Positions 1-64,000 are shown, counted from the stretch's first letter. The stretch: 64,000 bases of DNA from an uncultured Pelagibacteraceae bacterium (GCA_902599605.1 CACKFV010000002.1:19236-83235); one strand, 5' to 3'. Notes: generated by a model from the letters alone, not told the origin. Translations and numbers: made by a program.

Positions 1-275
1 AGAAAAAAGTCAAAGCTTCCTTTGGCTGTATTTATTAAATCTTTTAATTCTGTCTTTGGTATCTTATAGAATTTTGAATTTATTAGCTTTCTTTCCTCAT
101 TTAAAAGCTTCATCATTTCAAAAAATAGTTTTTTACCCGATGGCATCTTCCCATAAAATGGAGGTGGATTAGACTTATCTATTTTTATAGGTGTCGCATA
201 CTTAAACGAAATAATGTAGTGCGCAGAATACCAAATAAACTTACTTGATTGATTTATTAAATAACTTAGTGACAT
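1..275 (-). CDS. hypothetical protein, truncated by window edge (N-terminus MSLSYLINQSSKFIWYSAHYIISFKY...)
   Basis: Open minus-strand frame from ATG at 275 to the window start, read by hand; not in ORF track. Confidence 0.55.
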   Translation of the reverse strand, partial: MSLSYLINQSSKFIWYSAHYIISFKYATPIKIDKSNPPPFYGKMPSGKKLFFEMMKLLNEERKLINSKFYKIPKTELKDLINTAKGSFDFF

Positions 276-306
276 ATTTTTATTATACCAAAAAAAGATG
301 ATTTTT

Positions 307-1014
307 TTAACCTAGATTTTGCAAAAAAGGCAATGATTTCAACAAATAAAAACCCACTGCCTGAAGTTGGTTTGTAAGTATTAAAATACCTGTTCCCAAT
401 AAAATAAATCCACCAGTTTTTGAAATAATATTGATATTTCTTTTTAGGTTTTTTGAAACAAGCATGAATTTTTGTATCAAGAAACCAGATAAAATAAATG
501 GGATCGCCAACCCTAAAGAATAAAATAATAACAGTAATACTGCTTTTAATAATGTTTGCTCTACAGCTGCAAGAGCTAGTATAGAACCTAGTATAGGTCC
601 AATACATGGAGTCCAACCAAAACCGAAAGCCATCCCAACTAAAACAGAACTAAAAATATTTGCACTTTTTTGTGTTTGAAATCTTTTTTCAAAGTTAAGA
701 AAATTTAAATTTATTATTCCAATTATTTGAAGAGAAAAAAAGATAATTACTAAGCCAGAAAGTATTCTTAACTCTATTGAGTTATTTAACAAAATTTTTC
801 CAATTAAAGAACTAGTTGCACCAAACGCAATAAAAATTAAAGAGAAGCCAACTGTAAAGAGAACTATTGGTATTATATTAACTTTTTTTTCCTCAAGTAG
901 TTCATTTAAAGATTTTCCCGATACATAAGATATATACCCAGGTATTAAGGGTAAAACACAAGGAGATAAAAAACTTAGAAGGCCTGCACCTAACGCCAAA
1001 ATTAATTCTGTCAT
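307..1014 (-). CDS. ccdA: cytochrome c biogenesis protein CcdA
   Basis: GLLSFLSPCVLPLIPGYISYVSG and GFGWTPCIGPILG motifs, multi-TM. Confidence 0.9.
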   Translation of the reverse strand: MTELILALGAGLLSFLSPCVLPLIPGYISYVSGKSLNELLEEKKVNIIPIVLFTVGFSLIFIAFGATSSLIGKILLNNSIELRILSGLVIIFFSLQIIGIINLNFLNFEKRFQTQKSANIFSSVLVGMAFGFGWTPCIGPILGSILALAAVEQTLLKAVLLLLFYSLGLAIPFILSGFLIQKFMLVSKNLKRNINIISKTGGFILLGTGILILTNQLQAVGFYLLKSLPFLQNLG

Positions 1015-1019
1015 CTAAA

Positions 1020-2462
1020 TTAACCTTTTAAACCAAGGTGAGTGTACTTAACATTAAGATAATCTTTTATTGCCATAGAACCACCTTCCCTTCCGTATCC
1101 TGCTTGTTTGATGCCTCCAAAGGGTGCTTCTGCTAAAGCTACTAAAGGTGTATTGACTGCTACTGTTCCGGTTTCCATCAACTCTGAAGCTCTATGTGCT
1201 TTTTCCATAGAGTTGGTACAAATATAACTTGATAAACCTAATTCATGGTTGTTAGCTCTTTCGATTACTTCATCAAAACTTTTAAAGGATAACATAGGAA
1301 CCAAAGGTCCAAATGGTTCCACTTTCATTATTGTGTAATCATCTTTAACATTATCAAAAACTGTAGGTTCATAGAAATAACCTTTGTTAAAACCTGAAGG
1401 CCTTTTCCCGCCTAATAAAACTTTTGCGCCCTCTTTTTTTGTTGTTTCAACTAATTCTTCAATTTCGTTTAATCTTTTTTTAGTTGTTAAAGGTCCAAGT
1501 TGAACTGAGAGATCCATGCCATCACCAATTTTTAATTTTTTAGTTTTTTCTACAAACAAGTTAACAAATTCATCTTTTTTATTTTCTTGGATGTAAAATC
1601 TATTGGGTGATATGCAAACTTGACCATTGTTTCTAAATTTTGCAGCGATTGCCATGTCAGTCGCTTTTTTAATATCTGCGTCATCAAAAACTATAAATGG
1701 AGAGTGACCACTTAATTCCATTGTAACTCTTTGAACTTTGTCTGCTGCCTGTTTTAAAATTAATTTTCCAACTCTTGAAGATCCAGTAATTGAAATCTTT
1801 TTTACTATATCAGAGGCAATTAATTGCTGGGCGATACTTGGGGGGTCCCCTGATAATAAATTTACAACACCCGGGGGAACTCCACATTCTCTACAAATCT
1901 CAACTTGTTCCATAACAACGCCAGGAGTTATTACATCTGGTTTTACAATTACTGAACAGCCGGCTGCTAATGCTGTAGAAATTTTTCTAGCAGATAAAAC
2001 TAAAGGAAAATTCCATGGAACTAATGCTGCTACTACTCCAACAGGTTGGTAATATACGTGCACACGTGTATCTTCAAATCTACTTTCTACTGTTTGACCA
2101 TAAATTCTTTTTGTCTCCTCTGCATTCCATTCATAAATATCTGCAGCACCGTTAACTTCACCTTTTGCTTCTGCAAATGGTTTTCCAACTTCAAGCGTCA
2201 TCCATTTAGCAAGTACGTCTTGCTTTTCTCTCATCTTGTCAGCAATTTTTCGTAAAATATAAGCACGTTGCCATGGCGGTGTTTTTTTCCAAACCTCTAA
2301 TCCTTTTTGTGCTGATAATAATGCTTTATTAACATCTTCGGGTGAAGCTTTAGAGGCTTGACCTATTATTTCTTCGTTAGCTGGATTAATAACTTCATAC
2401 GTTTCGCCTGTAGAGGATTTGTGCCACTTGCCATCAATGAATTGACCATATTTTTCGTACAT
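1020..2462 (-). CDS. NAD(P)-dependent aldehyde dehydrogenase family protein
   Basis: PWNFPL, ELSGHSPFIVFDDAD, NNGQVC, GGIKQAGYGREGG motifs. Confidence 0.9.
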   Translation of the reverse strand: MYEKYGQFIDGKWHKSSTGETYEVINPANEEIIGQASKASPEDVNKALLSAQKGLEVWKKTPPWQRAYILRKIADKMREKQDVLAKWMTLEVGKPFAEAKGEVNGAADIYEWNAEETKRIYGQTVESRFEDTRVHVYYQPVGVVAALVPWNFPLVLSARKISTALAAGCSVIVKPDVITPGVVMEQVEICRECGVPPGVVNLLSGDPPSIAQQLIASDIVKKISITGSSRVGKLILKQAADKVQRVTMELSGHSPFIVFDDADIKKATDMAIAAKFRNNGQVCISPNRFYIQENKKDEFVNLFVEKTKKLKIGDGMDLSVQLGPLTTKKRLNEIEELVETTKKEGAKVLLGGKRPSGFNKGYFYEPTVFDNVKDDYTIMKVEPFGPLVPMLSFKSFDEVIERANNHELGLSSYICTNSMEKAHRASELMETGTVAVNTPLVALAEAPFGGIKQAGYGREGGSMAIKDYLNVKYTHLGLKG

Positions 2463-2565
2463 ATTTTAATCTAGCATGACCTTTTAAAGTGTCTAGTGTG
2501 CAAATAAATCATATCAACAAAACCAATAAACTCGATACATTAGGATTTAAAAGAAGGAGTATAAT

Positions 2566-2883
2566 ATGAAAGCGTATATAATGGGAAACTACACAGAAAA
2601 AGCTTTTCAAGGATTTTTGAAAGATCCTGGAACTGACAGAAAAGCAGTTGTAGAACAATTAACAAAAGCTATGGGTGGAACAATGCATAGTATGGACATT
2701 GTTAGAGGATCTTATGATTTTGTTGTTGTTGTAGATCTTACATCATTTGATGACTTTGCTGCAATTAAACTTGTTGTAGAAGGATCAGGTGCTGTTAAAA
2801 ATTTAACAATACTTGAGGCGATTGATTTTTCAAAAGCCACAGCTAAAGCGGGCAAAATTGGTTACAAAGCCCCAGGACAATAA
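2566..2883 (+). CDS. GYD domain-containing protein
   Basis: 105-aa protein with GYD-family pattern (YDFVVVVDLTSFDDFAAIKL); AAGGAG upstream. Confidence 0.75.
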   Translation: MKAYIMGNYTEKAFQGFLKDPGTDRKAVVEQLTKAMGGTMHSMDIVRGSYDFVVVVDLTSFDDFAAIKLVVEGSGAVKNLTILEAIDFSKATAKAGKIGYKAPGQ

Positions 2884-2902
2884 TAATTTGTAATTATCTT
2901 AA

Positions 2903-2930
2903 TAATCCTCTGTGTGTGGACAGGGGATTA
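2903..2930 (+). terminator. candidate intrinsic terminator hairpin at left island edge
   Basis: TAATCCTCTG-tgtgtgga-CAGGGGATTA, 10-bp stem with one G-U pair; T-tract begins a few nt downstream. Confidence 0.5.
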
Positions 2931-2934
2931 AAGA

Positions 2935-5900
2935 TTATTTTTTTTTCTTTTTTCTTTCTGAGAGTATTGTTCCAATATACTCGTGCGCATAATCAGAGTA
3001 TTGATTACCAAAATTTAATTCTCTATCAAGTTTATCATATATTTTTTTATCTTTTTCGGAGAGATCATATTCACTAGTAATAGATTTATCTTTTTTCTTT
3101 TTTTCATTCAAAAATTTATCTCTTTTACCTGTTGTGTTCTTTTTGATAGTTTCTAGGTCTTCAGTTGAAAATTTTTCGTTATCGATATTTATTTTTTTTA
3201 GTTTTTTTGTTTTTGAGATACTTATAGGATTTAATATCTCGTAGCCCATATCATCACTGTTATGAAATTTAAAATGTTCTAAATTATTTAGTTTGGAAAT
3301 TTGTTTTAGATCTAATCTAAATGGCCTAGGTCCAACTTTATCATATCCCCATTTTTCTCCTGTTTTTCTAAAATAGGTTATATTTGTTTTTTGTCTACTT
3401 TCAAATTTTTCATTTCTTGAAATAGCTAAAGCTAATTTTTTAAGTTTTTTAAAATTTTTACAAATATAATTAATTGTATTATTACCTTCAGTAATGTTTT
3501 CATCTAGATATGAAATATCTAGATCTAAATCTTCTAAACTTTTTTCAACAAATGAAAGTAATTTTGGACCTTTAACTGATGAATGATATTGGGGTAATCT
3601 TAAGTTTATTTTTAATTTTTTAAGTTTTTGCAGAGCTTTTAAAAATTCAAAACTTTCATCTGTTATATTCTCATCTACATTTCCATCATCACTATACATG
3701 TCAGCTGTTATAAGTTTTAAAGAAATATCAATTTCCTCTAAATTTTTTAAAGTTTTTAAAGGTGGTAAATAAATTGGATTTATACCGCCTAAATTTAAAT
3801 AATTCAGTTTCGATAATTTATATATATCTGTAAAATCAAATTCGGTTGTCATCCATCTACCATTATTATTGCTCGTATTATATAAACTTAATAATTGTAA
3901 ATTTTTGAGATTAGGTAGGTTTGAAAAATTTGTAAAACTTTTAGATTTTTCTACATAACTATCTCTGATAACTAAACTTTCTAAATTTGGCAAAAAAGGA
4001 ATTTCTCTTTTTTTACCCAGACAATCCAACAAAATAATTTGTTTTAAATTTGAAGTTGAAATGTTTTTTAAAATAGACTTAATGTTTACTTCCCTTCCTC
4101 CAAATATATTTAAAGTTTCTAATTGGTCAAATTTTACTGATTTCGGAAATTGAAATTTTTCTTCAAGTTTCCAAAATTTATTATAAATTAAATTATCATA
4201 ATCATCAAAATTGTAGGTTGGTTTACAAAAATAGTAATAATGTCTAATATTTTTGAATATTATCTTTTTTGAATTGTCTAAAAATTTTTTTTTAACAAAT
4301 ATAATGGGTTCATAATAATCAGCATTATTATAGAAATGGTTATATCTAGAACTGAAATCAAAAAAAGTCCCATCTTCATACATTTCATTGAGAAATTCAC
4401 ATTCCTTAGGATAATTTTTATCTGGTGTATAACTTACTGTAATTCCAGTTTTTCCGAGGTTAATTGTAAAAGGATCTGGGTTCTCAAAAACATATTTATC
4501 AATTAATTCAATATCTCTAACAACTTTTGATTCATTCCATCCAAAGTTATCATCTATAACAACTATGGAATTAACTTTTTCAAGGAAATAGTTTTCAACA
4601 ATTTTATCTACCTCTTTTCTATCAAGATTTTCAATAAAAAATCTTTTTTTCATATCATTGCTATCGTCTAAAACTCTAAACATCTCAAAAATTTGAATAT
4701 ACCTTTCAAGGTCAATTGTTTTATTTAAGTCAAGCTTTTCGGATGGATCATTTTTTAACTTTGTATGTCTAAAAAATATTTTAAGATTTTTGTTTTTTTT
4801 TAAAATATCTAAAACAAACCTATTTAGTTGTTGGCTTTCCTCATGTCCAAATCTACCCTCCATATCTCCATGGCCGTCTAACGAAACACCATCTTCCTCC
4901 AATATCAGTTTTTTTAGATGGTTGTTTTTTTCAATAAATTTTACAACAAGATCAAATGTATCAAAGTATATGGCTTCACTTCTAAAGAATTGATAAGCAG
5001 GTTTGATAATTAAATCTTCAATTGGTTTACTAAAAGCGTCATCAATTAAGGTTCTATTTTCTTTATCATCAATGATAGAAAAATAATTAAGTGTAAGAGT
5101 TTTATCTTTGTTAGAAATTAATTTATTTTCATGAAGTTCTTCAATTTTATTTGATAAGATAATTTTATTTATTTTTTCTTTTGATGTAGATAGCGGTTTT
5201 TTTAATATTTTATTTAAAGATGTTTGATTTAATCCGTTTATTTTTGCTTTACTATTTGACGTGAGTTTTATTGCAGTATCCAAAAACCTTGTGTTAGCTA
5301 ATTCATTTAAATTTTTAAATTTGTAACCATGAATGAAAATTTCTTTTACTTTTGAATTTTTACATACTTTGTTAATTTTAGGAATATCATCTTTAAAAAA
5401 GTTATCCTCAAAGTTAAATAACTGCCCCTCTCTTTGGTCCTCTGTAAAATAGTTATAAAGATTAATTTTTTCTAATGATTTAAATTTTTCAAAATTGGGA
5501 AATTGATAGATATTTGGTAGATGGTTTGTTAAAAACCATAATCCTTCACCTCCATAACCCTGATAGTCTTTATAATTCTCGTGCTCAGATTTCATCCAAT
5601 CTTTTCTAAAAATAATTTCATAAGATTTTAATTTTTTAGGATATAGATTTTTTGGAAATTTAGATAAACCTGGGACAGCTATATTGCTTGAGTCGTCTAT
5701 AACGAAACTTTCAAGATTTGGAAGAGAATAAAGATTTTTAAAAAAATTGACTCTAGATTTAAAAGACAGATCACATGAGATTAATTTCAATTTTTTAAGT
5801 TTTTTTAGTTTTGATAAATCATTCCAGTTTTCATAGTTTTGTAAACCATGCAGTTCTAAATCTTCGACAAAACAAATCTTTTTAAAAATGTTGAGGTTAT

Positions 5901-7230
5901 CTGTTTTCCTTAAATCAATTTTGTCTAATGAAATTGCTTTTGATTTTTTATTTATTTGATCTTCAAGAGAGAAGTTTTTTTTAAAGGAATTATCGAAAAA
6001 GATTTTTCCCTTTTTATTTCTATTTAAATAACAACCCTCTATGCCTTCAACAACTATATATGTATCAGCATATTCATAATCATCATAATAATCTTTACGA
6101 ATATATGAATGAACATAACAGGGATATTTACCATTCTTCACTGGAATAGTGGCTGAGCCAGACAATAAAGGTTCAGATTTTAATTTATAGCCCTCATAAA
6201 ATGTGTCTTGAATTTCATGTAAACCAGGTTTTTCTAAAGTAAGAAAGTTATTAGATTGATTAAAATTTGGAGATGTTAAATCTCTAATTATTGAATTGAT
6301 AAAATTTTCAAATTGTCTTTTTCTGATTTCATGAACCTCATTAAAATTTTTTTTAAATAATATTTTATTTTGTTTTTTAAGTATTTCTAGAGCTTTTGGA
6401 AGTCTATCTTTTAAGTACTTTACTGATATTTTTTCTGCATCTTTAATTTTAAGGTCTTTTATATCATCTCGATAACTGTCTTCCTCTATTAAGTATTTTT
6501 CAAAAATGTACTTTGTGGGATAACAATCCTCATCAAGCAATCTGCTTAAAAATTCTGTATACTCTGTTTTCTTAAACTCATTAATATTAACGATCTTTTT
6601 GTTATGAATTTTTGAAGATTTGAAAGAAGATGGGGACGGAGTATTTTGTGGTCCATAATGAAATAAATATAATCCGATTGGATAATTATTTTTATAAACT
6701 CCATTCTCCTTAAAATATTTTGTATCTACAGATTTTAATACATGCTCATCATGCTCATAACGAAAATTTCCACCATAATCAGCAATTGAAATTGCTCCTG
6801 AATTTATTTCCATGTCAAAAATTTTTTTTCTAATAGTTTTTTTATCTTTAGAATAAAAAAATTGATCGTTTAAATCTCTCTTCATAAAGCTCCAAGAAAC
6901 TAGATTTCTTCTCTTCTCTTTGTCAAAAATAGAGAATCCCCCAAAATGTCCTCCATTGACACTGGCAAATATTTTTTTGACTTTGTTGAATTTGTCAACT
7001 CCCACCCAAACAGGATAACATCCGTCAGCGCCGTTGGATACAGATATAGAGTTGAATTTTTTTGAATCAATTTTTTTAAGATCATCAAATATTGACCCCT
7101 CGTAAGTATCTATTGAATTTGATAAATTTTCACAAAGATCAGTTACCACAACACATGCGGCATCTACTAAAGTATCAGTCACATGATAAACGTCTGTAAT
7201 TGGATAAGGATCTTTATTTTTTTTGTTCAC
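2935..7230 (-). CDS. very large (1431 aa) leucine-rich-repeat protein; N-terminal region resembles DUF4241-like modules
   Basis: Repeated LxxLxxLxL segments (LKKLKKLKLISCDL, LPNLKNLQLLSL, LKTLKNLEEIDIS, FKKLKKLALAI); N-terminal SVSNGADGCYPVWVGVD and a second IPVKNGKYPCYV module. Confidence 0.8.
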   Translation of the reverse strand: MNKKNKDPYPITDVYHVTDTLVDAACVVVTDLCENLSNSIDTYEGSIFDDLKKIDSKKFNSISVSNGADGCYPVWVGVDKFNKVKKIFASVNGGHFGGFSIFDKEKRRNLVSWSFMKRDLNDQFFYSKDKKTIRKKIFDMEINSGAISIADYGGNFRYEHDEHVLKSVDTKYFKENGVYKNNYPIGLYLFHYGPQNTPSPSSFKSSKIHNKKIVNINEFKKTEYTEFLSRLLDEDCYPTKYIFEKYLIEEDSYRDDIKDLKIKDAEKISVKYLKDRLPKALEILKKQNKILFKKNFNEVHEIRKRQFENFINSIIRDLTSPNFNQSNNFLTLEKPGLHEIQDTFYEGYKLKSEPLLSGSATIPVKNGKYPCYVHSYIRKDYYDDYEYADTYIVVEGIEGCYLNRNKKGKIFFDNSFKKNFSLEDQINKKSKAISLDKIDLRKTDNLNIFKKICFVEDLELHGLQNYENWNDLSKLKKLKKLKLISCDLSFKSRVNFFKNLYSLPNLESFVIDDSSNIAVPGLSKFPKNLYPKKLKSYEIIFRKDWMKSEHENYKDYQGYGGEGLWFLTNHLPNIYQFPNFEKFKSLEKINLYNYFTEDQREGQLFNFEDNFFKDDIPKINKVCKNSKVKEIFIHGYKFKNLNELANTRFLDTAIKLTSNSKAKINGLNQTSLNKILKKPLSTSKEKINKIILSNKIEELHENKLISNKDKTLTLNYFSIIDDKENRTLIDDAFSKPIEDLIIKPAYQFFRSEAIYFDTFDLVVKFIEKNNHLKKLILEEDGVSLDGHGDMEGRFGHEESQQLNRFVLDILKKNKNLKIFFRHTKLKNDPSEKLDLNKTIDLERYIQIFEMFRVLDDSNDMKKRFFIENLDRKEVDKIVENYFLEKVNSIVVIDDNFGWNESKVVRDIELIDKYVFENPDPFTINLGKTGITVSYTPDKNYPKECEFLNEMYEDGTFFDFSSRYNHFYNNADYYEPIIFVKKKFLDNSKKIIFKNIRHYYYFCKPTYNFDDYDNLIYNKFWKLEEKFQFPKSVKFDQLETLNIFGGREVNIKSILKNISTSNLKQIILLDCLGKKREIPFLPNLESLVIRDSYVEKSKSFTNFSNLPNLKNLQLLSLYNTSNNNGRWMTTEFDFTDIYKLSKLNYLNLGGINPIYLPPLKTLKNLEEIDISLKLITADMYSDDGNVDENITDESFEFLKALQKLKKLKINLRLPQYHSSVKGPKLLSFVEKSLEDLDLDISYLDENITEGNNTINYICKNFKKLKKLALAISRNEKFESRQKTNITYFRKTGEKWGYDKVGPRPFRLDLKQISKLNNLEHFKFHNSDDMGYEILNPISISKTKKLKKINIDNEKFSTEDLETIKKNTTGKRDKFLNEKKKKDKSITSEYDLSEKDKKIYDKLDRELNFGNQYSDYAHEYIGTILSERKKKKK

Positions 7231-7798
7231 TTATAGTTTTCTTTATTATCTTAATACTTTCCTCGTTTGGTGGAAAAGATTTATTTAAATTCCCAAGTTT
7301 TTTGCTTGTTTTAAATCTTAAAGTTTTGCTACCTCGCTGAGTATTTTCAATATATAAATAAATTCCTGGTTTTCTAATTTCATTTAATTTCTTTTGAAAA
7401 TAATTTGTTATCTTAACGTCATAATCAGCAGTTTTTGATACCTGATTATCAAGTGTCTGACCTTTGAGATTTTTTGTGTTAAAATTAATGTCATTCAGAC
7501 GGTTATAAATAATCGTTGTTCCAATTTGATTTTTTTTTGAAAGATTTCTGTTGATGAATTTTACAGCGCCCTCGACGCTAATTAAACTATTTTTTGGTTG
7601 TGCCTCAAAATACTTTTTAATTTCCTTATTTTTAGTCTTTAATGATATTCCAAAATTAAACTCTTTCTCATATTCTTTTAGAACTCTGTTTGAATAACCA
7701 TTCACCACTTCACCTGCTGATCTAATAAGTGCACTTTTACTTTCCCAATCAATGTTATTGTTTTTTATTTGATCTTTAATAAAATTTTTCAAACCCAT
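7214..7798 (-). CDS. uncharacterised protein (194 aa)
   Basis: Intact ORF overlapping the LRR gene start by 17 nt; operon position. Confidence 0.75.
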   Translation of the reverse strand: MGLKNFIKDQIKNNNIDWESKSALIRSAGEVVNGYSNRVLKEYEKEFNFGISLKTKNKEIKKYFEAQPKNSLISVEGAVKFINRNLSKKNQIGTTIIYNRLNDINFNTKNLKGQTLDNQVSKTADYDVKITNYFQKKLNEIRKPGIYLYIENTQRGSKTLRFKTSKKLGNLNKSFPPNEESIKIIKKTISEQKK

Positions 7799-7803
7799 CT
7801 TAG

Positions 7804-8256
7804 TTAATTTCTCAAGCTTTCCCTATATTTTTTATCTCTAATTCTTTTTGTCTTTTTTTGTTCCTCGGTAAGATATTTATAAATTTTTTTATCATGAGCC
7901 TTTTTTTCACTTTCTGTCATAAGATCCCTTATGCGTTTCGTTGATGATCTGTTTCTAAGTGTATACAAATCAATTTTACCACTTTTAAATTCAGTAATAC
8001 TTCTTAATGTTGAATGTTTCAGAATTTTTGTCATATTTGATCTTTTACCAGTTGTATGAAACTTAAGGGTGGATCTTTCAGTTTCTTTCCTTGTAAGAAG
8101 AGCATTCTTTTTATTTGGATTTAACTTTCCTTCACCTCTAAAATCTTTTTTTGTCCAAGTTGGATGTTTATCAATAATTTCTTGAATTTCCTCATTACTT
8201 CTCAATACCCATTGATTATGACCTTCTGGATTTCTATTAAAGTTTTTATTTTTCAC
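7804..8256 (-). CDS. uncharacterised basic protein (150 aa, GTG start)
   Basis: ORF tightly packed in operon; overlaps the upstream micro-ORF by 11 nt. Confidence 0.65.
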   Translation of the reverse strand: MKNKNFNRNPEGHNQWVLRSNEEIQEIIDKHPTWTKKDFRGEGKLNPNKKNALLTRKETERSTLKFHTTGKRSNMTKILKHSTLRSITEFKSGKIDLYTLRNRSSTKRIRDLMTESEKKAHDKKIYKYLTEEQKKTKRIRDKKYRESLRN

Positions 8257-8401
8257 TGTCCTTAGTATCTTTAATTTTGCTGTTTTCTTCTTTAGTTTTT
8301 TTCATTTCTTTGTATAGCTTTATAAAATCTTGACGTGATCCTTTCTTTTTTCCTAATGCTCTAAATTTATTTGTCCATTTATTTCTATCTTTTGTTTCCA
8401 T
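8246..8401 (-). CDS. uncharacterised 51-aa basic protein (METKDRNKWTNKFRALGKKKGSRQDFIKLYKEMKKTKEENSKIKDTKDSEK)
   Basis: Hand-translated; ATG immediately follows the DUF2130 gene stop (TAAATG); fills an otherwise empty operon gap; absent from ORF track. Confidence 0.6.
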   Translation of the reverse strand: METKDRNKWTNKFRALGKKKGSRQDFIKLYKEMKKTKEENSKIKDTKDSEK

Positions 8402-9484
8402 TTAATTTTTTCTCCACTTATCTAAAAATGCAGTAATTCCAATTTTTTCTATTTCCTTAAAAAACTCCTCTAAACTATCTTCCATTTGCTCATCTAAATC
8501 AATTGCATCATTTAAGTTTTGAAGAGTTAATTTCATTTTTTTTCTTTTTTTCTCAGAAATATTAATTTTTTGCATAATAAGATTTTTAACTATTGGAGAG
8601 TCCAAAAATTCTATCGCGGAAATTGCATTTTCTTTTTTGTCACCTCTTTGTTTGTCGATCAAAACATGAGCCCATCTTTGTGTGGTGGCAAGATTTTTTA
8701 AAGTTGGAAAATCATATTTGCAAATAAAAATATTTCCTTCGTGATGCCATGACGCATCTTTAGGGAAATCTTTAGGTGTAGCTCTAGTAAATATGATACC
8801 AATATCTGATTTTGAGTCCTTCATGTCAGATTGTAATTTTTTTTTCCAGTCGTTACTCCAATTCTTCGTATTTTTTCTCTCATACAAAATTTTACAAACT
8901 GTTCGATCATTTTCTATTACCTCATGAAGCCAGTCTCCTCCAGGTACACCCTTTGCATATTCTTTTATTTTATCCTTTTTATCTTTAAAAGTTTTTTTTA
9001 AATAATCCCCTAATGAAATTTCTGCACCAGATCCTTGATCTACAGTGGTTCCTTGGTTCACAGTTTGATTTAAAGTCTGTATTTGTTTATTTAATCTATT
9101 CTTTTCTAAATTCCATTTATTTTTTTCTTCACTATATTTATTAGATAGATCCTCTCGAACTTTGTTAATATCATTTTCCCTCAGACTTTCATAATGTGCT
9201 TTATTTGAGGCTCTGTCCGCCTCAAGAGCCTTTTGAATTTCAGCTTTTCTATTTGCATCATTTTTTTTACTTTTTTCTTCTAATTCTTGGATTTTTTTGA
9301 GATTGGCTTTATTCTTTTCAGCTTCCTCTTCTCTAAATTCTTTTTTAAATTTATCAAGATCTCTCTTGTTTTTTTCCTTTTCTTCATCTCCAATTTTTTT
9401 TTTATGTTTTTCAAGATTCTGCTTTATAGCATCCTCCATGGGAAACTCTGCTTTACATATTGGACATGTAATTTTTTCACTCAT
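8402..9484 (-). CDS. DUF2130-like protein with N-terminal CPxC motif and central coiled coil
   Basis: MSEKITCPICKAEFP; Lys/Glu-rich coiled coil; ILYERKNTKNWSNDWKKKLQSDMKDSKSDIGIIFTRATPKDF resembles the DUF2130 core. Confidence 0.75.
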   Translation of the reverse strand: MSEKITCPICKAEFPMEDAIKQNLEKHKKKIGDEEKEKNKRDLDKFKKEFREEEAEKNKANLKKIQELEEKSKKNDANRKAEIQKALEADRASNKAHYESLRENDINKVREDLSNKYSEEKNKWNLEKNRLNKQIQTLNQTVNQGTTVDQGSGAEISLGDYLKKTFKDKKDKIKEYAKGVPGGDWLHEVIENDRTVCKILYERKNTKNWSNDWKKKLQSDMKDSKSDIGIIFTRATPKDFPKDASWHHEGNIFICKYDFPTLKNLATTQRWAHVLIDKQRGDKKENAISAIEFLDSPIVKNLIMQKINISEKKRKKMKLTLQNLNDAIDLDEQMEDSLEEFFKEIEKIGITAFLDKWRKN

Positions 9485-9796
9485 TTATAACTCCTTTTTT
9501 TTTGAATTATGGTTTAATTCCTCGTAGAATGTGAATAATTCTTTTGTAAGAACTTTGATTTCCACTTCATTTTTTTTATATTCATGACACATTCTTAGGT
9601 ACTTTAACAATCTTATCAAATTTATTGGTATAAAGTATATATCCAAAATTACCTTAAGTAACGGTCTAGATTTATAAAACTCAGCGTCCGTTTTTTTTAG
9701 TACTTCTTTATTAGCTAGATAGATATCCACTGAACTTTTCCAATCTATACAATACTTTAATCTATTTTTTATTTTATTTTTTAAATAATTGTTCAT
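9485..9796 (-). CDS. uncharacterised protein (103 aa)
   Basis: ORF directly abutting the DUF2130 gene (TAA followed by ATG); ATGA overlap with upstream ORF. Confidence 0.65.
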   Translation of the reverse strand: MNNYLKNKIKNRLKYCIDWKSSVDIYLANKEVLKKTDAEFYKSRPLLKVILDIYFIPINLIRLLKYLRMCHEYKKNEVEIKVLTKELFTFYEELNHNSKKKEL

Positions 9797-9954
9797 TTAA
9801 CATACCTCGCAATTTGTTTATAACATACTGGTCTAACTGAAGATTTTCCTATAATTTTGATTTCTTCATTTTTATAATAGTAAATCCAATAGTAATGTTG
9901 ATCATTTATCTCGTCGAAAACTTCTTCTATTCGAATTTCTGTAATTTTGTCCAT
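9793..9954 (-). CDS. uncharacterised 53-aa protein (MDKITEIRIEEVFDEINDQHYYWIYYYKNEEIKIIGKSSVRPVCYKQIARYVK)
   Basis: Hand-translated; TAATG overlap with upstream ORF and ATGA overlap with downstream ORF; absent from ORF track. Confidence 0.65.
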   Translation of the reverse strand: MDKITEIRIEEVFDEINDQHYYWIYYYKNEEIKIIGKSSVRPVCYKQIARYVK

Positions 9955-10232
9955 TAGTGTAAAACCCTTCCTTCATGAATTTTGTGTTCATGATGAATTT
10001 TGGATAAAATTAATCTTATATGTCTTGAAAGTTTTACCCATTTTTTACTACTCTTTTTGTGCGAATTAAGCCAAGGTAAGTAAGATTGATCTATTTTTAA
10101 AAACTTTATGATCAAATCATCCACTTCTCTCAAAAAATTTTGTCTTTCTAGAGGTGAATATTCACTAAGCAAATATATTAGCTTTTGATGATCATTTTTC
10201 TCAGATTTAACTATTTTATTCCCTTTTTTCAT
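9954..10232 (-). CDS. uncharacterised protein (92 aa), first gene of the accessory operon
   Basis: ORF with AAAGGA upstream of ATG; translationally coupled to the next ORF. Confidence 0.65.
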   Translation of the reverse strand: MKKGNKIVKSEKNDHQKLIYLLSEYSPLERQNFLREVDDLIIKFLKIDQSYLPWLNSHKKSSKKWVKLSRHIRLILSKIHHEHKIHEGRVLH

Positions 10233-10287
10233 ATTTTTCCTTTCAAATTAAAGCTCTGCCTTGGAAAAATACAAATTTATCTATTAT

Positions 10288-10315
10288 CCAAAAGCAAAAC
10301 CCGTGTTTTGTTTGG
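10288..10315. promoter_or_regulatory. dyad/hairpin in 5' region of the accessory operon
   Basis: CCAAA-ag-CAAAAC-ccgt-GTTTTG-TTTGG: 11 bp paired with a 2-nt bulge and 4-nt loop. Confidence 0.45.
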
Positions 10316-10438
10316 TTAATATGATAAAACTGTCTGAAATAATTTAACGAACTGGTTAGTTAAATAATTGTCTAAACAAGTAAATCAATTAACTAATTTC
10401 AATATATCAATTAACAAATTAATTTCAAGATAAAAATA

Positions 10439-10612
10439 TTATTTTTTATTCTTTATTTTAAATCCATTTTTTTCAAGAATTTTAATAAGGTTTTTAAGTC
10501 TCTCATCTCTTGAAGTGTTTTGATCTCCAATTTTCTCAAAAAATATAGGTCTTAAACCTTTTTTTTCTTTCGATTTAAGATAATTGAATATGGATTGTAT
10601 TTTAAGCTTCAT
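10439..10612 (-). CDS. uncharacterised 57-aa protein (MKLKIQSIFNYLKSKEKKGLRPIFFEKIGDQNTSRDERLKNLIKILEKNGFKIKNKK)
   Basis: Hand-translated; strong SD AAAGGAGAAAC-ATG; absent from ORF track. Confidence 0.55.
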   Translation of the reverse strand: MKLKIQSIFNYLKSKEKKGLRPIFFEKIGDQNTSRDERLKNLIKILEKNGFKIKNKK

Positions 10613-10747
10613 GTTTCTCCTTTAGCGTTATATTTAATGTCTTAGCAAGTAGAGTTAAGTACTAAATCAAGACAATCTGATCATATCATATGACTCATAA
10701 GATTCAAATTGAGTTTAATTATGGTATAAATCTAATATTGATTCTTT

Positions 10748-11791
10748 ATGAACTATAAAAACATTCAAGCAATTAGCCTTTTTTCTGGTGCTGGAGGGTT
10801 AGATATTGGGTGCAAGCAAAACAAAATTGACGTTAAAGTTGCAATAGACAATGATCACGACTCAGTGAAGACTCTAAAACTAAATTCCCACTTTAATGAT
10901 ACAACAGTTATCGAAGAGGATATTAAAAACTTTAAGATTAAGAATATTGAAAAATATTTAAATGGGAAAAAAACAATAATTATTGGTGGCCCCCCTTGCC
11001 AACCTTTTTCTAAAAATGGTTATTGGATTACCAATGAAAAAAGGAAATCTAATAAAGATCCAAGAAATTGTTTAGATGATTTCTTCAATTTTGTTGAAAA
11101 AATTAATCCAGAAGGTTTTTTAATTGAAAATGTTGAGAGTATTTTACATCCAACAAATAAAAATGCCGTAAACTCAATATTTAGGAAAACAAAAAAATTA
11201 AAATATAACCTTAAAATGGTTAGAGCTAATGCATTAGACTATGGTGTACCGCAGAAAAGAAAAAGGGTGTTTTTTCTTGGTTCAAAAAAAGAATTTGATA
11301 ATGAAGAGCCAAAGAAAACTCACTATGACCCAAACAAGCCTGACTTATTTAATACTAATTTAAAGCCATATGAAACTGTTGGCGAGCACATTAAAGAGTT
11401 TGACAAAGATATTTATGAAGAAGAGCATGAAAAAACAAATTTAGGAACTTTTTACAAGGAATTAAAAAAAGTTAAACCAGGAGAAAATTATCTTGCCTTG
11501 TGTGATGGAAAAAAATCAAACTTTAAAAAAAATACTAGATTTTGGAATTTTTTATTAAAATTGAAGGAAGATTTACCATCATGGACAATAGCAGCGCAAC
11601 CAGGTCCATGGGTTGGTCCTTTTCACTGGACTAACAGAAGACTAAGAGTTCCTGAGATAGCGGCTATACAAACTTTTCCGAAAAATTATAAATTCTTTGG
11701 AACCAGAAGATCTATTCAAAAACAGATCGGTAATGCAGTACCTCCATTAATGGGTAAGGCAATGGTGAAGTATTTGATAGATAATTTATAA
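10748..11791 (+). CDS. DNA (cytosine-5-)-methyltransferase
   Basis: Motif I SLFSGAGGLDIG, IV GGPPCQPFS, VI ENV, VIII QKRKRVFFLG, X QIGNAVPP. Confidence 0.95.
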   Translation: MNYKNIQAISLFSGAGGLDIGCKQNKIDVKVAIDNDHDSVKTLKLNSHFNDTTVIEEDIKNFKIKNIEKYLNGKKTIIIGGPPCQPFSKNGYWITNEKRKSNKDPRNCLDDFFNFVEKINPEGFLIENVESILHPTNKNAVNSIFRKTKKLKYNLKMVRANALDYGVPQKRKRVFFLGSKKEFDNEEPKKTHYDPNKPDLFNTNLKPYETVGEHIKEFDKDIYEEEHEKTNLGTFYKELKKVKPGENYLALCDGKKSNFKKNTRFWNFLLKLKEDLPSWTIAAQPGPWVGPFHWTNRRLRVPEIAAIQTFPKNYKFFGTRRSIQKQIGNAVPPLMGKAMVKYLIDNL

Positions 11792-13333
11792 AAGCCACTT
11801 TATAGCAGGTCTTGTATCAGACCATTTATCTTTTTTAAAAGTTACAATTTTATTATTTTGCATCCAACAAAGAGTAATGTTTTGATCCTTTAAAAATCTG
11901 ATTTGAAAACTTTTAATTATTTCTTCTGGATTATTATTAAGCAATAGAAACAAATCAGTATTTTTTAAAATTTCCTCATTATACATTGCATATCTAAAAT
12001 AATATTCTTTTAATTGAATTATCCCGTGTCTAATTTGTTGATCTAAATTTGACTCATCAAAAGTTTTAACTTCAAAAAGCTTTCCTCTGTTTTGATATTC
12101 AGTATATAGGTCAATATGAATTGATTTCCATGTTCGCAACCCTTTTGATTCACACTTTTTTGCTAATTTAATTAAAACTTCTTCATGAAGCCTAGTGGCT
12201 CTGTTCAATGCATTATGTTTTTCTATTGGATCGCTTATATTATCAAGATTAAGAGTTTTATCTGTGTAAGAGTGATTTAAATCAAATTCTAAAAGTATGT
12301 TAGGCTCATCTTGATGTTGTATTTCATTTTTTGTTTTGTCTTTTGAAACTTTAATAAGATTAGTATTTCCAACAAAAAAATTGACATCATTTGAAATAAT
12401 TTTTTCTTTAATTAACTTAGCATCTTTTGAAAGTTTAATTTTATCAAGAATCTTAGATTTAATAATATAATTTTTTTTTAAAATTATAATTGCGCGTTTA
12501 TCTGGAACAACTCCTTTTTTAATCGTATCTTTTTTAATTGCAAGATGTTTTGTTGAGGGATCATCTCTTAAACCAGAGTCGATATTTTCGAGTTTTCTGC
12601 TTATACCATTAAAATTTCTAAAATTTTTTGCTATGTCTTCATGATAAAATTTTTTTCTAGGTAAAAAGCCTTTCAAATCAGAATTGCGAATACAAAAATT
12701 TGAAATTTCTAATATTTCAGGTGAATTTCTACTTATTGGATATTTTTTAAAATATAAATCCAGACAAAGAATTAATTCGTCTTTTGTATAGGGTTTATTC
12801 CAACTTCTAATTTTTTCATTTAATATTTCTAATATATTTCTATTAAAAATTTGGTTATAATTTTTTAATACCAATGGAAATAAAAAGGCGTTTACTGATA
12901 GAGCTTGATTTCTCTCATTAACTATACCTCTATAAAATGCTTGTCGCCTTTTAAAAAAATAAATATCACATCCCTCATTTTGAGCCTTTTTTAAGTTTTG
13001 GCTCCGTGTATAAAATGACTGCATTGTATTTGTTTCGATATAGATATCAAATTTCCAAAAGGTAAATGTATTTGTATCTTTATCGTAACCGAGTAACAAA
13101 GGCTTATAGTCATCTGCTTCATTTTCAATTAGAAGTCTTTTGATTCTAGGAGAAATTTGAATTCTTTTTTCAAAGGGATTTTTTCTACCCTTTCCAGAAC
13201 TTTTAATTTCATTAATACAAATAATAAATTTATTCCCTTCCTGATTGATTTTAATTAATTTTTGATCAACTATTTTTACATCAAAATCTATTACTGGTTG
13301 ATCTAAAGAATAATTTATTAAATCTAAAATCAT
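11786..13333 (-). CDS. candidate restriction endonuclease (PD-(D/E)XK-like)
   Basis: C-terminal IDLYTEYQNRGKLFEVKTFDESN resembles D-x(n)-ExK; located between two m5C methyltransferases. Confidence 0.55.
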   Translation of the reverse strand: MILDLINYSLDQPVIDFDVKIVDQKLIKINQEGNKFIICINEIKSSGKGRKNPFEKRIQISPRIKRLLIENEADDYKPLLLGYDKDTNTFTFWKFDIYIETNTMQSFYTRSQNLKKAQNEGCDIYFFKRRQAFYRGIVNERNQALSVNAFLFPLVLKNYNQIFNRNILEILNEKIRSWNKPYTKDELILCLDLYFKKYPISRNSPEILEISNFCIRNSDLKGFLPRKKFYHEDIAKNFRNFNGISRKLENIDSGLRDDPSTKHLAIKKDTIKKGVVPDKRAIIILKKNYIIKSKILDKIKLSKDAKLIKEKIISNDVNFFVGNTNLIKVSKDKTKNEIQHQDEPNILLEFDLNHSYTDKTLNLDNISDPIEKHNALNRATRLHEEVLIKLAKKCESKGLRTWKSIHIDLYTEYQNRGKLFEVKTFDESNLDQQIRHGIIQLKEYYFRYAMYNEEILKNTDLFLLLNNNPEEIIKSFQIRFLKDQNITLCWMQNNKIVTFKKDKWSDTRPAIKWLL

Positions 13334-13374
13334 GATAATAAGTTTCAGTAAAACATAAATTTAAACCAAAAAAA

Positions 13375-14397
13375 ATGAAAATTTTAAGTTTGTATTCAGG
13401 GGGAGGTGGTATTGACATAGGTTTTAGCAAAAATAAGTTTAAAACTGTTTTATCAATAGAAAATTGGGACAAGGCATGTTTCACTCTTAAAAAAAACAAT
13501 ATTTCCAAAAACGTTATCTGTGAAGACATCAGAAAAGTAAATTTTAATACCATAAAAAGTCAATTTAATTTCGACTGTATTGTTGGTGGACCACCGTGTC
13601 CACCATTTTCAAAGTCTAGATTTTATCTTAAAAATAAAAAAAGAGCTCTTGAGGATGATGATTCTCATACACTTGCAAATTACTTTTTGGCTGTTGAAAA
13701 ATTTAAACCCAAAGTATTTTTTTTTGAAAATGTACATGGTTTTATTTTTAAACCTCATGAAGCAGCCCTTAGGTACTTTGAAAAACAATCTGAAAAACTT
13801 GGATATTCAATTACTCATAAAGTTATAAATTGTGCCGATTATGGAGTTCCACAGATTAGACAAAGATTTATATGTGTTGGATTTAAGAAAAATTTAGGAA
13901 AATTTATTTTTCCAAATGAAACACACTCTAACCAAGACAATGACAATAATCTATTCTGTCTTCCTTGGGTAAATTGCAAAGATGCTATTGGAGATTTAGA
14001 TTATCCCCTTAAAGAGGATAAATATAAAATGGCAGGTTCAAAGCATAAACATTTGCTAAAGAAAATTCCTCCAGGTGATAACTATTTATTTTTCACAAAA
14101 GAGAGAGGACACAAGAAACCATTATTTAAATGGAGATCTAGATACTGGTCATTTTTATTAAAACTGTCTCCAAACAAACCCTCATGGACGATTCAAGCAA
14201 GTTTTTCTAATAATATGGGACCGTTTCACTGGAAAAATAGATTTTTAAGAATTAATGAAATAAAAAGATTGCAAACATTTCCAGATAATTATAATTTTTT
14301 TGGAAATTTTAGTGATCAATGGAGACAAATAGGCAATGCAGTTCCACCTCTATTAGCTGATGTAATTTCTAAAGAAATAAAAAAACAATTAGGCTAA
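13375..14397 (+). CDS. DNA (cytosine-5-)-methyltransferase, second paralog
   Basis: SLYSGGGGIDIGF, GGPPCPPFS, FFENV, VPQIRQRFICVG, QIGNAVPP; C-terminus aligns with the first MTase (SWTI..GPFHW.NR.LR..EI..LQTFP). Confidence 0.93.
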   Translation: MKILSLYSGGGGIDIGFSKNKFKTVLSIENWDKACFTLKKNNISKNVICEDIRKVNFNTIKSQFNFDCIVGGPPCPPFSKSRFYLKNKKRALEDDDSHTLANYFLAVEKFKPKVFFFENVHGFIFKPHEAALRYFEKQSEKLGYSITHKVINCADYGVPQIRQRFICVGFKKNLGKFIFPNETHSNQDNDNNLFCLPWVNCKDAIGDLDYPLKEDKYKMAGSKHKHLLKKIPPGDNYLFFTKERGHKKPLFKWRSRYWSFLLKLSPNKPSWTIQASFSNNMGPFHWKNRFLRINEIKRLQTFPDNYNFFGNFSDQWRQIGNAVPPLLADVISKEIKKQLG

Positions 14398-16901
14398 TGC
14401 CCTTTTGCTATAAATCTTGTGCCTAAAACTTTAGGACAATAAAGTCTAAAATAAGGAATATTTTTTTTAAATGGCTTATCTTTGTTATCCCCATCATCAA
14501 TATTAAACCTAAACAACTGCAAAGTTGCTATATTCTCAGCTCTACGAGCCTCTTTTCCTTCAGCAGGTATAAAAGATTCTGTTGCTGACTTGATCCATCT
14601 TTGTTCAGGAAGTGTCAAAAATTCATAATGTAAAAATCTGTGGTGCGGCCTTGTTTTTCCACCCCCAGAACATATAGATATCCCACTTTCACCATTAATG
14701 AAGTCATCTTTATCAACTTTTCTTCTCCTGTCATCAGAAGAATTCATAATTATAATTGCTAATTTTAAATCATCAAGATTTTGGTTATTGTTATATTCGA
14801 TCAATTCATCAAATAAATTGAAATCGTCTCTGGCATCCTCATCAAATTTGAAAATATGTTTTAGGTATTTCTCATTGGTCTCTTTTAAACTTAGATCTTC
14901 AATAACATGCACGTCTCTTAATGCCTTTGCGTAACTATGTTGACATACTTCTAATATTTTTTTTTTGTTCTTTAAATTAATTAATTCATCATAAATTTTT
15001 TTATTAACATCTTGTTCGATGTCATTTAAGTGATGTGCCATCACATCTTCTGATATAAATCCTTTTGGTCTTGTTTTTAAGTCATGCTCAACAATTGATC
15101 TTCTTACGGGACCATTTTTGCTAGAAAAAGGAAAAATTCTTTTTAAATCTGTTCTTAAATCACCACCCTCTTTCACAGCATCTTTAATTTTATTTCTTAC
15201 AATAATTTCATTATCATATTGCTCTTGAAAAAACTCGATTAGATCATTAGGAAGATAAAATCTTATAAAATCTACATAATCTTTATGATATCCAAAAAAC
15301 CTAGCTCTTTGGTAAACTGTATCATCAGTTCCACTTTTTCTAACTATAAAAGAGACAGTGAGCCCTTCAATAGTATATCCTCTTTCTAACCCAACTCCTC
15401 CTACAAGTATCCTCGAATAAATTCCATCTTCACCCCATTTAATAAATGGTATATTTGATTTACCTGCTGCATTAAATAACGTTGTAGTTGTCAATTTTAA
15501 ACTCTTAAGAACATTTTTAATAAAATCGTCATCCCAAGTAGGTATTTTGCCACCATCTTTTTTTAAATCTTGGATCGCTTCTAAATAATCGTTTTCTAAG
15601 TCCTTATAAGAAATATCCAGTACTGAACTCGAATTTTTGATGTTTTCCCATTTTGACTCGAAAATTTTTTTGTCGTCACGAATAATGCCATCAACCCATC
15701 CTTTCCACTTTTCATGGTCTGGTCTTCCAACCGATGGGTGAACTAACATTGATCTAGATTTTCCTGCAGTGTGATCTTGTCCTTTTAATCCAACAGCTAC
15801 TCCTATTATAAAAAGTCTTATAGCTTTTCTCAAAGAGTTTGGCATTATTGAAGGGTCAGCAGTTTCACTTTCTTCAACTATTCTCGTATGTTTGTTCTGT
15901 TGCTTTGCTCCTTTTCCAAAAAAATATTGTGCTCCGGTATAATGTTTACCTGGAGTGAGAACAGTTCCGCTTTTTGGTGATAAATGATTAACTGTTGATA
16001 TTAAAAATTGCGCCATAGGAGTCGCTGTATATGCCAGAAACGTATGCTTATTTAAAGATTGTCTTAGTCTTTTAATCCGTCTATGAGTTGTACTTTCTGC
16101 TCTCTCTATACATAAACTACTTCCGACCATTTTTTCAAGCGAGTCATTTTCTTCTAAGCTATTTAAGTATCTTAAAGTATCCTCGCTTACACAATATTTT
16201 TCAGCTATTGAATCAATTGTTTCACCTTTCTCAACTTTATGCATTTTTGGAGCTATATTTTCTGGAAAATTTCTTTTTCGAGTTCTTACTAAACTATCTT
16301 GTGAGTAATGATCAGCCTCATCATCAATAATCAAAGTGGGTAATTTAGATGTATCAATACCATTTTCCCTAGCTTTATCGAATATTTGGATAATCTTATC
16401 AATTCTTTTATGATGTTTCATAGTAACAATCAAAACTGCTTGTTTTTCCTGATCATCAAAAAGATCATCTTCTTGAGACGATACAATATCTTTCAAAGCT
16501 GTATTGATATCATCGTAATTAAGTTTAGCCCCTCCACCAGGCACTTCAATTCTCTTCCAACCAAACATGTTTAAAGCCTCGTACACTCTATCTTGAGTTT
16601 GTTCTGCTAAATTTGTTACATGCCCTGACAATAAAATTATGAGTTTAAAACCATTATCTCTAGCCATGCATGATACAGCTTCCATAGAAGTAGTCTTTCC
16701 ACTTTGAATATAACCTAAGACAAGATTTGTAGATGATAGTCGATTTGAACTATCTGTTTGAGATGGATTAATACATTTTGAAATTACATCTGCAGTATCA
16801 TTTTTTAAGTTCTCTAAATCTTCTTTTTCTAAGTTTTTCTTAGATAGATTATTTATATACTTTGAAAAAAAAATACCATTTGTTTTGGGTTTCCACTGCA
16901 T
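14394..16901 (-). CDS. Z1-domain-containing SF2 helicase-like protein with inserted LysM-like domain
   Basis: Walker A GYIQSGKTTSM, Walker B IIDDEADHYS, YTATPMAQ, Z1-like RILVGGVGLERGYTIEGLTVSFIVR..DDTVYQRARFFGY. Confidence 0.85.
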   Translation of the reverse strand: MQWKPKTNGIFFSKYINNLSKKNLEKEDLENLKNDTADVISKCINPSQTDSSNRLSSTNLVLGYIQSGKTTSMEAVSCMARDNGFKLIILLSGHVTNLAEQTQDRVYEALNMFGWKRIEVPGGGAKLNYDDINTALKDIVSSQEDDLFDDQEKQAVLIVTMKHHKRIDKIIQIFDKARENGIDTSKLPTLIIDDEADHYSQDSLVRTRKRNFPENIAPKMHKVEKGETIDSIAEKYCVSEDTLRYLNSLEENDSLEKMVGSSLCIERAESTTHRRIKRLRQSLNKHTFLAYTATPMAQFLISTVNHLSPKSGTVLTPGKHYTGAQYFFGKGAKQQNKHTRIVEESETADPSIMPNSLRKAIRLFIIGVAVGLKGQDHTAGKSRSMLVHPSVGRPDHEKWKGWVDGIIRDDKKIFESKWENIKNSSSVLDISYKDLENDYLEAIQDLKKDGGKIPTWDDDFIKNVLKSLKLTTTTLFNAAGKSNIPFIKWGEDGIYSRILVGGVGLERGYTIEGLTVSFIVRKSGTDDTVYQRARFFGYHKDYVDFIRFYLPNDLIEFFQEQYDNEIIVRNKIKDAVKEGGDLRTDLKRIFPFSSKNGPVRRSIVEHDLKTRPKGFISEDVMAHHLNDIEQDVNKKIYDELINLKNKKKILEVCQHSYAKALRDVHVIEDLSLKETNEKYLKHIFKFDEDARDDFNLFDELIEYNNNQNLDDLKLAIIIMNSSDDRRRKVDKDDFINGESGISICSGGGKTRPHHRFLHYEFLTLPEQRWIKSATESFIPAEGKEARRAENIATLQLFRFNIDDGDNKDKPFKKNIPYFRLYCPKVLGTRFIAKGH
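16104..16244 (-). other. LysM-like domain inside the Z1 helicase
   Basis: MHKVEKGETIDSIAEKYCVSEDTLRYLNSLEENDSLEKMVGSSLCIE matches the LysM pattern (x-V-x-x-G-D/E-T-x-x-x-I-A-x-x-Y-x-V...L...N..........G..L.I). Confidence 0.75.
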
Positions 16902-16907
16902 TTTAAG

Positions 16908-18446
16908 TTAATCTCTTCTTGGTGGTATTGTTAAAAAAATATCATTTAATCTTCTTCTTAATATTGAGACTTTAGGATTTCCTTCATGTTTAACTATTAT
17001 AGCTTCACTGATACAAAAGAAAGACAATAGTATTGTTAAACCCTCAATATCTTGTGAACTATCTCCAAAAAATCTTTGAATAAAAGGATGTTTCATATTT
17101 ATAAAAATAGTAATTTCCTCATTATTTTTTTCAGCTAGTGAAAATTTAAAAAGATCAAGTTCATTATCGTCATATTCATGAATAGTTTTTACTTTCCAAT
17201 TTTTTCCCTCGAATGGCACAATTTCATTTCTTTCGTCACTTTCTTTAGGTATATCTATTTTTTTTGGTATTGCCTCAGGTTTATATTTTTTGGAAGAAGT
17301 TTCTTCTAAACCTTTAGCAATAAATTTCATTGCATTTTCGAGACCTTTTTTTGATGTTGATCTAATATCACTTCTTTCAAGACTAAAGTAAAAATTTTTA
17401 GCTTGTCTAATTATAGATTTTTCCTCTTTATCATCTATAAATTCTATTTCCTTTTTTAAAAGATTTATAAATTTATCTTTCTCTGTATCTGACCAGATAA
17501 AATCATTTTTTGAAAATGCTACATCTACATGATCTAAATTTATTTCACCAAATAAACATTGTTGTCTTCTGTCGTTACCAGCTCCAAAAATTTTTTCCGG
17601 TTTCCATGGACTTTCTGGTGTTCCACAAATCAATCTTTTTTTTCTAAATATTGCAAAACCAGGTTGTTTAACTCTCCCTTTTTCTAAAATTGCAACTTTT
17701 CCTGTTACAATCCCATTATTATATTCAAATTTAAAATTTTTTTTCCAAGTGATTTTTTTTGGAGATTTTATTATGCCCTCTTCAATATCTTTAAAGTATG
17801 CACTTTTTAATAATTTTGGTTCGCTATAGGATAATCTCTTATTATCTATCCAAATTTCAATTTCATCACTATCAATGTAATGCCTATACATTGATGCCAA
17901 ATGTTCTTTAATTTTTGGAATTGTTTGACCTTTTGGTTTATGGTTAAGCTTTGCTAATGTTATCTGTGTGTAGTGTTTGTTAGTATTCAGCTTTGTTTCT
18001 AAAACAGAAATATCCTCTTGTTGTTTTTCACTGACTTTTTTCATATCAAATTCTACTAATCTCCAGACAGGTTCTTTAAAACTTTTAGTGTGAACCCTCC
18101 ATTTATCCGAAAACCAGCAAGCTGCAACTTTCATTCCAACACCAAATTCAGAAAGTTTTGAAGTATCAGGGGGTGGTTTACCCGTTTCAAAAGCATCTCT
18201 AAATCTTTCAGAACTTATTCCACCAGCATTATCTTTGATTGTTATTTCTGAACCTAAAAATTCAATACGAACTTTTAATTTAAAATTTTTATCTATTTGA
18301 AGAAGTTTTGGTTTGTTCTGTAAATAGCTTGTTATGGAATTATCAACAAATTCAGCTAATGCGTACCATTCAGTATATCTAAAATATTTTAGTAAAGTTA
18401 ATAAATTTACAGTTGGTCTAATATTTAATGATGTTATTTTTTCCAT
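16908..18446 (-). CDS. GHKL ATPase, MORC/MutL-like, associated with the R-M module
   Basis: ALAEFVDNSI, ITIKDNAGGIS, SEFGVGMKVAACWF Bergerat-fold motifs. Confidence 0.85.
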   Translation of the reverse strand: MEKITSLNIRPTVNLLTLLKYFRYTEWYALAEFVDNSITSYLQNKPKLLQIDKNFKLKVRIEFLGSEITIKDNAGGISSERFRDAFETGKPPPDTSKLSEFGVGMKVAACWFSDKWRVHTKSFKEPVWRLVEFDMKKVSEKQQEDISVLETKLNTNKHYTQITLAKLNHKPKGQTIPKIKEHLASMYRHYIDSDEIEIWIDNKRLSYSEPKLLKSAYFKDIEEGIIKSPKKITWKKNFKFEYNNGIVTGKVAILEKGRVKQPGFAIFRKKRLICGTPESPWKPEKIFGAGNDRRQQCLFGEINLDHVDVAFSKNDFIWSDTEKDKFINLLKKEIEFIDDKEEKSIIRQAKNFYFSLERSDIRSTSKKGLENAMKFIAKGLEETSSKKYKPEAIPKKIDIPKESDERNEIVPFEGKNWKVKTIHEYDDNELDLFKFSLAEKNNEEITIFINMKHPFIQRFFGDSSQDIEGLTILLSFFCISEAIIVKHEGNPKVSILRRRLNDIFLTIPPRRD

Positions 18447-18540
18447 TTAAAATAACTTATAACGGTTTTTTTAAAAAATAAATCTTTTTGAAAACACATT
18501 TCAGTCTAAATAAGAGCCAATAAATATATTATAAGAAATA

Positions 18541-18915
18541 GTGCGTTTTTTATTATTTTTTACTATTTTTCCTTCAATAGTGCTTGCCGATCAAGGTGTT
18601 GAGATTTCATGTGTAAATATGAAAAATTTACTTGATAAAGAGTATAAAGTTCAAAAGTTTAAATTTGATGTTATGACTTTTCAATATTTTGATGAGAAAA
18701 AAAATCAATTTATAGAGATAGCTAATAAAGATTTAATTATTAAAAAAGACTTTTTTGCTGCAAGGTTCCCAGAATATGAATTGGGTTTTCAGATAAATAA
18801 GACTAATGAAAGTAAAAATCCAATTATGTCTATGTCAAAATATGATTATAAAAATAAAGAATTTATTGACCATTATTTATGTGACGTTAAAACAGCTTAT
18901 ATTGAGAGTTATTAA
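18541..18915 (+). CDS. small secreted hypothetical protein (GTG start)
   Basis: Intact ORF with hydrophobic N-terminal signal-like segment ending LADQG. Confidence 0.55.
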   Translation: MRFLLFFTIFPSIVLADQGVEISCVNMKNLLDKEYKVQKFKFDVMTFQYFDEKKNQFIEIANKDLIIKKDFFAARFPEYELGFQINKTNESKNPIMSMSKYDYKNKEFIDHYLCDVKTAYIESY

Positions 18916-19262
18916 TTCTTTTTTTCGTTGTCGACAACTAGGCAGATTTCTGATTTAGTAAGAAATCTTCGACCTGTTCCGTTATCTAATGAAAACATCC
19001 CACCAATACCATTTACAGCATCAATAGTTAAATCAGTGTGTTTCCACTTCTCATATTGATCATCATTCATATAAAAAGGAACTCCGCCTATCTCACCAAG
19101 TTTAACATCACTGTTTCCTACCATGTATTCGTTCCTTGGATAGCACATTGGTGCACTTCCATCGCAACATCCGCCTGATTGATGAAATAAAAGTTCCTCA
19201 CCGTGTTGAGCTTTAATATCTTCAATTAGTTTTAGCGCTGACTCTGTTGCTTTTACTTTCAT
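18912..19262 (-). CDS. DUF779 domain-containing protein
   Basis: HQSGGCCDGSAPMCYP, conserved DUF779 pattern; adjacent to aldehyde dehydrogenase. Confidence 0.85.
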   Translation of the reverse strand: MKVKATESALKLIEDIKAQHGEELLFHQSGGCCDGSAPMCYPRNEYMVGNSDVKLGEIGGVPFYMNDDQYEKWKHTDLTIDAVNGIGGMFSLDNGTGRRFLTKSEICLVVDNEKKN

Positions 19263-19268
19263 AATAAT

Positions 19269-19294
19269 ATGGCCCGTGATTCCTCACGGGCCAT
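19269..19294 (-). other. GC-rich hairpin between aldehyde dehydrogenase and DUF779 gene
   Basis: ATGGCCCGTGA-ttcc-TCACGGGCCAT: perfect 11-bp stem, loop GGAA on the transcribed minus strand. Confidence 0.7.
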
Positions 19295-19311
19295 TATATA
19301 TTAATTATCTT

Positions 19312-21030
19312 TTAAAAGAAGCCTAATTTCTTTTCACTGTAAGACACGTGTAAGTTCTTTACTTGTCTATAGTGGTTAAGCATCATTTTATGAGTTTCTC
19401 TTCCGATACCAGATTGTTTATATCCGCCGAAAGCAGCGTGAGCAGGATAAGCGTGATAACAATTTGTCCAAACTCTACCAGCTTGTATTTCTCTACCCAT
19501 TCTGTATGCAAGATTTCCATTTCTAGTCCATACTCCTGCACCTAAACCATAAAGAGTATCATTAGCAATTTCTAATGCTTCTTTCTCATCTTTAAATTTA
19601 GTGACAGAAACAACTGGTCCAAAAATTTCTTCTTGGAATATTCTCATATTGTTTTTACCTTCGAAAATAGTTGGTTCAATGTAGTTTCCTTTTTCTAAAC
19701 CACTATTGATTTTCGCAACGTTTCCTCCACATAGAACTTTGGCACCTTCTTTCTTACCTAAATCTAGATAAGATTTGATTTTTTCCATTTGTTCTAATGA
19801 AGCTTGCGCACCAATCATTGTTTCCATTTTTAAAGGGTTGTCTTGTTTTACAGCTTTAGTTCTAGCAATAGCTTTTTCCATGAATTTGTCATAGATAGAC
19901 TCTTGAACTAGTACTCTACTTGGACAAGTACAAACTTCACCTTGGTTTAATGTAAACATTGCAAAACCTTCTAAACACTTATCGAAGAAGTCATCGTTTT
20001 TATCCATGACGTCTTCAAAGAAAATGTTAGGAGATTTACCACCTAATTCCAAAGTTATTGGTATTAAGTTTTGTGATGCATATTGCATAATCAATCTACC
20101 AGTTGTTGTTTCACCAGTGAAAGCAATTTTCTTAATTCTCTTAGAAGATGCTAAAGGTTTACCAGCTTCTAATCCGAAACCACTTACAATGTTAACAACA
20201 CCTTTTGGTAAAAGATCGCCAATCATTTCCATCATTACCATGATAGACGCTGGAGTTTGCTCTGCAGGTTTTAATACTACACAGTTACCAGCAGCTAATG
20301 CTGGAGCAAGTTTCCAAGTTGCCATTAGTAATGGGAAGTTCCAAGGTATAATTTGTCCAACTACACCTAGTGGCTCAGGTATATGATAAGAATATTCATT
20401 ATTGCTTATTTCAGCAACTGAACCTTCTTCTGCTCTTATTACTCCTGCAAAATATCTCCAGTGATCTATTACAAGAGGTAAGTCAGCAGCCATACATTCT
20501 CTGATTGGCTTACCGTTATCTAAACATTCTGCCACTGCTAATGTATTTAGATTTTTTTCTAATACATCTGCAATCTTTATCAAAATGTTAGATCTTTCAG
20601 TGATTGATGTCTTTCCCCAAGTTGGAAAAGCTGCGTGAGCTGCATCTAATGCTGCATCCACGTCTTTTTCGTTAGATCGCGCAACTGAACAGATAACTTC
20701 ATTTGAGATCGGAGAAGTATTATCAAAATACTTTCCAGATTTAGGTTCTACAAATTTTCCATTTATGTAGTTTCCGTATTTTGCTTTGAACGGAAATTTA
20801 ACCTTCAAATGAGAGGTATCTAGAACAGAAGACACTTTCATCTCTGCACTCATTTTTCCTCCATTTGTTTTACGTATTGTTTTTGACTTTGACTTTATCT
20901 TTTTTAGCTTTTTTTTAGATTTAGAAAGTTTCTTTGTCGTTCCGCTTTTAAGTTTTCTTCTTTTTTTAATCGACTTTTTTGTTTTCTTTCCTCTTTTCTT
21001 AACAGCTTTTATTTTCTTAGTCTTAGCCAT
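19312..21030 (-). CDS. aldehyde dehydrogenase; ORF carries a lysine-rich N-terminal extension, possible true start at 20853
   Basis: [45 protein letters not shown]; internal ATG preceded by GGAGG. Confidence 0.9.
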
Positions 21031-21130
21031 TTATATAAACCTAATTAAAGACCTTTTTAAACATGATGTAAATGCGCAAAATATAATTCAATTTTAAGTT
21101 GAAATGTTTTTTTTCAGTAAATAGAATGGT

Positions 21131-21982
21131 TTAAGGTTTTCTTGTTGCGATAAATACGCCAAGTGAAGCAACAATGAAGCCAAATATATCAATTAAAGAT
21201 AATTGTTCATTAAGAAATATCCAAGCAATAATTGCCGACGTTGCTGGTATTAAAAAAAATACTGTAACTGTTTTGCTTGCTGAATTATTTTTGATTAAAA
21301 ACATTAATATCGTAAAAGCCCCAAAAGATACAAGAAAGATTTGATGACCCATTGCTATTAAAAAACTTGGATTAAATTCAATGAAGGGATCGACAAAAAA
21401 CAAAATGACTACTAAGTGAAAGAAACAACCTCCAGCAGCTTGGTAGGTGTTGCTCACTGGTAAAGGTATATTACCACTGAATTTTTTTTGAAAAAGTGTT
21501 GCAGATGTGATCGATAATAAAGCAATAAATGAAGCTATTATTCCAATTGTTGGAAGAGTGTTTCCAATATCTACTCCCAGAACTAGAGCTGAGCCCATAA
21601 ATCCCAAAGCAACTCCTAACCATTGTTTCCAACCCACATGTTCCCTAAGAAAAGGTCCAGCCAAAGCATTTGTTAAGATTGGCTGCATTGTAACAATAAG
21701 TGCAGTTATACCTGTTGGAATACCTTTTGAGATGGAAAAAAATACACCTCCTAAATAAATTCCATGAAACAGAACGCCACTTGAAAAAGACTGGATAAAG
21801 TCTCTGCTATTTAATTTCAACGATAAGTTTTTGTAAACACAATAAATAAAAAAACCTAGAGCAACTATAAAAAATCGAAAAGCTAAAGCTGCAAAAGGAT
21901 CACTATTATCCACTATTGGTTTTGTTGTGACAAATGCGGAGGACCATAGTAAAACAAAGATTAGAGGTAAAAATTTATTCAT
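21131..21982 (-). CDS. EamA/DMT family transporter
   Basis: Multi-TM, LLWSSAFVTTKP and duplicated EamA architecture. Confidence 0.85.
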   Translation of the reverse strand: MNKFLPLIFVLLWSSAFVTTKPIVDNSDPFAALAFRFFIVALGFFIYCVYKNLSLKLNSRDFIQSFSSGVLFHGIYLGGVFFSISKGIPTGITALIVTMQPILTNALAGPFLREHVGWKQWLGVALGFMGSALVLGVDIGNTLPTIGIIASFIALLSITSATLFQKKFSGNIPLPVSNTYQAAGGCFFHLVVILFFVDPFIEFNPSFLIAMGHQIFLVSFGAFTILMFLIKNNSASKTVTVFFLIPATSAIIAWIFLNEQLSLIDIFGFIVASLGVFIATRKP

Positions 21983-22002
21983 TTGTTTTGTGAAACTATA
22001 GT

Positions 22003-22018
22003 ATTTTCACGTGAAACC
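22003..22018. promoter_or_regulatory. parS-like palindrome
   Basis: ATTTTCACGTGAAACC; 13 of 16 positions match TGTTTCACGTGAAACA; intergenic. Confidence 0.4.
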
Positions 22019-22112
22019 ACAGAAAAACCTAAAGTTGAAAATATTATTGATTTATCAATCTATAACAACATTTGGTATGTTTTACGTAAATTCTTCTATC
22101 TATAATTGAAAT

Positions 22113-23018
22113 TCAAATTTTGAATTGATTTAAAATTTTCTTTGAGTGAGTAGACCTTTTTACAAAATAAATTCCGATTACTATTGCTAATAAAGCAATT
22201 ATTACTTTGAATGTAATAATTTCATTTAAAAATACATAACCTAATATAACTCCAAAAATAGGTATTAAATAAGCCACTTGCGACTGAAAAACTAAACCGT
22301 TATCTTTTAGAACTTTAAATCTTAAAACCCAAGCTAAGCCTGTAGCTATAATTCCTAAATAAGTAATTGAAATTACTGATGTCAATGATGGATTGTAATT
22401 CCAGGGTTTCTCGAAATAAAAACAAATTGGTAACAAAATTATTGTTGCCCATATCAATATTGATGCAGTAACATTTTCATTTTTTTTATTACTAATCTTG
22501 AGTGTTAAGATCCCTCCGATAACATATCCTAAAGAACCAACTAAAATACATAAAGCTGAAAACAAATTATTTTCATTAATTAAAAAGTTATCAGAAAATA
22601 AATAAACTATTCCAGCAAAGCCAATAGAAACTCCGATAACTTTAAGCAAATTTATTTTTTCATTTTTGATAAAAAAGTGCGCAAGTAAGGTTGATGTTAA
22701 GGGGGAAGTAGACATTAATATCGCTGCTAGATTACTTTGAACGTTTTTAACCCCATATGCAATTAAGAAAAATGGAAAAACTAAGTTTACAAAACCTATT
22801 GCCGCAAACCATGGCCAGTCTTTTGAGAAAACCTCAATTTTAATACTCTTATATAAACATAAGATTATTAAAGGCAAAGATCCTAACAATACTCTTATAA
22901 ATGCAATAGTTATAGGACCAAACGAGTCTGTTGCTAATTTAATATTAAAAAAAGCAGAAGCCCAGATTATCCCTAGAAAAACTAATAATGAATAATCTGT
23001 TATGTTGGGCTGTCTCAT
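22113..23018 (-). CDS. EamA/DMT family transporter
   Basis: FLGIIWASAFFNIKLA, multi-TM EamA repeats. Confidence 0.85.
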   Translation of the reverse strand: MRQPNITDYSLLVFLGIIWASAFFNIKLATDSFGPITIAFIRVLLGSLPLIILCLYKSIKIEVFSKDWPWFAAIGFVNLVFPFFLIAYGVKNVQSNLAAILMSTSPLTSTLLAHFFIKNEKINLLKVIGVSIGFAGIVYLFSDNFLINENNLFSALCILVGSLGYVIGGILTLKISNKKNENVTASILIWATIILLPICFYFEKPWNYNPSLTSVISITYLGIIATGLAWVLRFKVLKDNGLVFQSQVAYLIPIFGVILGYVFLNEIITFKVIIALLAIVIGIYFVKRSTHSKKILNQFKI

Positions 23019-23506
23019 TCAACAATATCCTCAACTCTTCCTTTTGTTAGATCTTTTAATCTTAAAAAATTTATCTCGAATATACTGTTTGGATGTCCTG
23101 CTGCAGCATATACAACTTGAAATCTCTCAAGCGTCTTATCTATAATAATATTTAAGTCATTTATATGACCTGCAGGTGAAACACCACCAATTGTAAAGCC
23201 AGTTTGTGTTTTAACGTCATTCGCACTTGCCATTGAAACATCTTTTTTTGAAATAACCTTTTTGAGTTTATTTAAGGAACATCTTTTATCGCCAGATACC
23301 AAGCAAATTAAAAATTCTGTCTCTGCTTTAAAAACTAAACTTTTAACAATAGCACCCTCCTCACAATTTAAGGCGTTTGCTGCATCTTTAGCCGTTCTAG
23401 CAGTCTCTTTAAGAACCTGAATTTGCAAATTTTTATCAAATTTATTTAGCGCTTTAATCACTCTTTGAACAGGTTCCTTATTATTTATGATTTCATTCAT
23501 ATTCAA
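23015..23506 (-). CDS. YbaK/EbsC (ProX-like) aminoacyl-tRNA deacylase family protein
   Basis: EEGAIVKSLVFKAETEFLICLVSGDKR..GFTIGGVSPAGH pattern. Confidence 0.85.
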   Translation of the reverse strand: MNMNEIINNKEPVQRVIKALNKFDKNLQIQVLKETARTAKDAANALNCEEGAIVKSLVFKAETEFLICLVSGDKRCSLNKLKKVISKKDVSMASANDVKTQTGFTIGGVSPAGHINDLNIIIDKTLERFQVVYAAAGHPNSIFEINFLRLKDLTKGRVEDIVE

Positions 23507-23545
23507 CCTTTAATTGATTGCAAAAATCTTATATTTCATGTTTAA

Positions 23546-23568
23546 TCCTATGCTTAAATTGCATAGGA
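23546..23568. promoter_or_regulatory. perfect dyad upstream of glnA
   Basis: TCCTATGC-ttaaatt-GCATAGGA, 8-bp arms and 7-nt spacer, ~70 nt upstream of glnA start. Confidence 0.5.
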
Positions 23569-23637
23569 GATATTAATTATAAACGAGATCAAAATATATT
23601 TTTTTTTGGTAGTAATCCAGAAAATTAAAGGAGCATT

Positions 23638-25044
23638 ATGAGTTCAAACAATGTATTAAAAACTATTAAAGATAAAGAAATTGAATACGTTGATTTAAGA
23701 TTTACAGACCCTAGAGGTAAACTTCAACATGTAACTATGGATGCAAAAATCGTCGATGACGATATGTTGAATGAAGGTATATTTTTTGATGGTTCTTCAA
23801 TTGCCGGTTGGAAAGCAATTAATGAGTCAGATATGATATTAAAACCAGACTTAAGCAGAACTGTCGTAGATCCTTTTACCTCACATAATACACTTAATAT
23901 ATTTTGTGATATTTTAGATGCTATTAAAAAAGATCCCTATGAACGAGATCCAAGAGGAACAGCTAAAAAGGCTGAAGCGTATTTAAAACAATCAGGTATT
24001 GGAGATAAAGCGTTCTTCGGACCTGAAGCAGAATTCTTTGTGTTTGACGATGTTAAATACAAAAATGATATGAATGAAACGGGATTTAAAATTGATAGTA
24101 CAGAAGGTCCCTATAATACGGGCAAAGATTATCCAAATGGAAATATGGGGCATAGACCAGGAATTAAAGGTGGATATTTCCCAGTTCCCCCCGTTGATAG
24201 TGCTCAAGACATGAGAGGCGAATATTTAAAAGCTATGAGAGATATGGGTATTAAAGTTGAAAAACATCACCACGAGGTAGCACCTAGCCAACATGAATTA
24301 GGAATGTACTTTGGTACATTGGTAGACCAAGCAGATAACTTACAACTTTATAAATATGCAGTTCACATGGTTTCTCACTCTTTTGGAAAAACAGCAACAT
24401 TTATGCCTAAACCAGTTAAAGGTGATAACGGTTCTGGTATGCACGTACACCAATCTATTTGGAAAGGTGATAAAGCATTATTCTCTGGTGATAAATACGC
24501 TGGTCTTTCAGACTTAGCTTTAAATTATATTGGTGGAATATTAAAACACGCAAAAGCTATTAATGCATTTTCTAATGCAACTACTAACAGTTACAAAAGA
24601 TTAATTCCGGGTTTTGAAGCTCCTGTTTTATTAGCTTACTCAGCAAGAAATAGATCTGCTTCGTGCAGAATACCAATTACGTTAAGCAAAAAAGCAGCTA
24701 GATGTGAAGTAAGATTTGGTGATGCTGCTGGTAATCCTTATTTAACTTTTGCAGCAATGTTAATGGCTGGACTTGATGGAATTAAAAATAAAATTGATCC
24801 AGGTAAATCTTTCGATAAAGATCTTTACGCATTATCAGAGTCTGAAGTTAAAAAAATACCAACAGTTTGTGGATCTTTAAGAGAAGCAATGGAGAGTTTA
24901 GATAAGGATAGAGATTTCTTAAAACAAGGAAACGTATTTACTGATGATCAAATTGATGCTTACATTGCATTAAAATTTGAAGAGATACACAATTTCGAAC
25001 ACACACCACACCCTATAGAGTTCGATATGTATTACAGTTGCTAA
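23638..25044 (+). CDS. glnA: glutamine synthetase type I
   Basis: [44 protein letters not shown]. Confidence 0.97.
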
Positions 25045-25266
25045 TTACTGATCAGTAGATGCAATTTTGTCTTTGTTGGGACCTTTCTTTACGACATAAT
25101 CTTGTGTCCCATTTGCACCTGCTTCAACAGATTTAATCAGATTTCTAAAAAAAGACTTTCTCTTTTCTTTTTTGTCCTCTGAATTAAGCAAGTTTTTAAA
25201 TTCAAAAAGATTCATTAATAGGAAAATATCAAAGATATGCATTTTATGCAATGCAGATATGCTCAA
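25045..25266 (-). CDS. hypothetical protein; start may be an internal ATG (MNLFEFKNLL...)
   Basis: ORF between glnA and suf operon. Confidence 0.45.
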   Translation of the reverse strand: MSISALHKMHIFDIFLLMNLFEFKNLLNSEDKKEKRKSFFRNLIKSVEAGANGTQDYVVKKGPNKDKIASTDQ

Positions 25267-25274
25267 AATGGGAC

Positions 25275-25604
25275 TTATACTTTAAAGGACTCTCCACATC
25301 CACAACGCTCAGTTTCATTAGGATTATTGAACACAAAAGAAGAAGAAAACTCCTCCTCTTTAAAGTCCATTGTTGTACCTAACAAATACATAACAGCACC
25401 AGGATCTATAAATACCTTTACACCTTTTTCCTCAATCAATTCATCATTTGGGTTTTGAGATTTTGCATACTCCATTACATATGACATCCCAGCACATCCC
25501 CCACTCTTTACTCCAATTCTTACTCCTAAAGAAGTTTTATCGTTCGATAAAATTGACTTTATTCTGTCTGCTGCTTTATCACTAAGTTTAATGATCTGAC
25601 TCAT
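25275..25604 (-). CDS. sufA: iron-sulfur cluster assembly A-type carrier protein
   Basis: IGVKSGGCAGMSYVMEY ... ERCGCGESF. Confidence 0.9.
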   Translation of the reverse strand: MSQIIKLSDKAADRIKSILSNDKTSLGVRIGVKSGGCAGMSYVMEYAKSQNPNDELIEEKGVKVFIDPGAVMYLLGTTMDFKEEEFSSSFVFNNPNETERCGCGESFKV

Positions 25605-25900
25605 AAATTTAATTCCAATTTTGCTGCCTCTGACATCATTGATTTATCCCATGGCGGTTCCCAAACTAATTCTAATTTTGCATCCTTAACTTCCTTAATA
25701 CCTTTAACGCTGTCTTCTACTTCTTTTGGTAAACTTTCAGCAACTGGACAATTTGGAGTAGTAAGTGTCATTTTAATTTCCACAATATTTTCTTTATCAA
25801 CTTTAACATCGTATATTAAACCCAAATCATAAATATTTACCGGTATTTCAGGATCATAGATTTTCTTTATTTCTGCTATAACTTTATCTTTTAATTCCAT
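25601..25900 (-). CDS. sufT: SUF system protein SufT / MIP18 (DUF59) family
   Basis: IYDPEIPVNIYDLGLIYDV, TTPNCPVAE. Confidence 0.9.
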   Translation of the reverse strand: MELKDKVIAEIKKIYDPEIPVNIYDLGLIYDVKVDKENIVEIKMTLTTPNCPVAESLPKEVEDSVKGIKEVKDAKLELVWEPPWDKSMMSEAAKLELNL

Positions 25901-26371
25901 CTAATCTTCCTTCTCAGTATTTACTTCTCCAGGTTTATTTGTCATTGCTGAAATTAAAGTATGCCATGGTAATGTAGCACACTTAACTCTCATTGGATAT
26001 TTTTTTACACCTGAAAGAGACATAAGTTTAGTCTTATCATCTTCGCTTATCAAATTTGACTCGAGATCGGGATTATCTTTGATCATTTTTAAAAAGTCTT
26101 CTATTAATTCATTTACTTCTTTTTGATCTTTACCTTTCATTAATTCTGTCATTATTGAAGCTGAAGCCATCGATATTGCACATCCATGACCTTCAAATTT
26201 AATATCAGAAATTTTTTTATTTTCATCAACTTTAAGGTAAACATGAACTTTATCTCCACACAAAGGATTATGTCCTTTAGCGTCTTTATTAAAATTTTCA
26301 AACTTTCCCAAGTTCCTAGGATTTTTTCCATGATCTAGAATTATCTCTTGATATAAATCTTTTAAGTCCAT
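25901..26371 (-). CDS. sufU: SufU/IscU-like Fe-S scaffold protein
   Basis: HGKNPRNLGKF, NPLCGD, GHGCAISMASASIM. Confidence 0.9.
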   Translation of the reverse strand: MDLKDLYQEIILDHGKNPRNLGKFENFNKDAKGHNPLCGDKVHVYLKVDENKKISDIKFEGHGCAISMASASIMTELMKGKDQKEVNELIEDFLKMIKDNPDLESNLISEDDKTKLMSLSGVKKYPMRVKCATLPWHTLISAMTNKPGEVNTEKED

Positions 26372-27588
26372 TATGAATTAAATATTTTTATACATTTGTT
26401 AATTGAGCTGTTTAATTGATCGAGATCATCTTTGGTATTGTAAACACCTAAAGATGCTCTAGCTGTAGCTGCTAATCCTAATTTTTCATGAAGGATTTGA
26501 CAACAATGGTGTCCAGCTCTTATTGCAACACCATCTTCATCAAGTATAGTTGCTATATCGTGTGGATGAACTCCATCTAATGTAAATGATAAAACTGACC
26601 CTTTGTTTTTTGGACTACCAATAAGTTTAACTGAATTATTTTTTCTTAAAATTTCTTCGCCGTATTTTGTCAATTCTCTCTCATGTTCTTCAATTTTTTC
26701 TATACCAAGTTTGTTTATGAAATTAATTGACTCACCGAAAGCAATCACTTGTGCAGTTGCCATTGTACCTGCTTCATATTTATTAGGAAGATCTCCAAAA
26801 GTAATTCCTTCTTTTTTTACTTCACCAATCATTCCTCCACCGCCTTGGTAAGGTGGTAACTCTTCTAGCCATTTTTTTTTAGCATACAAAACACCAAGAC
26901 CAGTAGGTCCATACATTTTATGGCAGGATATTGCGTAAAAATCACAATCAAGATCTTGCATATCTAATTTTAAATGTGGTGCTCCCTGACAACCATCAAC
27001 AAGAACGGGGATATTTTTTGAGTGAGCTAATTGAATAATTTCTTTGATAGGAAGAATTGCGCCTGTAACATTAGATAGATGAGTGATAGCCAAAATTTTT
27101 GTCTTAGGGGTAATTTTTTTTTCAATACTTTCAATACTAATATCACCGTTCTCATCTACATCTGCAAAATTAATCTTAACACCTTTTGATTTTCTTAGAT
27201 AATGCCAAGGAACATAGTTTGAATGGTGTTCTAATTCTGTAATTAAAATTTCATCACCTTCTTTTAAATATTTTTGACCGAAAGTATTTGCTACTAAATT
27301 TATTGCCTCAGTTGCACCTTTTGTGAAAACTATCTCGTTTGGATCTTTTGCATTTATATATTTTTGAACTAAAACCCTTGTATTCTCATATAAATTCGTT
27401 GCTGCAACAGCTAAGTAATGAACGCTACGACCCACATTTGAAAATTCTTTAGTATAAAAATCATAAATTCTATCTACAACAACTTTAGGTTTTTGAGATG
27501 AATTAGCACTATCTAAATAAACTAGATCATTATTATGAACTTTATTATCGAATATTGGAAATTCTTTTTTGATATCTTTAATATTCAT
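26371..27588 (-). CDS. sufS: cysteine desulfurase SufS
   Basis: YLDSANSSQKP, CHKMYGPTGLGVLY, RAGHHCCQ. Confidence 0.95.
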   Translation of the reverse strand: MNIKDIKKEFPIFDNKVHNNDLVYLDSANSSQKPKVVVDRIYDFYTKEFSNVGRSVHYLAVAATNLYENTRVLVQKYINAKDPNEIVFTKGATEAINLVANTFGQKYLKEGDEILITELEHHSNYVPWHYLRKSKGVKINFADVDENGDISIESIEKKITPKTKILAITHLSNVTGAILPIKEIIQLAHSKNIPVLVDGCQGAPHLKLDMQDLDCDFYAISCHKMYGPTGLGVLYAKKKWLEELPPYQGGGGMIGEVKKEGITFGDLPNKYEAGTMATAQVIAFGESINFINKLGIEKIEEHERELTKYGEEILRKNNSVKLIGSPKNKGSVLSFTLDGVHPHDIATILDEDGVAIRAGHHCCQILHEKLGLAATARASLGVYNTKDDLDQLNSSINKCIKIFNS

Positions 27589-28828
27589 TTTTTAATCCAT
27601 ATAAATTTTTAATAAGTTTTTTAATTGGTTCATCAGTTATTTGATTAATTACTTCCACAAGAAAACCATTTATTAATAATTCTCTTGCCTCTTTGTAACT
27701 AAGGCCTCTAGACATCAAATAAAATATTGAATTTTCGTCTAAACTTCCTGAAGCAGATCCATGTGAACATTTTACATCATCTGCATAAATCTCTAACTCA
27801 GGCTTTGCGTTGAATTCAGTTGTCTCATCAACTAGTATTGCTTTACTTAATTGATAGCCATCTGTTTTTTGTGCCTTTGAATCTACATATATTTTTCCTT
27901 GATACACTGATACAGATTTATTTTCTAAAACACTTTTCACTAACTGATAGCTTTTTGTATTTTCAACCAAATGATTGATTTTTGCTTTAATCTCATGGTG
28001 TTTATCTTTATCTAATGAAAAAATACCATTTACGAAAGCTGAAGAATATTCTCCTTTTAAATCACACGTGATTTCATTTTTTGAGAAAGTTGACCCTTTA
28101 GATAAGTAGAACGTCTCTGAAACACTATTAGAAGATTGTTTAATGTTATTAAACATATATCTAATATTATTATTTTCAAACTGATCAATTTTATAGTTTT
28201 TTAAAACTGAATTTTTTTCTAAAGAAAAATTATAAAAGATATTTATAAAATTTTTATTTGCTTTATCTTTCACGAGGTCAATCATTTTTAAAGAACTATT
28301 TTCTTCTAACTCAAAGTTAATTTTCAAATTTATGTTTTGTGATGTAACTTTATTGTTGGATATGTGGTAAATTATAAGAGGGTGTTTAATTTGGTAATTT
28401 TTCTTAATTAATAATTTATAACTTTTGTTTGCTAGAGCATTATTTAAATTTATCAAAGAATTTTCTACTGATCGTTGCTCTATATCATTTTGATTGTCTA
28501 AAAACTCAATTTTACTTTTTTCCTCAGATCTAAAATCAGTCTGTACTAGTTGGCCATTTATAAAAATCAATTTGTTATGTTTGATTTCACTAACCAAGAC
28601 ATCTTCATCTACATCAGTCTCATTTGATTGAGCATTGTAAAAACTTAATTCTCCAATTTCTTTTTTAATAATTTGATTGATATCTGAAAATTTCCAATCC
28701 TCAATCTTCCTATTTGGAAAACCTTGTTTTGAGAATTCCATTGCATTAAGATTTTTGAAAGCAATTTCTTTTTCAGATAAATTGCTTTCTTTTAATGTTT
28801 TTTCAAAGTCTGTTTTAAAATTTTCCAT
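27578..28828 (-). CDS. sufD: Fe-S cluster assembly protein SufD
   Basis: Position between sufC and sufS; DVKCSHGSASGSLDENSIFYLMSRGLSYKEARELLINGF. Confidence 0.93.
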   Translation of the reverse strand: MENFKTDFEKTLKESNLSEKEIAFKNLNAMEFSKQGFPNRKIEDWKFSDINQIIKKEIGELSFYNAQSNETDVDEDVLVSEIKHNKLIFINGQLVQTDFRSEEKSKIEFLDNQNDIEQRSVENSLINLNNALANKSYKLLIKKNYQIKHPLIIYHISNNKVTSQNINLKINFELEENSSLKMIDLVKDKANKNFINIFYNFSLEKNSVLKNYKIDQFENNNIRYMFNNIKQSSNSVSETFYLSKGSTFSKNEITCDLKGEYSSAFVNGIFSLDKDKHHEIKAKINHLVENTKSYQLVKSVLENKSVSVYQGKIYVDSKAQKTDGYQLSKAILVDETTEFNAKPELEIYADDVKCSHGSASGSLDENSIFYLMSRGLSYKEARELLINGFLVEVINQITDEPIKKLIKNLYGLKNEY

Positions 28829-29562
28829 TAGTTTATGTTTTCATAACCTTTCTTTTCTAGCTCTAACGCCAACTCTGGTCCTCCTGATTTGACCACTTTA
28901 CCATTCATTAAAACATGAACAAAATCTGGTTTTATATAATTAAGTAATCTTTGATAGTGGGTTATAATTAAAAAAGAATTATCTTTTTTTCTTAATGAGT
29001 TGACACCATCTGCAACAATTTTTAATGCATCAATATCGAGTCCTGAATCTGTTTCATCTAAAATTGATAATTTTGGTTCTAAGATAGACATTTGTAAAAT
29101 TTCATTCTTCTTCTTTTCTCCACCAGAAAAACCAACATTAAGTTGTCTGCTAAGTTTATCTTCATCAAACTTAAGATTTTTGGCTTTTTCTTTCACTAAT
29201 TTGAGAAACTCTAATGCGTCTAATTCTTTTTCGCCACGGGCCTTTTTAATAGCGTTTAAAGAAGTTTTTAAAAAGATGTTTGTATTTACTCCAGGAATTT
29301 CTAGAGGATATTGAAAAGCTAAAAATATTCCTTTGTGTGCTCTTTCCTCTGTTTCAAGATCAAAAAGATTTTTATTTTCAAATAAAATATCCCCAGTTAC
29401 ATCATACCCTTTTTTTCCAGATAAAATATTAGACAGCGTGCTTTTTCCTGATCCATTTGGGCCCATGATTGCATGAACTTCTCCGGGTTTGATCTCAAGA
29501 GAGAAGCCATTTAAAATTGATTTATCCTCAATTTTTGCATTAAGGTTATTGATCTTTAACAT
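28828..29562 (-). CDS. sufC: Fe-S cluster assembly ATPase SufC
   Basis: [33 protein letters not shown] ATPase. Confidence 0.95.
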
Positions 29563-30998
29563 TAACCAACACTCCCCTCTAAACTAATACCAACAAGTTT
29601 TTGAGCTTCTACTGCAAATTCCATTGGCAATTGTTGAAGAACTTCTTTACAAAAACCATTTACAATCAAACTTACTGCTTCTTCAGAATTAAGTCCTCTT
29701 TGTTGGCAATAATGTAATTGTTCATCACTTATTTTTGATGTCGTCGCTTCATGGGCAATATTAGAATTAGAGTTTTTATTTTTTATATAAGGAATTGTAT
29801 GTGCACCACATTTATTTCCCATAAGCAATGAATCACACTGAGTATAATTGCTAGAGTTCTCTGATTTTGGCGAAATATCAACTAGCCCTCTGTAAGTCAT
29901 GTCAGAAAAACCTGCACTAATACCTTTTGATATAATCTTACTTTTTGTATTTTTTCCTAAATGAATCATCTTAGTTCCTGTGTCAGCTTTTTGATGATTG
30001 TTTGTAATTGCTATTGAATAAAATTCTCCAACTGAGTTATCGCCTTGCAATATACAGCTTGGATACTTCCAAGTGATAGCTGATCCAGTTTCAACTTGTG
30101 TCCAAGAAATTTTAGAATTTTTACCTTTGCATAACCCTCTTTTGGTTACAAAATTATAAATTCCACCTTTTCCATCTTTATCTCCTGGATACCAGTTTTG
30201 AACAGTTGAATATTTTATTTCTGCATCATCTAACGCAATCAATTCAACATTTGCTGCGTGTAACTGATTTTCATCTCTCATCGGCGCAGTACATCCTTCT
30301 AAATAACTTACGTAACTTCCTTTATCCGCAATTATAAGCGTTCTCTCGAACTGACCTGTGTCAGAAGCATTAATTCTAAAATATGTTGAAAGCTCCATCG
30401 GGCATCTCACACCTGGTGGGATATAAACAAATGACCCATCAGTGAAAACTGCTGAGTTTAATGTTGCAAAGTAATGATCTGTAATGGGTATTACTGAACC
30501 TAAATATTTTTTTACTAAATCAGGATGTTTCTGAATTGCTTCAGAGATAGAACAAAAAATAATTCCTTTCTCAGTTAATGTATCCTTAAAAGTCGTAGCT
30601 ACAGAAACGGAGTCAAACACTGCATCAACAGCTATACCGTTTAATCTTTTCTGTTCATTTAACGGAATACCAAGCTTATTATAAGTCTCAATAAGTTTTG
30701 GATCCAACTCATCTAAACTTTTTGGTTTTTCTTTAAAACTTTTGGGCGCAGAATAATAATATAAGTCCTGATAATCAATTTTAGGATATTTTGGTTTCTG
30801 CCAGTTTGGCTCTTTTAAAACTTTAACTCTGTTGTAAGCTTTTAATCTCCAATCTAACAGCCACTTAGGTTCTTTTTTAATATTAGATATAAATTTAATT
30901 ACATCTTCATTTAAACCTTTAGGAGCTTTAAAGTTTTCAATATCAGTTGAAAATCCGTATTTATAATCTTTTAATTTTTCGAGTTCTTTTTCTCTCAT
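29562..30998 (-). CDS. sufB: Fe-S cluster assembly protein SufB
   Basis: [48 protein letters not shown]. Confidence 0.96.
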
Positions 30999-31420
30999 TA
31001 ATTTCTGCTTTCTTTTCTCTTTACTAAATCACCCAATTTTTTATTCTCAAAAAATGAGTTAATATGTAAGTCAAGTTCATCCCACAAGTTGTGAGTTAGG
31101 CATTTTGAAGATTTTCCATTACAACCTTTTTTTGATTCTTTCTTACATCCAACTGTTTTGACTTTTTCATCCAAAGCATAAAAAATATCTGAAATTTTCA
31201 GGTCATTAATATTTTTAGATATAATATAACCACCATTTGTGCCTCTCACACTTTTAACAATATTATTTTTTTTTAATCTTAAAAAAATTTGTTCTAAATA
31301 AAGTAAAGATATACTTTGTCTAAGAGATATATCTCTTAAACTAACTGGGTTTTTCCCATCAAACCTTGCCATGTCAGCAAGTGCCATTACAGCATATCGT
31401 GATTTAGTATTTAGCTTCAT
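30998..31420 (-). CDS. iscR: Rrf2-family regulator IscR (start trimmed from the ORF-track start at 31552)
   Basis: [18 protein letters not shown]; Cys triad C-x7-C-x6-CLTHNLW; ATG at 31420; the ORF's N-terminal extension reads through the promoter region. Confidence 0.88.
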
Positions 31421-31440
31421 AATCCGCAATATATGGGACT

Positions 31441-31472
31441 TATATATATACCCGACTAAAATAGTCAAGATT
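31441..31472 (-). promoter_or_regulatory. iscR promoter with IscR type-1-like box
   Basis: ATACCCGACTAAAATAGTCAAGATT matches ATASYYGACTRWWWYAGTCRRSTAT except the last triplet; minus strand TTGACT-N16-TATATA overlaps it. Confidence 0.7.
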
Positions 31473-31554
31473 ACACTAAAGAAAAAGACTCGCAAATTGA
31501 CACTGCAATATGATAAATAAAGTTTTTTAGTGAGAATAATAATCATTAACAAAC

Positions 31555-32211
31555 ATGGAAAATAAAATTTTAGAAATCTTCATACCTGGACCTGCAGGAA
31601 GATTAGAAGCAAAATATTTTAAAAGTCAGAAAATTACATCTCCAATAGCTTTAGTTCTTCAACCTCATCCGCAATACGGTGGCACGATGAATAATAAAGT
31701 TGTTGTAGATACTTTTCATGCTTTTATGGATAACGGTTTTTCAGTTTGTAGAGTAAATTTTAGAGGAGTGGGCAAAAGTGATGGGGAGTTTGATAATGGT
31801 CAAGGTGAACTAGCTGATGCTGCAGCTGCACTTGATTGGTTAGAAAGAGAAAATTTTGACAATTCTCAATGTTGGGTTGCTGGTTTTTCTTTTGGATCTT
31901 TGATCTCCATGCAGTTGCTTATGAGACGTCCTGAAATCAACAGATTTATATCTATATCTCCACAACCTAATGTTTATGATTTTTCTTTTTTATCTCCGTG
32001 TCCTACCTCGGGGCTAATGGTTTATGGAAAAAAAGATGAGCTGGTGCCTAAAGAATATATTAATGAACTTGATAAAAGACTGGCGTCTCAAAAAGGAATT
32101 AAAGTTGAATTTGAGTCTGTGCCTGATGCAAATCACTTTTTTACAAAATCTGAGGAAAATTTAAAAAAGGTTTTGGATAAATATATTAAAAAAGAGTCTG
32201 CCTTATATTAA
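31555..32211 (+). CDS. alpha/beta hydrolase family protein
   Basis: LQPHPQYGGTMNNKVV, VNFRGVGKSDGEFDNGQGE, GFSFGS, DANHFF. Confidence 0.9.
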   Translation: MENKILEIFIPGPAGRLEAKYFKSQKITSPIALVLQPHPQYGGTMNNKVVVDTFHAFMDNGFSVCRVNFRGVGKSDGEFDNGQGELADAAAALDWLERENFDNSQCWVAGFSFGSLISMQLLMRRPEINRFISISPQPNVYDFSFLSPCPTSGLMVYGKKDELVPKEYINELDKRLASQKGIKVEFESVPDANHFFTKSEENLKKVLDKYIKKESALY

Positions 32212-33335
32212 AAATTTTTTACAACTTCGCCACCTGTAGTAGGACTTTTACATCCTGTAGTATCAGGAAAGGAAATTGGCAAATCTAAAAAACTTCTAAT
32301 CGCTAAAAATGCAAAGGCTTGAGACTCTACATAGTCTCCATCAATTCCAAAATCATCTATTGGTACAATTAACTGGTTTTTTGATATTCTAGACTTTATA
32401 TTTTGAATTAAAGATTTATTCTTTCTTCCTCCTCCTGAAACCAAAACCTTACATGACTTTTTTATTTTTTCACTTAACATAGAAATTAAACCACCTCCGA
32501 TTATTGTCCCAGATAATTCTGTTAAAGTTGCAGCACCATCTTCAAAACTTACACCTCTTAAAAAGTTTATGTCAAAATCTTTAGTATCAAAGGAAAGTCT
32601 ATTCTTATCAGGTCTATTATCAAAATTATCTAGAGCTTGATTTAACATCAAATCATTTGTTTTACCCATTGCTGCATGAGCGCCATTTTCATCAAAATTT
32701 CCTTTATTGTTTTTTCTAACCCATGCATCAATTAAACAATTTCCTGGTCCTAAATCTCTGCTTTTGAGATTATTTTGGTCATAATCCTCAATTATTGTAA
32801 CATTAGAAATTCCGCCAATGTTCAATATACATACAGGTAATTCAATTTTATTTTGTTTTACTAATACATTATGAAAAATAGGGGCTAGTGGTGCTCCTTC
32901 ACCACCATTTTGAATATCTTTTTGTCTAAAATCATAAACAACAGTAGTCCTTGTTAGATGTGATAAAAGTTTACCATCTCCTATCTGTCTAGAGATTTTC
33001 TTAGATGGATCGTGAAATATTGTTTGGCCATGAAAACCTATAAAATCAATTTTTATCTTTGTATTTTTAAATATGTCCATTACTACTTTTGAGTGAAAAA
33101 TAGTCAATTCTCTCTCCAAAGCTTTTAGCTCACTCGAATATGTTTCAAGATCGGTGACAGTATTAATTTTATCTTTGAGTGAGTGTATTTTTTGACTAAA
33201 GTTATTTTCATATTCAAAATACTTGTTAATTTCTACTTTATAATTTGAACTCCCGTCAGAATTTATCAAAGATGCATCTACTCCATCTCCAGATGTACCA
33301 CTCATTAATCCAAGGCTATAGTAATTTTTAGACAT
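32208..33335 (-). CDS. anmK: anhydro-N-acetylmuramic acid kinase
   Basis: GLMSGTSGDGVDASL, GFHGQTIFHDP, DLGPGNCLIDAW. Confidence 0.95.
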   Translation of the reverse strand: MSKNYYSLGLMSGTSGDGVDASLINSDGSSNYKVEINKYFEYENNFSQKIHSLKDKINTVTDLETYSSELKALERELTIFHSKVVMDIFKNTKIKIDFIGFHGQTIFHDPSKKISRQIGDGKLLSHLTRTTVVYDFRQKDIQNGGEGAPLAPIFHNVLVKQNKIELPVCILNIGGISNVTIIEDYDQNNLKSRDLGPGNCLIDAWVRKNNKGNFDENGAHAAMGKTNDLMLNQALDNFDNRPDKNRLSFDTKDFDINFLRGVSFEDGAATLTELSGTIIGGGLISMLSEKIKKSCKVLVSGGGRKNKSLIQNIKSRISKNQLIVPIDDFGIDGDYVESQAFAFLAIRSFLDLPISFPDTTGCKSPTTGGEVVKNF

Positions 33336-33396
33336 AATATTTATTTTTTAATTAAGTTAATATAGGTATATTGAAACTGACTTATTTTATAAAAAA

Positions 33397-34629
33397 ATGA
33401 AAAATTCATTCCTTAAAGAGTTTAATGAAAGAGAATATTTTAATCAATGTACTAATTTAGAGTCCCTTAATGGGTTAATGGATAAGAAAAAAATAAGAGC
33501 TTATATTGGTTTTGACTGTACTGCTCAAAGTTTACACGTTGGAAGCTTGCTCCAAATTATGTGCTTAAGGTTGTTGCAAAAACATGGGCATCAACCAATT
33601 ATATTGCTGGGAGGAGGTACTACAAGAATAGGTGATCCCTCAGGAAAAGAAGAAACAAGAAAAATTCTTACAGAAAAAGAAATCGAAAAAAACATTAAAA
33701 ATATTAAGAAAGTTTTTTCAATATTTTTAGATAATAACAATTCTAAAACACGTCCTATTTACGTAAACAACTATAAGTGGCTAGGTAAACTAAATTATAT
33801 TAAATTTTTAAGAGATATTGGAAAACATTTCACAATTAATAAAATGCTAAGTTTTGATAGTGTGAAACTTAGATTGGAGAGAGAGCAGTCCTTAAGCTAT
33901 ATGGAATTTAACTATATGATACTACAAGCATATGATTTCTTAGAACTTAACAAAACAAAAAATTGTTTAATGCAAATCGGTGGCTCTGATCAATGGGGTA
34001 ATATAGTGAATGGTGTTGAATTAGTAAAAAGATATTCAAGTAAGCAAGTTTACGGTTTAACAACACCATTAATAACTTTAGCATCTGGTGCTAAAATGGG
34101 AAAAACAGAAAAAGGAGCTGTTTGGTTAGATAAAAAACTTTTGTCATCTTATGACTATTGGCAATTTTGGAGGAACACAGATGATAGAGATGTTATAAAA
34201 TTTTTGAAGATGTTTACTGATAAGGATGTTTCTGAAATTGAAAATATAAAAGATAAAAATATAAATGATTTAAAAACTCTTCTGGCAAATGAGGCAACCA
34301 CTCTTTTACATGGTAAAGCAGCTGCAATAAAAGCTTCAGATACTGCAAAAAAAACATTTGCAGGTGGTTCAGGGGATGAACTACCAGTTATACAAATCAA
34401 AAAAGATCAAGTTAATAACGGACTAAATATAATTGAACTTTCTATTAAAACTAAATTGTTTAGTTCAAAAAGTGAAATAAGAAGAACAATAAAAAATTCT
34501 GGTTTAAAAATAAATAACTCTACAGTCACAGATGAAAGCTTAATAATTAATGTATCTCACTTTGAAAATGAAGTTTTAAAACTTTCTCATGGCAAGAAAA
34601 AACACGTTTTAATAAAAATTATTGGCTAG
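33397..34629 (+). CDS. tyrS: tyrosyl-tRNA synthetase
   Basis: YIGFDCTAQSLHVGSLL, LLGGGTTRIGDPSGK, KMGKTEKG. Confidence 0.96.
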   Translation: MKNSFLKEFNEREYFNQCTNLESLNGLMDKKKIRAYIGFDCTAQSLHVGSLLQIMCLRLLQKHGHQPIILLGGGTTRIGDPSGKEETRKILTEKEIEKNIKNIKKVFSIFLDNNNSKTRPIYVNNYKWLGKLNYIKFLRDIGKHFTINKMLSFDSVKLRLEREQSLSYMEFNYMILQAYDFLELNKTKNCLMQIGGSDQWGNIVNGVELVKRYSSKQVYGLTTPLITLASGAKMGKTEKGAVWLDKKLLSSYDYWQFWRNTDDRDVIKFLKMFTDKDVSEIENIKDKNINDLKTLLANEATTLLHGKAAAIKASDTAKKTFAGGSGDELPVIQIKKDQVNNGLNIIELSIKTKLFSSKSEIRRTIKNSGLKINNSTVTDESLIINVSHFENEVLKLSHGKKKHVLIKIIG

Positions 34630-36823
34630 GTTTTTTTATTTTCTCTAATGTTCTCGTTATAAATCTTGGAGTTAAAGTTTTTATAGGATTAACTGTTGTT
34701 TTTAAATCATTTGGATAGCCTTTGATCTTAAAACTAACTCCAAAAACACCCTCACCTGCTTTTTTGCCAACAAGCAAATCCCCAATTACTGGAATTGAGC
34801 CTATGACCTTATTTACAGTTGTTGCAGGTACAAGAGTACCCCTTAGACTTACCAAATCATCTTTTTGAATATATCCATCCATCATTATAGAAATCGAAGG
34901 CCCTAAAGAATAGATTTCATCAATCGTCATAAGACCATCTTTATTATTAAAAATCATTTCGAATTCATTAAATCTTATACCTTCCCCGGTCAGTAGATCT
35001 GCGATACCTTGCAAAGAAGCAAGAGTAAGTAATTTTGTTAATGCTGGTACTTCTTTTAATTTAAAATCAAAAATTTTCAAATTTGAATTTGAGACTTTAT
35101 TTTTTTCAATAGAGTCAAACTTTAAATAACCACCCTCAAAACCTTTTATGAAATCATATTTTTTTACCAAAGGTTTTGCATTACCAGCAAATAAGTCTGT
35201 TATCTTTTCATTGTTTGAATTAGTTTTTATTGAAAGTTTTAAATCTTCTTTAGTTGTAAATTGTGAGGATAGAATTAAATCTTTAATTTGATTATTATTA
35301 ACGATCATATCTGCTTTGAAATTAGTTAAATAATCTTCATTTGTAATATAAATTGTGTCAAAGTTTATTGAAATTTTAGAGTTTAATTTTTCAAAGACAT
35401 CAAAAAAATTTCCGTCACTCTTTGAAAATAATATTCTATCAAGGGTTTTTGTTCCATCAAATATTTTGCTATTAATTGAATAATTACTTTTTTTTCTTTT
35501 AATATTCAATTGACTAATTTGATCATTGTTGTTTACGAGATCAATGTCAATTTGATCAATCCTTTTTAATTTTTTTTTTGAATTTAAATTGATATTTTTA
35601 ATTTGAATTAAATTTTTAGATTCAACGAAGTTTATTTTATTTAAAAAAACTGAATTATTCTTATTTACAATTCCTTCTACAATAAGATTACTTTTAACAT
35701 CTTTTTTTTTTGTATAGTTCAAAAGTTCAAGGTTTAATGCATTACTTTTAACCTCAAAGTCTGTTTTAAAAAAAATTTTATCTTTTTTCTTCTCAATTGA
35801 ATAACTAAGGCTATCTATATCTTCATTAATATTTAATTTACTATCTCCTGATATTTTATAATTTCCATTTTGATAATCTAAATTTACAACATTGTTTTCA
35901 AGTTTTACTCCATCTTTGTAACCTGGAAAAAATTCCTTAATGCTAGAGTTCGGGTATTCCAAGCTTTCTATATTAAATTTTGAATTTGCTTTTATATTTG
36001 AAAATTTAAACTTTTTACTTAATTCGAAAGAAAACTTATTATTTGAAGAAAATATAATTTTATCATTTTCAATACTCCCTAAATCAAGTTGGAATATTTT
36101 TGATATCGTTTTAAGATTAAGATCATTTTTTGATGTAGAAATATTACCGTTAAACAAAAAGGTGCTGTCTTTTTCTTTTATTCTAATTTCGTCTGATTTA
36201 AATTTTATATCCTGATAAAAGGATGAGGCATTGTAAATAACATAATCATTATTTTTTAAGATGAAACCAAATTTAATATTCTCAATAATATCTTTATTTA
36301 GTAACCTTAAATTAACATTTTCAAGATCACCATCTATTACATAATCTTTTAAGATGCTGCCGTCTTCAGAAAAATTTATCTTAGCTTCTATAGAAATATC
36401 TCCAGATTTCACCATCTTTTTCAAAATGAATAATTGAGGAGTATTTTGAAAGCCTCTGCCAAACTCAATTAAATCTTTAACCTTATTTTTTTTGGTAATA
36501 AATTTTAGATTTTCTATTTTTACATCTTGAGTAAAAATAGATAACAAAGGTAAAGCTGTGCTTATACTTTGTAACTCTATTTTGTTTTTTTTATAGAATA
36601 TGATTGGATTTTTTGTTTTAGCCTCTAATTTAAAACTTCCTATATCTAGAAAAATTTTAATCTTATTTAATTTAATATCGAAATCACTATCTCTCTGTGA
36701 GATTTTCTCATTGATAATTCCATTAAGCTTATTGGTATTTATTCCGTAAATGCTTAGATAAATACAAAACGAAATTATTAAGAAAATTATAATAAGTAAT
36801 ATTTGAGAAAGTTTTTTAAGCAT
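34619..36823 (-). CDS. large AsmA/YhdP-like membrane-associated protein
   Basis: N-terminal TM anchor and C-terminal ..GPSISIMMDGYIQKDDLVSLRGTLVPATTVNKVIGSIPVIGDLLVGKKAGEGVFGVSFKIKG. Confidence 0.8.
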   Translation of the reverse strand: MLKKLSQILLIIIFLIISFCIYLSIYGINTNKLNGIINEKISQRDSDFDIKLNKIKIFLDIGSFKLEAKTKNPIIFYKKNKIELQSISTALPLLSIFTQDVKIENLKFITKKNKVKDLIEFGRGFQNTPQLFILKKMVKSGDISIEAKINFSEDGSILKDYVIDGDLENVNLRLLNKDIIENIKFGFILKNNDYVIYNASSFYQDIKFKSDEIRIKEKDSTFLFNGNISTSKNDLNLKTISKIFQLDLGSIENDKIIFSSNNKFSFELSKKFKFSNIKANSKFNIESLEYPNSSIKEFFPGYKDGVKLENNVVNLDYQNGNYKISGDSKLNINEDIDSLSYSIEKKKDKIFFKTDFEVKSNALNLELLNYTKKKDVKSNLIVEGIVNKNNSVFLNKINFVESKNLIQIKNINLNSKKKLKRIDQIDIDLVNNNDQISQLNIKRKKSNYSINSKIFDGTKTLDRILFSKSDGNFFDVFEKLNSKISINFDTIYITNEDYLTNFKADMIVNNNQIKDLILSSQFTTKEDLKLSIKTNSNNEKITDLFAGNAKPLVKKYDFIKGFEGGYLKFDSIEKNKVSNSNLKIFDFKLKEVPALTKLLTLASLQGIADLLTGEGIRFNEFEMIFNNKDGLMTIDEIYSLGPSISIMMDGYIQKDDLVSLRGTLVPATTVNKVIGSIPVIGDLLVGKKAGEGVFGVSFKIKGYPNDLKTTVNPIKTLTPRFITRTLEKIKKPSQ

Positions 36824-37914
36824 CTAATTTAAATAGTGAGTTTTCTAAAAAGCTATCTATATCTCCGTCTAATATCTTTTGTGGATCACTTGATTCATGA
36901 CTAGTCCTATTGTCTTTAACTAATCGATATGGGTGCAAAACATATGATCTTATTTGATGACCCCACCCTATGTCTTTTTTAGAGTCCTGTTTATTTTCGT
37001 TTTCTTTTTCTCTCTTTTCAAGTTCAAAATTATATAATCGTGCTTTTAACATTTGCATACAAGTTTCTTTATTTTTATGCTGAGATCTCTCATTTTGACA
37101 CTGTACAACTATTTTGGTTGGAAGATGCGTAATTCTTACAGCGCTGTCAGTAGTATTTACGTGCTGTCCACCAGCTCCACTGGATCTGTATGTATCAATT
37201 CTTAGGTCTTTTTCTAAAATTTCAACATCTATATTCTCATCAACTACAGGGTAAACCCAAACACTTGCAAAACTTGTGTGCCGTCTGGCACCAGAGTCAA
37301 AAGGAGAAATTCTTACCAATCTATGAATTCCAGACTCTGTTTTGAGCCATCCAAAAACATAATCACCAGATATTTTTATAGTTGATGATTTTAGACCTGC
37401 TTCATCACCTCTATGTTCACTAATTATATGGTTTTTAAATTCTTTTGACTGAGCCCATTTCATATACATTCTTCTAAGCATCTCTGCCCAGTCTTGACTT
37501 TCTGTCCCACCAGCACCAGCATGAATTTCTAAAAAACAATCATTACTATCAGTTTCTTTTGAGAGAAAACATTTAATTTCATTTTTCTTAACAGTATTTT
37601 TAAGATTTTTAACATTTTCTAAGGTTTCTTGAATCAAGTTTTTATTATTTTCCTCCAAGGCTAAATTATAAAATTCTTCTAACTCTTTTAGATATTTCGT
37701 AGTTTCCGTGTAAGAATTAATTAAAGTTTCATGAAATTTTTTTTCTTTAAGGATTTTTTGAGCTTCAGATTTATTTTTCCAGAAATTTTCTGATAAAATT
37801 AGTTTATTATACTTATCTAATTTTTTTTCAAAGTCGTGCTTTTCAAAGATACTCCTTAATTCTTTGATTAACTTTATTGACTTCAGTTACGTTTTGAAAA
37901 AATTCTTCACTCAT
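36816..37914 (-). CDS. prfB: peptide chain release factor 2, full length via programmed +1 frameshift
   Basis: GGQHVNTTDSAVRITHLPT; zero frame MSEEFFQNVTEVNKVNQRIKEYL-UGA from 37914, then +1 frame EKHDFEKKLDKYNKLILSENFWKN joins the track ORF in frame. Confidence 0.93.
37843..37857 (-). promoter_or_regulatory. prfB programmed +1 frameshift site
   Basis: Minus strand AAG GAG TAT CTT TGA A: internal SD, CUU slippery codon, UGA stop, same spacing as E. coli AGGGGG UAU CUU UGA. Confidence 0.93.
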
Positions 37915-40256
37915 TAGTAGAATCTTAATATATTATTATTGTTAAATCTATTATTAATTTTTTTTGAAATATTTGTTTTTTCAAGATCTTTGTCAGTTTT
38001 AAAGGACTCTATTAAAGTTTTCTTAGAGGCAAAGCTTACTTTTTTTCCAGTTTTAGAATCAACAACCATCATGGTAATGTTTTCAGGTACTTTAAATGGT
38101 CTCGTATTTTCTTTTTTTAAAGCTGATTTAATAAAACTTTTAAATATTGGCATTGCTGTTTTAGCCCCAGTTTCGAATTTTCCAAGTGATTTTGGTTCAT
38201 CGTATCCAACATAAACACCTATTACTAAATCTGACGTAAAACCTATAAACCAGGTGTCTGTATTTTTGTTTGTTGTTCCAGTTTTTCCAGCAAGATCCAT
38301 TTTTAAATCTCTTAACTTTTTTGCTGTACCGGTTTTAGTTGCTCCCTCTAAAATTGAGGTAATTTGATAGGCAGTCTGAGGTGAGAAGATTTGCTTGGAG
38401 TCATCTTTAATTTCAGGCACATCATTGCTCTGTATAGATACATCTTCACAATTTTTACATTTTCTCATCTCAGTTTTATATATTGTGTTTCCTTCACTAT
38501 CTTGAATTCTATCTATAAGTTTTGGTTCTATTAATTTCCCACCATTTACAAATGAGCAATATGCACTTGTTAATTTCAGTAAAGTAGTCTCGGCAGATCC
38601 TAAGGAAATTGAAAGCAATTCATCTGGATTTTCATATATTCCAAGTTCTCTAGAAATTTTAGTTATTTTTTTTAAACCTAAGTCCTGAGAAATTCTTACG
38701 GTCATAAGATTTCTTGATTTTTCAAGACCCATCCTCAATGTTGATGGTCCATAGAATTTTTTACCATAATTTTCAGGTTTCCACATTTTTAAATCTGTAC
38801 CTTGAGCTAAAACTAAAGGTGCATCCAAAACTAATGTTGAGGGAGAATAGCCATTTTCTAAGGCAGCAGCATAAACAAAAGGTTTGAACGCAGATCCTGG
38901 TTGTCTTTTCGCTTGTGTTGCTCTATTAAATTCACTTTGATTAAAACTAAAGCCGCCACTCAGAGCTAAAACTCTTCCATTGTAAGGGTCCATTACCACG
39001 ATTGCTCCATTTGCATTAGGAAGTTGTTTTAAAATGTACTCATTAGACCCGTCTTTTTTTTTTACATAAATAATATCCCCTTCTTTAAAAGAGGTATTTT
39101 TTTTTCTTGTCCATTTAATATTTTCGTTAGTAATATAACCAATATCTTCATCTGAAGTTACTATTTCAAAGTTTGAAATACCAATTTTTGTAACTCTTGC
39201 AATCTTCCAATTAAGAGATTTTTCAAGTTTTTTTAATTTTATCTTGCTGGGCCAATCTTTTATACTAAGGTTTATATTTTGAAGTGGTCCCCTCCATCCT
39301 GTTCTTCTATCATATTTTTCTATCCCCTCACGTAATGAAGATGTTGCTAATTTTTGAAGTTCTAGATTAAGAGGTGTTTTGATATTTAATCCTTCTTTAT
39401 AAACCTTGTCATAGCCTAATTGTTTAATTGTATTTTTTCGAATTTCCTCAACATAATATCTAGAGTCCTCTAAAAAAACCTTCTCTCTTTTCTTTAATTT
39501 AATCTCAGAACTTTTTAATTCTTCATACTTTTTTTTATTTATATAATCATTCTCAAGCAAATTTTTTAAAACTAAATCTCTTCTAAATTTTGCAAGCTTT
39601 TTATCTTTGTAAGGATTATATCTGCTTGGTGCTTTTGGTAAAGCAGCTAATAAAGCTGCCTCTACATATTGAAGTTCATCCACTGACTTATCAAAATACT
39701 CTAGGCTTGCAGATGCAACACCATAAGTTCCTTGACCTAAATAAATTTGATTTAGATAAAGTTCAAGAATTCTTTCTTTGCTTAAACTTCTTTCTATTCT
39801 AAATGCCAATATGGCTTCTTTAAGTTTTCTGTTTAAACTAACTTCATTAGTTAATAAAAAATTTTTTGCTAATTGTTGGGTAATTGTCGAGGCGCCCTCT
39901 AGTCTTCTGGAGTTTATAATATTTGAGAAATTTTTAATCACCGCTCTAAGAACGCCCTTTGCGTCAACACCAGGATGATCAAAGAAATTTTTATCCTCCG
40001 CTGAAAGAAATGCATTTATAACTTTAGGCGGAATTGAATTATAAGGAATAAAAATTCTTTTTTCTGATGAAAAATCTTGAATGAGATCACCATCACCTGA
40101 ATAAACTTTGCTAGAGACTGGTGCTTTATAATTTTTTAAAAACTTATAATCAGGTAAATCATTAGAAAAACCCCATAATATTGAAATGGTTGCAATCAAC
40201 AATAGTAAAATTGAAGACAAAAAAATTATCAATATTTTTTTAAAATACTTACTCAT
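37914..40256 (-). CDS. mrcA: penicillin-binding protein 1A family (transglycosylase/transpeptidase)
   Basis: EDKNFFDHPGVD, EGASTITQQLAKN, KRQPGSAFKPFVYAAAL, AGKTGTTNKNTDTWFIGF. Confidence 0.95.
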   Translation of the reverse strand: MSKYFKKILIIFLSSILLLLIATISILWGFSNDLPDYKFLKNYKAPVSSKVYSGDGDLIQDFSSEKRIFIPYNSIPPKVINAFLSAEDKNFFDHPGVDAKGVLRAVIKNFSNIINSRRLEGASTITQQLAKNFLLTNEVSLNRKLKEAILAFRIERSLSKERILELYLNQIYLGQGTYGVASASLEYFDKSVDELQYVEAALLAALPKAPSRYNPYKDKKLAKFRRDLVLKNLLENDYINKKKYEELKSSEIKLKKREKVFLEDSRYYVEEIRKNTIKQLGYDKVYKEGLNIKTPLNLELQKLATSSLREGIEKYDRRTGWRGPLQNINLSIKDWPSKIKLKKLEKSLNWKIARVTKIGISNFEIVTSDEDIGYITNENIKWTRKKNTSFKEGDIIYVKKKDGSNEYILKQLPNANGAIVVMDPYNGRVLALSGGFSFNQSEFNRATQAKRQPGSAFKPFVYAAALENGYSPSTLVLDAPLVLAQGTDLKMWKPENYGKKFYGPSTLRMGLEKSRNLMTVRISQDLGLKKITKISRELGIYENPDELLSISLGSAETTLLKLTSAYCSFVNGGKLIEPKLIDRIQDSEGNTIYKTEMRKCKNCEDVSIQSNDVPEIKDDSKQIFSPQTAYQITSILEGATKTGTAKKLRDLKMDLAGKTGTTNKNTDTWFIGFTSDLVIGVYVGYDEPKSLGKFETGAKTAMPIFKSFIKSALKKENTRPFKVPENITMMVVDSKTGKKVSFASKKTLIESFKTDKDLEKTNISKKINNRFNNNNILRFY

Positions 40257-40337
40257 TTTAGTTTCATTTAATTCATGAATTTGTTAAAGATAAGGCATCT
40301 GAATTTAAAATAAAATGAAAAACTTAACCCTAATATT

Positions 40338-42101
40338 ATGGAAAAAAATTTATACATTGATGCTTCGCATCCAGATGAAACACGTGTTGTTCTTAAAGAA
40401 AACGGAAATATTGAAGACTACGAATATGAAGGTATAAAAAATACTCTCATAAAAAACAATATTTATTTAGGAAAAGTAAGTAGGATAGAACCATCTCTTC
40501 AAGCTGCGTTTGTTGATTTTGGAAGAGAAAGACATGGATTTTTATCTTTTAACGACATTCAGTCTGATTATTACCAGATACCTACAAATGATTTAGAAAA
40601 AATAAAAGAGGAAGAAAAAAAAGTAAGAGAAGAATTAGCCAAACAAAGTGAAGAAGATGAAATTGATAATGAAAAAAGTGATAATGATGCTGTTGAAAAA
40701 AAACCAGAGGAAGAAAATCAAAATGAGGGAAATATAAAATTAAGTAGAGCTCCTTCCAAAAGATATAAAATTCAAGAAGTTATAAAACCAAATCAAGTTA
40801 TATTAGTTCAAGTATTGAAAGATGAGAGGGGTTTAAAAGGTGCAGCACTTTCAACTTTTATATCTATCGCAGGCAAATATATAGTTTTAATGCCAAACAC
40901 TCCAAAAGGTGGAGGTATTTCAAGGAAAATTTTTAACTCCGGTGAAAGGAAAAAAATAAGGTTAATTCTTAATGAAATAACTATTCCAAAAGAAATGGGA
41001 TTGATCGTAAGAACTGCTGGATCAAACAAAAGTAAGAATGATATCAATTATGATCTTCAAAGTTTAATAAAGTCATGGGAAACAATTAAAGAAAACGCAA
41101 TGAACTCTATCGCACCGAAATTAATCCACCAAGAAAGTGATATTATTAAGAGAACTTTAAGAGATATATACGATGATGAAACTCAAAATATAATTGTAGA
41201 TGGTAACGAAGGGTATCAAAAAGCAAAAAATTTTATGAAAATTTTAATGCCCAGTCATGTAAAAAAAATTAAAAAATATAGAGACAAAGTCCCATTATTT
41301 ATAAAGGAAAACATTGAGAACAAATTAAATGATATTTACGACACACAAGTTAAATTGTCTTCTGGAGGATATTTAGTTATCAATCCCACAGAAGCCCTAG
41401 TTTCAATAGATGTCAACTCTGGAAGATCAATTAAACAAAAAAATGTCGAAAGCACAGCTCTTGATACAAATCTTGAGGCAGCAGAAGAAATTGCAAGACA
41501 AATAAAAATAAGAGACCTATCTGGACTTATCATTATTGACTTTATAGACATGATGAGCTTTGGTAATCGAAGACAAGTTGAAAGAAGATTAAAGGAAAGG
41601 TGCAGAAAAGATAGAGCAAGAATTCAAATTGGAAGAATTAGTAGCTTTGGGTTGCTAGAAATGTCACGTCAAAGATTAAGAGAAAGTAGTGTTCAGTGGA
41701 ATATATCATTAACAAACGAGTCATTTGCTCAAAAAGTTATGAAAACTGTTGAGATTAATGCTATTAAGAATAAATCAAAATTAGTTCAAATCACAGTGCC
41801 TGAAAAAATTAAAAATTTTCTCAAAGACAATTTTAAAGAAGATATACTCTATATTGAGAAAAAAAATAAAATTAAGTTAACTTTTGTGGGGGATTTATCC
41901 CTTTTAGTTCCTGAGTATAAAATCGAATTTTTTAACAAAAGCAAAAAAGTTTTAGAGAAGCTTGAAAATACAGTAGAGCTTAAAAAAATTACAGTTGAAA
42001 ATAAAATTGAAAAGAATTTAAAAAGCAAGCCAAAATTTAAATCGAAAGGCTATAAAAAGAAAAAATTTTACAGAAAAAATAAAAGTAAAAGGCCTAGATA
42101 A
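40338..42101 (+). CDS. rne: ribonuclease E/G family protein
   Basis: [50 protein letters not shown]. Confidence 0.93.
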
Positions 42102-42864
42102 TACCTTTATTAGTTGTTGAAGGAGATCCATGTAATGTTTTTGAAATTCTTCCAGATACAAATGACTTTCTTCCAGCAATAACTGCAAACTTCATGGCTT
42201 CAGCCATTTCAAATGGTTTCTTTGCTTTAGCAATAGCTGTATTTATCAAAACCCCATCACAACCTAATTCCATTGCAATAGTAGCATCGGAGGCTTGACC
42301 AATACCAGCATCAATAATAACAGGTAGTTTAGTCTGATTTCTTATTATTTTTATATTTGTGTAATTTTGAATTCCTAATCCGGATCCTATAGGTGCTGCT
42401 AATGGCATAATCGCAACTGCACCTGAATCTTCTAAACGTTTTGCCATCAGTGGATCATCACTACAGTAAACCATAACTTTAAATCCTTCTTTTGATAAAG
42501 TTTCTGTTGATCTCAAAGTTTCAATCATATCTGGAAATAAATTTTTTTTATCACCTAAAACTTCAAGTTTTACTAATTTCCAGCCCCCTATTTCTCTTGC
42601 TAATCGCAAGGTCCTTAGTGCATCTTCTGATGTAAAACATCCAGCTGTGTTTGGAAGATAAGTTATCTTTTTGGGATCAATATAATCCATCAATAAAGGT
42701 TTATTTTTATCAACTATATTTACTCTTCTAACTGCTACAGTAACTATTTCGGCACCTGAATATTTAATTGCTTTTGCGCATTCTGAAAAATTTTTATATT
42801 TTCCAGTACCAACAATTAATCTAGACTTAAATTTTTTACTAGCAATTTTTAAAAAATCTTTCAC
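42094..42864 (-). CDS. thiG: thiazole synthase
   Basis: [37 protein letters not shown]. Confidence 0.95.
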
Positions 42865-43082
42865 TACCCCCCTCCAATAAAATGCACTATTTCAATCTTA
42901 TCTTTATTCTTTAAATATAAATTTTTTATTGTTTTCTTATTTATTATTTCTTTATTCAATTCAATGGCGACTTTATCTGTTGATAATTTTAAAGACCTCA
43001 TTAAATCATAAACTGATGTTGTCTTTTGTAAAGATCTCGACTTTCCGTTCAAAATAATTTTGATTTTTTTGGTTTTTTTCAT
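42864..43082 (-). CDS. thiS: sulfur carrier protein ThiS
   Basis: Small ubiquitin-like protein ending HFIGGG, adjacent to thiG. Confidence 0.9.
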
Positions 43083-43094
43083 TATGTATAACTT

Positions 43095-43541
43095 ATGAGT
43101 TTAAATATACTTTTTCTAAATGGTCCAAATCTTAATCTATTAGGTCAAAGAGAACAATCACAATATGGTTCTATAACTTATGAAGAATTAAAAAAAAAAT
43201 GCGAAGAAAAATGTAAAGAACTTAATCTTAAAGTTGAATTTATTCAATCGAATGTCGAAGGTGAAATGGTATCTATAATACAATCAGCAAATGAAAAATT
43301 TGAGGGGATAATCATAAATGCTGCCGCATTTACTCATACATCTGTAGCTATCAGAGATGCATTAGAAATTTATAAAAAAAAGAAAATAGAGGTCCATATT
43401 TCAAATATTTACAAAAGGGAGGAATTTAGACAAAAATCACTAATAAGTGATGTAGTAAATGGTGGGATTTTTGGTCTTGGAAGTGAAGGATATATTTTAG
43501 CCATAATAGCAATGCATAAACTCTTAAAAAATGAAAATTAA
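43095..43541 (+). CDS. aroQ: type II 3-dehydroquinate dehydratase
   Basis: FLNGPNLNLLGQREQSQYG, INAAAFTHTSVAIRDAL, EVHISNIYKREEFR. Confidence 0.96.
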   Translation: MSLNILFLNGPNLNLLGQREQSQYGSITYEELKKKCEEKCKELNLKVEFIQSNVEGEMVSIIQSANEKFEGIIINAAAFTHTSVAIRDALEIYKKKKIEVHISNIYKREEFRQKSLISDVVNGGIFGLGSEGYILAIIAMHKLLKNEN

Positions 43542-43947
43542 TAAAAAATTGATTAAAGAGCTAGTTGATAACTTAGAGGAATTTAAGCTTACTGAACTTG
43601 AATACTCTGAAAAAGATATAAAGATAAAAGTTTCTAGGAAGACCAAAATAAGTCAAAACATATTGCCAGAAGTTACAATAGAAAAAAATAATAAAAAAAT
43701 AGAGACTATAATTGGAACTGAGATAAAATCTCCAATTATAGGAACAGCTTATTTAGCGCCTGAACCAGGAGCAAAAAAATTTGTAGAAACTGGAAAAAAA
43801 ATTAAAAAAGGCGATACTGTCATGATAGTTGAAGCTATGAAAACGATGAACCATGTCCCTTCCCCTAAAGATGGTGTTGTTAAGAGCGTAAATGTTGAAG
43901 ACGGTCAACCTGTCGAATATGGTCAGACTCTAGTGATAATCGATTGA
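43531..43947 (+). CDS. accB: biotin carboxyl carrier protein of acetyl-CoA carboxylase
   Basis: C-terminal VEAMKTMNHVPSPKDG biotinyl motif. Confidence 0.94.
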   Translation: MKINKKLIKELVDNLEEFKLTELEYSEKDIKIKVSRKTKISQNILPEVTIEKNNKKIETIIGTEIKSPIIGTAYLAPEPGAKKFVETGKKIKKGDTVMIVEAMKTMNHVPSPKDGVVKSVNVEDGQPVEYGQTLVIID

Positions 43948-43951
43948 AAAG

Positions 43952-45289
43952 ATGTTCAAAAAAATTTTAATAGCTAATAGAGGTGAAATAGCTGTTAGAA
44001 TTATCAGAGCATGTAAAGAGTGGGGAATACAAACAGTTGCTATACATTCAGATGTAGATAAAGAAAGTATGCATGTTAAATTAGCTGATGAAAGTGTTTG
44101 TGTTGGTTCACATCAACCTGCAAACAGTTATTTAAACATTCCAGCAATATTATCTGCAATAGAAATAACTAATTCCGAAGCAGTTCATCCAGGTTATGGA
44201 TTTTTATCAGAAAATTTTAATTTTGCTAGTATGCTTGAAGAAAACAACATAAAATTTATTGGGCCTTCTTCAAAACTTATTAAAATGATGGGCGATAAAA
44301 TCGAAGCAAAGAAAATTGCAAAAAAATATGGTTTACCTGTTATTGAGGGTTCTGAAGGTGGTATTTCAGATTTAGAAAGTGGTAAAAAATTAGCCAAAGA
44401 AATTGGTTTTCCAATCCTAATAAAAGCTGCTGGTGGAGGTGGCGGTAAAGGAATGAAGATTGTTAGGTCTGAAAAAGAATTTGATAACTTATTTTTGACA
44501 GCTAAATCAGAAGCAAAAAAGTTTTTTGCAAATGACGAAGTGTATATTGAAAAATTTTTTCAAAATCCACGTCACATTGAAGTTCAAGTGCTCTCAGGAA
44601 AAAATCATACAGTTCATTTGCATGAAAGAGATTGCTCTGTTCAAAGACGACATCAAAAATTAATTGAGGAAACACCAAGTCCTGTTTTAACTGATGAAAT
44701 TCGTAAAGACCTCTTTGATAGGACTGTTAATATGGTATCTAAAATTGGTTACGAAGGAGCTGGAACGGTAGAGTTTATTTATGAAGATGGTAAATTTTAT
44801 TTTTTGGAAATGAATACGCGGGTTCAAGTTGAGCATCCTGTGACTGAAATGGTCACTGGAATAGATATTATTAAAGAACAAATATGGATTGCATATACAG
44901 GAAATACTGCCTTAGAACAGTCTGACATCAACCCGAGAGGTCATGCTATTGAGTGTAGAATAAACGCAGAAGACCCGAGTAGAAATTTTCAGCCTTCACC
45001 CGGATTAATTGGAATGTGTCATCAACCATCTGGGTTTAGAACAAGAGTAGATAGTTCAATTTACCAAGGTTTTAAAGTAACACCCTATTATGATAGTATG
45101 GTATGTAAGCTGATATGCCATGGAAGAAACAGAACAGAGGCAATACAGCGAACCTTAAGATCCTTAGATGAATTTGTCATAGAGGGAATTACAACAACAA
45201 TAAAATTACACAAAAAACTTTTAAATCACGAAAAATTTATTCAGTCAAAATTTAATGTAACTTGGCTGGACAACGAAAAAATTGTTTAA
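43952..45289 (+). CDS. accC: acetyl-CoA carboxylase biotin carboxylase
   Basis: KILIANRGEIAVRIIRACKE, GGGGKGMKIV, MNTRVQVEHPVTE. Confidence 0.97.
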   Translation: MFKKILIANRGEIAVRIIRACKEWGIQTVAIHSDVDKESMHVKLADESVCVGSHQPANSYLNIPAILSAIEITNSEAVHPGYGFLSENFNFASMLEENNIKFIGPSSKLIKMMGDKIEAKKIAKKYGLPVIEGSEGGISDLESGKKLAKEIGFPILIKAAGGGGGKGMKIVRSEKEFDNLFLTAKSEAKKFFANDEVYIEKFFQNPRHIEVQVLSGKNHTVHLHERDCSVQRRHQKLIEETPSPVLTDEIRKDLFDRTVNMVSKIGYEGAGTVEFIYEDGKFYFLEMNTRVQVEHPVTEMVTGIDIIKEQIWIAYTGNTALEQSDINPRGHAIECRINAEDPSRNFQPSPGLIGMCHQPSGFRTRVDSSIYQGFKVTPYYDSMVCKLICHGRNRTEAIQRTLRSLDEFVIEGITTTIKLHKKLLNHEKFIQSKFNVTWLDNEKIV

Positions 45290-45693
45290 TAACATTTTAA
45301 AATCCACAAATCGTAAACTGGATGATCAAAAACTTGGATCGAAGGACTAGATGAAAAAGTCCATCCATTAAAAACAAAAACTTCATCATTATTAGAATTT
45401 TTACTGTCTTTCACTTGAAGATAAGTAGTTATTTCTGGATTATCATCAAATTTAGAATTTTTACATTTCAAAACTTTAATTTCTAAATTCTTATATATTA
45501 AACTTTCACCGATATTTAATTTTAACAATTTACTTTTTGAACTAAGTTTATCTAAAATTCTGATATCGATTTTTTTTCCAAAATAATCGAGATCATCAGC
45601 TTGTACAAGAATTATTGTTAAAAGAAAAAAGAAAATTGAGATTATTGATATTTTACTCTTTCCAGGATCTATATTTTTTATTTTCATTTTCAC
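45286..45693 (-). CDS. DUF2155 domain-containing protein
   Basis: FNGWTFSSSPSIQVFDHPVYDLWILKC pattern, adjacent to NDUFA12-like gene. Confidence 0.85.
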   Translation of the reverse strand: MKMKIKNIDPGKSKISIISIFFFLLTIILVQADDLDYFGKKIDIRILDKLSSKSKLLKLNIGESLIYKNLEIKVLKCKNSKFDDNPEITTYLQVKDSKNSNNDEVFVFNGWTFSSSPSIQVFDHPVYDLWILKCY

Positions 45694-46009
45694 TTTTTTT
45701 GGGGTGATAGGCTTTATCTGTTCCGGTAAGATTAGGTTTATGAGACTTTTGCCAAGAAAATTTTTTTTGATCTTGGACTTTTTCTATTTTGTTTTTTGTA
45801 AAATGTATCCAAGAAAACCATTCATTAGGTATTTTTGTTGAATCCACTTCACCATTATATATGACCCATCTTCTGCCATTTTTACTCTCATAATATTTGT
45901 TACCGTATTCATCTTTACCAATGAATTTTCCTTTAAAAAAAGTGTGAAGTCTTGTGCCTAGAGTTTGATGATTCCACCAAGTAAAAATTTGTTTAAATAG
46001 AGTCAACAT
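45653..46009 (-). CDS. NADH:ubiquinone oxidoreductase NDUFA12 (B17.2)-like subunit
   Basis: TLGTRLHTFFKGKFIGKDEYGNKYYESKNGRRWVIYNGEVDSTKIPNEWFSWIH. Confidence 0.92.
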   Translation of the reverse strand: MLTLFKQIFTWWNHQTLGTRLHTFFKGKFIGKDEYGNKYYESKNGRRWVIYNGEVDSTKIPNEWFSWIHFTKNKIEKVQDQKKFSWQKSHKPNLTGTDKAYHPKKSENENKKYRSWKE

Positions 46010-46119
46010 AAAAAATTAATTTTTTTTCAATTTTAAATTGTAAAAAATAAATTAGACTAAAAATTAATTTTGTATATACAATAGAATCTTTAATACTCAA
46101 AACAAATAAGGAAATTATT

Positions 46120-46950
46120 ATGGCAAAATATCTCGTTGAAACCTTTTATACCTGCACTTTTAAAGTCAGTCACTACCTTGATAAAATAGATGAAAAAGAA
46201 TTAGAAAATCTTGAAAAAAAAGAGGATGGAAAATTTGAAATATTGGATATGAAAATTGATAATCGAAAAACAAAAAATTTAGAAAAGAGTCTCAAAACAG
46301 TAAATAATCTAAGTGATAAAGAAAAACAAGTCCAGAAAGTAAGCAAAATTGATGATAACAAAAATATGAATAATACTTTTGTTAAAAATTTAAATGAATC
46401 AGTAAATAAAAGATTTGGTATGCCCGACAGAAGAAAAGGTTATATTCAAAAAGCTACCATAGGAGATCATAAGGTTTATTTACATACTGGTGAATATGAG
46501 GACGGGAAGATTGGGGAAATTTTTATAGATACTAGTAAAGAAGGCGAGCTAGTTAAAGCTTTGATGAATAATTTTGCAATAGCTATATCTTTGGGTTTGC
46601 AGTATGGCGTCCCATTAGATGAATTTGTAAATGCTTATGTAGATACAAAATTTGAACCTTCGGGAAAAGTTTATGGTAATGATAGAATTCTTTCTGCTTC
46701 ATCTATTTTAGATTATATATTTAGAGAACTTGCTATTTCCTACTTAAATAGAGAGGATCTTGCTCACACACCTTCAATTGGTAGATCGGACAAAATGGAT
46801 GAAAAAAATACAGTTGCTATGAGTGATGAAAATAACGAATTAATTAAAATAGTCAAAGATATCACCAGCAAGGGTTTTGTAAGAAATGATTATAAAAGAA
46901 AACTTATTGACTTATCTGATATAAGAATAAATCTTAAGGGTAAAAAATAA
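46120..46950 (+). CDS. TSCPD-domain protein resembling the C-terminus of vitamin B12-dependent ribonucleotide reductase
   Basis: [82 protein letters not shown]. Confidence 0.85.
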
Positions 46951-48738
46951 TTACTTTTTTTTTGTAATTGAAAGCTGAAGTTCTTTTAATTGTTCCGCGT
47001 TAACTTCAGATGGTGCCATCATCATTAGATCTTGAGCGTTCTGGTTCATTGGGAACATTGTTACCTCTCTAATATTAGCTTCATTTGCAAGAAGCATTAC
47101 TATTCTATCAATTCCTGGAGCTATTCCACCATGAGGAGGTGCACCATAACTTAGTGCATTTATCATTCCACTAAATTTACTATCTACATCTTTTTTTTTG
47201 TATCCGGCTATTTCAAAAAGTTTATACATTAATTCTGGAATATGATTTCTAATCGCGCCAGAAGATAATTCTATTCCATTGCAAACAATATCATATTGAT
47301 ATGCCTTCATTTCTAATGGTTTGGAAAAATCAATATCTTTAATATCCCCTTGGGGCATTGAAAAGGGATTGTGACTAAATTTTAATTTTTTTGTCTTTTC
47401 ATCTATCTCGTACATAGGATAATCAATTATCCAACAAAACGAAAATATATCATTGGATATTAAGTTCAAATCCTCAGCAATTTTATTCCTTGCAAAAGAA
47501 AGAATTTTTTCAACATCTTTTTTTTGTCCACATGACATGAAAATACTGTCGCCAATTTCAGAATTAGTTAATTCTAAAATTTTTTCACAAGCTTCTGAAG
47601 AAAAAAATTTTCCAACAGGACCTTTACCTACAATTTTACTATTTTCCTCAATAAAGGAGAAATATGCTAAACCGCCTGAACCTTCTTTCTTAGCCCAATT
47701 ATCAATATTGTCAAAAAAGCTTCTTGGTTTATCTTTCGTATTCTTTGTAATGATTGCTTTTACAACTTTTCCTTTTGAAACCTCTTTTTTAAAAATATCA
47801 AAATTAACGTCATCTCTGCTAAAAATTTCTGTAATATTCGAAATAATCAGAGGATTTCTGAGATCAGGTTTATCTGTTCCATATTTCTCAATTGCTTCTG
47901 AATATTTTATTCTAGGAAACTTTTTACTTGCTAGTTTTTTATTCGAAAATTCCTTAAATAACTTTAGAAACAGATTTTCAATTACTAAAAAAACATCTTC
48001 TTGTTCAACAAATGACATTTCTATATCCAGTTGATAAAATTCCCCAGGACTTCTGTCTGCTCTTGCATCCTCGTCTCTGAAGCAAGGCGCAATTTGAAAA
48101 TATTTATCAAATCCTGAAATCATTATTAGTTGTTTAAATTGTTGCGGTGCTTGAGGCAAAGCATAAAATTTTCCAGGATTTAATCTACTTGGAACAAGAA
48201 AGTCTCTTGCTCCTTCAGGACTTGATGAAGTTAATATGGGTGTTTGAAACTCTAAAAAATCCATCTTTTCCATTTCTTTTCTAATAAAAGAAATTACTTT
48301 TGATCTTAATATAATATTATTATGAATTTGTTTTCTTCTTAAATCTAGAAATCTATACTTAAGTCTTATCTCCTCAGAATATTCTTGATCACTAAAAACA
48401 GGTAGAGGTAACTCTTTTGTTTTTCCAATAATTTCGAATTTTTTAATAGCAACTTCAATCTCCCCTGTTAAAAGATCTTTATTAATTGTTTCTTTTGTTC
48501 TTTCTATAACTTTTCCATTAATTTTAATAACTGTTTCAAGTTGAAGCTTTTCCAATTCTTTAAAAAATTTGTTTTCTTTATCAATTACACATTGTGTTAT
48601 CCCATAATGATCTCTAAGATCAATGAAAAGAAGATTTCCATGATCTCTTTTTTTATTTATCCAGCCAGATAATACTACATCTTTTTTAGTAAATTTTTTT
48701 GTGAGTTCGCCACAAGTATGTGTTCTAAACTTATTCAA
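46951..48738 (-). CDS. aspS: aspartyl-tRNA synthetase
   Basis: GWINKKRDHGNLLFIDLRDHYG, PQAPQQFKQLIMISGFDKYFQIAPCFRDEDARADR, GIAPGIDRIVMLL. Confidence 0.97.
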   Translation of the reverse strand: MNKFRTHTCGELTKKFTKKDVVLSGWINKKRDHGNLLFIDLRDHYGITQCVIDKENKFFKELEKLQLETVIKINGKVIERTKETINKDLLTGEIEVAIKKFEIIGKTKELPLPVFSDQEYSEEIRLKYRFLDLRRKQIHNNIILRSKVISFIRKEMEKMDFLEFQTPILTSSSPEGARDFLVPSRLNPGKFYALPQAPQQFKQLIMISGFDKYFQIAPCFRDEDARADRSPGEFYQLDIEMSFVEQEDVFLVIENLFLKLFKEFSNKKLASKKFPRIKYSEAIEKYGTDKPDLRNPLIISNITEIFSRDDVNFDIFKKEVSKGKVVKAIITKNTKDKPRSFFDNIDNWAKKEGSGGLAYFSFIEENSKIVGKGPVGKFFSSEACEKILELTNSEIGDSIFMSCGQKKDVEKILSFARNKIAEDLNLISNDIFSFCWIIDYPMYEIDEKTKKLKFSHNPFSMPQGDIKDIDFSKPLEMKAYQYDIVCNGIELSSGAIRNHIPELMYKLFEIAGYKKKDVDSKFSGMINALSYGAPPHGGIAPGIDRIVMLLANEANIREVTMFPMNQNAQDLMMMAPSEVNAEQLKELQLSITKKK

Positions 48739-49415
48739 TTTGATACTCCTAAAATTTCTTTAATTATTTTTAAATTAATAGGTTTTTTTTTTTTTAAACT
48801 AATTTCGTCAATTGTACATATAAATTCCGAAATTTTTTCATAGGATCTAGCTATTCTTTTACAAATAAAATTTATGAGTTTCTTATCTAAAATTATTTGA
48901 CTATCTGAAAAATTCTTCACAATAAGTGCGTAAATAAGTTCATCATCTGGTTTATTAATTTTGGCACTAAGAATATTTTTAAACCTTGAATTTAAGTCCT
49001 CAAGTTTTGTCTCCATCTCATTAATAGCTTTCACTGATGTTATTAATAAGTATTTGTTTTCTTTTTCAACCGTATCTATTAAAGAGTAAGTTGTTTCCTC
49101 ATCGCATCTTTCATTGAAATCTTCAATTACAATATTTTGATATCCTTTAATTTTATCGAATATTTTTTCATTCAACTCTTTAAATTTTAATTTGATACTA
49201 TTTTCGTTTTTTAAAAAAATTTCCGATAAATGAGACTTGCCTGATTTTCGTTCACCATAAACATTTAATATTTTTTTTTCCCAATTAGGCCAACTTTTGA
49301 TTAAATTAAATGCAAAATAATTACATTCACTTACAAAAAAATCATTTTTATTAAAATTTGATAATTGCTCAAACTTAAATATTTCTTGCCTTAGGTCTCT
49401 TATCTTACTTTCCAT
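48735..49415 (-). CDS. hdaA: DnaA regulatory inactivator-like ATPase
   Basis: DnaA-like AAA+ with GERKSGKSHL Walker A and SRFKNILSAKI; no DNA-binding domain IV. Confidence 0.8.
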   Translation of the reverse strand: MESKIRDLRQEIFKFEQLSNFNKNDFFVSECNYFAFNLIKSWPNWEKKILNVYGERKSGKSHLSEIFLKNENSIKLKFKELNEKIFDKIKGYQNIVIEDFNERCDEETTYSLIDTVEKENKYLLITSVKAINEMETKLEDLNSRFKNILSAKINKPDDELIYALIVKNFSDSQIILDKKLINFICKRIARSYEKISEFICTIDEISLKKKKPINLKIIKEILGVSN

Positions 49416-50476
49416 AGTTCTTGATTAGTATCGATGTCGATATCTTTCTCTTTCATTAAGGTTAAAAATTGATTTGGATTACCATTAAAAATTATTTTAT
49501 AAATTGTATTATTATTATTAAAACTTGTAACGTAAAAGTTTGAAACTAAATCAAGCTGGGCTAAATAATTTTCAATTAATTGAATTTGTTTAACTTTTTT
49601 TGAATTAACAGAAATATTTATTGGGAGTTTGATTGAGGTATTAATTTGGTTATTTTGTTTCCAAATATCTTCAAAAAAAATCTTAGTTTTGTCAATAATA
49701 TTTAATAGTTGTAAATTATCTGAAATATCAACTTTTTTATAACTTTGATTTGAAATCTTTACTTTGCCTTCATAAAACATTTTTGAGAGTACTCTTAAAT
49801 TATTCTTGTTTTTAAAATATATTGCAACTATATAATCCTCCGTATCGTATTTTTTTACAATCTGATCAAATTTAAAATTTTCAATTGTATCTTTGTTTTC
49901 GTTAATTAACTTTAGATCGAGAATGTCTTCTTCATGCAATACATAATTTATTTGAGAAAAATTTTTTTTATCATCATTCCATTTTGTGTAGAACGGATTT
50001 CTGTCAAATAAAAGAGCGCTGTCTTCGTCATTATCTATAAGAATAAGTAAAGTCAGAAACTCTTTTTTTTTATACATTGATGGAAATATATTTTTCTTTT
50101 CAAAAAAATTTAAAATTTTAGGCTTATCAAAATTTACCTCGAAATTTGCTTGATAATTTTTATTTAGAAACTGTTCATTTGTAATAGTGAAAGAATCAAT
50201 AAGATATTTAATATCTTTTAATTGTGTATTTTTAATTTTGTTTTTATCATTAGAGGTTATTAAGCTATTTAAAAGAATATCAAAGGCTTCATCAAATGCT
50301 TTGTTGATAACTTTTTCCTTATTAAAATTAGAATTAAAAGGTTCTTCAATTTCTATGTCTTGAATTTTGAAAATTTTGCCAAAAGTATTAGTGTGAATAA
50401 AACTAATAAAAATTATTACAAATATAGTAAAAACTATATAAGATGAAGACTTCAAAAAATTTTTTTTTAAAAACAT
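49400..50476 (-). CDS. DUF2066-like exported protein
   Basis: Signal/TM anchor; AFDILLNSLI..., FEVNFDKPKILNFFEKKNI pattern; sits between hda and purM as in other proteobacteria. Confidence 0.6.
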   Translation of the reverse strand: MFLKKNFLKSSSYIVFTIFVIIFISFIHTNTFGKIFKIQDIEIEEPFNSNFNKEKVINKAFDEAFDILLNSLITSNDKNKIKNTQLKDIKYLIDSFTITNEQFLNKNYQANFEVNFDKPKILNFFEKKNIFPSMYKKKEFLTLLILIDNDEDSALLFDRNPFYTKWNDDKKNFSQINYVLHEEDILDLKLINENKDTIENFKFDQIVKKYDTEDYIVAIYFKNKNNLRVLSKMFYEGKVKISNQSYKKVDISDNLQLLNIIDKTKIFFEDIWKQNNQINTSIKLPINISVNSKKVKQIQLIENYLAQLDLVSNFYVTSFNNNNTIYKIIFNGNPNQFLTLMKEKDIDIDTNQELWKVR

Positions 50477-50484
50477 TTTAAATT

Positions 50485-51510
50485 ATGAAAAAATATAAAT
50501 TTACATATCAAAAAAGCGGAGTAAACATAAATGCATCTAATCAATTCATTAAATATATATCTAAATTAACCAAAAAAGGAAATTCTAAAAATAAATTTAA
50601 AAATATAGGTAGTTTTGGTTCAATAAACGAAATTCCAAAAAAATTTAATAATCCTCTACTGGTAAGTAGCACTGATGGTGTAGGAACTAAACTTGAAATA
50701 GCAAATATTTTAAATAAGTTTAATACAATTGGAATAGATTTGGTTGCAATGTGTGTAAATGATATTCTGGTACTTGGAGCAAAACCACTTTTTTTCTTAG
50801 ATTACATTTCAATTGATAAAATAAATTTAACAAAATTAAAAAAAATTATTAAAGGTATACATGAAGGTTGCAAAATGAGCGACTGCCAATTAGTGGGCGG
50901 AGAAACAGCTGAAATGCCAGGTACCTACTCTAAAAATAAATTTGATTTGGCTGGATTTTCTGTAGGACTTGTTAACAAGAATGATGTATTAAATAAGGAA
51001 AAGATAAAAGAAAATGATTTGATTTTAGCAATACCTTCTAGTGGTCTGCATTCAAATGGATATTCCTTATTAAGAGAAGTTTTAAAAAAAAAGAAAATCA
51101 ATATAAAAAAAAATAAATTTTTACGGAATGAAATATTAAAACCTACCAAAATATATGTTAGAGAAATTATGAATTTGCTTGATAGAAAATTGATTAATGG
51201 ATGTGCAAATATAACAGGTGGAGGTATTGGTGACAACATTGAAAGAGTATTACCAAAAAAACTTTGTGCAAGAATAGATTTAGAAAAAATAAAAACTTAT
51301 AAGATTTTTAGTTGGATCAACAAAAATGGTGTTTCTCAAAAAGAAATGCTCAAAACTTTTAATTGTGGCGTAGGTTTTTGTTTGATCGTTAAAAAAAATA
51401 ATTTTCATAAAATTTTAAAGTTTTTTTCCAAACAATACCGCCCCTACATAATTGGAGAGATAATTAAAAATAAGAGTAAAGTAAAATATACTAACAATAT
51501 ACGTTGGTAA
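50485..51510 (+). CDS. purM: phosphoribosylformylglycinamidine cyclo-ligase
   Basis: YQKSGVNINASN, STDGVGTKLEIA, GGETAEMPGTY, ITGGGIGDNIERVLP. Confidence 0.96.
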   Translation: MKKYKFTYQKSGVNINASNQFIKYISKLTKKGNSKNKFKNIGSFGSINEIPKKFNNPLLVSSTDGVGTKLEIANILNKFNTIGIDLVAMCVNDILVLGAKPLFFLDYISIDKINLTKLKKIIKGIHEGCKMSDCQLVGGETAEMPGTYSKNKFDLAGFSVGLVNKNDVLNKEKIKENDLILAIPSSGLHSNGYSLLREVLKKKKINIKKNKFLRNEILKPTKIYVREIMNLLDRKLINGCANITGGGIGDNIERVLPKKLCARIDLEKIKTYKIFSWINKNGVSQKEMLKTFNCGVGFCLIVKKNNFHKILKFFSKQYRPYIIGEIIKNKSKVKYTNNIRW

Positions 51511-51511
51511 T

Positions 51512-52081
51512 GTGATCAAGAAAAAGGCTAATATTGCTGTGTTTATCTCAGGAAGGGGAACAAATCTTAAAGCTATAATTTTAAGGTCAAAGAAAAAAAA
51601 ATGTAATTATAAAGTTGCATATGTAATAAGCAATAAAAAGAATGCTGCCGGACTTAAAATTGCAAGAAAAAATAAGATTTTAACTAAAATTCTTTCTCGA
51701 TCGTTTTTAAAAACTGAACAAAAAAAATTAGCAAAAATTCTCATTAATAAAAATATAAAGTTTATTTGTTTAGCAGGGTTTATGAAAATTTTAAGTCCAT
51801 ATTTTCTTAATTTTTTTAAAAATAAAATAATTAATATTCATCCATCTTTATTGCCAAAGTACAAAGGTCTCAACACACACCAAAGAGCTTTAAAGGCTAA
51901 AGAAAAATTTTCAGGATGCACAATACATTACGTCAGTAAAAAATTAGACTCTGGTAAGATCATTGCAAAAAAAAAGGTAAAAATTTTCAAAAAAGATACT
52001 TTAAAAAAATTGGAAAAAAAGGTACTTAAAGAAGAGAATAAACTTTATCCTCTAGTTTTAGAAAAACTAGTTAGGTCTTAA
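51512..52081 (+). CDS. purN: phosphoribosylglycinamide formyltransferase
   Basis: VFISGRGTNLKAI, LAGFMKILSPYFL, NIHPSLLPKYKG. Confidence 0.95.
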   Translation: MIKKKANIAVFISGRGTNLKAIILRSKKKKCNYKVAYVISNKKNAAGLKIARKNKILTKILSRSFLKTEQKKLAKILINKNIKFICLAGFMKILSPYFLNFFKNKIINIHPSLLPKYKGLNTHQRALKAKEKFSGCTIHYVSKKLDSGKIIAKKKVKIFKKDTLKKLEKKVLKEENKLYPLVLEKLVRS

Positions 52082-52493
52082 AAAAAAAATTAATTTCTTT
52101 ATTTGCGTTTTCAATACTGTCTGAACCATGAACTGAATTTTTATCAATGGATAATCCATATTTTTTTCGTATTGTTCCTTCGTCTGCTTTATTAGGATCA
52201 GTTGCTCCCATAACTTTTCGATTTTCAGAAACTGCATCAACCTTTTCAAGTATCATTGCAACAATAGGCCCAGACGAAAGATATTCGCAAAGATCATTAT
52301 AAAAAGGTTTTGTTTCATGTACTTTATAAAAAATTTCAGCATCTTTTTTTTCTAATTTTACTTTTTTTTGTTTAGAAATTTTAAAACCAGATTTAATAAA
52401 AAATTGTTTTATCTCTTCTTCTAAATTTCTTTCAACTGCATCAGGTTTAATCAATGAAAGAGTTTGTTCAACTTTATTCATAATTATCCTCAA
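52071..52493 (-). CDS. ndk: nucleoside diphosphate kinase
   Basis: QTLSLIKPDAVERN, GATDPNKADEGTIRKKYG, NSVHGSDSIENANKEI. Confidence 0.96.
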   Translation of the reverse strand: MRIIMNKVEQTLSLIKPDAVERNLEEEIKQFFIKSGFKISKQKKVKLEKKDAEIFYKVHETKPFYNDLCEYLSSGPIVAMILEKVDAVSENRKVMGATDPNKADEGTIRKKYGLSIDKNSVHGSDSIENANKEINFFFKT

Positions 52494-53934
52494 TAAACTT
52501 ATTTAACAATCTTACCCCATAACCTGTTGCTCCACTTGAATTAAGAGCTCCGGCATATTTTGAAAAAGCCATCCCTGCAATATCCAAATGAGCCCAAGGA
52601 GTTTTATTTAAAATAAATCTTTGCAAAAACTGAGCCGCGGTAGTCGACCCTGCTCCACCAACATAATTTATATTCTGCATATCTGCATTTTTAGAATTCA
52701 TAAGTTTATCGTAATTAGAATGTAACGGAAGTCTCCAAGCTTTTTCCTCAACTTTTTCACCCGCTTCATGAATTTGCTTTGATAAATTATCGTTATTTGA
52801 AAATAATCCAGCATACTCAGATCCCAAAGCAACCACTATCGCACCAGTAAGAGTTGCTAAGTCAATAATCAAATTAGGTTTAAATTTTTTTTCTGTAAAA
52901 GTTATTGCGTCCGCTAAAACTAATCTTCCCTCTGCATCAGTATTTAATACCTCAATTGTTTTTCCACTATACGATTTTACAATATCTCCAGGTCTTTGCG
53001 CATTTCCTCCTGGCATATTTTCAACTAATCCAACAACACCAACAGCATTAACTTTTGATTTTCTGAGAGCCAAATTTTTCATAAGACCCACAACTACAGC
53101 TGAACCAGCCATATCGTAAGTCATATCTTCCATAAACCTAGCGGGCTTTAAAGATATACCCCCAGTATCAAAACAAACCCCTTTGCCTACAAAAGCTAAT
53201 GGTTTTGAATTTGAATTTTTTCCTCGCCATTCAAGTGTTACTAGATATGAGCCTCTAATGCTTCCTTGACCAACACCAACTAGCGCGTTGCAACCCATTT
53301 TCTTCAATTGCTTTTCATTATAAACAGAAACTTTAAGGCCAATTTTTTTTAGTTGAGTAAGCCTCTTTGCGTACTCATCTGGGTGCAAAATATTCCCAGG
53401 CTCTGACACTAGATCTTTTGTATAGTTTACTCCTAGCTCTATTGCTTTAAATTTGTCATAAATTTTTTTATTAAATTTTTTTAACGATATTATATTCACT
53501 TTTAATGTTTTTGAGTCCTTTTTTGATTTATATCTGTCAAAGGAATATGACTTTAATCTCATTCCATGTAAAAATTCATAAATAGCATCTGACTTCAAGT
53601 TTATAGAAATTGTATCTGAAACAATATGAACTGCTCCTGTCCCCTCGCTATTTAAAAAATCTGTGAGTTTAGCTCCACTTTTTTCTGTTTCATTTGGTTT
53701 CTGATTTTTCTTTAATGAAATCAAAATTATTTTTTGATTTGGATTTAAGTCAAAAGACAATAAACCTTTTTTTTTATTTTTATTTTTTAAGAGCACATTT
53801 AAATTTTTATGTTCTGGGGAGTTAAGGTACTTTTTTAAATGAGTTATTTCTGACTTTTCGTTAGTAAAAAAGGCAATACATCCAGAAAGCTTTGAGATAT
53901 TTGTAAATTTTGAAAAAGTGTCTTTTATAATCAT
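52474..53934 (-). CDS. pepA: leucyl aminopeptidase (M17)
   Basis: VGKGVCFDTGGISLKP, NTDAEGRLVLADA. Confidence 0.96.
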   Translation of the reverse strand: MIIKDTFSKFTNISKLSGCIAFFTNEKSEITHLKKYLNSPEHKNLNVLLKNKNKKKGLLSFDLNPNQKIILISLKKNQKPNETEKSGAKLTDFLNSEGTGAVHIVSDTISINLKSDAIYEFLHGMRLKSYSFDRYKSKKDSKTLKVNIISLKKFNKKIYDKFKAIELGVNYTKDLVSEPGNILHPDEYAKRLTQLKKIGLKVSVYNEKQLKKMGCNALVGVGQGSIRGSYLVTLEWRGKNSNSKPLAFVGKGVCFDTGGISLKPARFMEDMTYDMAGSAVVVGLMKNLALRKSKVNAVGVVGLVENMPGGNAQRPGDIVKSYSGKTIEVLNTDAEGRLVLADAITFTEKKFKPNLIIDLATLTGAIVVALGSEYAGLFSNNDNLSKQIHEAGEKVEEKAWRLPLHSNYDKLMNSKNADMQNINYVGGAGSTTAAQFLQRFILNKTPWAHLDIAGMAFSKYAGALNSSGATGYGVRLLNKFIEDNYE

Positions 53935-53990
53935 AATTTTTTATTCATTTTTCTACCAAAACGTGTATATGTTTATTTTATAGAATTTCA

Positions 53991-55136
53991 ATGAAAAAAA
54001 TTATTTTTAAAAACTTTTTACGTGAAACAACAATATTTTTTTTACTTTCTTGTAGTTCTGTCGCACTTATTGTTTGGGTTATTCAAGCTGTTAATTACTT
54101 GGGTTTTGTGACTGAAGATGGTCACGGTTTTAAAGTTTATTTCCTTTACACGTTATTGAGTCTTCCGAAAATTTTTAATGAAATTTTACCGTTCATGTTT
54201 TTCTTTGCTGTTTTTTTTACCCTTGTGAAATATGAGGATCAAAACCAAATTCTCATTTTTTGGACTAACGGCGTAAAAAAAAGTGAGTTTCTAAATATAA
54301 TTATAAAATACTCTCTGATTTTTTTAATTTTACAATCTATAATGAATATTTTTTTGGTTCCTTATACTCAAGATAAGGCAAGATCTTACATTAGACAATC
54401 AAATATCGATTTTTTACCATCTCTTGTCAAACCCAAAAAATTTATGGATACTGTAGAAAAACTTACGATATATGTTGATAAAAAAAATGAATTAAATGAA
54501 TTCGAAAATATAGTTATAAAAGATACATATAATAGAAATGACTCTAGAATTATATATGCAAAAAGGGGTTTCTTCTCTAAATATGATGATCAAAATTTTT
54601 TAGTTTTAAATGAAGGAAAAATTTTAAATATTAATAAAGGCAAAACAACTGTAATTGATTTTAATAAAACTCAATTAAATTTAGCTGATTACAGTTCAAA
54701 AACTACAAAATATCCAAAATTACAAGAAATAAATATTTTCAGTTTGGCAAAATGTCTGTTCCAGCCCAAAGATCAAAGAACTCAAATAATGCTTGGAGAT
54801 AAAAATGAATTTATCTTTCAATGTTCTCATGAAGCAAAACAGTTGAATGGAATTTCTCAAGAATTTTTCAGCAGGATATTTAAACCCTTATACATCCCAT
54901 TATTAGCAATAGTATCCGCTTTGCTTTTGATTAAGTCAAAAAATTCTATTGGGTACTCTAGATACAAAATTATGATTTTTATTACTGGAGTTATTTTAAT
55001 CTCTTTTTCAGAAATTTTAACAAAATATTTTTCTTACGACTTTAATAATAGTTTTATGATAATGTTTTTTCCAATTATAATATCAATAATATTTTACTTT
55101 TTATTCTATAAACAATCTTTAACTTCACCGAAATGA
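53991..55136 (+). CDS. lptF: LPS export permease LptF
   Basis: Six-TM LptF/G architecture, first of tandem pair followed by lptD. Confidence 0.9.
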   Translation: MKKIIFKNFLRETTIFFLLSCSSVALIVWVIQAVNYLGFVTEDGHGFKVYFLYTLLSLPKIFNEILPFMFFFAVFFTLVKYEDQNQILIFWTNGVKKSEFLNIIIKYSLIFLILQSIMNIFLVPYTQDKARSYIRQSNIDFLPSLVKPKKFMDTVEKLTIYVDKKNELNEFENIVIKDTYNRNDSRIIYAKRGFFSKYDDQNFLVLNEGKILNINKGKTTVIDFNKTQLNLADYSSKTTKYPKLQEINIFSLAKCLFQPKDQRTQIMLGDKNEFIFQCSHEAKQLNGISQEFFSRIFKPLYIPLLAIVSALLLIKSKNSIGYSRYKIMIFITGVILISFSEILTKYFSYDFNNSFMIMFFPIIISIIFYFLFYKQSLTSPK

Positions 55137-56215
55137 TATTAAAAGTTTATCAAAATTATATAAGTAAACAATTTTTATTAACATTTATAAAAACCGTTTT
55201 TATTTTTGTTACCTTAGCTTTTATTTTAAATATTTTTGAAGAAATAAATTTTTTCAAAGATTTAGATGTATCGATGGGAGTACCAATATTTTTAACTTTT
55301 CTAAATATCCCATCAATAATATTTGAAATATTTCCATTTATATTTTTAATTACAACTCAATTTTTTTTCATAAAATTAATCGAACAAAATGAAAATATCT
55401 CATTTAAAAATTTTGGGTTAAGCAATTCTAAAATTATTAAGTTACTAGCTTTATTAAGTTTTCTAATTGGCATGATACTAGTAACAATATTTTATAATTT
55501 ATCTTCAAATTTAAAACATTCCTACTTAAACATAAAAAACTCATACGCTAAAGATAACAAATATCTAGCTGTCATTACTGAAAATGGAATTTGGATTAAA
55601 GATGCCAAGGAAGGAATAACAAGTATTATTAATGCTGAAGACTTAAAAGGAAATTTTTTAAATAATGTAGATATAGTTCAATTTGATGAAGATTTTAATT
55701 TTATTCAAAATGTTTCAGCTGAAAAAATCAATATTAAGAATAAATCTTGGAAGTCAGAAAGTGTTCTCATAAATAATGAACAAGAGTCAAATAAAAGGAT
55801 AAAAAATTATGAATTAAACTCAAATATAGACTTTCGAGATATCAATTCATTGTTTTCTAATTTAAATTCATTATCAATTTTTGAATTAAACGACTTAAAA
55901 AATAAGTATAAGGATATAAACTACTCTTCTATTGAAGTGGACTCCGCAATACAAAAGATTATTTCATTTCCATTTTACTTAATGTTGATGACTATACTAT
56001 CCTTAACAATAATGATGAATATCAAGCAAAATAAAACAAAGGTATTCCATCTTATTTTTGGGATTCTTATTTCTGTCATAATCTATTATTTAAGCTTCTT
56101 TTTTGAGGAACTTGGCAAAAATGAACAGGTTCCTGTAGCGGTGTCTATTTGGATACCGCTTTTAATGATAAGTATAATTTCAATGATTAATTTAGTAAGG
56201 ATAAATGAAAAATAA
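55133..56215 (+). CDS. lptG: LPS export permease LptG
   Basis: LptF/G family, second of tandem pair. Confidence 0.9.
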   Translation: MILKVYQNYISKQFLLTFIKTVFIFVTLAFILNIFEEINFFKDLDVSMGVPIFLTFLNIPSIIFEIFPFIFLITTQFFFIKLIEQNENISFKNFGLSNSKIIKLLALLSFLIGMILVTIFYNLSSNLKHSYLNIKNSYAKDNKYLAVITENGIWIKDAKEGITSIINAEDLKGNFLNNVDIVQFDEDFNFIQNVSAEKINIKNKSWKSESVLINNEQESNKRIKNYELNSNIDFRDINSLFSNLNSLSIFELNDLKNKYKDINYSSIEVDSAIQKIISFPFYLMLMTILSLTIMMNIKQNKTKVFHLIFGILISVIIYYLSFFFEELGKNEQVPVAVSIWIPLLMISIISMINLVRINEK

Positions 56216-58589
56216 TTTTATTATAAAATTAGTATTCTTTTTTATTTTTTTTATAAATTTTTTAAGTGTTTATTCTGAAGAATTGAGGTTTGAAGCAACA
56301 TCAATCGAGATAATAGACAAAGACAAAATAGTCATAGCAAAAGACGGTGTAAAAATTTTATCAGGTAACGAATTAGTTATCGATGCTGATCAAATGAGAT
56401 ACGATAAAGAAAAAAAATTTCTTGAGGCCAACGGAAATATAGTCATCACAAATCAGATCAAAAATATCAAAATTTATAGTGATAATATTTCTTATGACAA
56501 AAATGCAGAAAAAATTGTCTCTTCAGGAAATGTTGAGGTAAAATTTGAAAATGATTATTTTTTAAATACAAAAGAAATAATCTATCTTAAGGACTCTGGT
56601 GAAATCACAATTAATCATGCCTCAAAAGTGAAAGATAGTTTAGGAAATAAAATAGAATTTGAAAAATTAAACTACAATATAAATAATAAATTAATAAAAG
56701 GTAAAATGGTAAAATTAATTGATCTTGAGAAAAATTTCTATAATTTTGAAAGTGCGATAATAGATTTCTCAAAAAATAGAATTATAGCTGATAACGTGGG
56801 TATTGATTTTAATAAAGGAATCTTTGGAAATCCATTGAATGACCCAAGACTTAAGGGGAATTATTTTTTTAGTGATGGAAAAAGCTCAACGATAAAAAAA
56901 GGTATTTTTACAACTTGTAAAAAAAATGATGATTGTCCACCTTGGCAAATTAAAGCAAAAGAAATTAATCATGATAAAAAAAAAAAGATTATAAACTATA
57001 AACATGCCTGGCTTGAAATATATGATAAACCAATTATTTATTTTCCAAAATTTTTTCACCCCGATCCAACTGTAAAAAGACAGTCAGGTTTTTTAATGCC
57101 ACAAATTATAGATTCAACAAGTTTGGGCTTATCCTTTAAATTACCTTATTACAAAGTAATAAGTGACAATAAAGACTTAACATTTACGTCAAGAATATTT
57201 TCTGAAAATGAAGCGTTATTTCAAAACGAATATAGACAAGTAAATAAAAATTCAAAACACATTGCAGATTTTAGCTTAAAGGAAAAAAATTCCTCATCAA
57301 AAACTCATTTTTTTTCAAATTCTATAACTAAACTTAACATGGACACATTTGATATAAGCGAAATTGAGTTAAATCTAGAAACAACTTCAAACAACGACTA
57401 CTTAAAAACTCACAATATAAAATCTGCAATTAATAATAATCAATCTTTATTAAAATCTTTTTTAATTTTTAGAGGTAGCAGTAGAGAAATGAACCTAGAA
57501 ACAAAAATTGAAGCATATGAGAATTTAACTATAGATAATTCAAGTGATAAATATGAATATATTTTTCCAAGTTATGAATTTTCAAAAAGATTAGCTTCAA
57601 ATTTTAATGGGAATTACGAAATAAAATCTAGAGGTAATTATAAGAATTATAATACAAATATATTTGAAAAAGTTCTGATTAATGACCTGCAATTTACATC
57701 GAATCCAAAAATAACACCATTAGGGTTTGTTAATAAATATAATTTGCTATTAAAAAATATTACTTCTGAAGGTGAAAATTCAACAAACTATAAAAATAAA
57801 TTTAGTTCAGAAAATTATGGATCTTTTTTTTATGAAATTTCATATCCATTAAAAAAAGAAGGAAGATTTTTTGATAATTTTTTTACTTCAAAAGGTTCTT
57901 TGATGTACAGCCCGAACGCAAATAAGGACTTGAAAAATCTAGATAGAAAAATTGATATAAATAATATTTTCACACAAAATCGGTTAAGTTTAGATGACTC
58001 AGTAGAAGGAGGTGAGTCTTTAACTTTCGGAGGAGAATATACCCTCAAGGAAAAAGAAAGTGGAAACAATTTAATTAAAGCAGGTTTGGCAACAGTCTTA
58101 AGAGATGATGAGGAGATAAATCTACCAACCAAATCAACAATAAATAATAAAGGATCTGACTTTATTGGTTCTTTAATATTCGAACCGAATAAAAGCTTTA
58201 AATTCGACTATAACTTTTCAATAGATAGCGACTTTGAGTCTTCCAATTACAATTTATTAAAAACAGATATTACAGTAAATAAATTTGTGACATCTTTTGA
58301 GTTTTTGCAGGAAGATGATGAAGTTGGAAGCGAAAGTTATTTATCTAATGAAACAGCTTATAATTTTAATGATGCTTATTCCTTAAGATATAGAACTCGA
58401 AGAAATGAAAAAACTGACTTTACTGAGTTTTACAACTTAATATATGAATATAAAAATGATTGTTTGACAGCTTCAATTCAATATAACAAGGATTATTACT
58501 CAGATAACGAATTGAAACCTACTGAAGAAATATTCTTTTCTATTTCCATAGTACCCTTAGCAACTTTAAACACTCCAAGTGTTAGATAA
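56205..58589 (+). CDS. lptD: LPS-assembly protein LptD
   Basis: OstA-like N-terminus; YKHAWLEIYDKPIIYFPKFFHPDPTVKRQSGFLMP. Confidence 0.93.
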   Translation: MKNNFIIKLVFFFIFFINFLSVYSEELRFEATSIEIIDKDKIVIAKDGVKILSGNELVIDADQMRYDKEKKFLEANGNIVITNQIKNIKIYSDNISYDKNAEKIVSSGNVEVKFENDYFLNTKEIIYLKDSGEITINHASKVKDSLGNKIEFEKLNYNINNKLIKGKMVKLIDLEKNFYNFESAIIDFSKNRIIADNVGIDFNKGIFGNPLNDPRLKGNYFFSDGKSSTIKKGIFTTCKKNDDCPPWQIKAKEINHDKKKKIINYKHAWLEIYDKPIIYFPKFFHPDPTVKRQSGFLMPQIIDSTSLGLSFKLPYYKVISDNKDLTFTSRIFSENEALFQNEYRQVNKNSKHIADFSLKEKNSSSKTHFFSNSITKLNMDTFDISEIELNLETTSNNDYLKTHNIKSAINNNQSLLKSFLIFRGSSREMNLETKIEAYENLTIDNSSDKYEYIFPSYEFSKRLASNFNGNYEIKSRGNYKNYNTNIFEKVLINDLQFTSNPKITPLGFVNKYNLLLKNITSEGENSTNYKNKFSSENYGSFFYEISYPLKKEGRFFDNFFTSKGSLMYSPNANKDLKNLDRKIDINNIFTQNRLSLDDSVEGGESLTFGGEYTLKEKESGNNLIKAGLATVLRDDEEINLPTKSTINNKGSDFIGSLIFEPNKSFKFDYNFSIDSDFESSNYNLLKTDITVNKFVTSFEFLQEDDEVGSESYLSNETAYNFNDAYSLRYRTRRNEKTDFTEFYNLIYEYKNDCLTASIQYNKDYYSDNELKPTEEIFFSISIVPLATLNTPSVR

Positions 58590-58591
58590 AA

Positions 58592-59521
58592 ATGAGAATA
58601 ATCTTATTAAAATTTTATCTTTTTTTGATTTTGATTGTAATTCCTTATAAAGGAGTAAATAGTGAAGTTTTCATAGTTGCTAAAGTAAATCAAGAGATAA
58701 TAACTAACATTGATCTCAATTTTGAGAAAAGATATTTGGTATCGTTAAATCCAAACTTAAAAAAACTAGATCAGAAAAAAATAACTGAATATGCCAAAAA
58801 TTCTTTAATTAATGAAAAAATAAAAAAAATTGAGATAGAAAAAAGATTCAAAATCATTCCTAATGAAACAATATTAGCAAAAGTAATTGGGGATATATAT
58901 TCTAGCATTGGGATTTCAAGTTTAACAGAGTTTGAAAATTATTTAATGCAGAATAAAGTAGACATTAAAAGAGTTAAAGAAAAAATTTCTATTGAAATTG
59001 CTTGGAATGACTTAATAGTGAAAACTTTTTCAAATGAAATAGAAATTGACCAAAATGCTATTAGTAAGGAGCTTGAAAAATTTGATGAAAAAGAAGTTAA
59101 TAATCTTTTACTTTCAGAAATAATTTTTACAATCAATGACAAAAATGAATTAGAATCAAAGTATGAAGCTATCAAAAAAAGTATAAACGAAATAGGATTT
59201 GAAGAAACTGCAAGAATTTACAGTTTATCAGATAGTAAAAAAAGTGGGGGAAGCTTAGGCTGGATTTATAAAAATCAATTATCTAAAGAGATAAAAGATG
59301 AGTTAAGCAACATAAAAATTGGAGAATTTACAAAACCCATTATTACAAGTGGGGGTTTTTTAATATTAAAATTAAATAATATAAAAACTGAAAACGTTAA
59401 AATTGATAAGGATACTCAATTAAAAAAGATGATGGAGTTCGAAAAAGAAAGACAATTCACGAGATTTTCAACTTTGTATTACAAAAGAATTTATAATGAT
59501 GCTGAAATTGATGAAAGATAG
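58592..59521 (+). CDS. surA: SurA-like periplasmic peptidyl-prolyl isomerase
   Basis: VAKVNQEIITNIDL; parvulin core SDSKKSGGSLGWIYKNQL; operon position. Confidence 0.88.
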   Translation: MRIILLKFYLFLILIVIPYKGVNSEVFIVAKVNQEIITNIDLNFEKRYLVSLNPNLKKLDQKKITEYAKNSLINEKIKKIEIEKRFKIIPNETILAKVIGDIYSSIGISSLTEFENYLMQNKVDIKRVKEKISIEIAWNDLIVKTFSNEIEIDQNAISKELEKFDEKEVNNLLLSEIIFTINDKNELESKYEAIKKSINEIGFEETARIYSLSDSKKSGGSLGWIYKNQLSKEIKDELSNIKIGEFTKPIITSGGFLILKLNNIKTENVKIDKDTQLKKMMEFEKERQFTRFSTLYYKRIYNDAEIDER

Positions 59522-60476
59522 GCCTATAATTATAGTCTGTGGTGATCCTAAAAGCACTTTTAACGAAATCTTAATCAAAACTTTAGATAATAAAATTTTG
59601 AAGAATTCAAAGTTTCCTATTGTTATAATTGGTTCAAAAAAATTACTAGAAGACGAACTTAAAAAAATAAAAAAAAGAATATCTTTTCAAGAATTTGATA
59701 AACAAATAAATCTTAATAAAAATAAAATACATATAATCGATATTCCTCTTGACTTTAAAAAATTAACAACAATAAAAATAAATTCATATATTAAAAAATC
59801 ATTTGAGATAGGACTAAAATTGGTTAATGAAGTTAATTCATTAGCTTTGATTAATGGACCAATTTCTAAAACAACTTTTCTTAAGGGAAAATATAATGGT
59901 ATAACTGAGTATATTGCTTTTAAGACTAGATCGATTAATGAGGTAATGTTAATTTTTAATAAACATTTAAGTGTAAGCCCAATAACTACGCACATACCAA
60001 TCAATAAGGTTTCAAAAAAAATAAAAAAAAAAATGATTATTAGTAAAATCATCAGGATTAACGATTTTTACAAAAAATTTTTGGGTTTCAAACCAAATAT
60101 AGCCGTTACTGGCCTTAATCCTCATTGTGAAACTTTTGCAGGTAAAAATATTGAAAAATCAGAAATTTTACCTGCGATTAACTATTTAAAAAAAAAAAAA
60201 ATAAATATTTCAGGCCCCTTTTCAGCTGATACAATTTTTTTAAAAGATAATAGAAAAAAATTCAATGTTATTGTGGGAATGTATCATGATCAAGTGTTAA
60301 CGCCTATGAAAACAATATTTGGATTCGACGCTATAAATATTACTATTGGCTTACCCTTTGTAAGAATAACGCCAGATCATGGACCTAATTACAAAATGTA
60401 TGGTTTGAATAAATCAAAACCGGATAGTTTAATTCAAGCTTTTAGTTTTTTGAGTAGATATGCCGCTAAAGCCTAA
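59496..60476 (+). CDS. pdxA: 4-hydroxythreonine-4-phosphate dehydrogenase; likely start at 59511
   Basis: NGPISKTTF, THIPINKVS, TGLNPHCET, MYHDQVLTPMK, TPDHG. Confidence 0.94.
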   Translation: MMLKLMKDRPIIIVCGDPKSTFNEILIKTLDNKILKNSKFPIVIIGSKKLLEDELKKIKKRISFQEFDKQINLNKNKIHIIDIPLDFKKLTTIKINSYIKKSFEIGLKLVNEVNSLALINGPISKTTFLKGKYNGITEYIAFKTRSINEVMLIFNKHLSVSPITTHIPINKVSKKIKKKMIISKIIRINDFYKKFLGFKPNIAVTGLNPHCETFAGKNIEKSEILPAINYLKKKKINISGPFSADTIFLKDNRKKFNVIVGMYHDQVLTPMKTIFGFDAINITIGLPFVRITPDHGPNYKMYGLNKSKPDSLIQAFSFLSRYAAKA

Positions 60477-61245
60477 GAAAAGTTTAGGACAAAATTTTTT
60501 AATAGATAAAAATATAATAAATAAAATCATTGAAGTCTCAGAGATTAGCTCTAGTGATGAAATTTTAGAGGTAGGACCTGGAACAGGCAACTTAACAAAA
60601 TCAATTGTTTCTAAAAATCCAAAAAAAATATATTTAATCGAAAAAGATGAGAATCTTGCAAATGATCTAGAAAGACAGTATTTAGATAGAGTTAATATTA
60701 TTAAAAAAGATGTTCTTAAAATTCCATATAAGTTTTACTCTGAAAAGAAATTTTTAATTTTAGGCAATCTTCCGTACAATATTTCAACTCAAATTTTATC
60801 TGGTTGGTGTCTTAATGATAAACTTAATGTTTCAAAGATGATTTTAATGTTTCAAAAAGAAGTTGCTGAAAGAATTTTAGCAGACGTTAATTCAAAGGAA
60901 TACAGTAGAATTACAATTTTATCTAAATGGAAGTTTGATATTACGAAAGTTGCTGATGTTAAAGCAAACAGTTTTTTTCCAAAGCCAAAGGTACAAAGTA
61001 CAGTTTTAAAATTTATACCAAAAAAAAAATTTCATGAAATTAAAGACCCAAAAAATTTAGAAAAAATAACAAAGGTTTTTTTTAATCAAAGAAGAAAAAT
61101 GATAAAAAAACCTATTAATATTCTGTTCAAAAATTTTCAGTTTAATTATAAAAAGTTTAATATAAAACCATCTGATAGACCTCAAAATATAAATGTTGAT
61201 AAGTATTTGCAGATTGTTAATGAATACGAGTCACTAGGAAATTAA
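60460..61245 (+). CDS. rsmA: 16S rRNA (adenine1518/1519-N6)-dimethyltransferase
   Basis: [36 protein letters not shown]. Confidence 0.96.
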
Positions 61246-61866
61246 TTTTTTTATATGATTTTTTATAAGATTTACATCGTAAGTGCTATCTTTTTGATTA
61301 ATTTCGCAATCTATATAGTCTGATATTTGTTTATAGCAAACTTCAAGATCATTATTTATGATGACATAATTGTAGTCTTTCCAATGCAAAACATCTTTAT
61401 CAAACATTTTCATTCTCTCATCAGCTATGAGCTTGTCTTTCATGTCTCTGTTTGAAAGTCTTTTGAATAGTTCTTTTCTACTTGGTGGTAAAATAAAAAA
61501 AGTAATCAATTTATTTTTTAATTTTTGAGATATAATTTGATTTGTCCCCTGCCAGTCAATATCAAAAATTACATTATTTCCTTTATCTAATTCTTTAAAT
61601 ATATTTAATTTTGTTGTTCCGTAAAAATTTTTAAAAACTTTTGCATACTCTAAAAATTCATTATTTTTGATCATTTTTTCAAATTTTTTGTTGTTAACAA
61701 AATAATAATCTTCTCCATCTACCTCGTTTGACCTTGGTGTTCTTGTTGTATGTGAAATTGATGTTACAAAACCTTTTCTTTCTGACAAAAGTTTAACCAA
61801 AGTAGTTTTTCCTGCTCCTGATGGGGATGAAAGAACTATCATTATCCCTTCACTCATTAAGGGCAT
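61234..61866 (-). CDS. gmk: guanylate kinase
   Basis: [37 protein letters not shown]. Confidence 0.96.
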
Positions 61867-61872
61867 TAAAAA

Positions 61873-62112
61873 TTAATTACTTTTGTTTTCAATAAATTTA
61901 ATTGCATCACCGACTGTAAGAATTTTTTCAGCTTCGCTGTCTGAAATTTCTGAACCAAATTCTTCCTCGAAAGCCATCACTAACTCAACAGTGTCTAAGC
62001 TATCTGCTCCTAAATCATCAATGAAACTAGCTTCGTCAGTAACCTTTGCTTCATCTATGCCAAGATGGTCTGCAACAATTTTTTTTACTTTACTTGATAT
62101 ATCTTCTGCCAT
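61873..62112 (-). CDS. acpP: acyl carrier protein
   Basis: [22 protein letters not shown]. Confidence 0.97.
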
Positions 62113-62160
62113 TTTGATCCTTTGTTTGATTTTTTCTTAATAAATAAAAAAGAACTTTTG

Positions 62161-62898
62161 TCAACACAAATACATGCCTCCATTAACATGAATCGTTTCC
62201 CCAGTGATATAATTTGACATTTCTGATGATAAAAAAGCAGCAACATTAGCTACATCTGATGGTTCTCCCAATCTATTGGATGGTATTTTTGCAAGTATCA
62301 ATTCCTTAAATTTTGGGTCTATTTTTTCAGTCATGTTTGTTTTGATAAATCCCGGGGAGATACAGTTTATATTAATATTCTTTTTAGCATATTCCAGGGC
62401 TAAACTTTTACTCATACCAATAATTCCAGATTTAGAAGCGGCATAATTTGCCTGACCTACATTTCCAGTATGACCAACAACTGAAGTAATGTTTATTATC
62501 TTACCAAATTTATTTTTGATCATCTTTTTTAGAAAAAACTTACATAATAAAAATGTAGATGTGAGGTTTATATCTATTACTTGTTGCCATTCAGTTTTTG
62601 ACATTCTTAAAGATAAATTGTCTTTTGTTATACCTGCGTTATTAATTAGTATATCTGGACAGCCCTTAAGTTCATCGCAAACAGTTTCTACAAACTTTTC
62701 AATTTCATCATGTTTTGATATATCAAATTTTTTTAATATCATTCCATTAAAATCACTCTTAAGTTTGTTTAATTTTTCTTCGTTCGTACCTGACCCCAAA
62801 ACAGTTACACCCTCCGAATAAAACTTTTCTAAAATTGAGTATCCAATACCACCTGTGGCACCTGTGATGACAGCTTTTTTGTTTTTTAAATTAATCAT
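62161..62898 (-). CDS. fabG: 3-oxoacyl-[ACP] reductase
   Basis: TGATGGIGYSI, NNAGITKDNL, YAASKSGIIGMSKSLA. Confidence 0.95.
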   Translation of the reverse strand: MINLKNKKAVITGATGGIGYSILEKFYSEGVTVLGSGTNEEKLNKLKSDFNGMILKKFDISKHDEIEKFVETVCDELKGCPDILINNAGITKDNLSLRMSKTEWQQVIDINLTSTFLLCKFFLKKMIKNKFGKIINITSVVGHTGNVGQANYAASKSGIIGMSKSLALEYAKKNININCISPGFIKTNMTEKIDPKFKELILAKIPSNRLGEPSDVANVAAFLSSEMSNYITGETIHVNGGMYLC

Positions 62899-63820
62899 TT
62901 ATTAATAACTTAATGTCCTCATCATTATTTATTGAATTAACATTTACATTTTTATTAATTCTTCTTATTAAACCAGATAGCACTTTTCCTGGACCAATTT
63001 CTACAAAATTTTTAACTCCATTATTTATCATGTATTCTACGCTCTCTAACCAACGAACCTTTTTTTCAATTTGCGATATTAATAGTGATTTAATTTCTCT
63101 TGATGAGCTAGTCTCATTTGCTGTAACGTTTGATATTATCGGCTTTTCTAAATCGTTCATATTTAAATCATTAATGTAGCTAGTCATTTTTTCAGATGCT
63201 GTTTTCATATATTTGCAATGAAAGGGAGCACTTACATTTAATTTCAAGTTCTTAATTTTTTTATTGTTCAAATCATCTGACAATAAATTAATGTCTTTTT
63301 TAAGACCACTAACAACCACTTGAAACTTGGAATTATCATTTGCAATAAAGCATTCATATTTTTTGTTGTTCATCTCTAAAATTTTATCTAATTCTTTTGA
63401 GGCCATTCCCAAAACAGCCAACATCGCTCCTTCCCCGCTAGGAACAGCCTCTTGCATGAACTTACCTCTTTTTTGAAGGATTTTGAGAGTATCTTCAAAA
63501 TTAATAGAACCTACACAAGCTAAAGCAGAATACTCGCCAAGAGAGTGACCTGCAAAATATTTACATTTTTTAAAATTATATCCAAATTCTTTTTTGATAA
63601 TTTCAAAAATGCAATAACTAGCTAGGAATATAGCTGGCTGAGTATTTTCAGTTAAGTTTAATTCATCTTCTGGACCCTCAAATATTATTTTTGTAATTGG
63701 GACATTCAAAATTTCATCCGCATCTTTAAATAATCTTTTCACAAGATCGTATTTCTCATAAAATTCCTTAACCATCCCAATTTTTTGTGATCCTTGACCT
63801 GGAAAAACTATAGAAAACAT
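62891..63820 (-). CDS. fabD: malonyl-CoA:ACP transacylase
   Basis: FPGQGSQKIGMVKEF, GHSLGEYSAL. Confidence 0.95.
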   Translation of the reverse strand: MFSIVFPGQGSQKIGMVKEFYEKYDLVKRLFKDADEILNVPITKIIFEGPEDELNLTENTQPAIFLASYCIFEIIKKEFGYNFKKCKYFAGHSLGEYSALACVGSINFEDTLKILQKRGKFMQEAVPSGEGAMLAVLGMASKELDKILEMNNKKYECFIANDNSKFQVVVSGLKKDINLLSDDLNNKKIKNLKLNVSAPFHCKYMKTASEKMTSYINDLNMNDLEKPIISNVTANETSSSREIKSLLISQIEKKVRWLESVEYMINNGVKNFVEIGPGKVLSGLIRRINKNVNVNSINNDEDIKLLIND

Positions 63821-63898
63821 CTTTAATTAACTCTTTTTTTTTGTCTTGTAATAAAAGTATTATAATAGTATATCAATTTTTTTTATATAAAATTAATA

Positions 63899-64000
63899 AT
63901 GAATCTATACGAACATACTATCATAGCAAGGCAGGATATAAGTCCTAGTCAAATTAAAAGTCTAAAAGAAAAATATTCTAAACTAATTGAGGAAAACAAA
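63899..64000 (+). CDS. rpsF: 30S ribosomal protein S6, truncated by window end
   Basis: Hand-translated MNLYEHTIIARQDISPSQIKSLKEKYSKLIEENK. Confidence 0.88.
   Translation, partial: MNLYEHTIIARQDISPSQIKSLKEKYSKLIEENK

Follow-up and report, generated by a model that had tools for sequence, protein, structure and literature searches.

Do eight tightly packed genes in an uncultured Pelagibacteraceae bacterium make up one undescribed system that is inherited as a unit? The genes lie on the minus strand at 2935-10232 of a 64,000-nucleotide stretch (the window) from a genome of 975 kb that is 86% complete, and we compared them with a collection of relatives that are likewise uncultured Pelagibacteraceae (loci are numbered with L, genomes with G). 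Our analysis indicates a cassette that is undescribed, probably defence-related, and modular rather than fixed.

The cassette and its island

The coordinates and lengths of the eight ORFs in the first-pass annotation were confirmed, and the junctions were found to overlap, abut or nearly abut. The features of the locus are:

2884-18911, no strand: inserted island, comprising the cassette and a MTase/MTaX1/Z1/GHKL block, delimited by the empty site in G689 (L069)
2903-2930, no strand: terminator-like hairpin, 11-pair stem
2935-7230, minus: g8, LRR protein, 1431 aa
7214-7798, minus: g7, 194 aa, basic
7804-8256, minus: g6, 150 aa, very basic
8246-8401, minus: g5, 51 aa, basic
8402-9484, minus: g4, predicted DUF2130 nuclease, 360 aa (Pfam E 1.8e-19)
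9485-9796, minus: g3, 103 aa, with a conserved hydrophobic, proline-containing segment
9793-9954, minus: g2, 53 aa
9954-10232, minus: g1, 92 aa, small and basic
10233-10453, minus: leader, about 220 nt 5′ of g1, with an inverted repeat

The g1/g2 junction is TAATG (1-nt overlap) and the g2/g3 junction ATGA (4-nt overlap); g3/g4 and g4/g5 abut at TAAATG, g5/g6 overlap by 11 nt with a GTG start, g6/g7 are separated by 5 nt, and g7 overlaps the LRR gene, which also has a GTG start, by 17 nt, as it does in L007. The eight ORFs are real genes and not chance reading frames. Homologs in other Pelagibacteraceae genomes were found for 8/8 (among the small genes, at four loci for g1, five for g2, eleven for g3, two for g5, three for g6 and five for g7), and in comparisons of cassette genes with L007 and L013 third codon positions take most of the substitutions. 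Paired dN/dS values from these comparisons were 0.06/0.66 for g1, 0.21/1.44 for g3, 0.25/1.76 for g6, 0.33/2.48 for g7 and 0.19/1.27 for the LRR gene, with dS saturated for g2 and for one g3 comparison; by these estimates the genes tested (g1, g2, g3, g6, g7 and LRR) show purifying selection. The leader is 85% identical to that of L007 over 222 nt, with g1 nucleotides at 87%, and contains a perfect inverted repeat, CAAAAC-N4-GTTTTG, at 10295-10310, whose stem arms are identical in L007 and 3/4 of whose loop bases are changed. A promoter scan of the sequence did no better than shuffles. At the other end, the hairpin at 2903-2930 separates the convergent LRR and GYD genes.

The eight-gene run first proposed as the unit stands, but the inserted unit is larger. 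In G689 (L069), window positions 1-2883 are matched at 89% and 18912-21018 at 93% with just 8 bp between them, which constitutes an empty site; because the flanks are contiguous there apart from these 8 bp, 2884-18911 (16,028 bp) is one insertion. It lies between a GYD gene and a 116-aa gene adjoining aldehyde dehydrogenase, at a variable site that other genes occupy in the relatives L070 and L071. Of the annotated genes none was identified as an integrase, and the island borders showed no long direct repeats. Between 10748 and 18446 the window carries a restriction-like block of two cytosine methyltransferase genes, MTaX1, a Z1-domain protein that matches PADLOC Helicase_II and MzaC, and a GHKL ATPase. 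This block shares the island with the cassette, but consists of separate genes that are not homologous to it. The earlier description of an uncatalogued, operon-like accessory cassette adjoining R-M-like genes was thus borne out: no PADLOC 2023 model matched g1-g8 (best E 0.18), and the best match of the cassette search (E 0.002) fell on a neighbouring 57-aa ORF, so that the cassette seems to have no convincing counterpart among the defence systems catalogued there.

Predicted properties of the encoded proteins

Pfam matches within the cassette were limited to DUF2130 (E 1.8e-19) and LRR_14 (E 9.5e-06, below the LRR_14 curated cut-off), the same two resemblances recognised in the first-pass annotation. 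The g4 protein is a clear DUF2130 member (PF09903; 70.5 bits against a curated cut-off of 26.7), found here within an LRR cassette, and combines a CxxC zinc ribbon, a coiled coil and a PD-(D/E)XK core. Both the zinc ribbon and the nuclease motif are conserved, the core motif E155, D184, E202-x-K204 being kept in an alignment of eight diverse DUF2130 members with one D-for-E change. The modelled core (pLDDT about 70-83) has an alpha-beta-beta-beta-alpha-beta order, and its best Foldseek matches were MspJI (E 3e-3), Cap4 and EcoT38I (probability 0.95), none below E 1e-3; weak as these E-values are (3e-3 and above), the matches to the model agree on restriction enzymes and the Cap4 nuclease. Profile comparison of DUF2130 with RmuC proteins, using shallow alignments, gave no match. 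To our knowledge the function of DUF2130, a widespread family, has not been established; motif and model together place it as a probable DNA nuclease of the PD-(D/E)XK superfamily, with all catalytic residues present.

DUF2130 was above cut-off in 21/397 Pelagibacteraceae genomes, and about 15 of these 21 genes adjoin SbcB-like exonuclease genes. Homologs of g3 are frequent neighbours of DUF2130 genes in SAR11, and DUF2130 genes on plasmids and in one viral contig adjoin R-M, other DNA-modification or nuclease genes. We also noted a recurrent SAR11 operon of DUF2130 and an SbcB-like exonuclease (L102, L105-L108, L110, L112, L114-L117), usually with a small protein of 130-145 aa and/or a g3 homolog, at a site adjoining a Mur-ligase-like gene. 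PADLOC did not recognise its DUF2130, nor the complete operon; the SbcB-like proteins of SAR11 match a PADLOC defence-associated model (E 1e-77). The small 144-aa protein encoded in these SbcB operons showed no homology to g3.

The g8 protein consists of a conserved N-terminal part of about 690 aa, with a weak DUF4241-like motif followed by LRR, and a variable C-terminal LRR region of about 740 aa. The DUF4241-like motif was present in 5/6 members of the LRR protein family (best E 0.0094) and a weak LRR_14 match in 6/6. The C-terminus is exchanged among relatives, being an LRR region of about 740 aa, an array of DUF4116 repeats (L011, E 2e-107) or absent (L012, L013). Neither an NTPase match in Pfam (NACHT, NB-ARC, STAND) nor a Walker A motif was found in the 1431 aa. 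A search of solved structures with the LRR profile returned weak ANP32-type LRR matches only, and an AlphaFold model of the N-terminus (690 aa, three sequences) was discarded at a mean pLDDT of 38. The N-terminus was found in no genome of a class-wide sample of 289 outside the family and in no viral contig, and tblastn revealed no relative of the LRR protein in phages and plasmids. We infer that the protein may act as a sensor.

Our guesses at the roles of g1-g3 and g5-g7 draw on size, charge, hydrophobicity and neighbours. Homologs of g1 occur in L007 (89% identity), L013, L017 and L113; g1 is probably a regulator, because the homolog in G154 (L017) has an extra N-terminal segment that, judged by eye, resembles a ribbon-helix-helix domain. 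For g2, identity is 88% in L113, 79% in L007 and 54-58% in L105, L107 and L115. Most of the 11 loci with g3 homologs have them adjoining DUF2130 or other nuclease genes, and with Kyte-Doolittle maxima of 1.25-2.31 g3 is a possible membrane-associated partner. A relative of g5 lies directly after DUF2130 in L113 (80% over 30 aa) and another occurs in L103 (66% over 50 aa); relatives of g6 occur in L013 (70%), L017 (67%, with a zinc-binding-like CxxC...CxxC C-terminus) and L111 (53%). The g7 gene, whose product is a possible DNA-binding adaptor, stands directly 5′ of LRR in L007, L008 and L013; no relative was found in viral contigs and no match in the solved-structure search. At L042:9892-11190 a g7 homolog adjoins genes that encode WGR and BRCT domains separately, and genes for RmuC and a Cas4-like protein lie about 6 kb off. 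Weak g7 profile matches in G019, G029, G065 and G262 (E about 1e-3) were judged to be chance, as were the weak Pfam matches to TcdB_toxin_midN (g7), Fasciclin (g6) and HicA (the 57-aa ORF), which were below cut-off and inconsistent among relatives.

Gene order and distribution in relatives

The complete eight-gene set was seen only in the window, and parts of it recur elsewhere. L007 (AG-470-L20) reads g1-g2-g3-RmuC-g7-LRR, and L013 (G043) reads g1-g3, a Cas4-like/RNase H/SF1 helicase protein, a 118-aa gene and g6-g7-LRR. L017 (G154) has g1-g3-g6-g7 followed by the first LRR codons, MSNKNRDPYLISDVYL, a stub that represents a decayed copy. L113 (G150) reads g1-g2-g3-(Cas4-like/DUF2779)-DUF2130-g5, without LRR. 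L010 and L012 share a different order (Cas4-like, RmuC, SbcB-like, 140 aa, LRR, DUF2130), and in L011 a Cas4-like nuclease adjoins an LRR N-terminus fused to DUF4116 repeats. The LRR gene stands alone in L031 and beside sugar-nucleotide genes in L032, with a nuclease next to neither. Four of these loci (L013, L031, L032 and L113) share one site, adjoining rpoD.

Judged by gene order, the cassette is two modules: A, consisting of g1-g2-g3-nuclease(s)-g5, and B, consisting of g6-g7-LRR. The slot between g3 and g6/g7 is filled by DUF2130 in the window, RmuC in L007 and the Cas4/RNase H/SF1-helicase protein in L013, nucleases that are unrelated to one another. Among full N-terminal LRR loci with a readable neighbourhood, 6/8 have nuclease genes in or beside the LRR cassette (window, L007, L010, L011, L012 and L013). 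The proposal of one fixed, co-inherited eight-gene system was therefore not supported, given that the full set was seen only here, that module A occurs without LRR (L113), that module B occurs with other nucleases (L007, L013) and that LRR occurs alone (L031). Scattering of the genes, named in advance as evidence against a single unit, was partly observed (L113, L007, L013, L031), but it takes the form of ordered swapping and not random scatter.

The N-terminal 690 aa of the LRR protein were detected in 10/397 Pelagibacteraceae genomes (seven full-length, two compact copies of 412 aa and one partial match), and additionally in AG-470-L20 and AH-324-N05. The co-occurrence suggested in the first-pass annotation as a check on the block is upheld for LRR and DUF2130, which occur together in 3/397 genomes, each time as close neighbours. 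The association has P = 0.004 with the window's genome and P = 0.03 without it, and co-occurrence statistics that leave this genome out are modest (P 0.03-0.07). The genomes drawn sample species and do not cover every genome, and several of the loci are on short contigs.

Candidate function and competing explanations

The exchange of both nucleases and repeats among relatives suggests an undescribed mix-and-match system against invading DNA. Our preferred reading, to which we give an even chance, is a modular intracellular sensor-plus-nuclease system against mobile elements, probably phages; it fits because both parts swap within a constant small-gene frame, at patchy and variable sites with R-M-like neighbours. 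The large LRR protein would be the sensor or scaffold, its conserved N-terminal part coupling to partner proteins and the C-terminal array, exchangeable between LRR, DUF4116 and none, recognising the invader. The effector would be a PD-(D/E)XK-type nuclease, DUF2130 here and RmuC or the Cas4/RNase H/helicase protein elsewhere, which when released would cut invading (or host) DNA. The g3 protein may be a membrane tether for the nuclease, the basic g6 and g7 proteins may be adaptors that bind DNA, and g1, g2 and the conserved leader would regulate the operon, the nuclease being off without infection.

The patchiness of the LRR genes (10/397), their variable sites, one with a known empty counterpart, the adjoining MTase/Z1/GHKL block and the homologous DUF2130-SbcB-g3 nuclease cassettes elsewhere in the family argue for defence, as do the nuclease genes at 6/8 LRR loci, the unrelated nucleases filling one slot, the catalytic residues and fold of DUF2130, the exchanged LRR C-terminus, the PADLOC match of the SbcB-like proteins and the gene neighbours of DUF2130 on plasmids and in a viral contig. 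The lack of a convincing PADLOC match for g1-g8, the LRR genes without an adjoining nuclease (L031, L032), the altered RmuC motif in L007 and L042, the low-confidence model of the LRR N-terminus and the modest co-occurrence argue against it. The reading is weakest on whether LRR and nuclease work jointly, because LRR copies without a nuclease and module A without LRR both exist. These same loci, together with the single sighting of the complete set, are what would be expected if the genes were neighbours and not partners, gathered as independent accessory genes at a hotspot where two units, DUF2130 with g1-g2-g3-g5 as one defence unit and g6-g7-LRR as another, were fused into one operon by chance. 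We regard this as the leading rival, though distinctly less probable than joint action: module B lies inside the module A frame in three ways (window, L007, L013) with the nuclease changing at the same position, and in L010 and L012, whose operons differ in other respects, LRR and DUF2130 are again neighbours.

A cellular DNA repair or recombination cassette, in which RmuC-, SbcB- and Cas4-like nucleases act on broken DNA together with BRCT/WGR partners and the LRR protein serves as scaffold, would account for the repair-related families (RmuC, SbcB/ExoI C-terminus) and for the WGR and BRCT genes in L042; we consider it unlikely, since the genes are confined to a few percent of the related genomes and lie in variable islands by R-M-like genes, unlike housekeeping repair. 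LRR and DUF4116 repeats are common in eukaryote proteins, and one LRR copy adjoins sugar-nucleotide genes (L032), as might suit a protein that is secreted or displayed on the surface to contact grazers or other cells, with the nuclease genes unrelated. That explanation is more improbable still: g8 has no strongly hydrophobic segment (19-residue Kyte-Doolittle maximum 1.18), and its start codon overlaps g7 within a run of cytoplasmic-looking proteins.

Among known systems, Shield provides a precedent for phage defence by an RmuC-domain nuclease; its core is the membrane-bound RmuC-domain protein ShdA, and it has been reported in Pseudomonas only (PMC10270631). The likeness lies in an RmuC-kind PD-(D/E)XK-type nuclease, small partner genes and several subtypes, and the RmuC proteins of L007, L010, L012 and L042 bear a hydrophobic segment at the N-terminus. 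In the window DUF2130 takes the place of RmuC, the Shield core, to which Pfam found no match in the cassette, and Shield lacks an LRR protein. We also observed that the RmuC proteins at L007:8341-9375 and L042:16719-17708 form a subfamily that may be altered or may not cut DNA, because DAH replaces the expected DxK. SbcB and RmuC relatives in SAR11 DUF2130 operons match the PADLOC models RTasSbcB and RTasRmuC, whereas the window has neither SbcB nor RmuC; Pfam revealed no reverse transcriptase, the component sought for a DRT system, among the cassette genes, and no convincing YxDD-type motif was found in an RT-like ORF near related loci. Bacterial NLR-type (NACHT/STAND) proteins resemble g8 in being large, with a conserved N-terminal part, an exchangeable repeat C-terminus and possibly a sensor role, but g8 lacks their NTPase domain and Walker A motif and the cassette effector is encoded separately.

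SAR11 are among the most abundant ocean bacteria and have streamlined genomes. If the sensor-plus-nuclease reading is true, the cassette would be a concrete, testable candidate for SAR11 phage resistance, one whose repeat sensors can be swapped and whose chromosomal sites vary, and it would introduce a kind of receptor that lacks the usual NTPase. The wider idea of a new immune architecture confined to SAR11-type bacteria, in which an LRR/DUF4116 receptor that has no NTPase, keeps its N-terminal coupling region conserved and exchanges its sensing arrays works with interchangeable nucleases in a fixed small-gene frame, is tentative and in our view rather doubtful.

A recurring trio of an Hsp70-like protein, a variable large protein and an M48 peptidase was also noted, adjoining an LRR protein at L035:3987-8209 and DUF2130 at L111:8798-13740 and L113:8621-13961.
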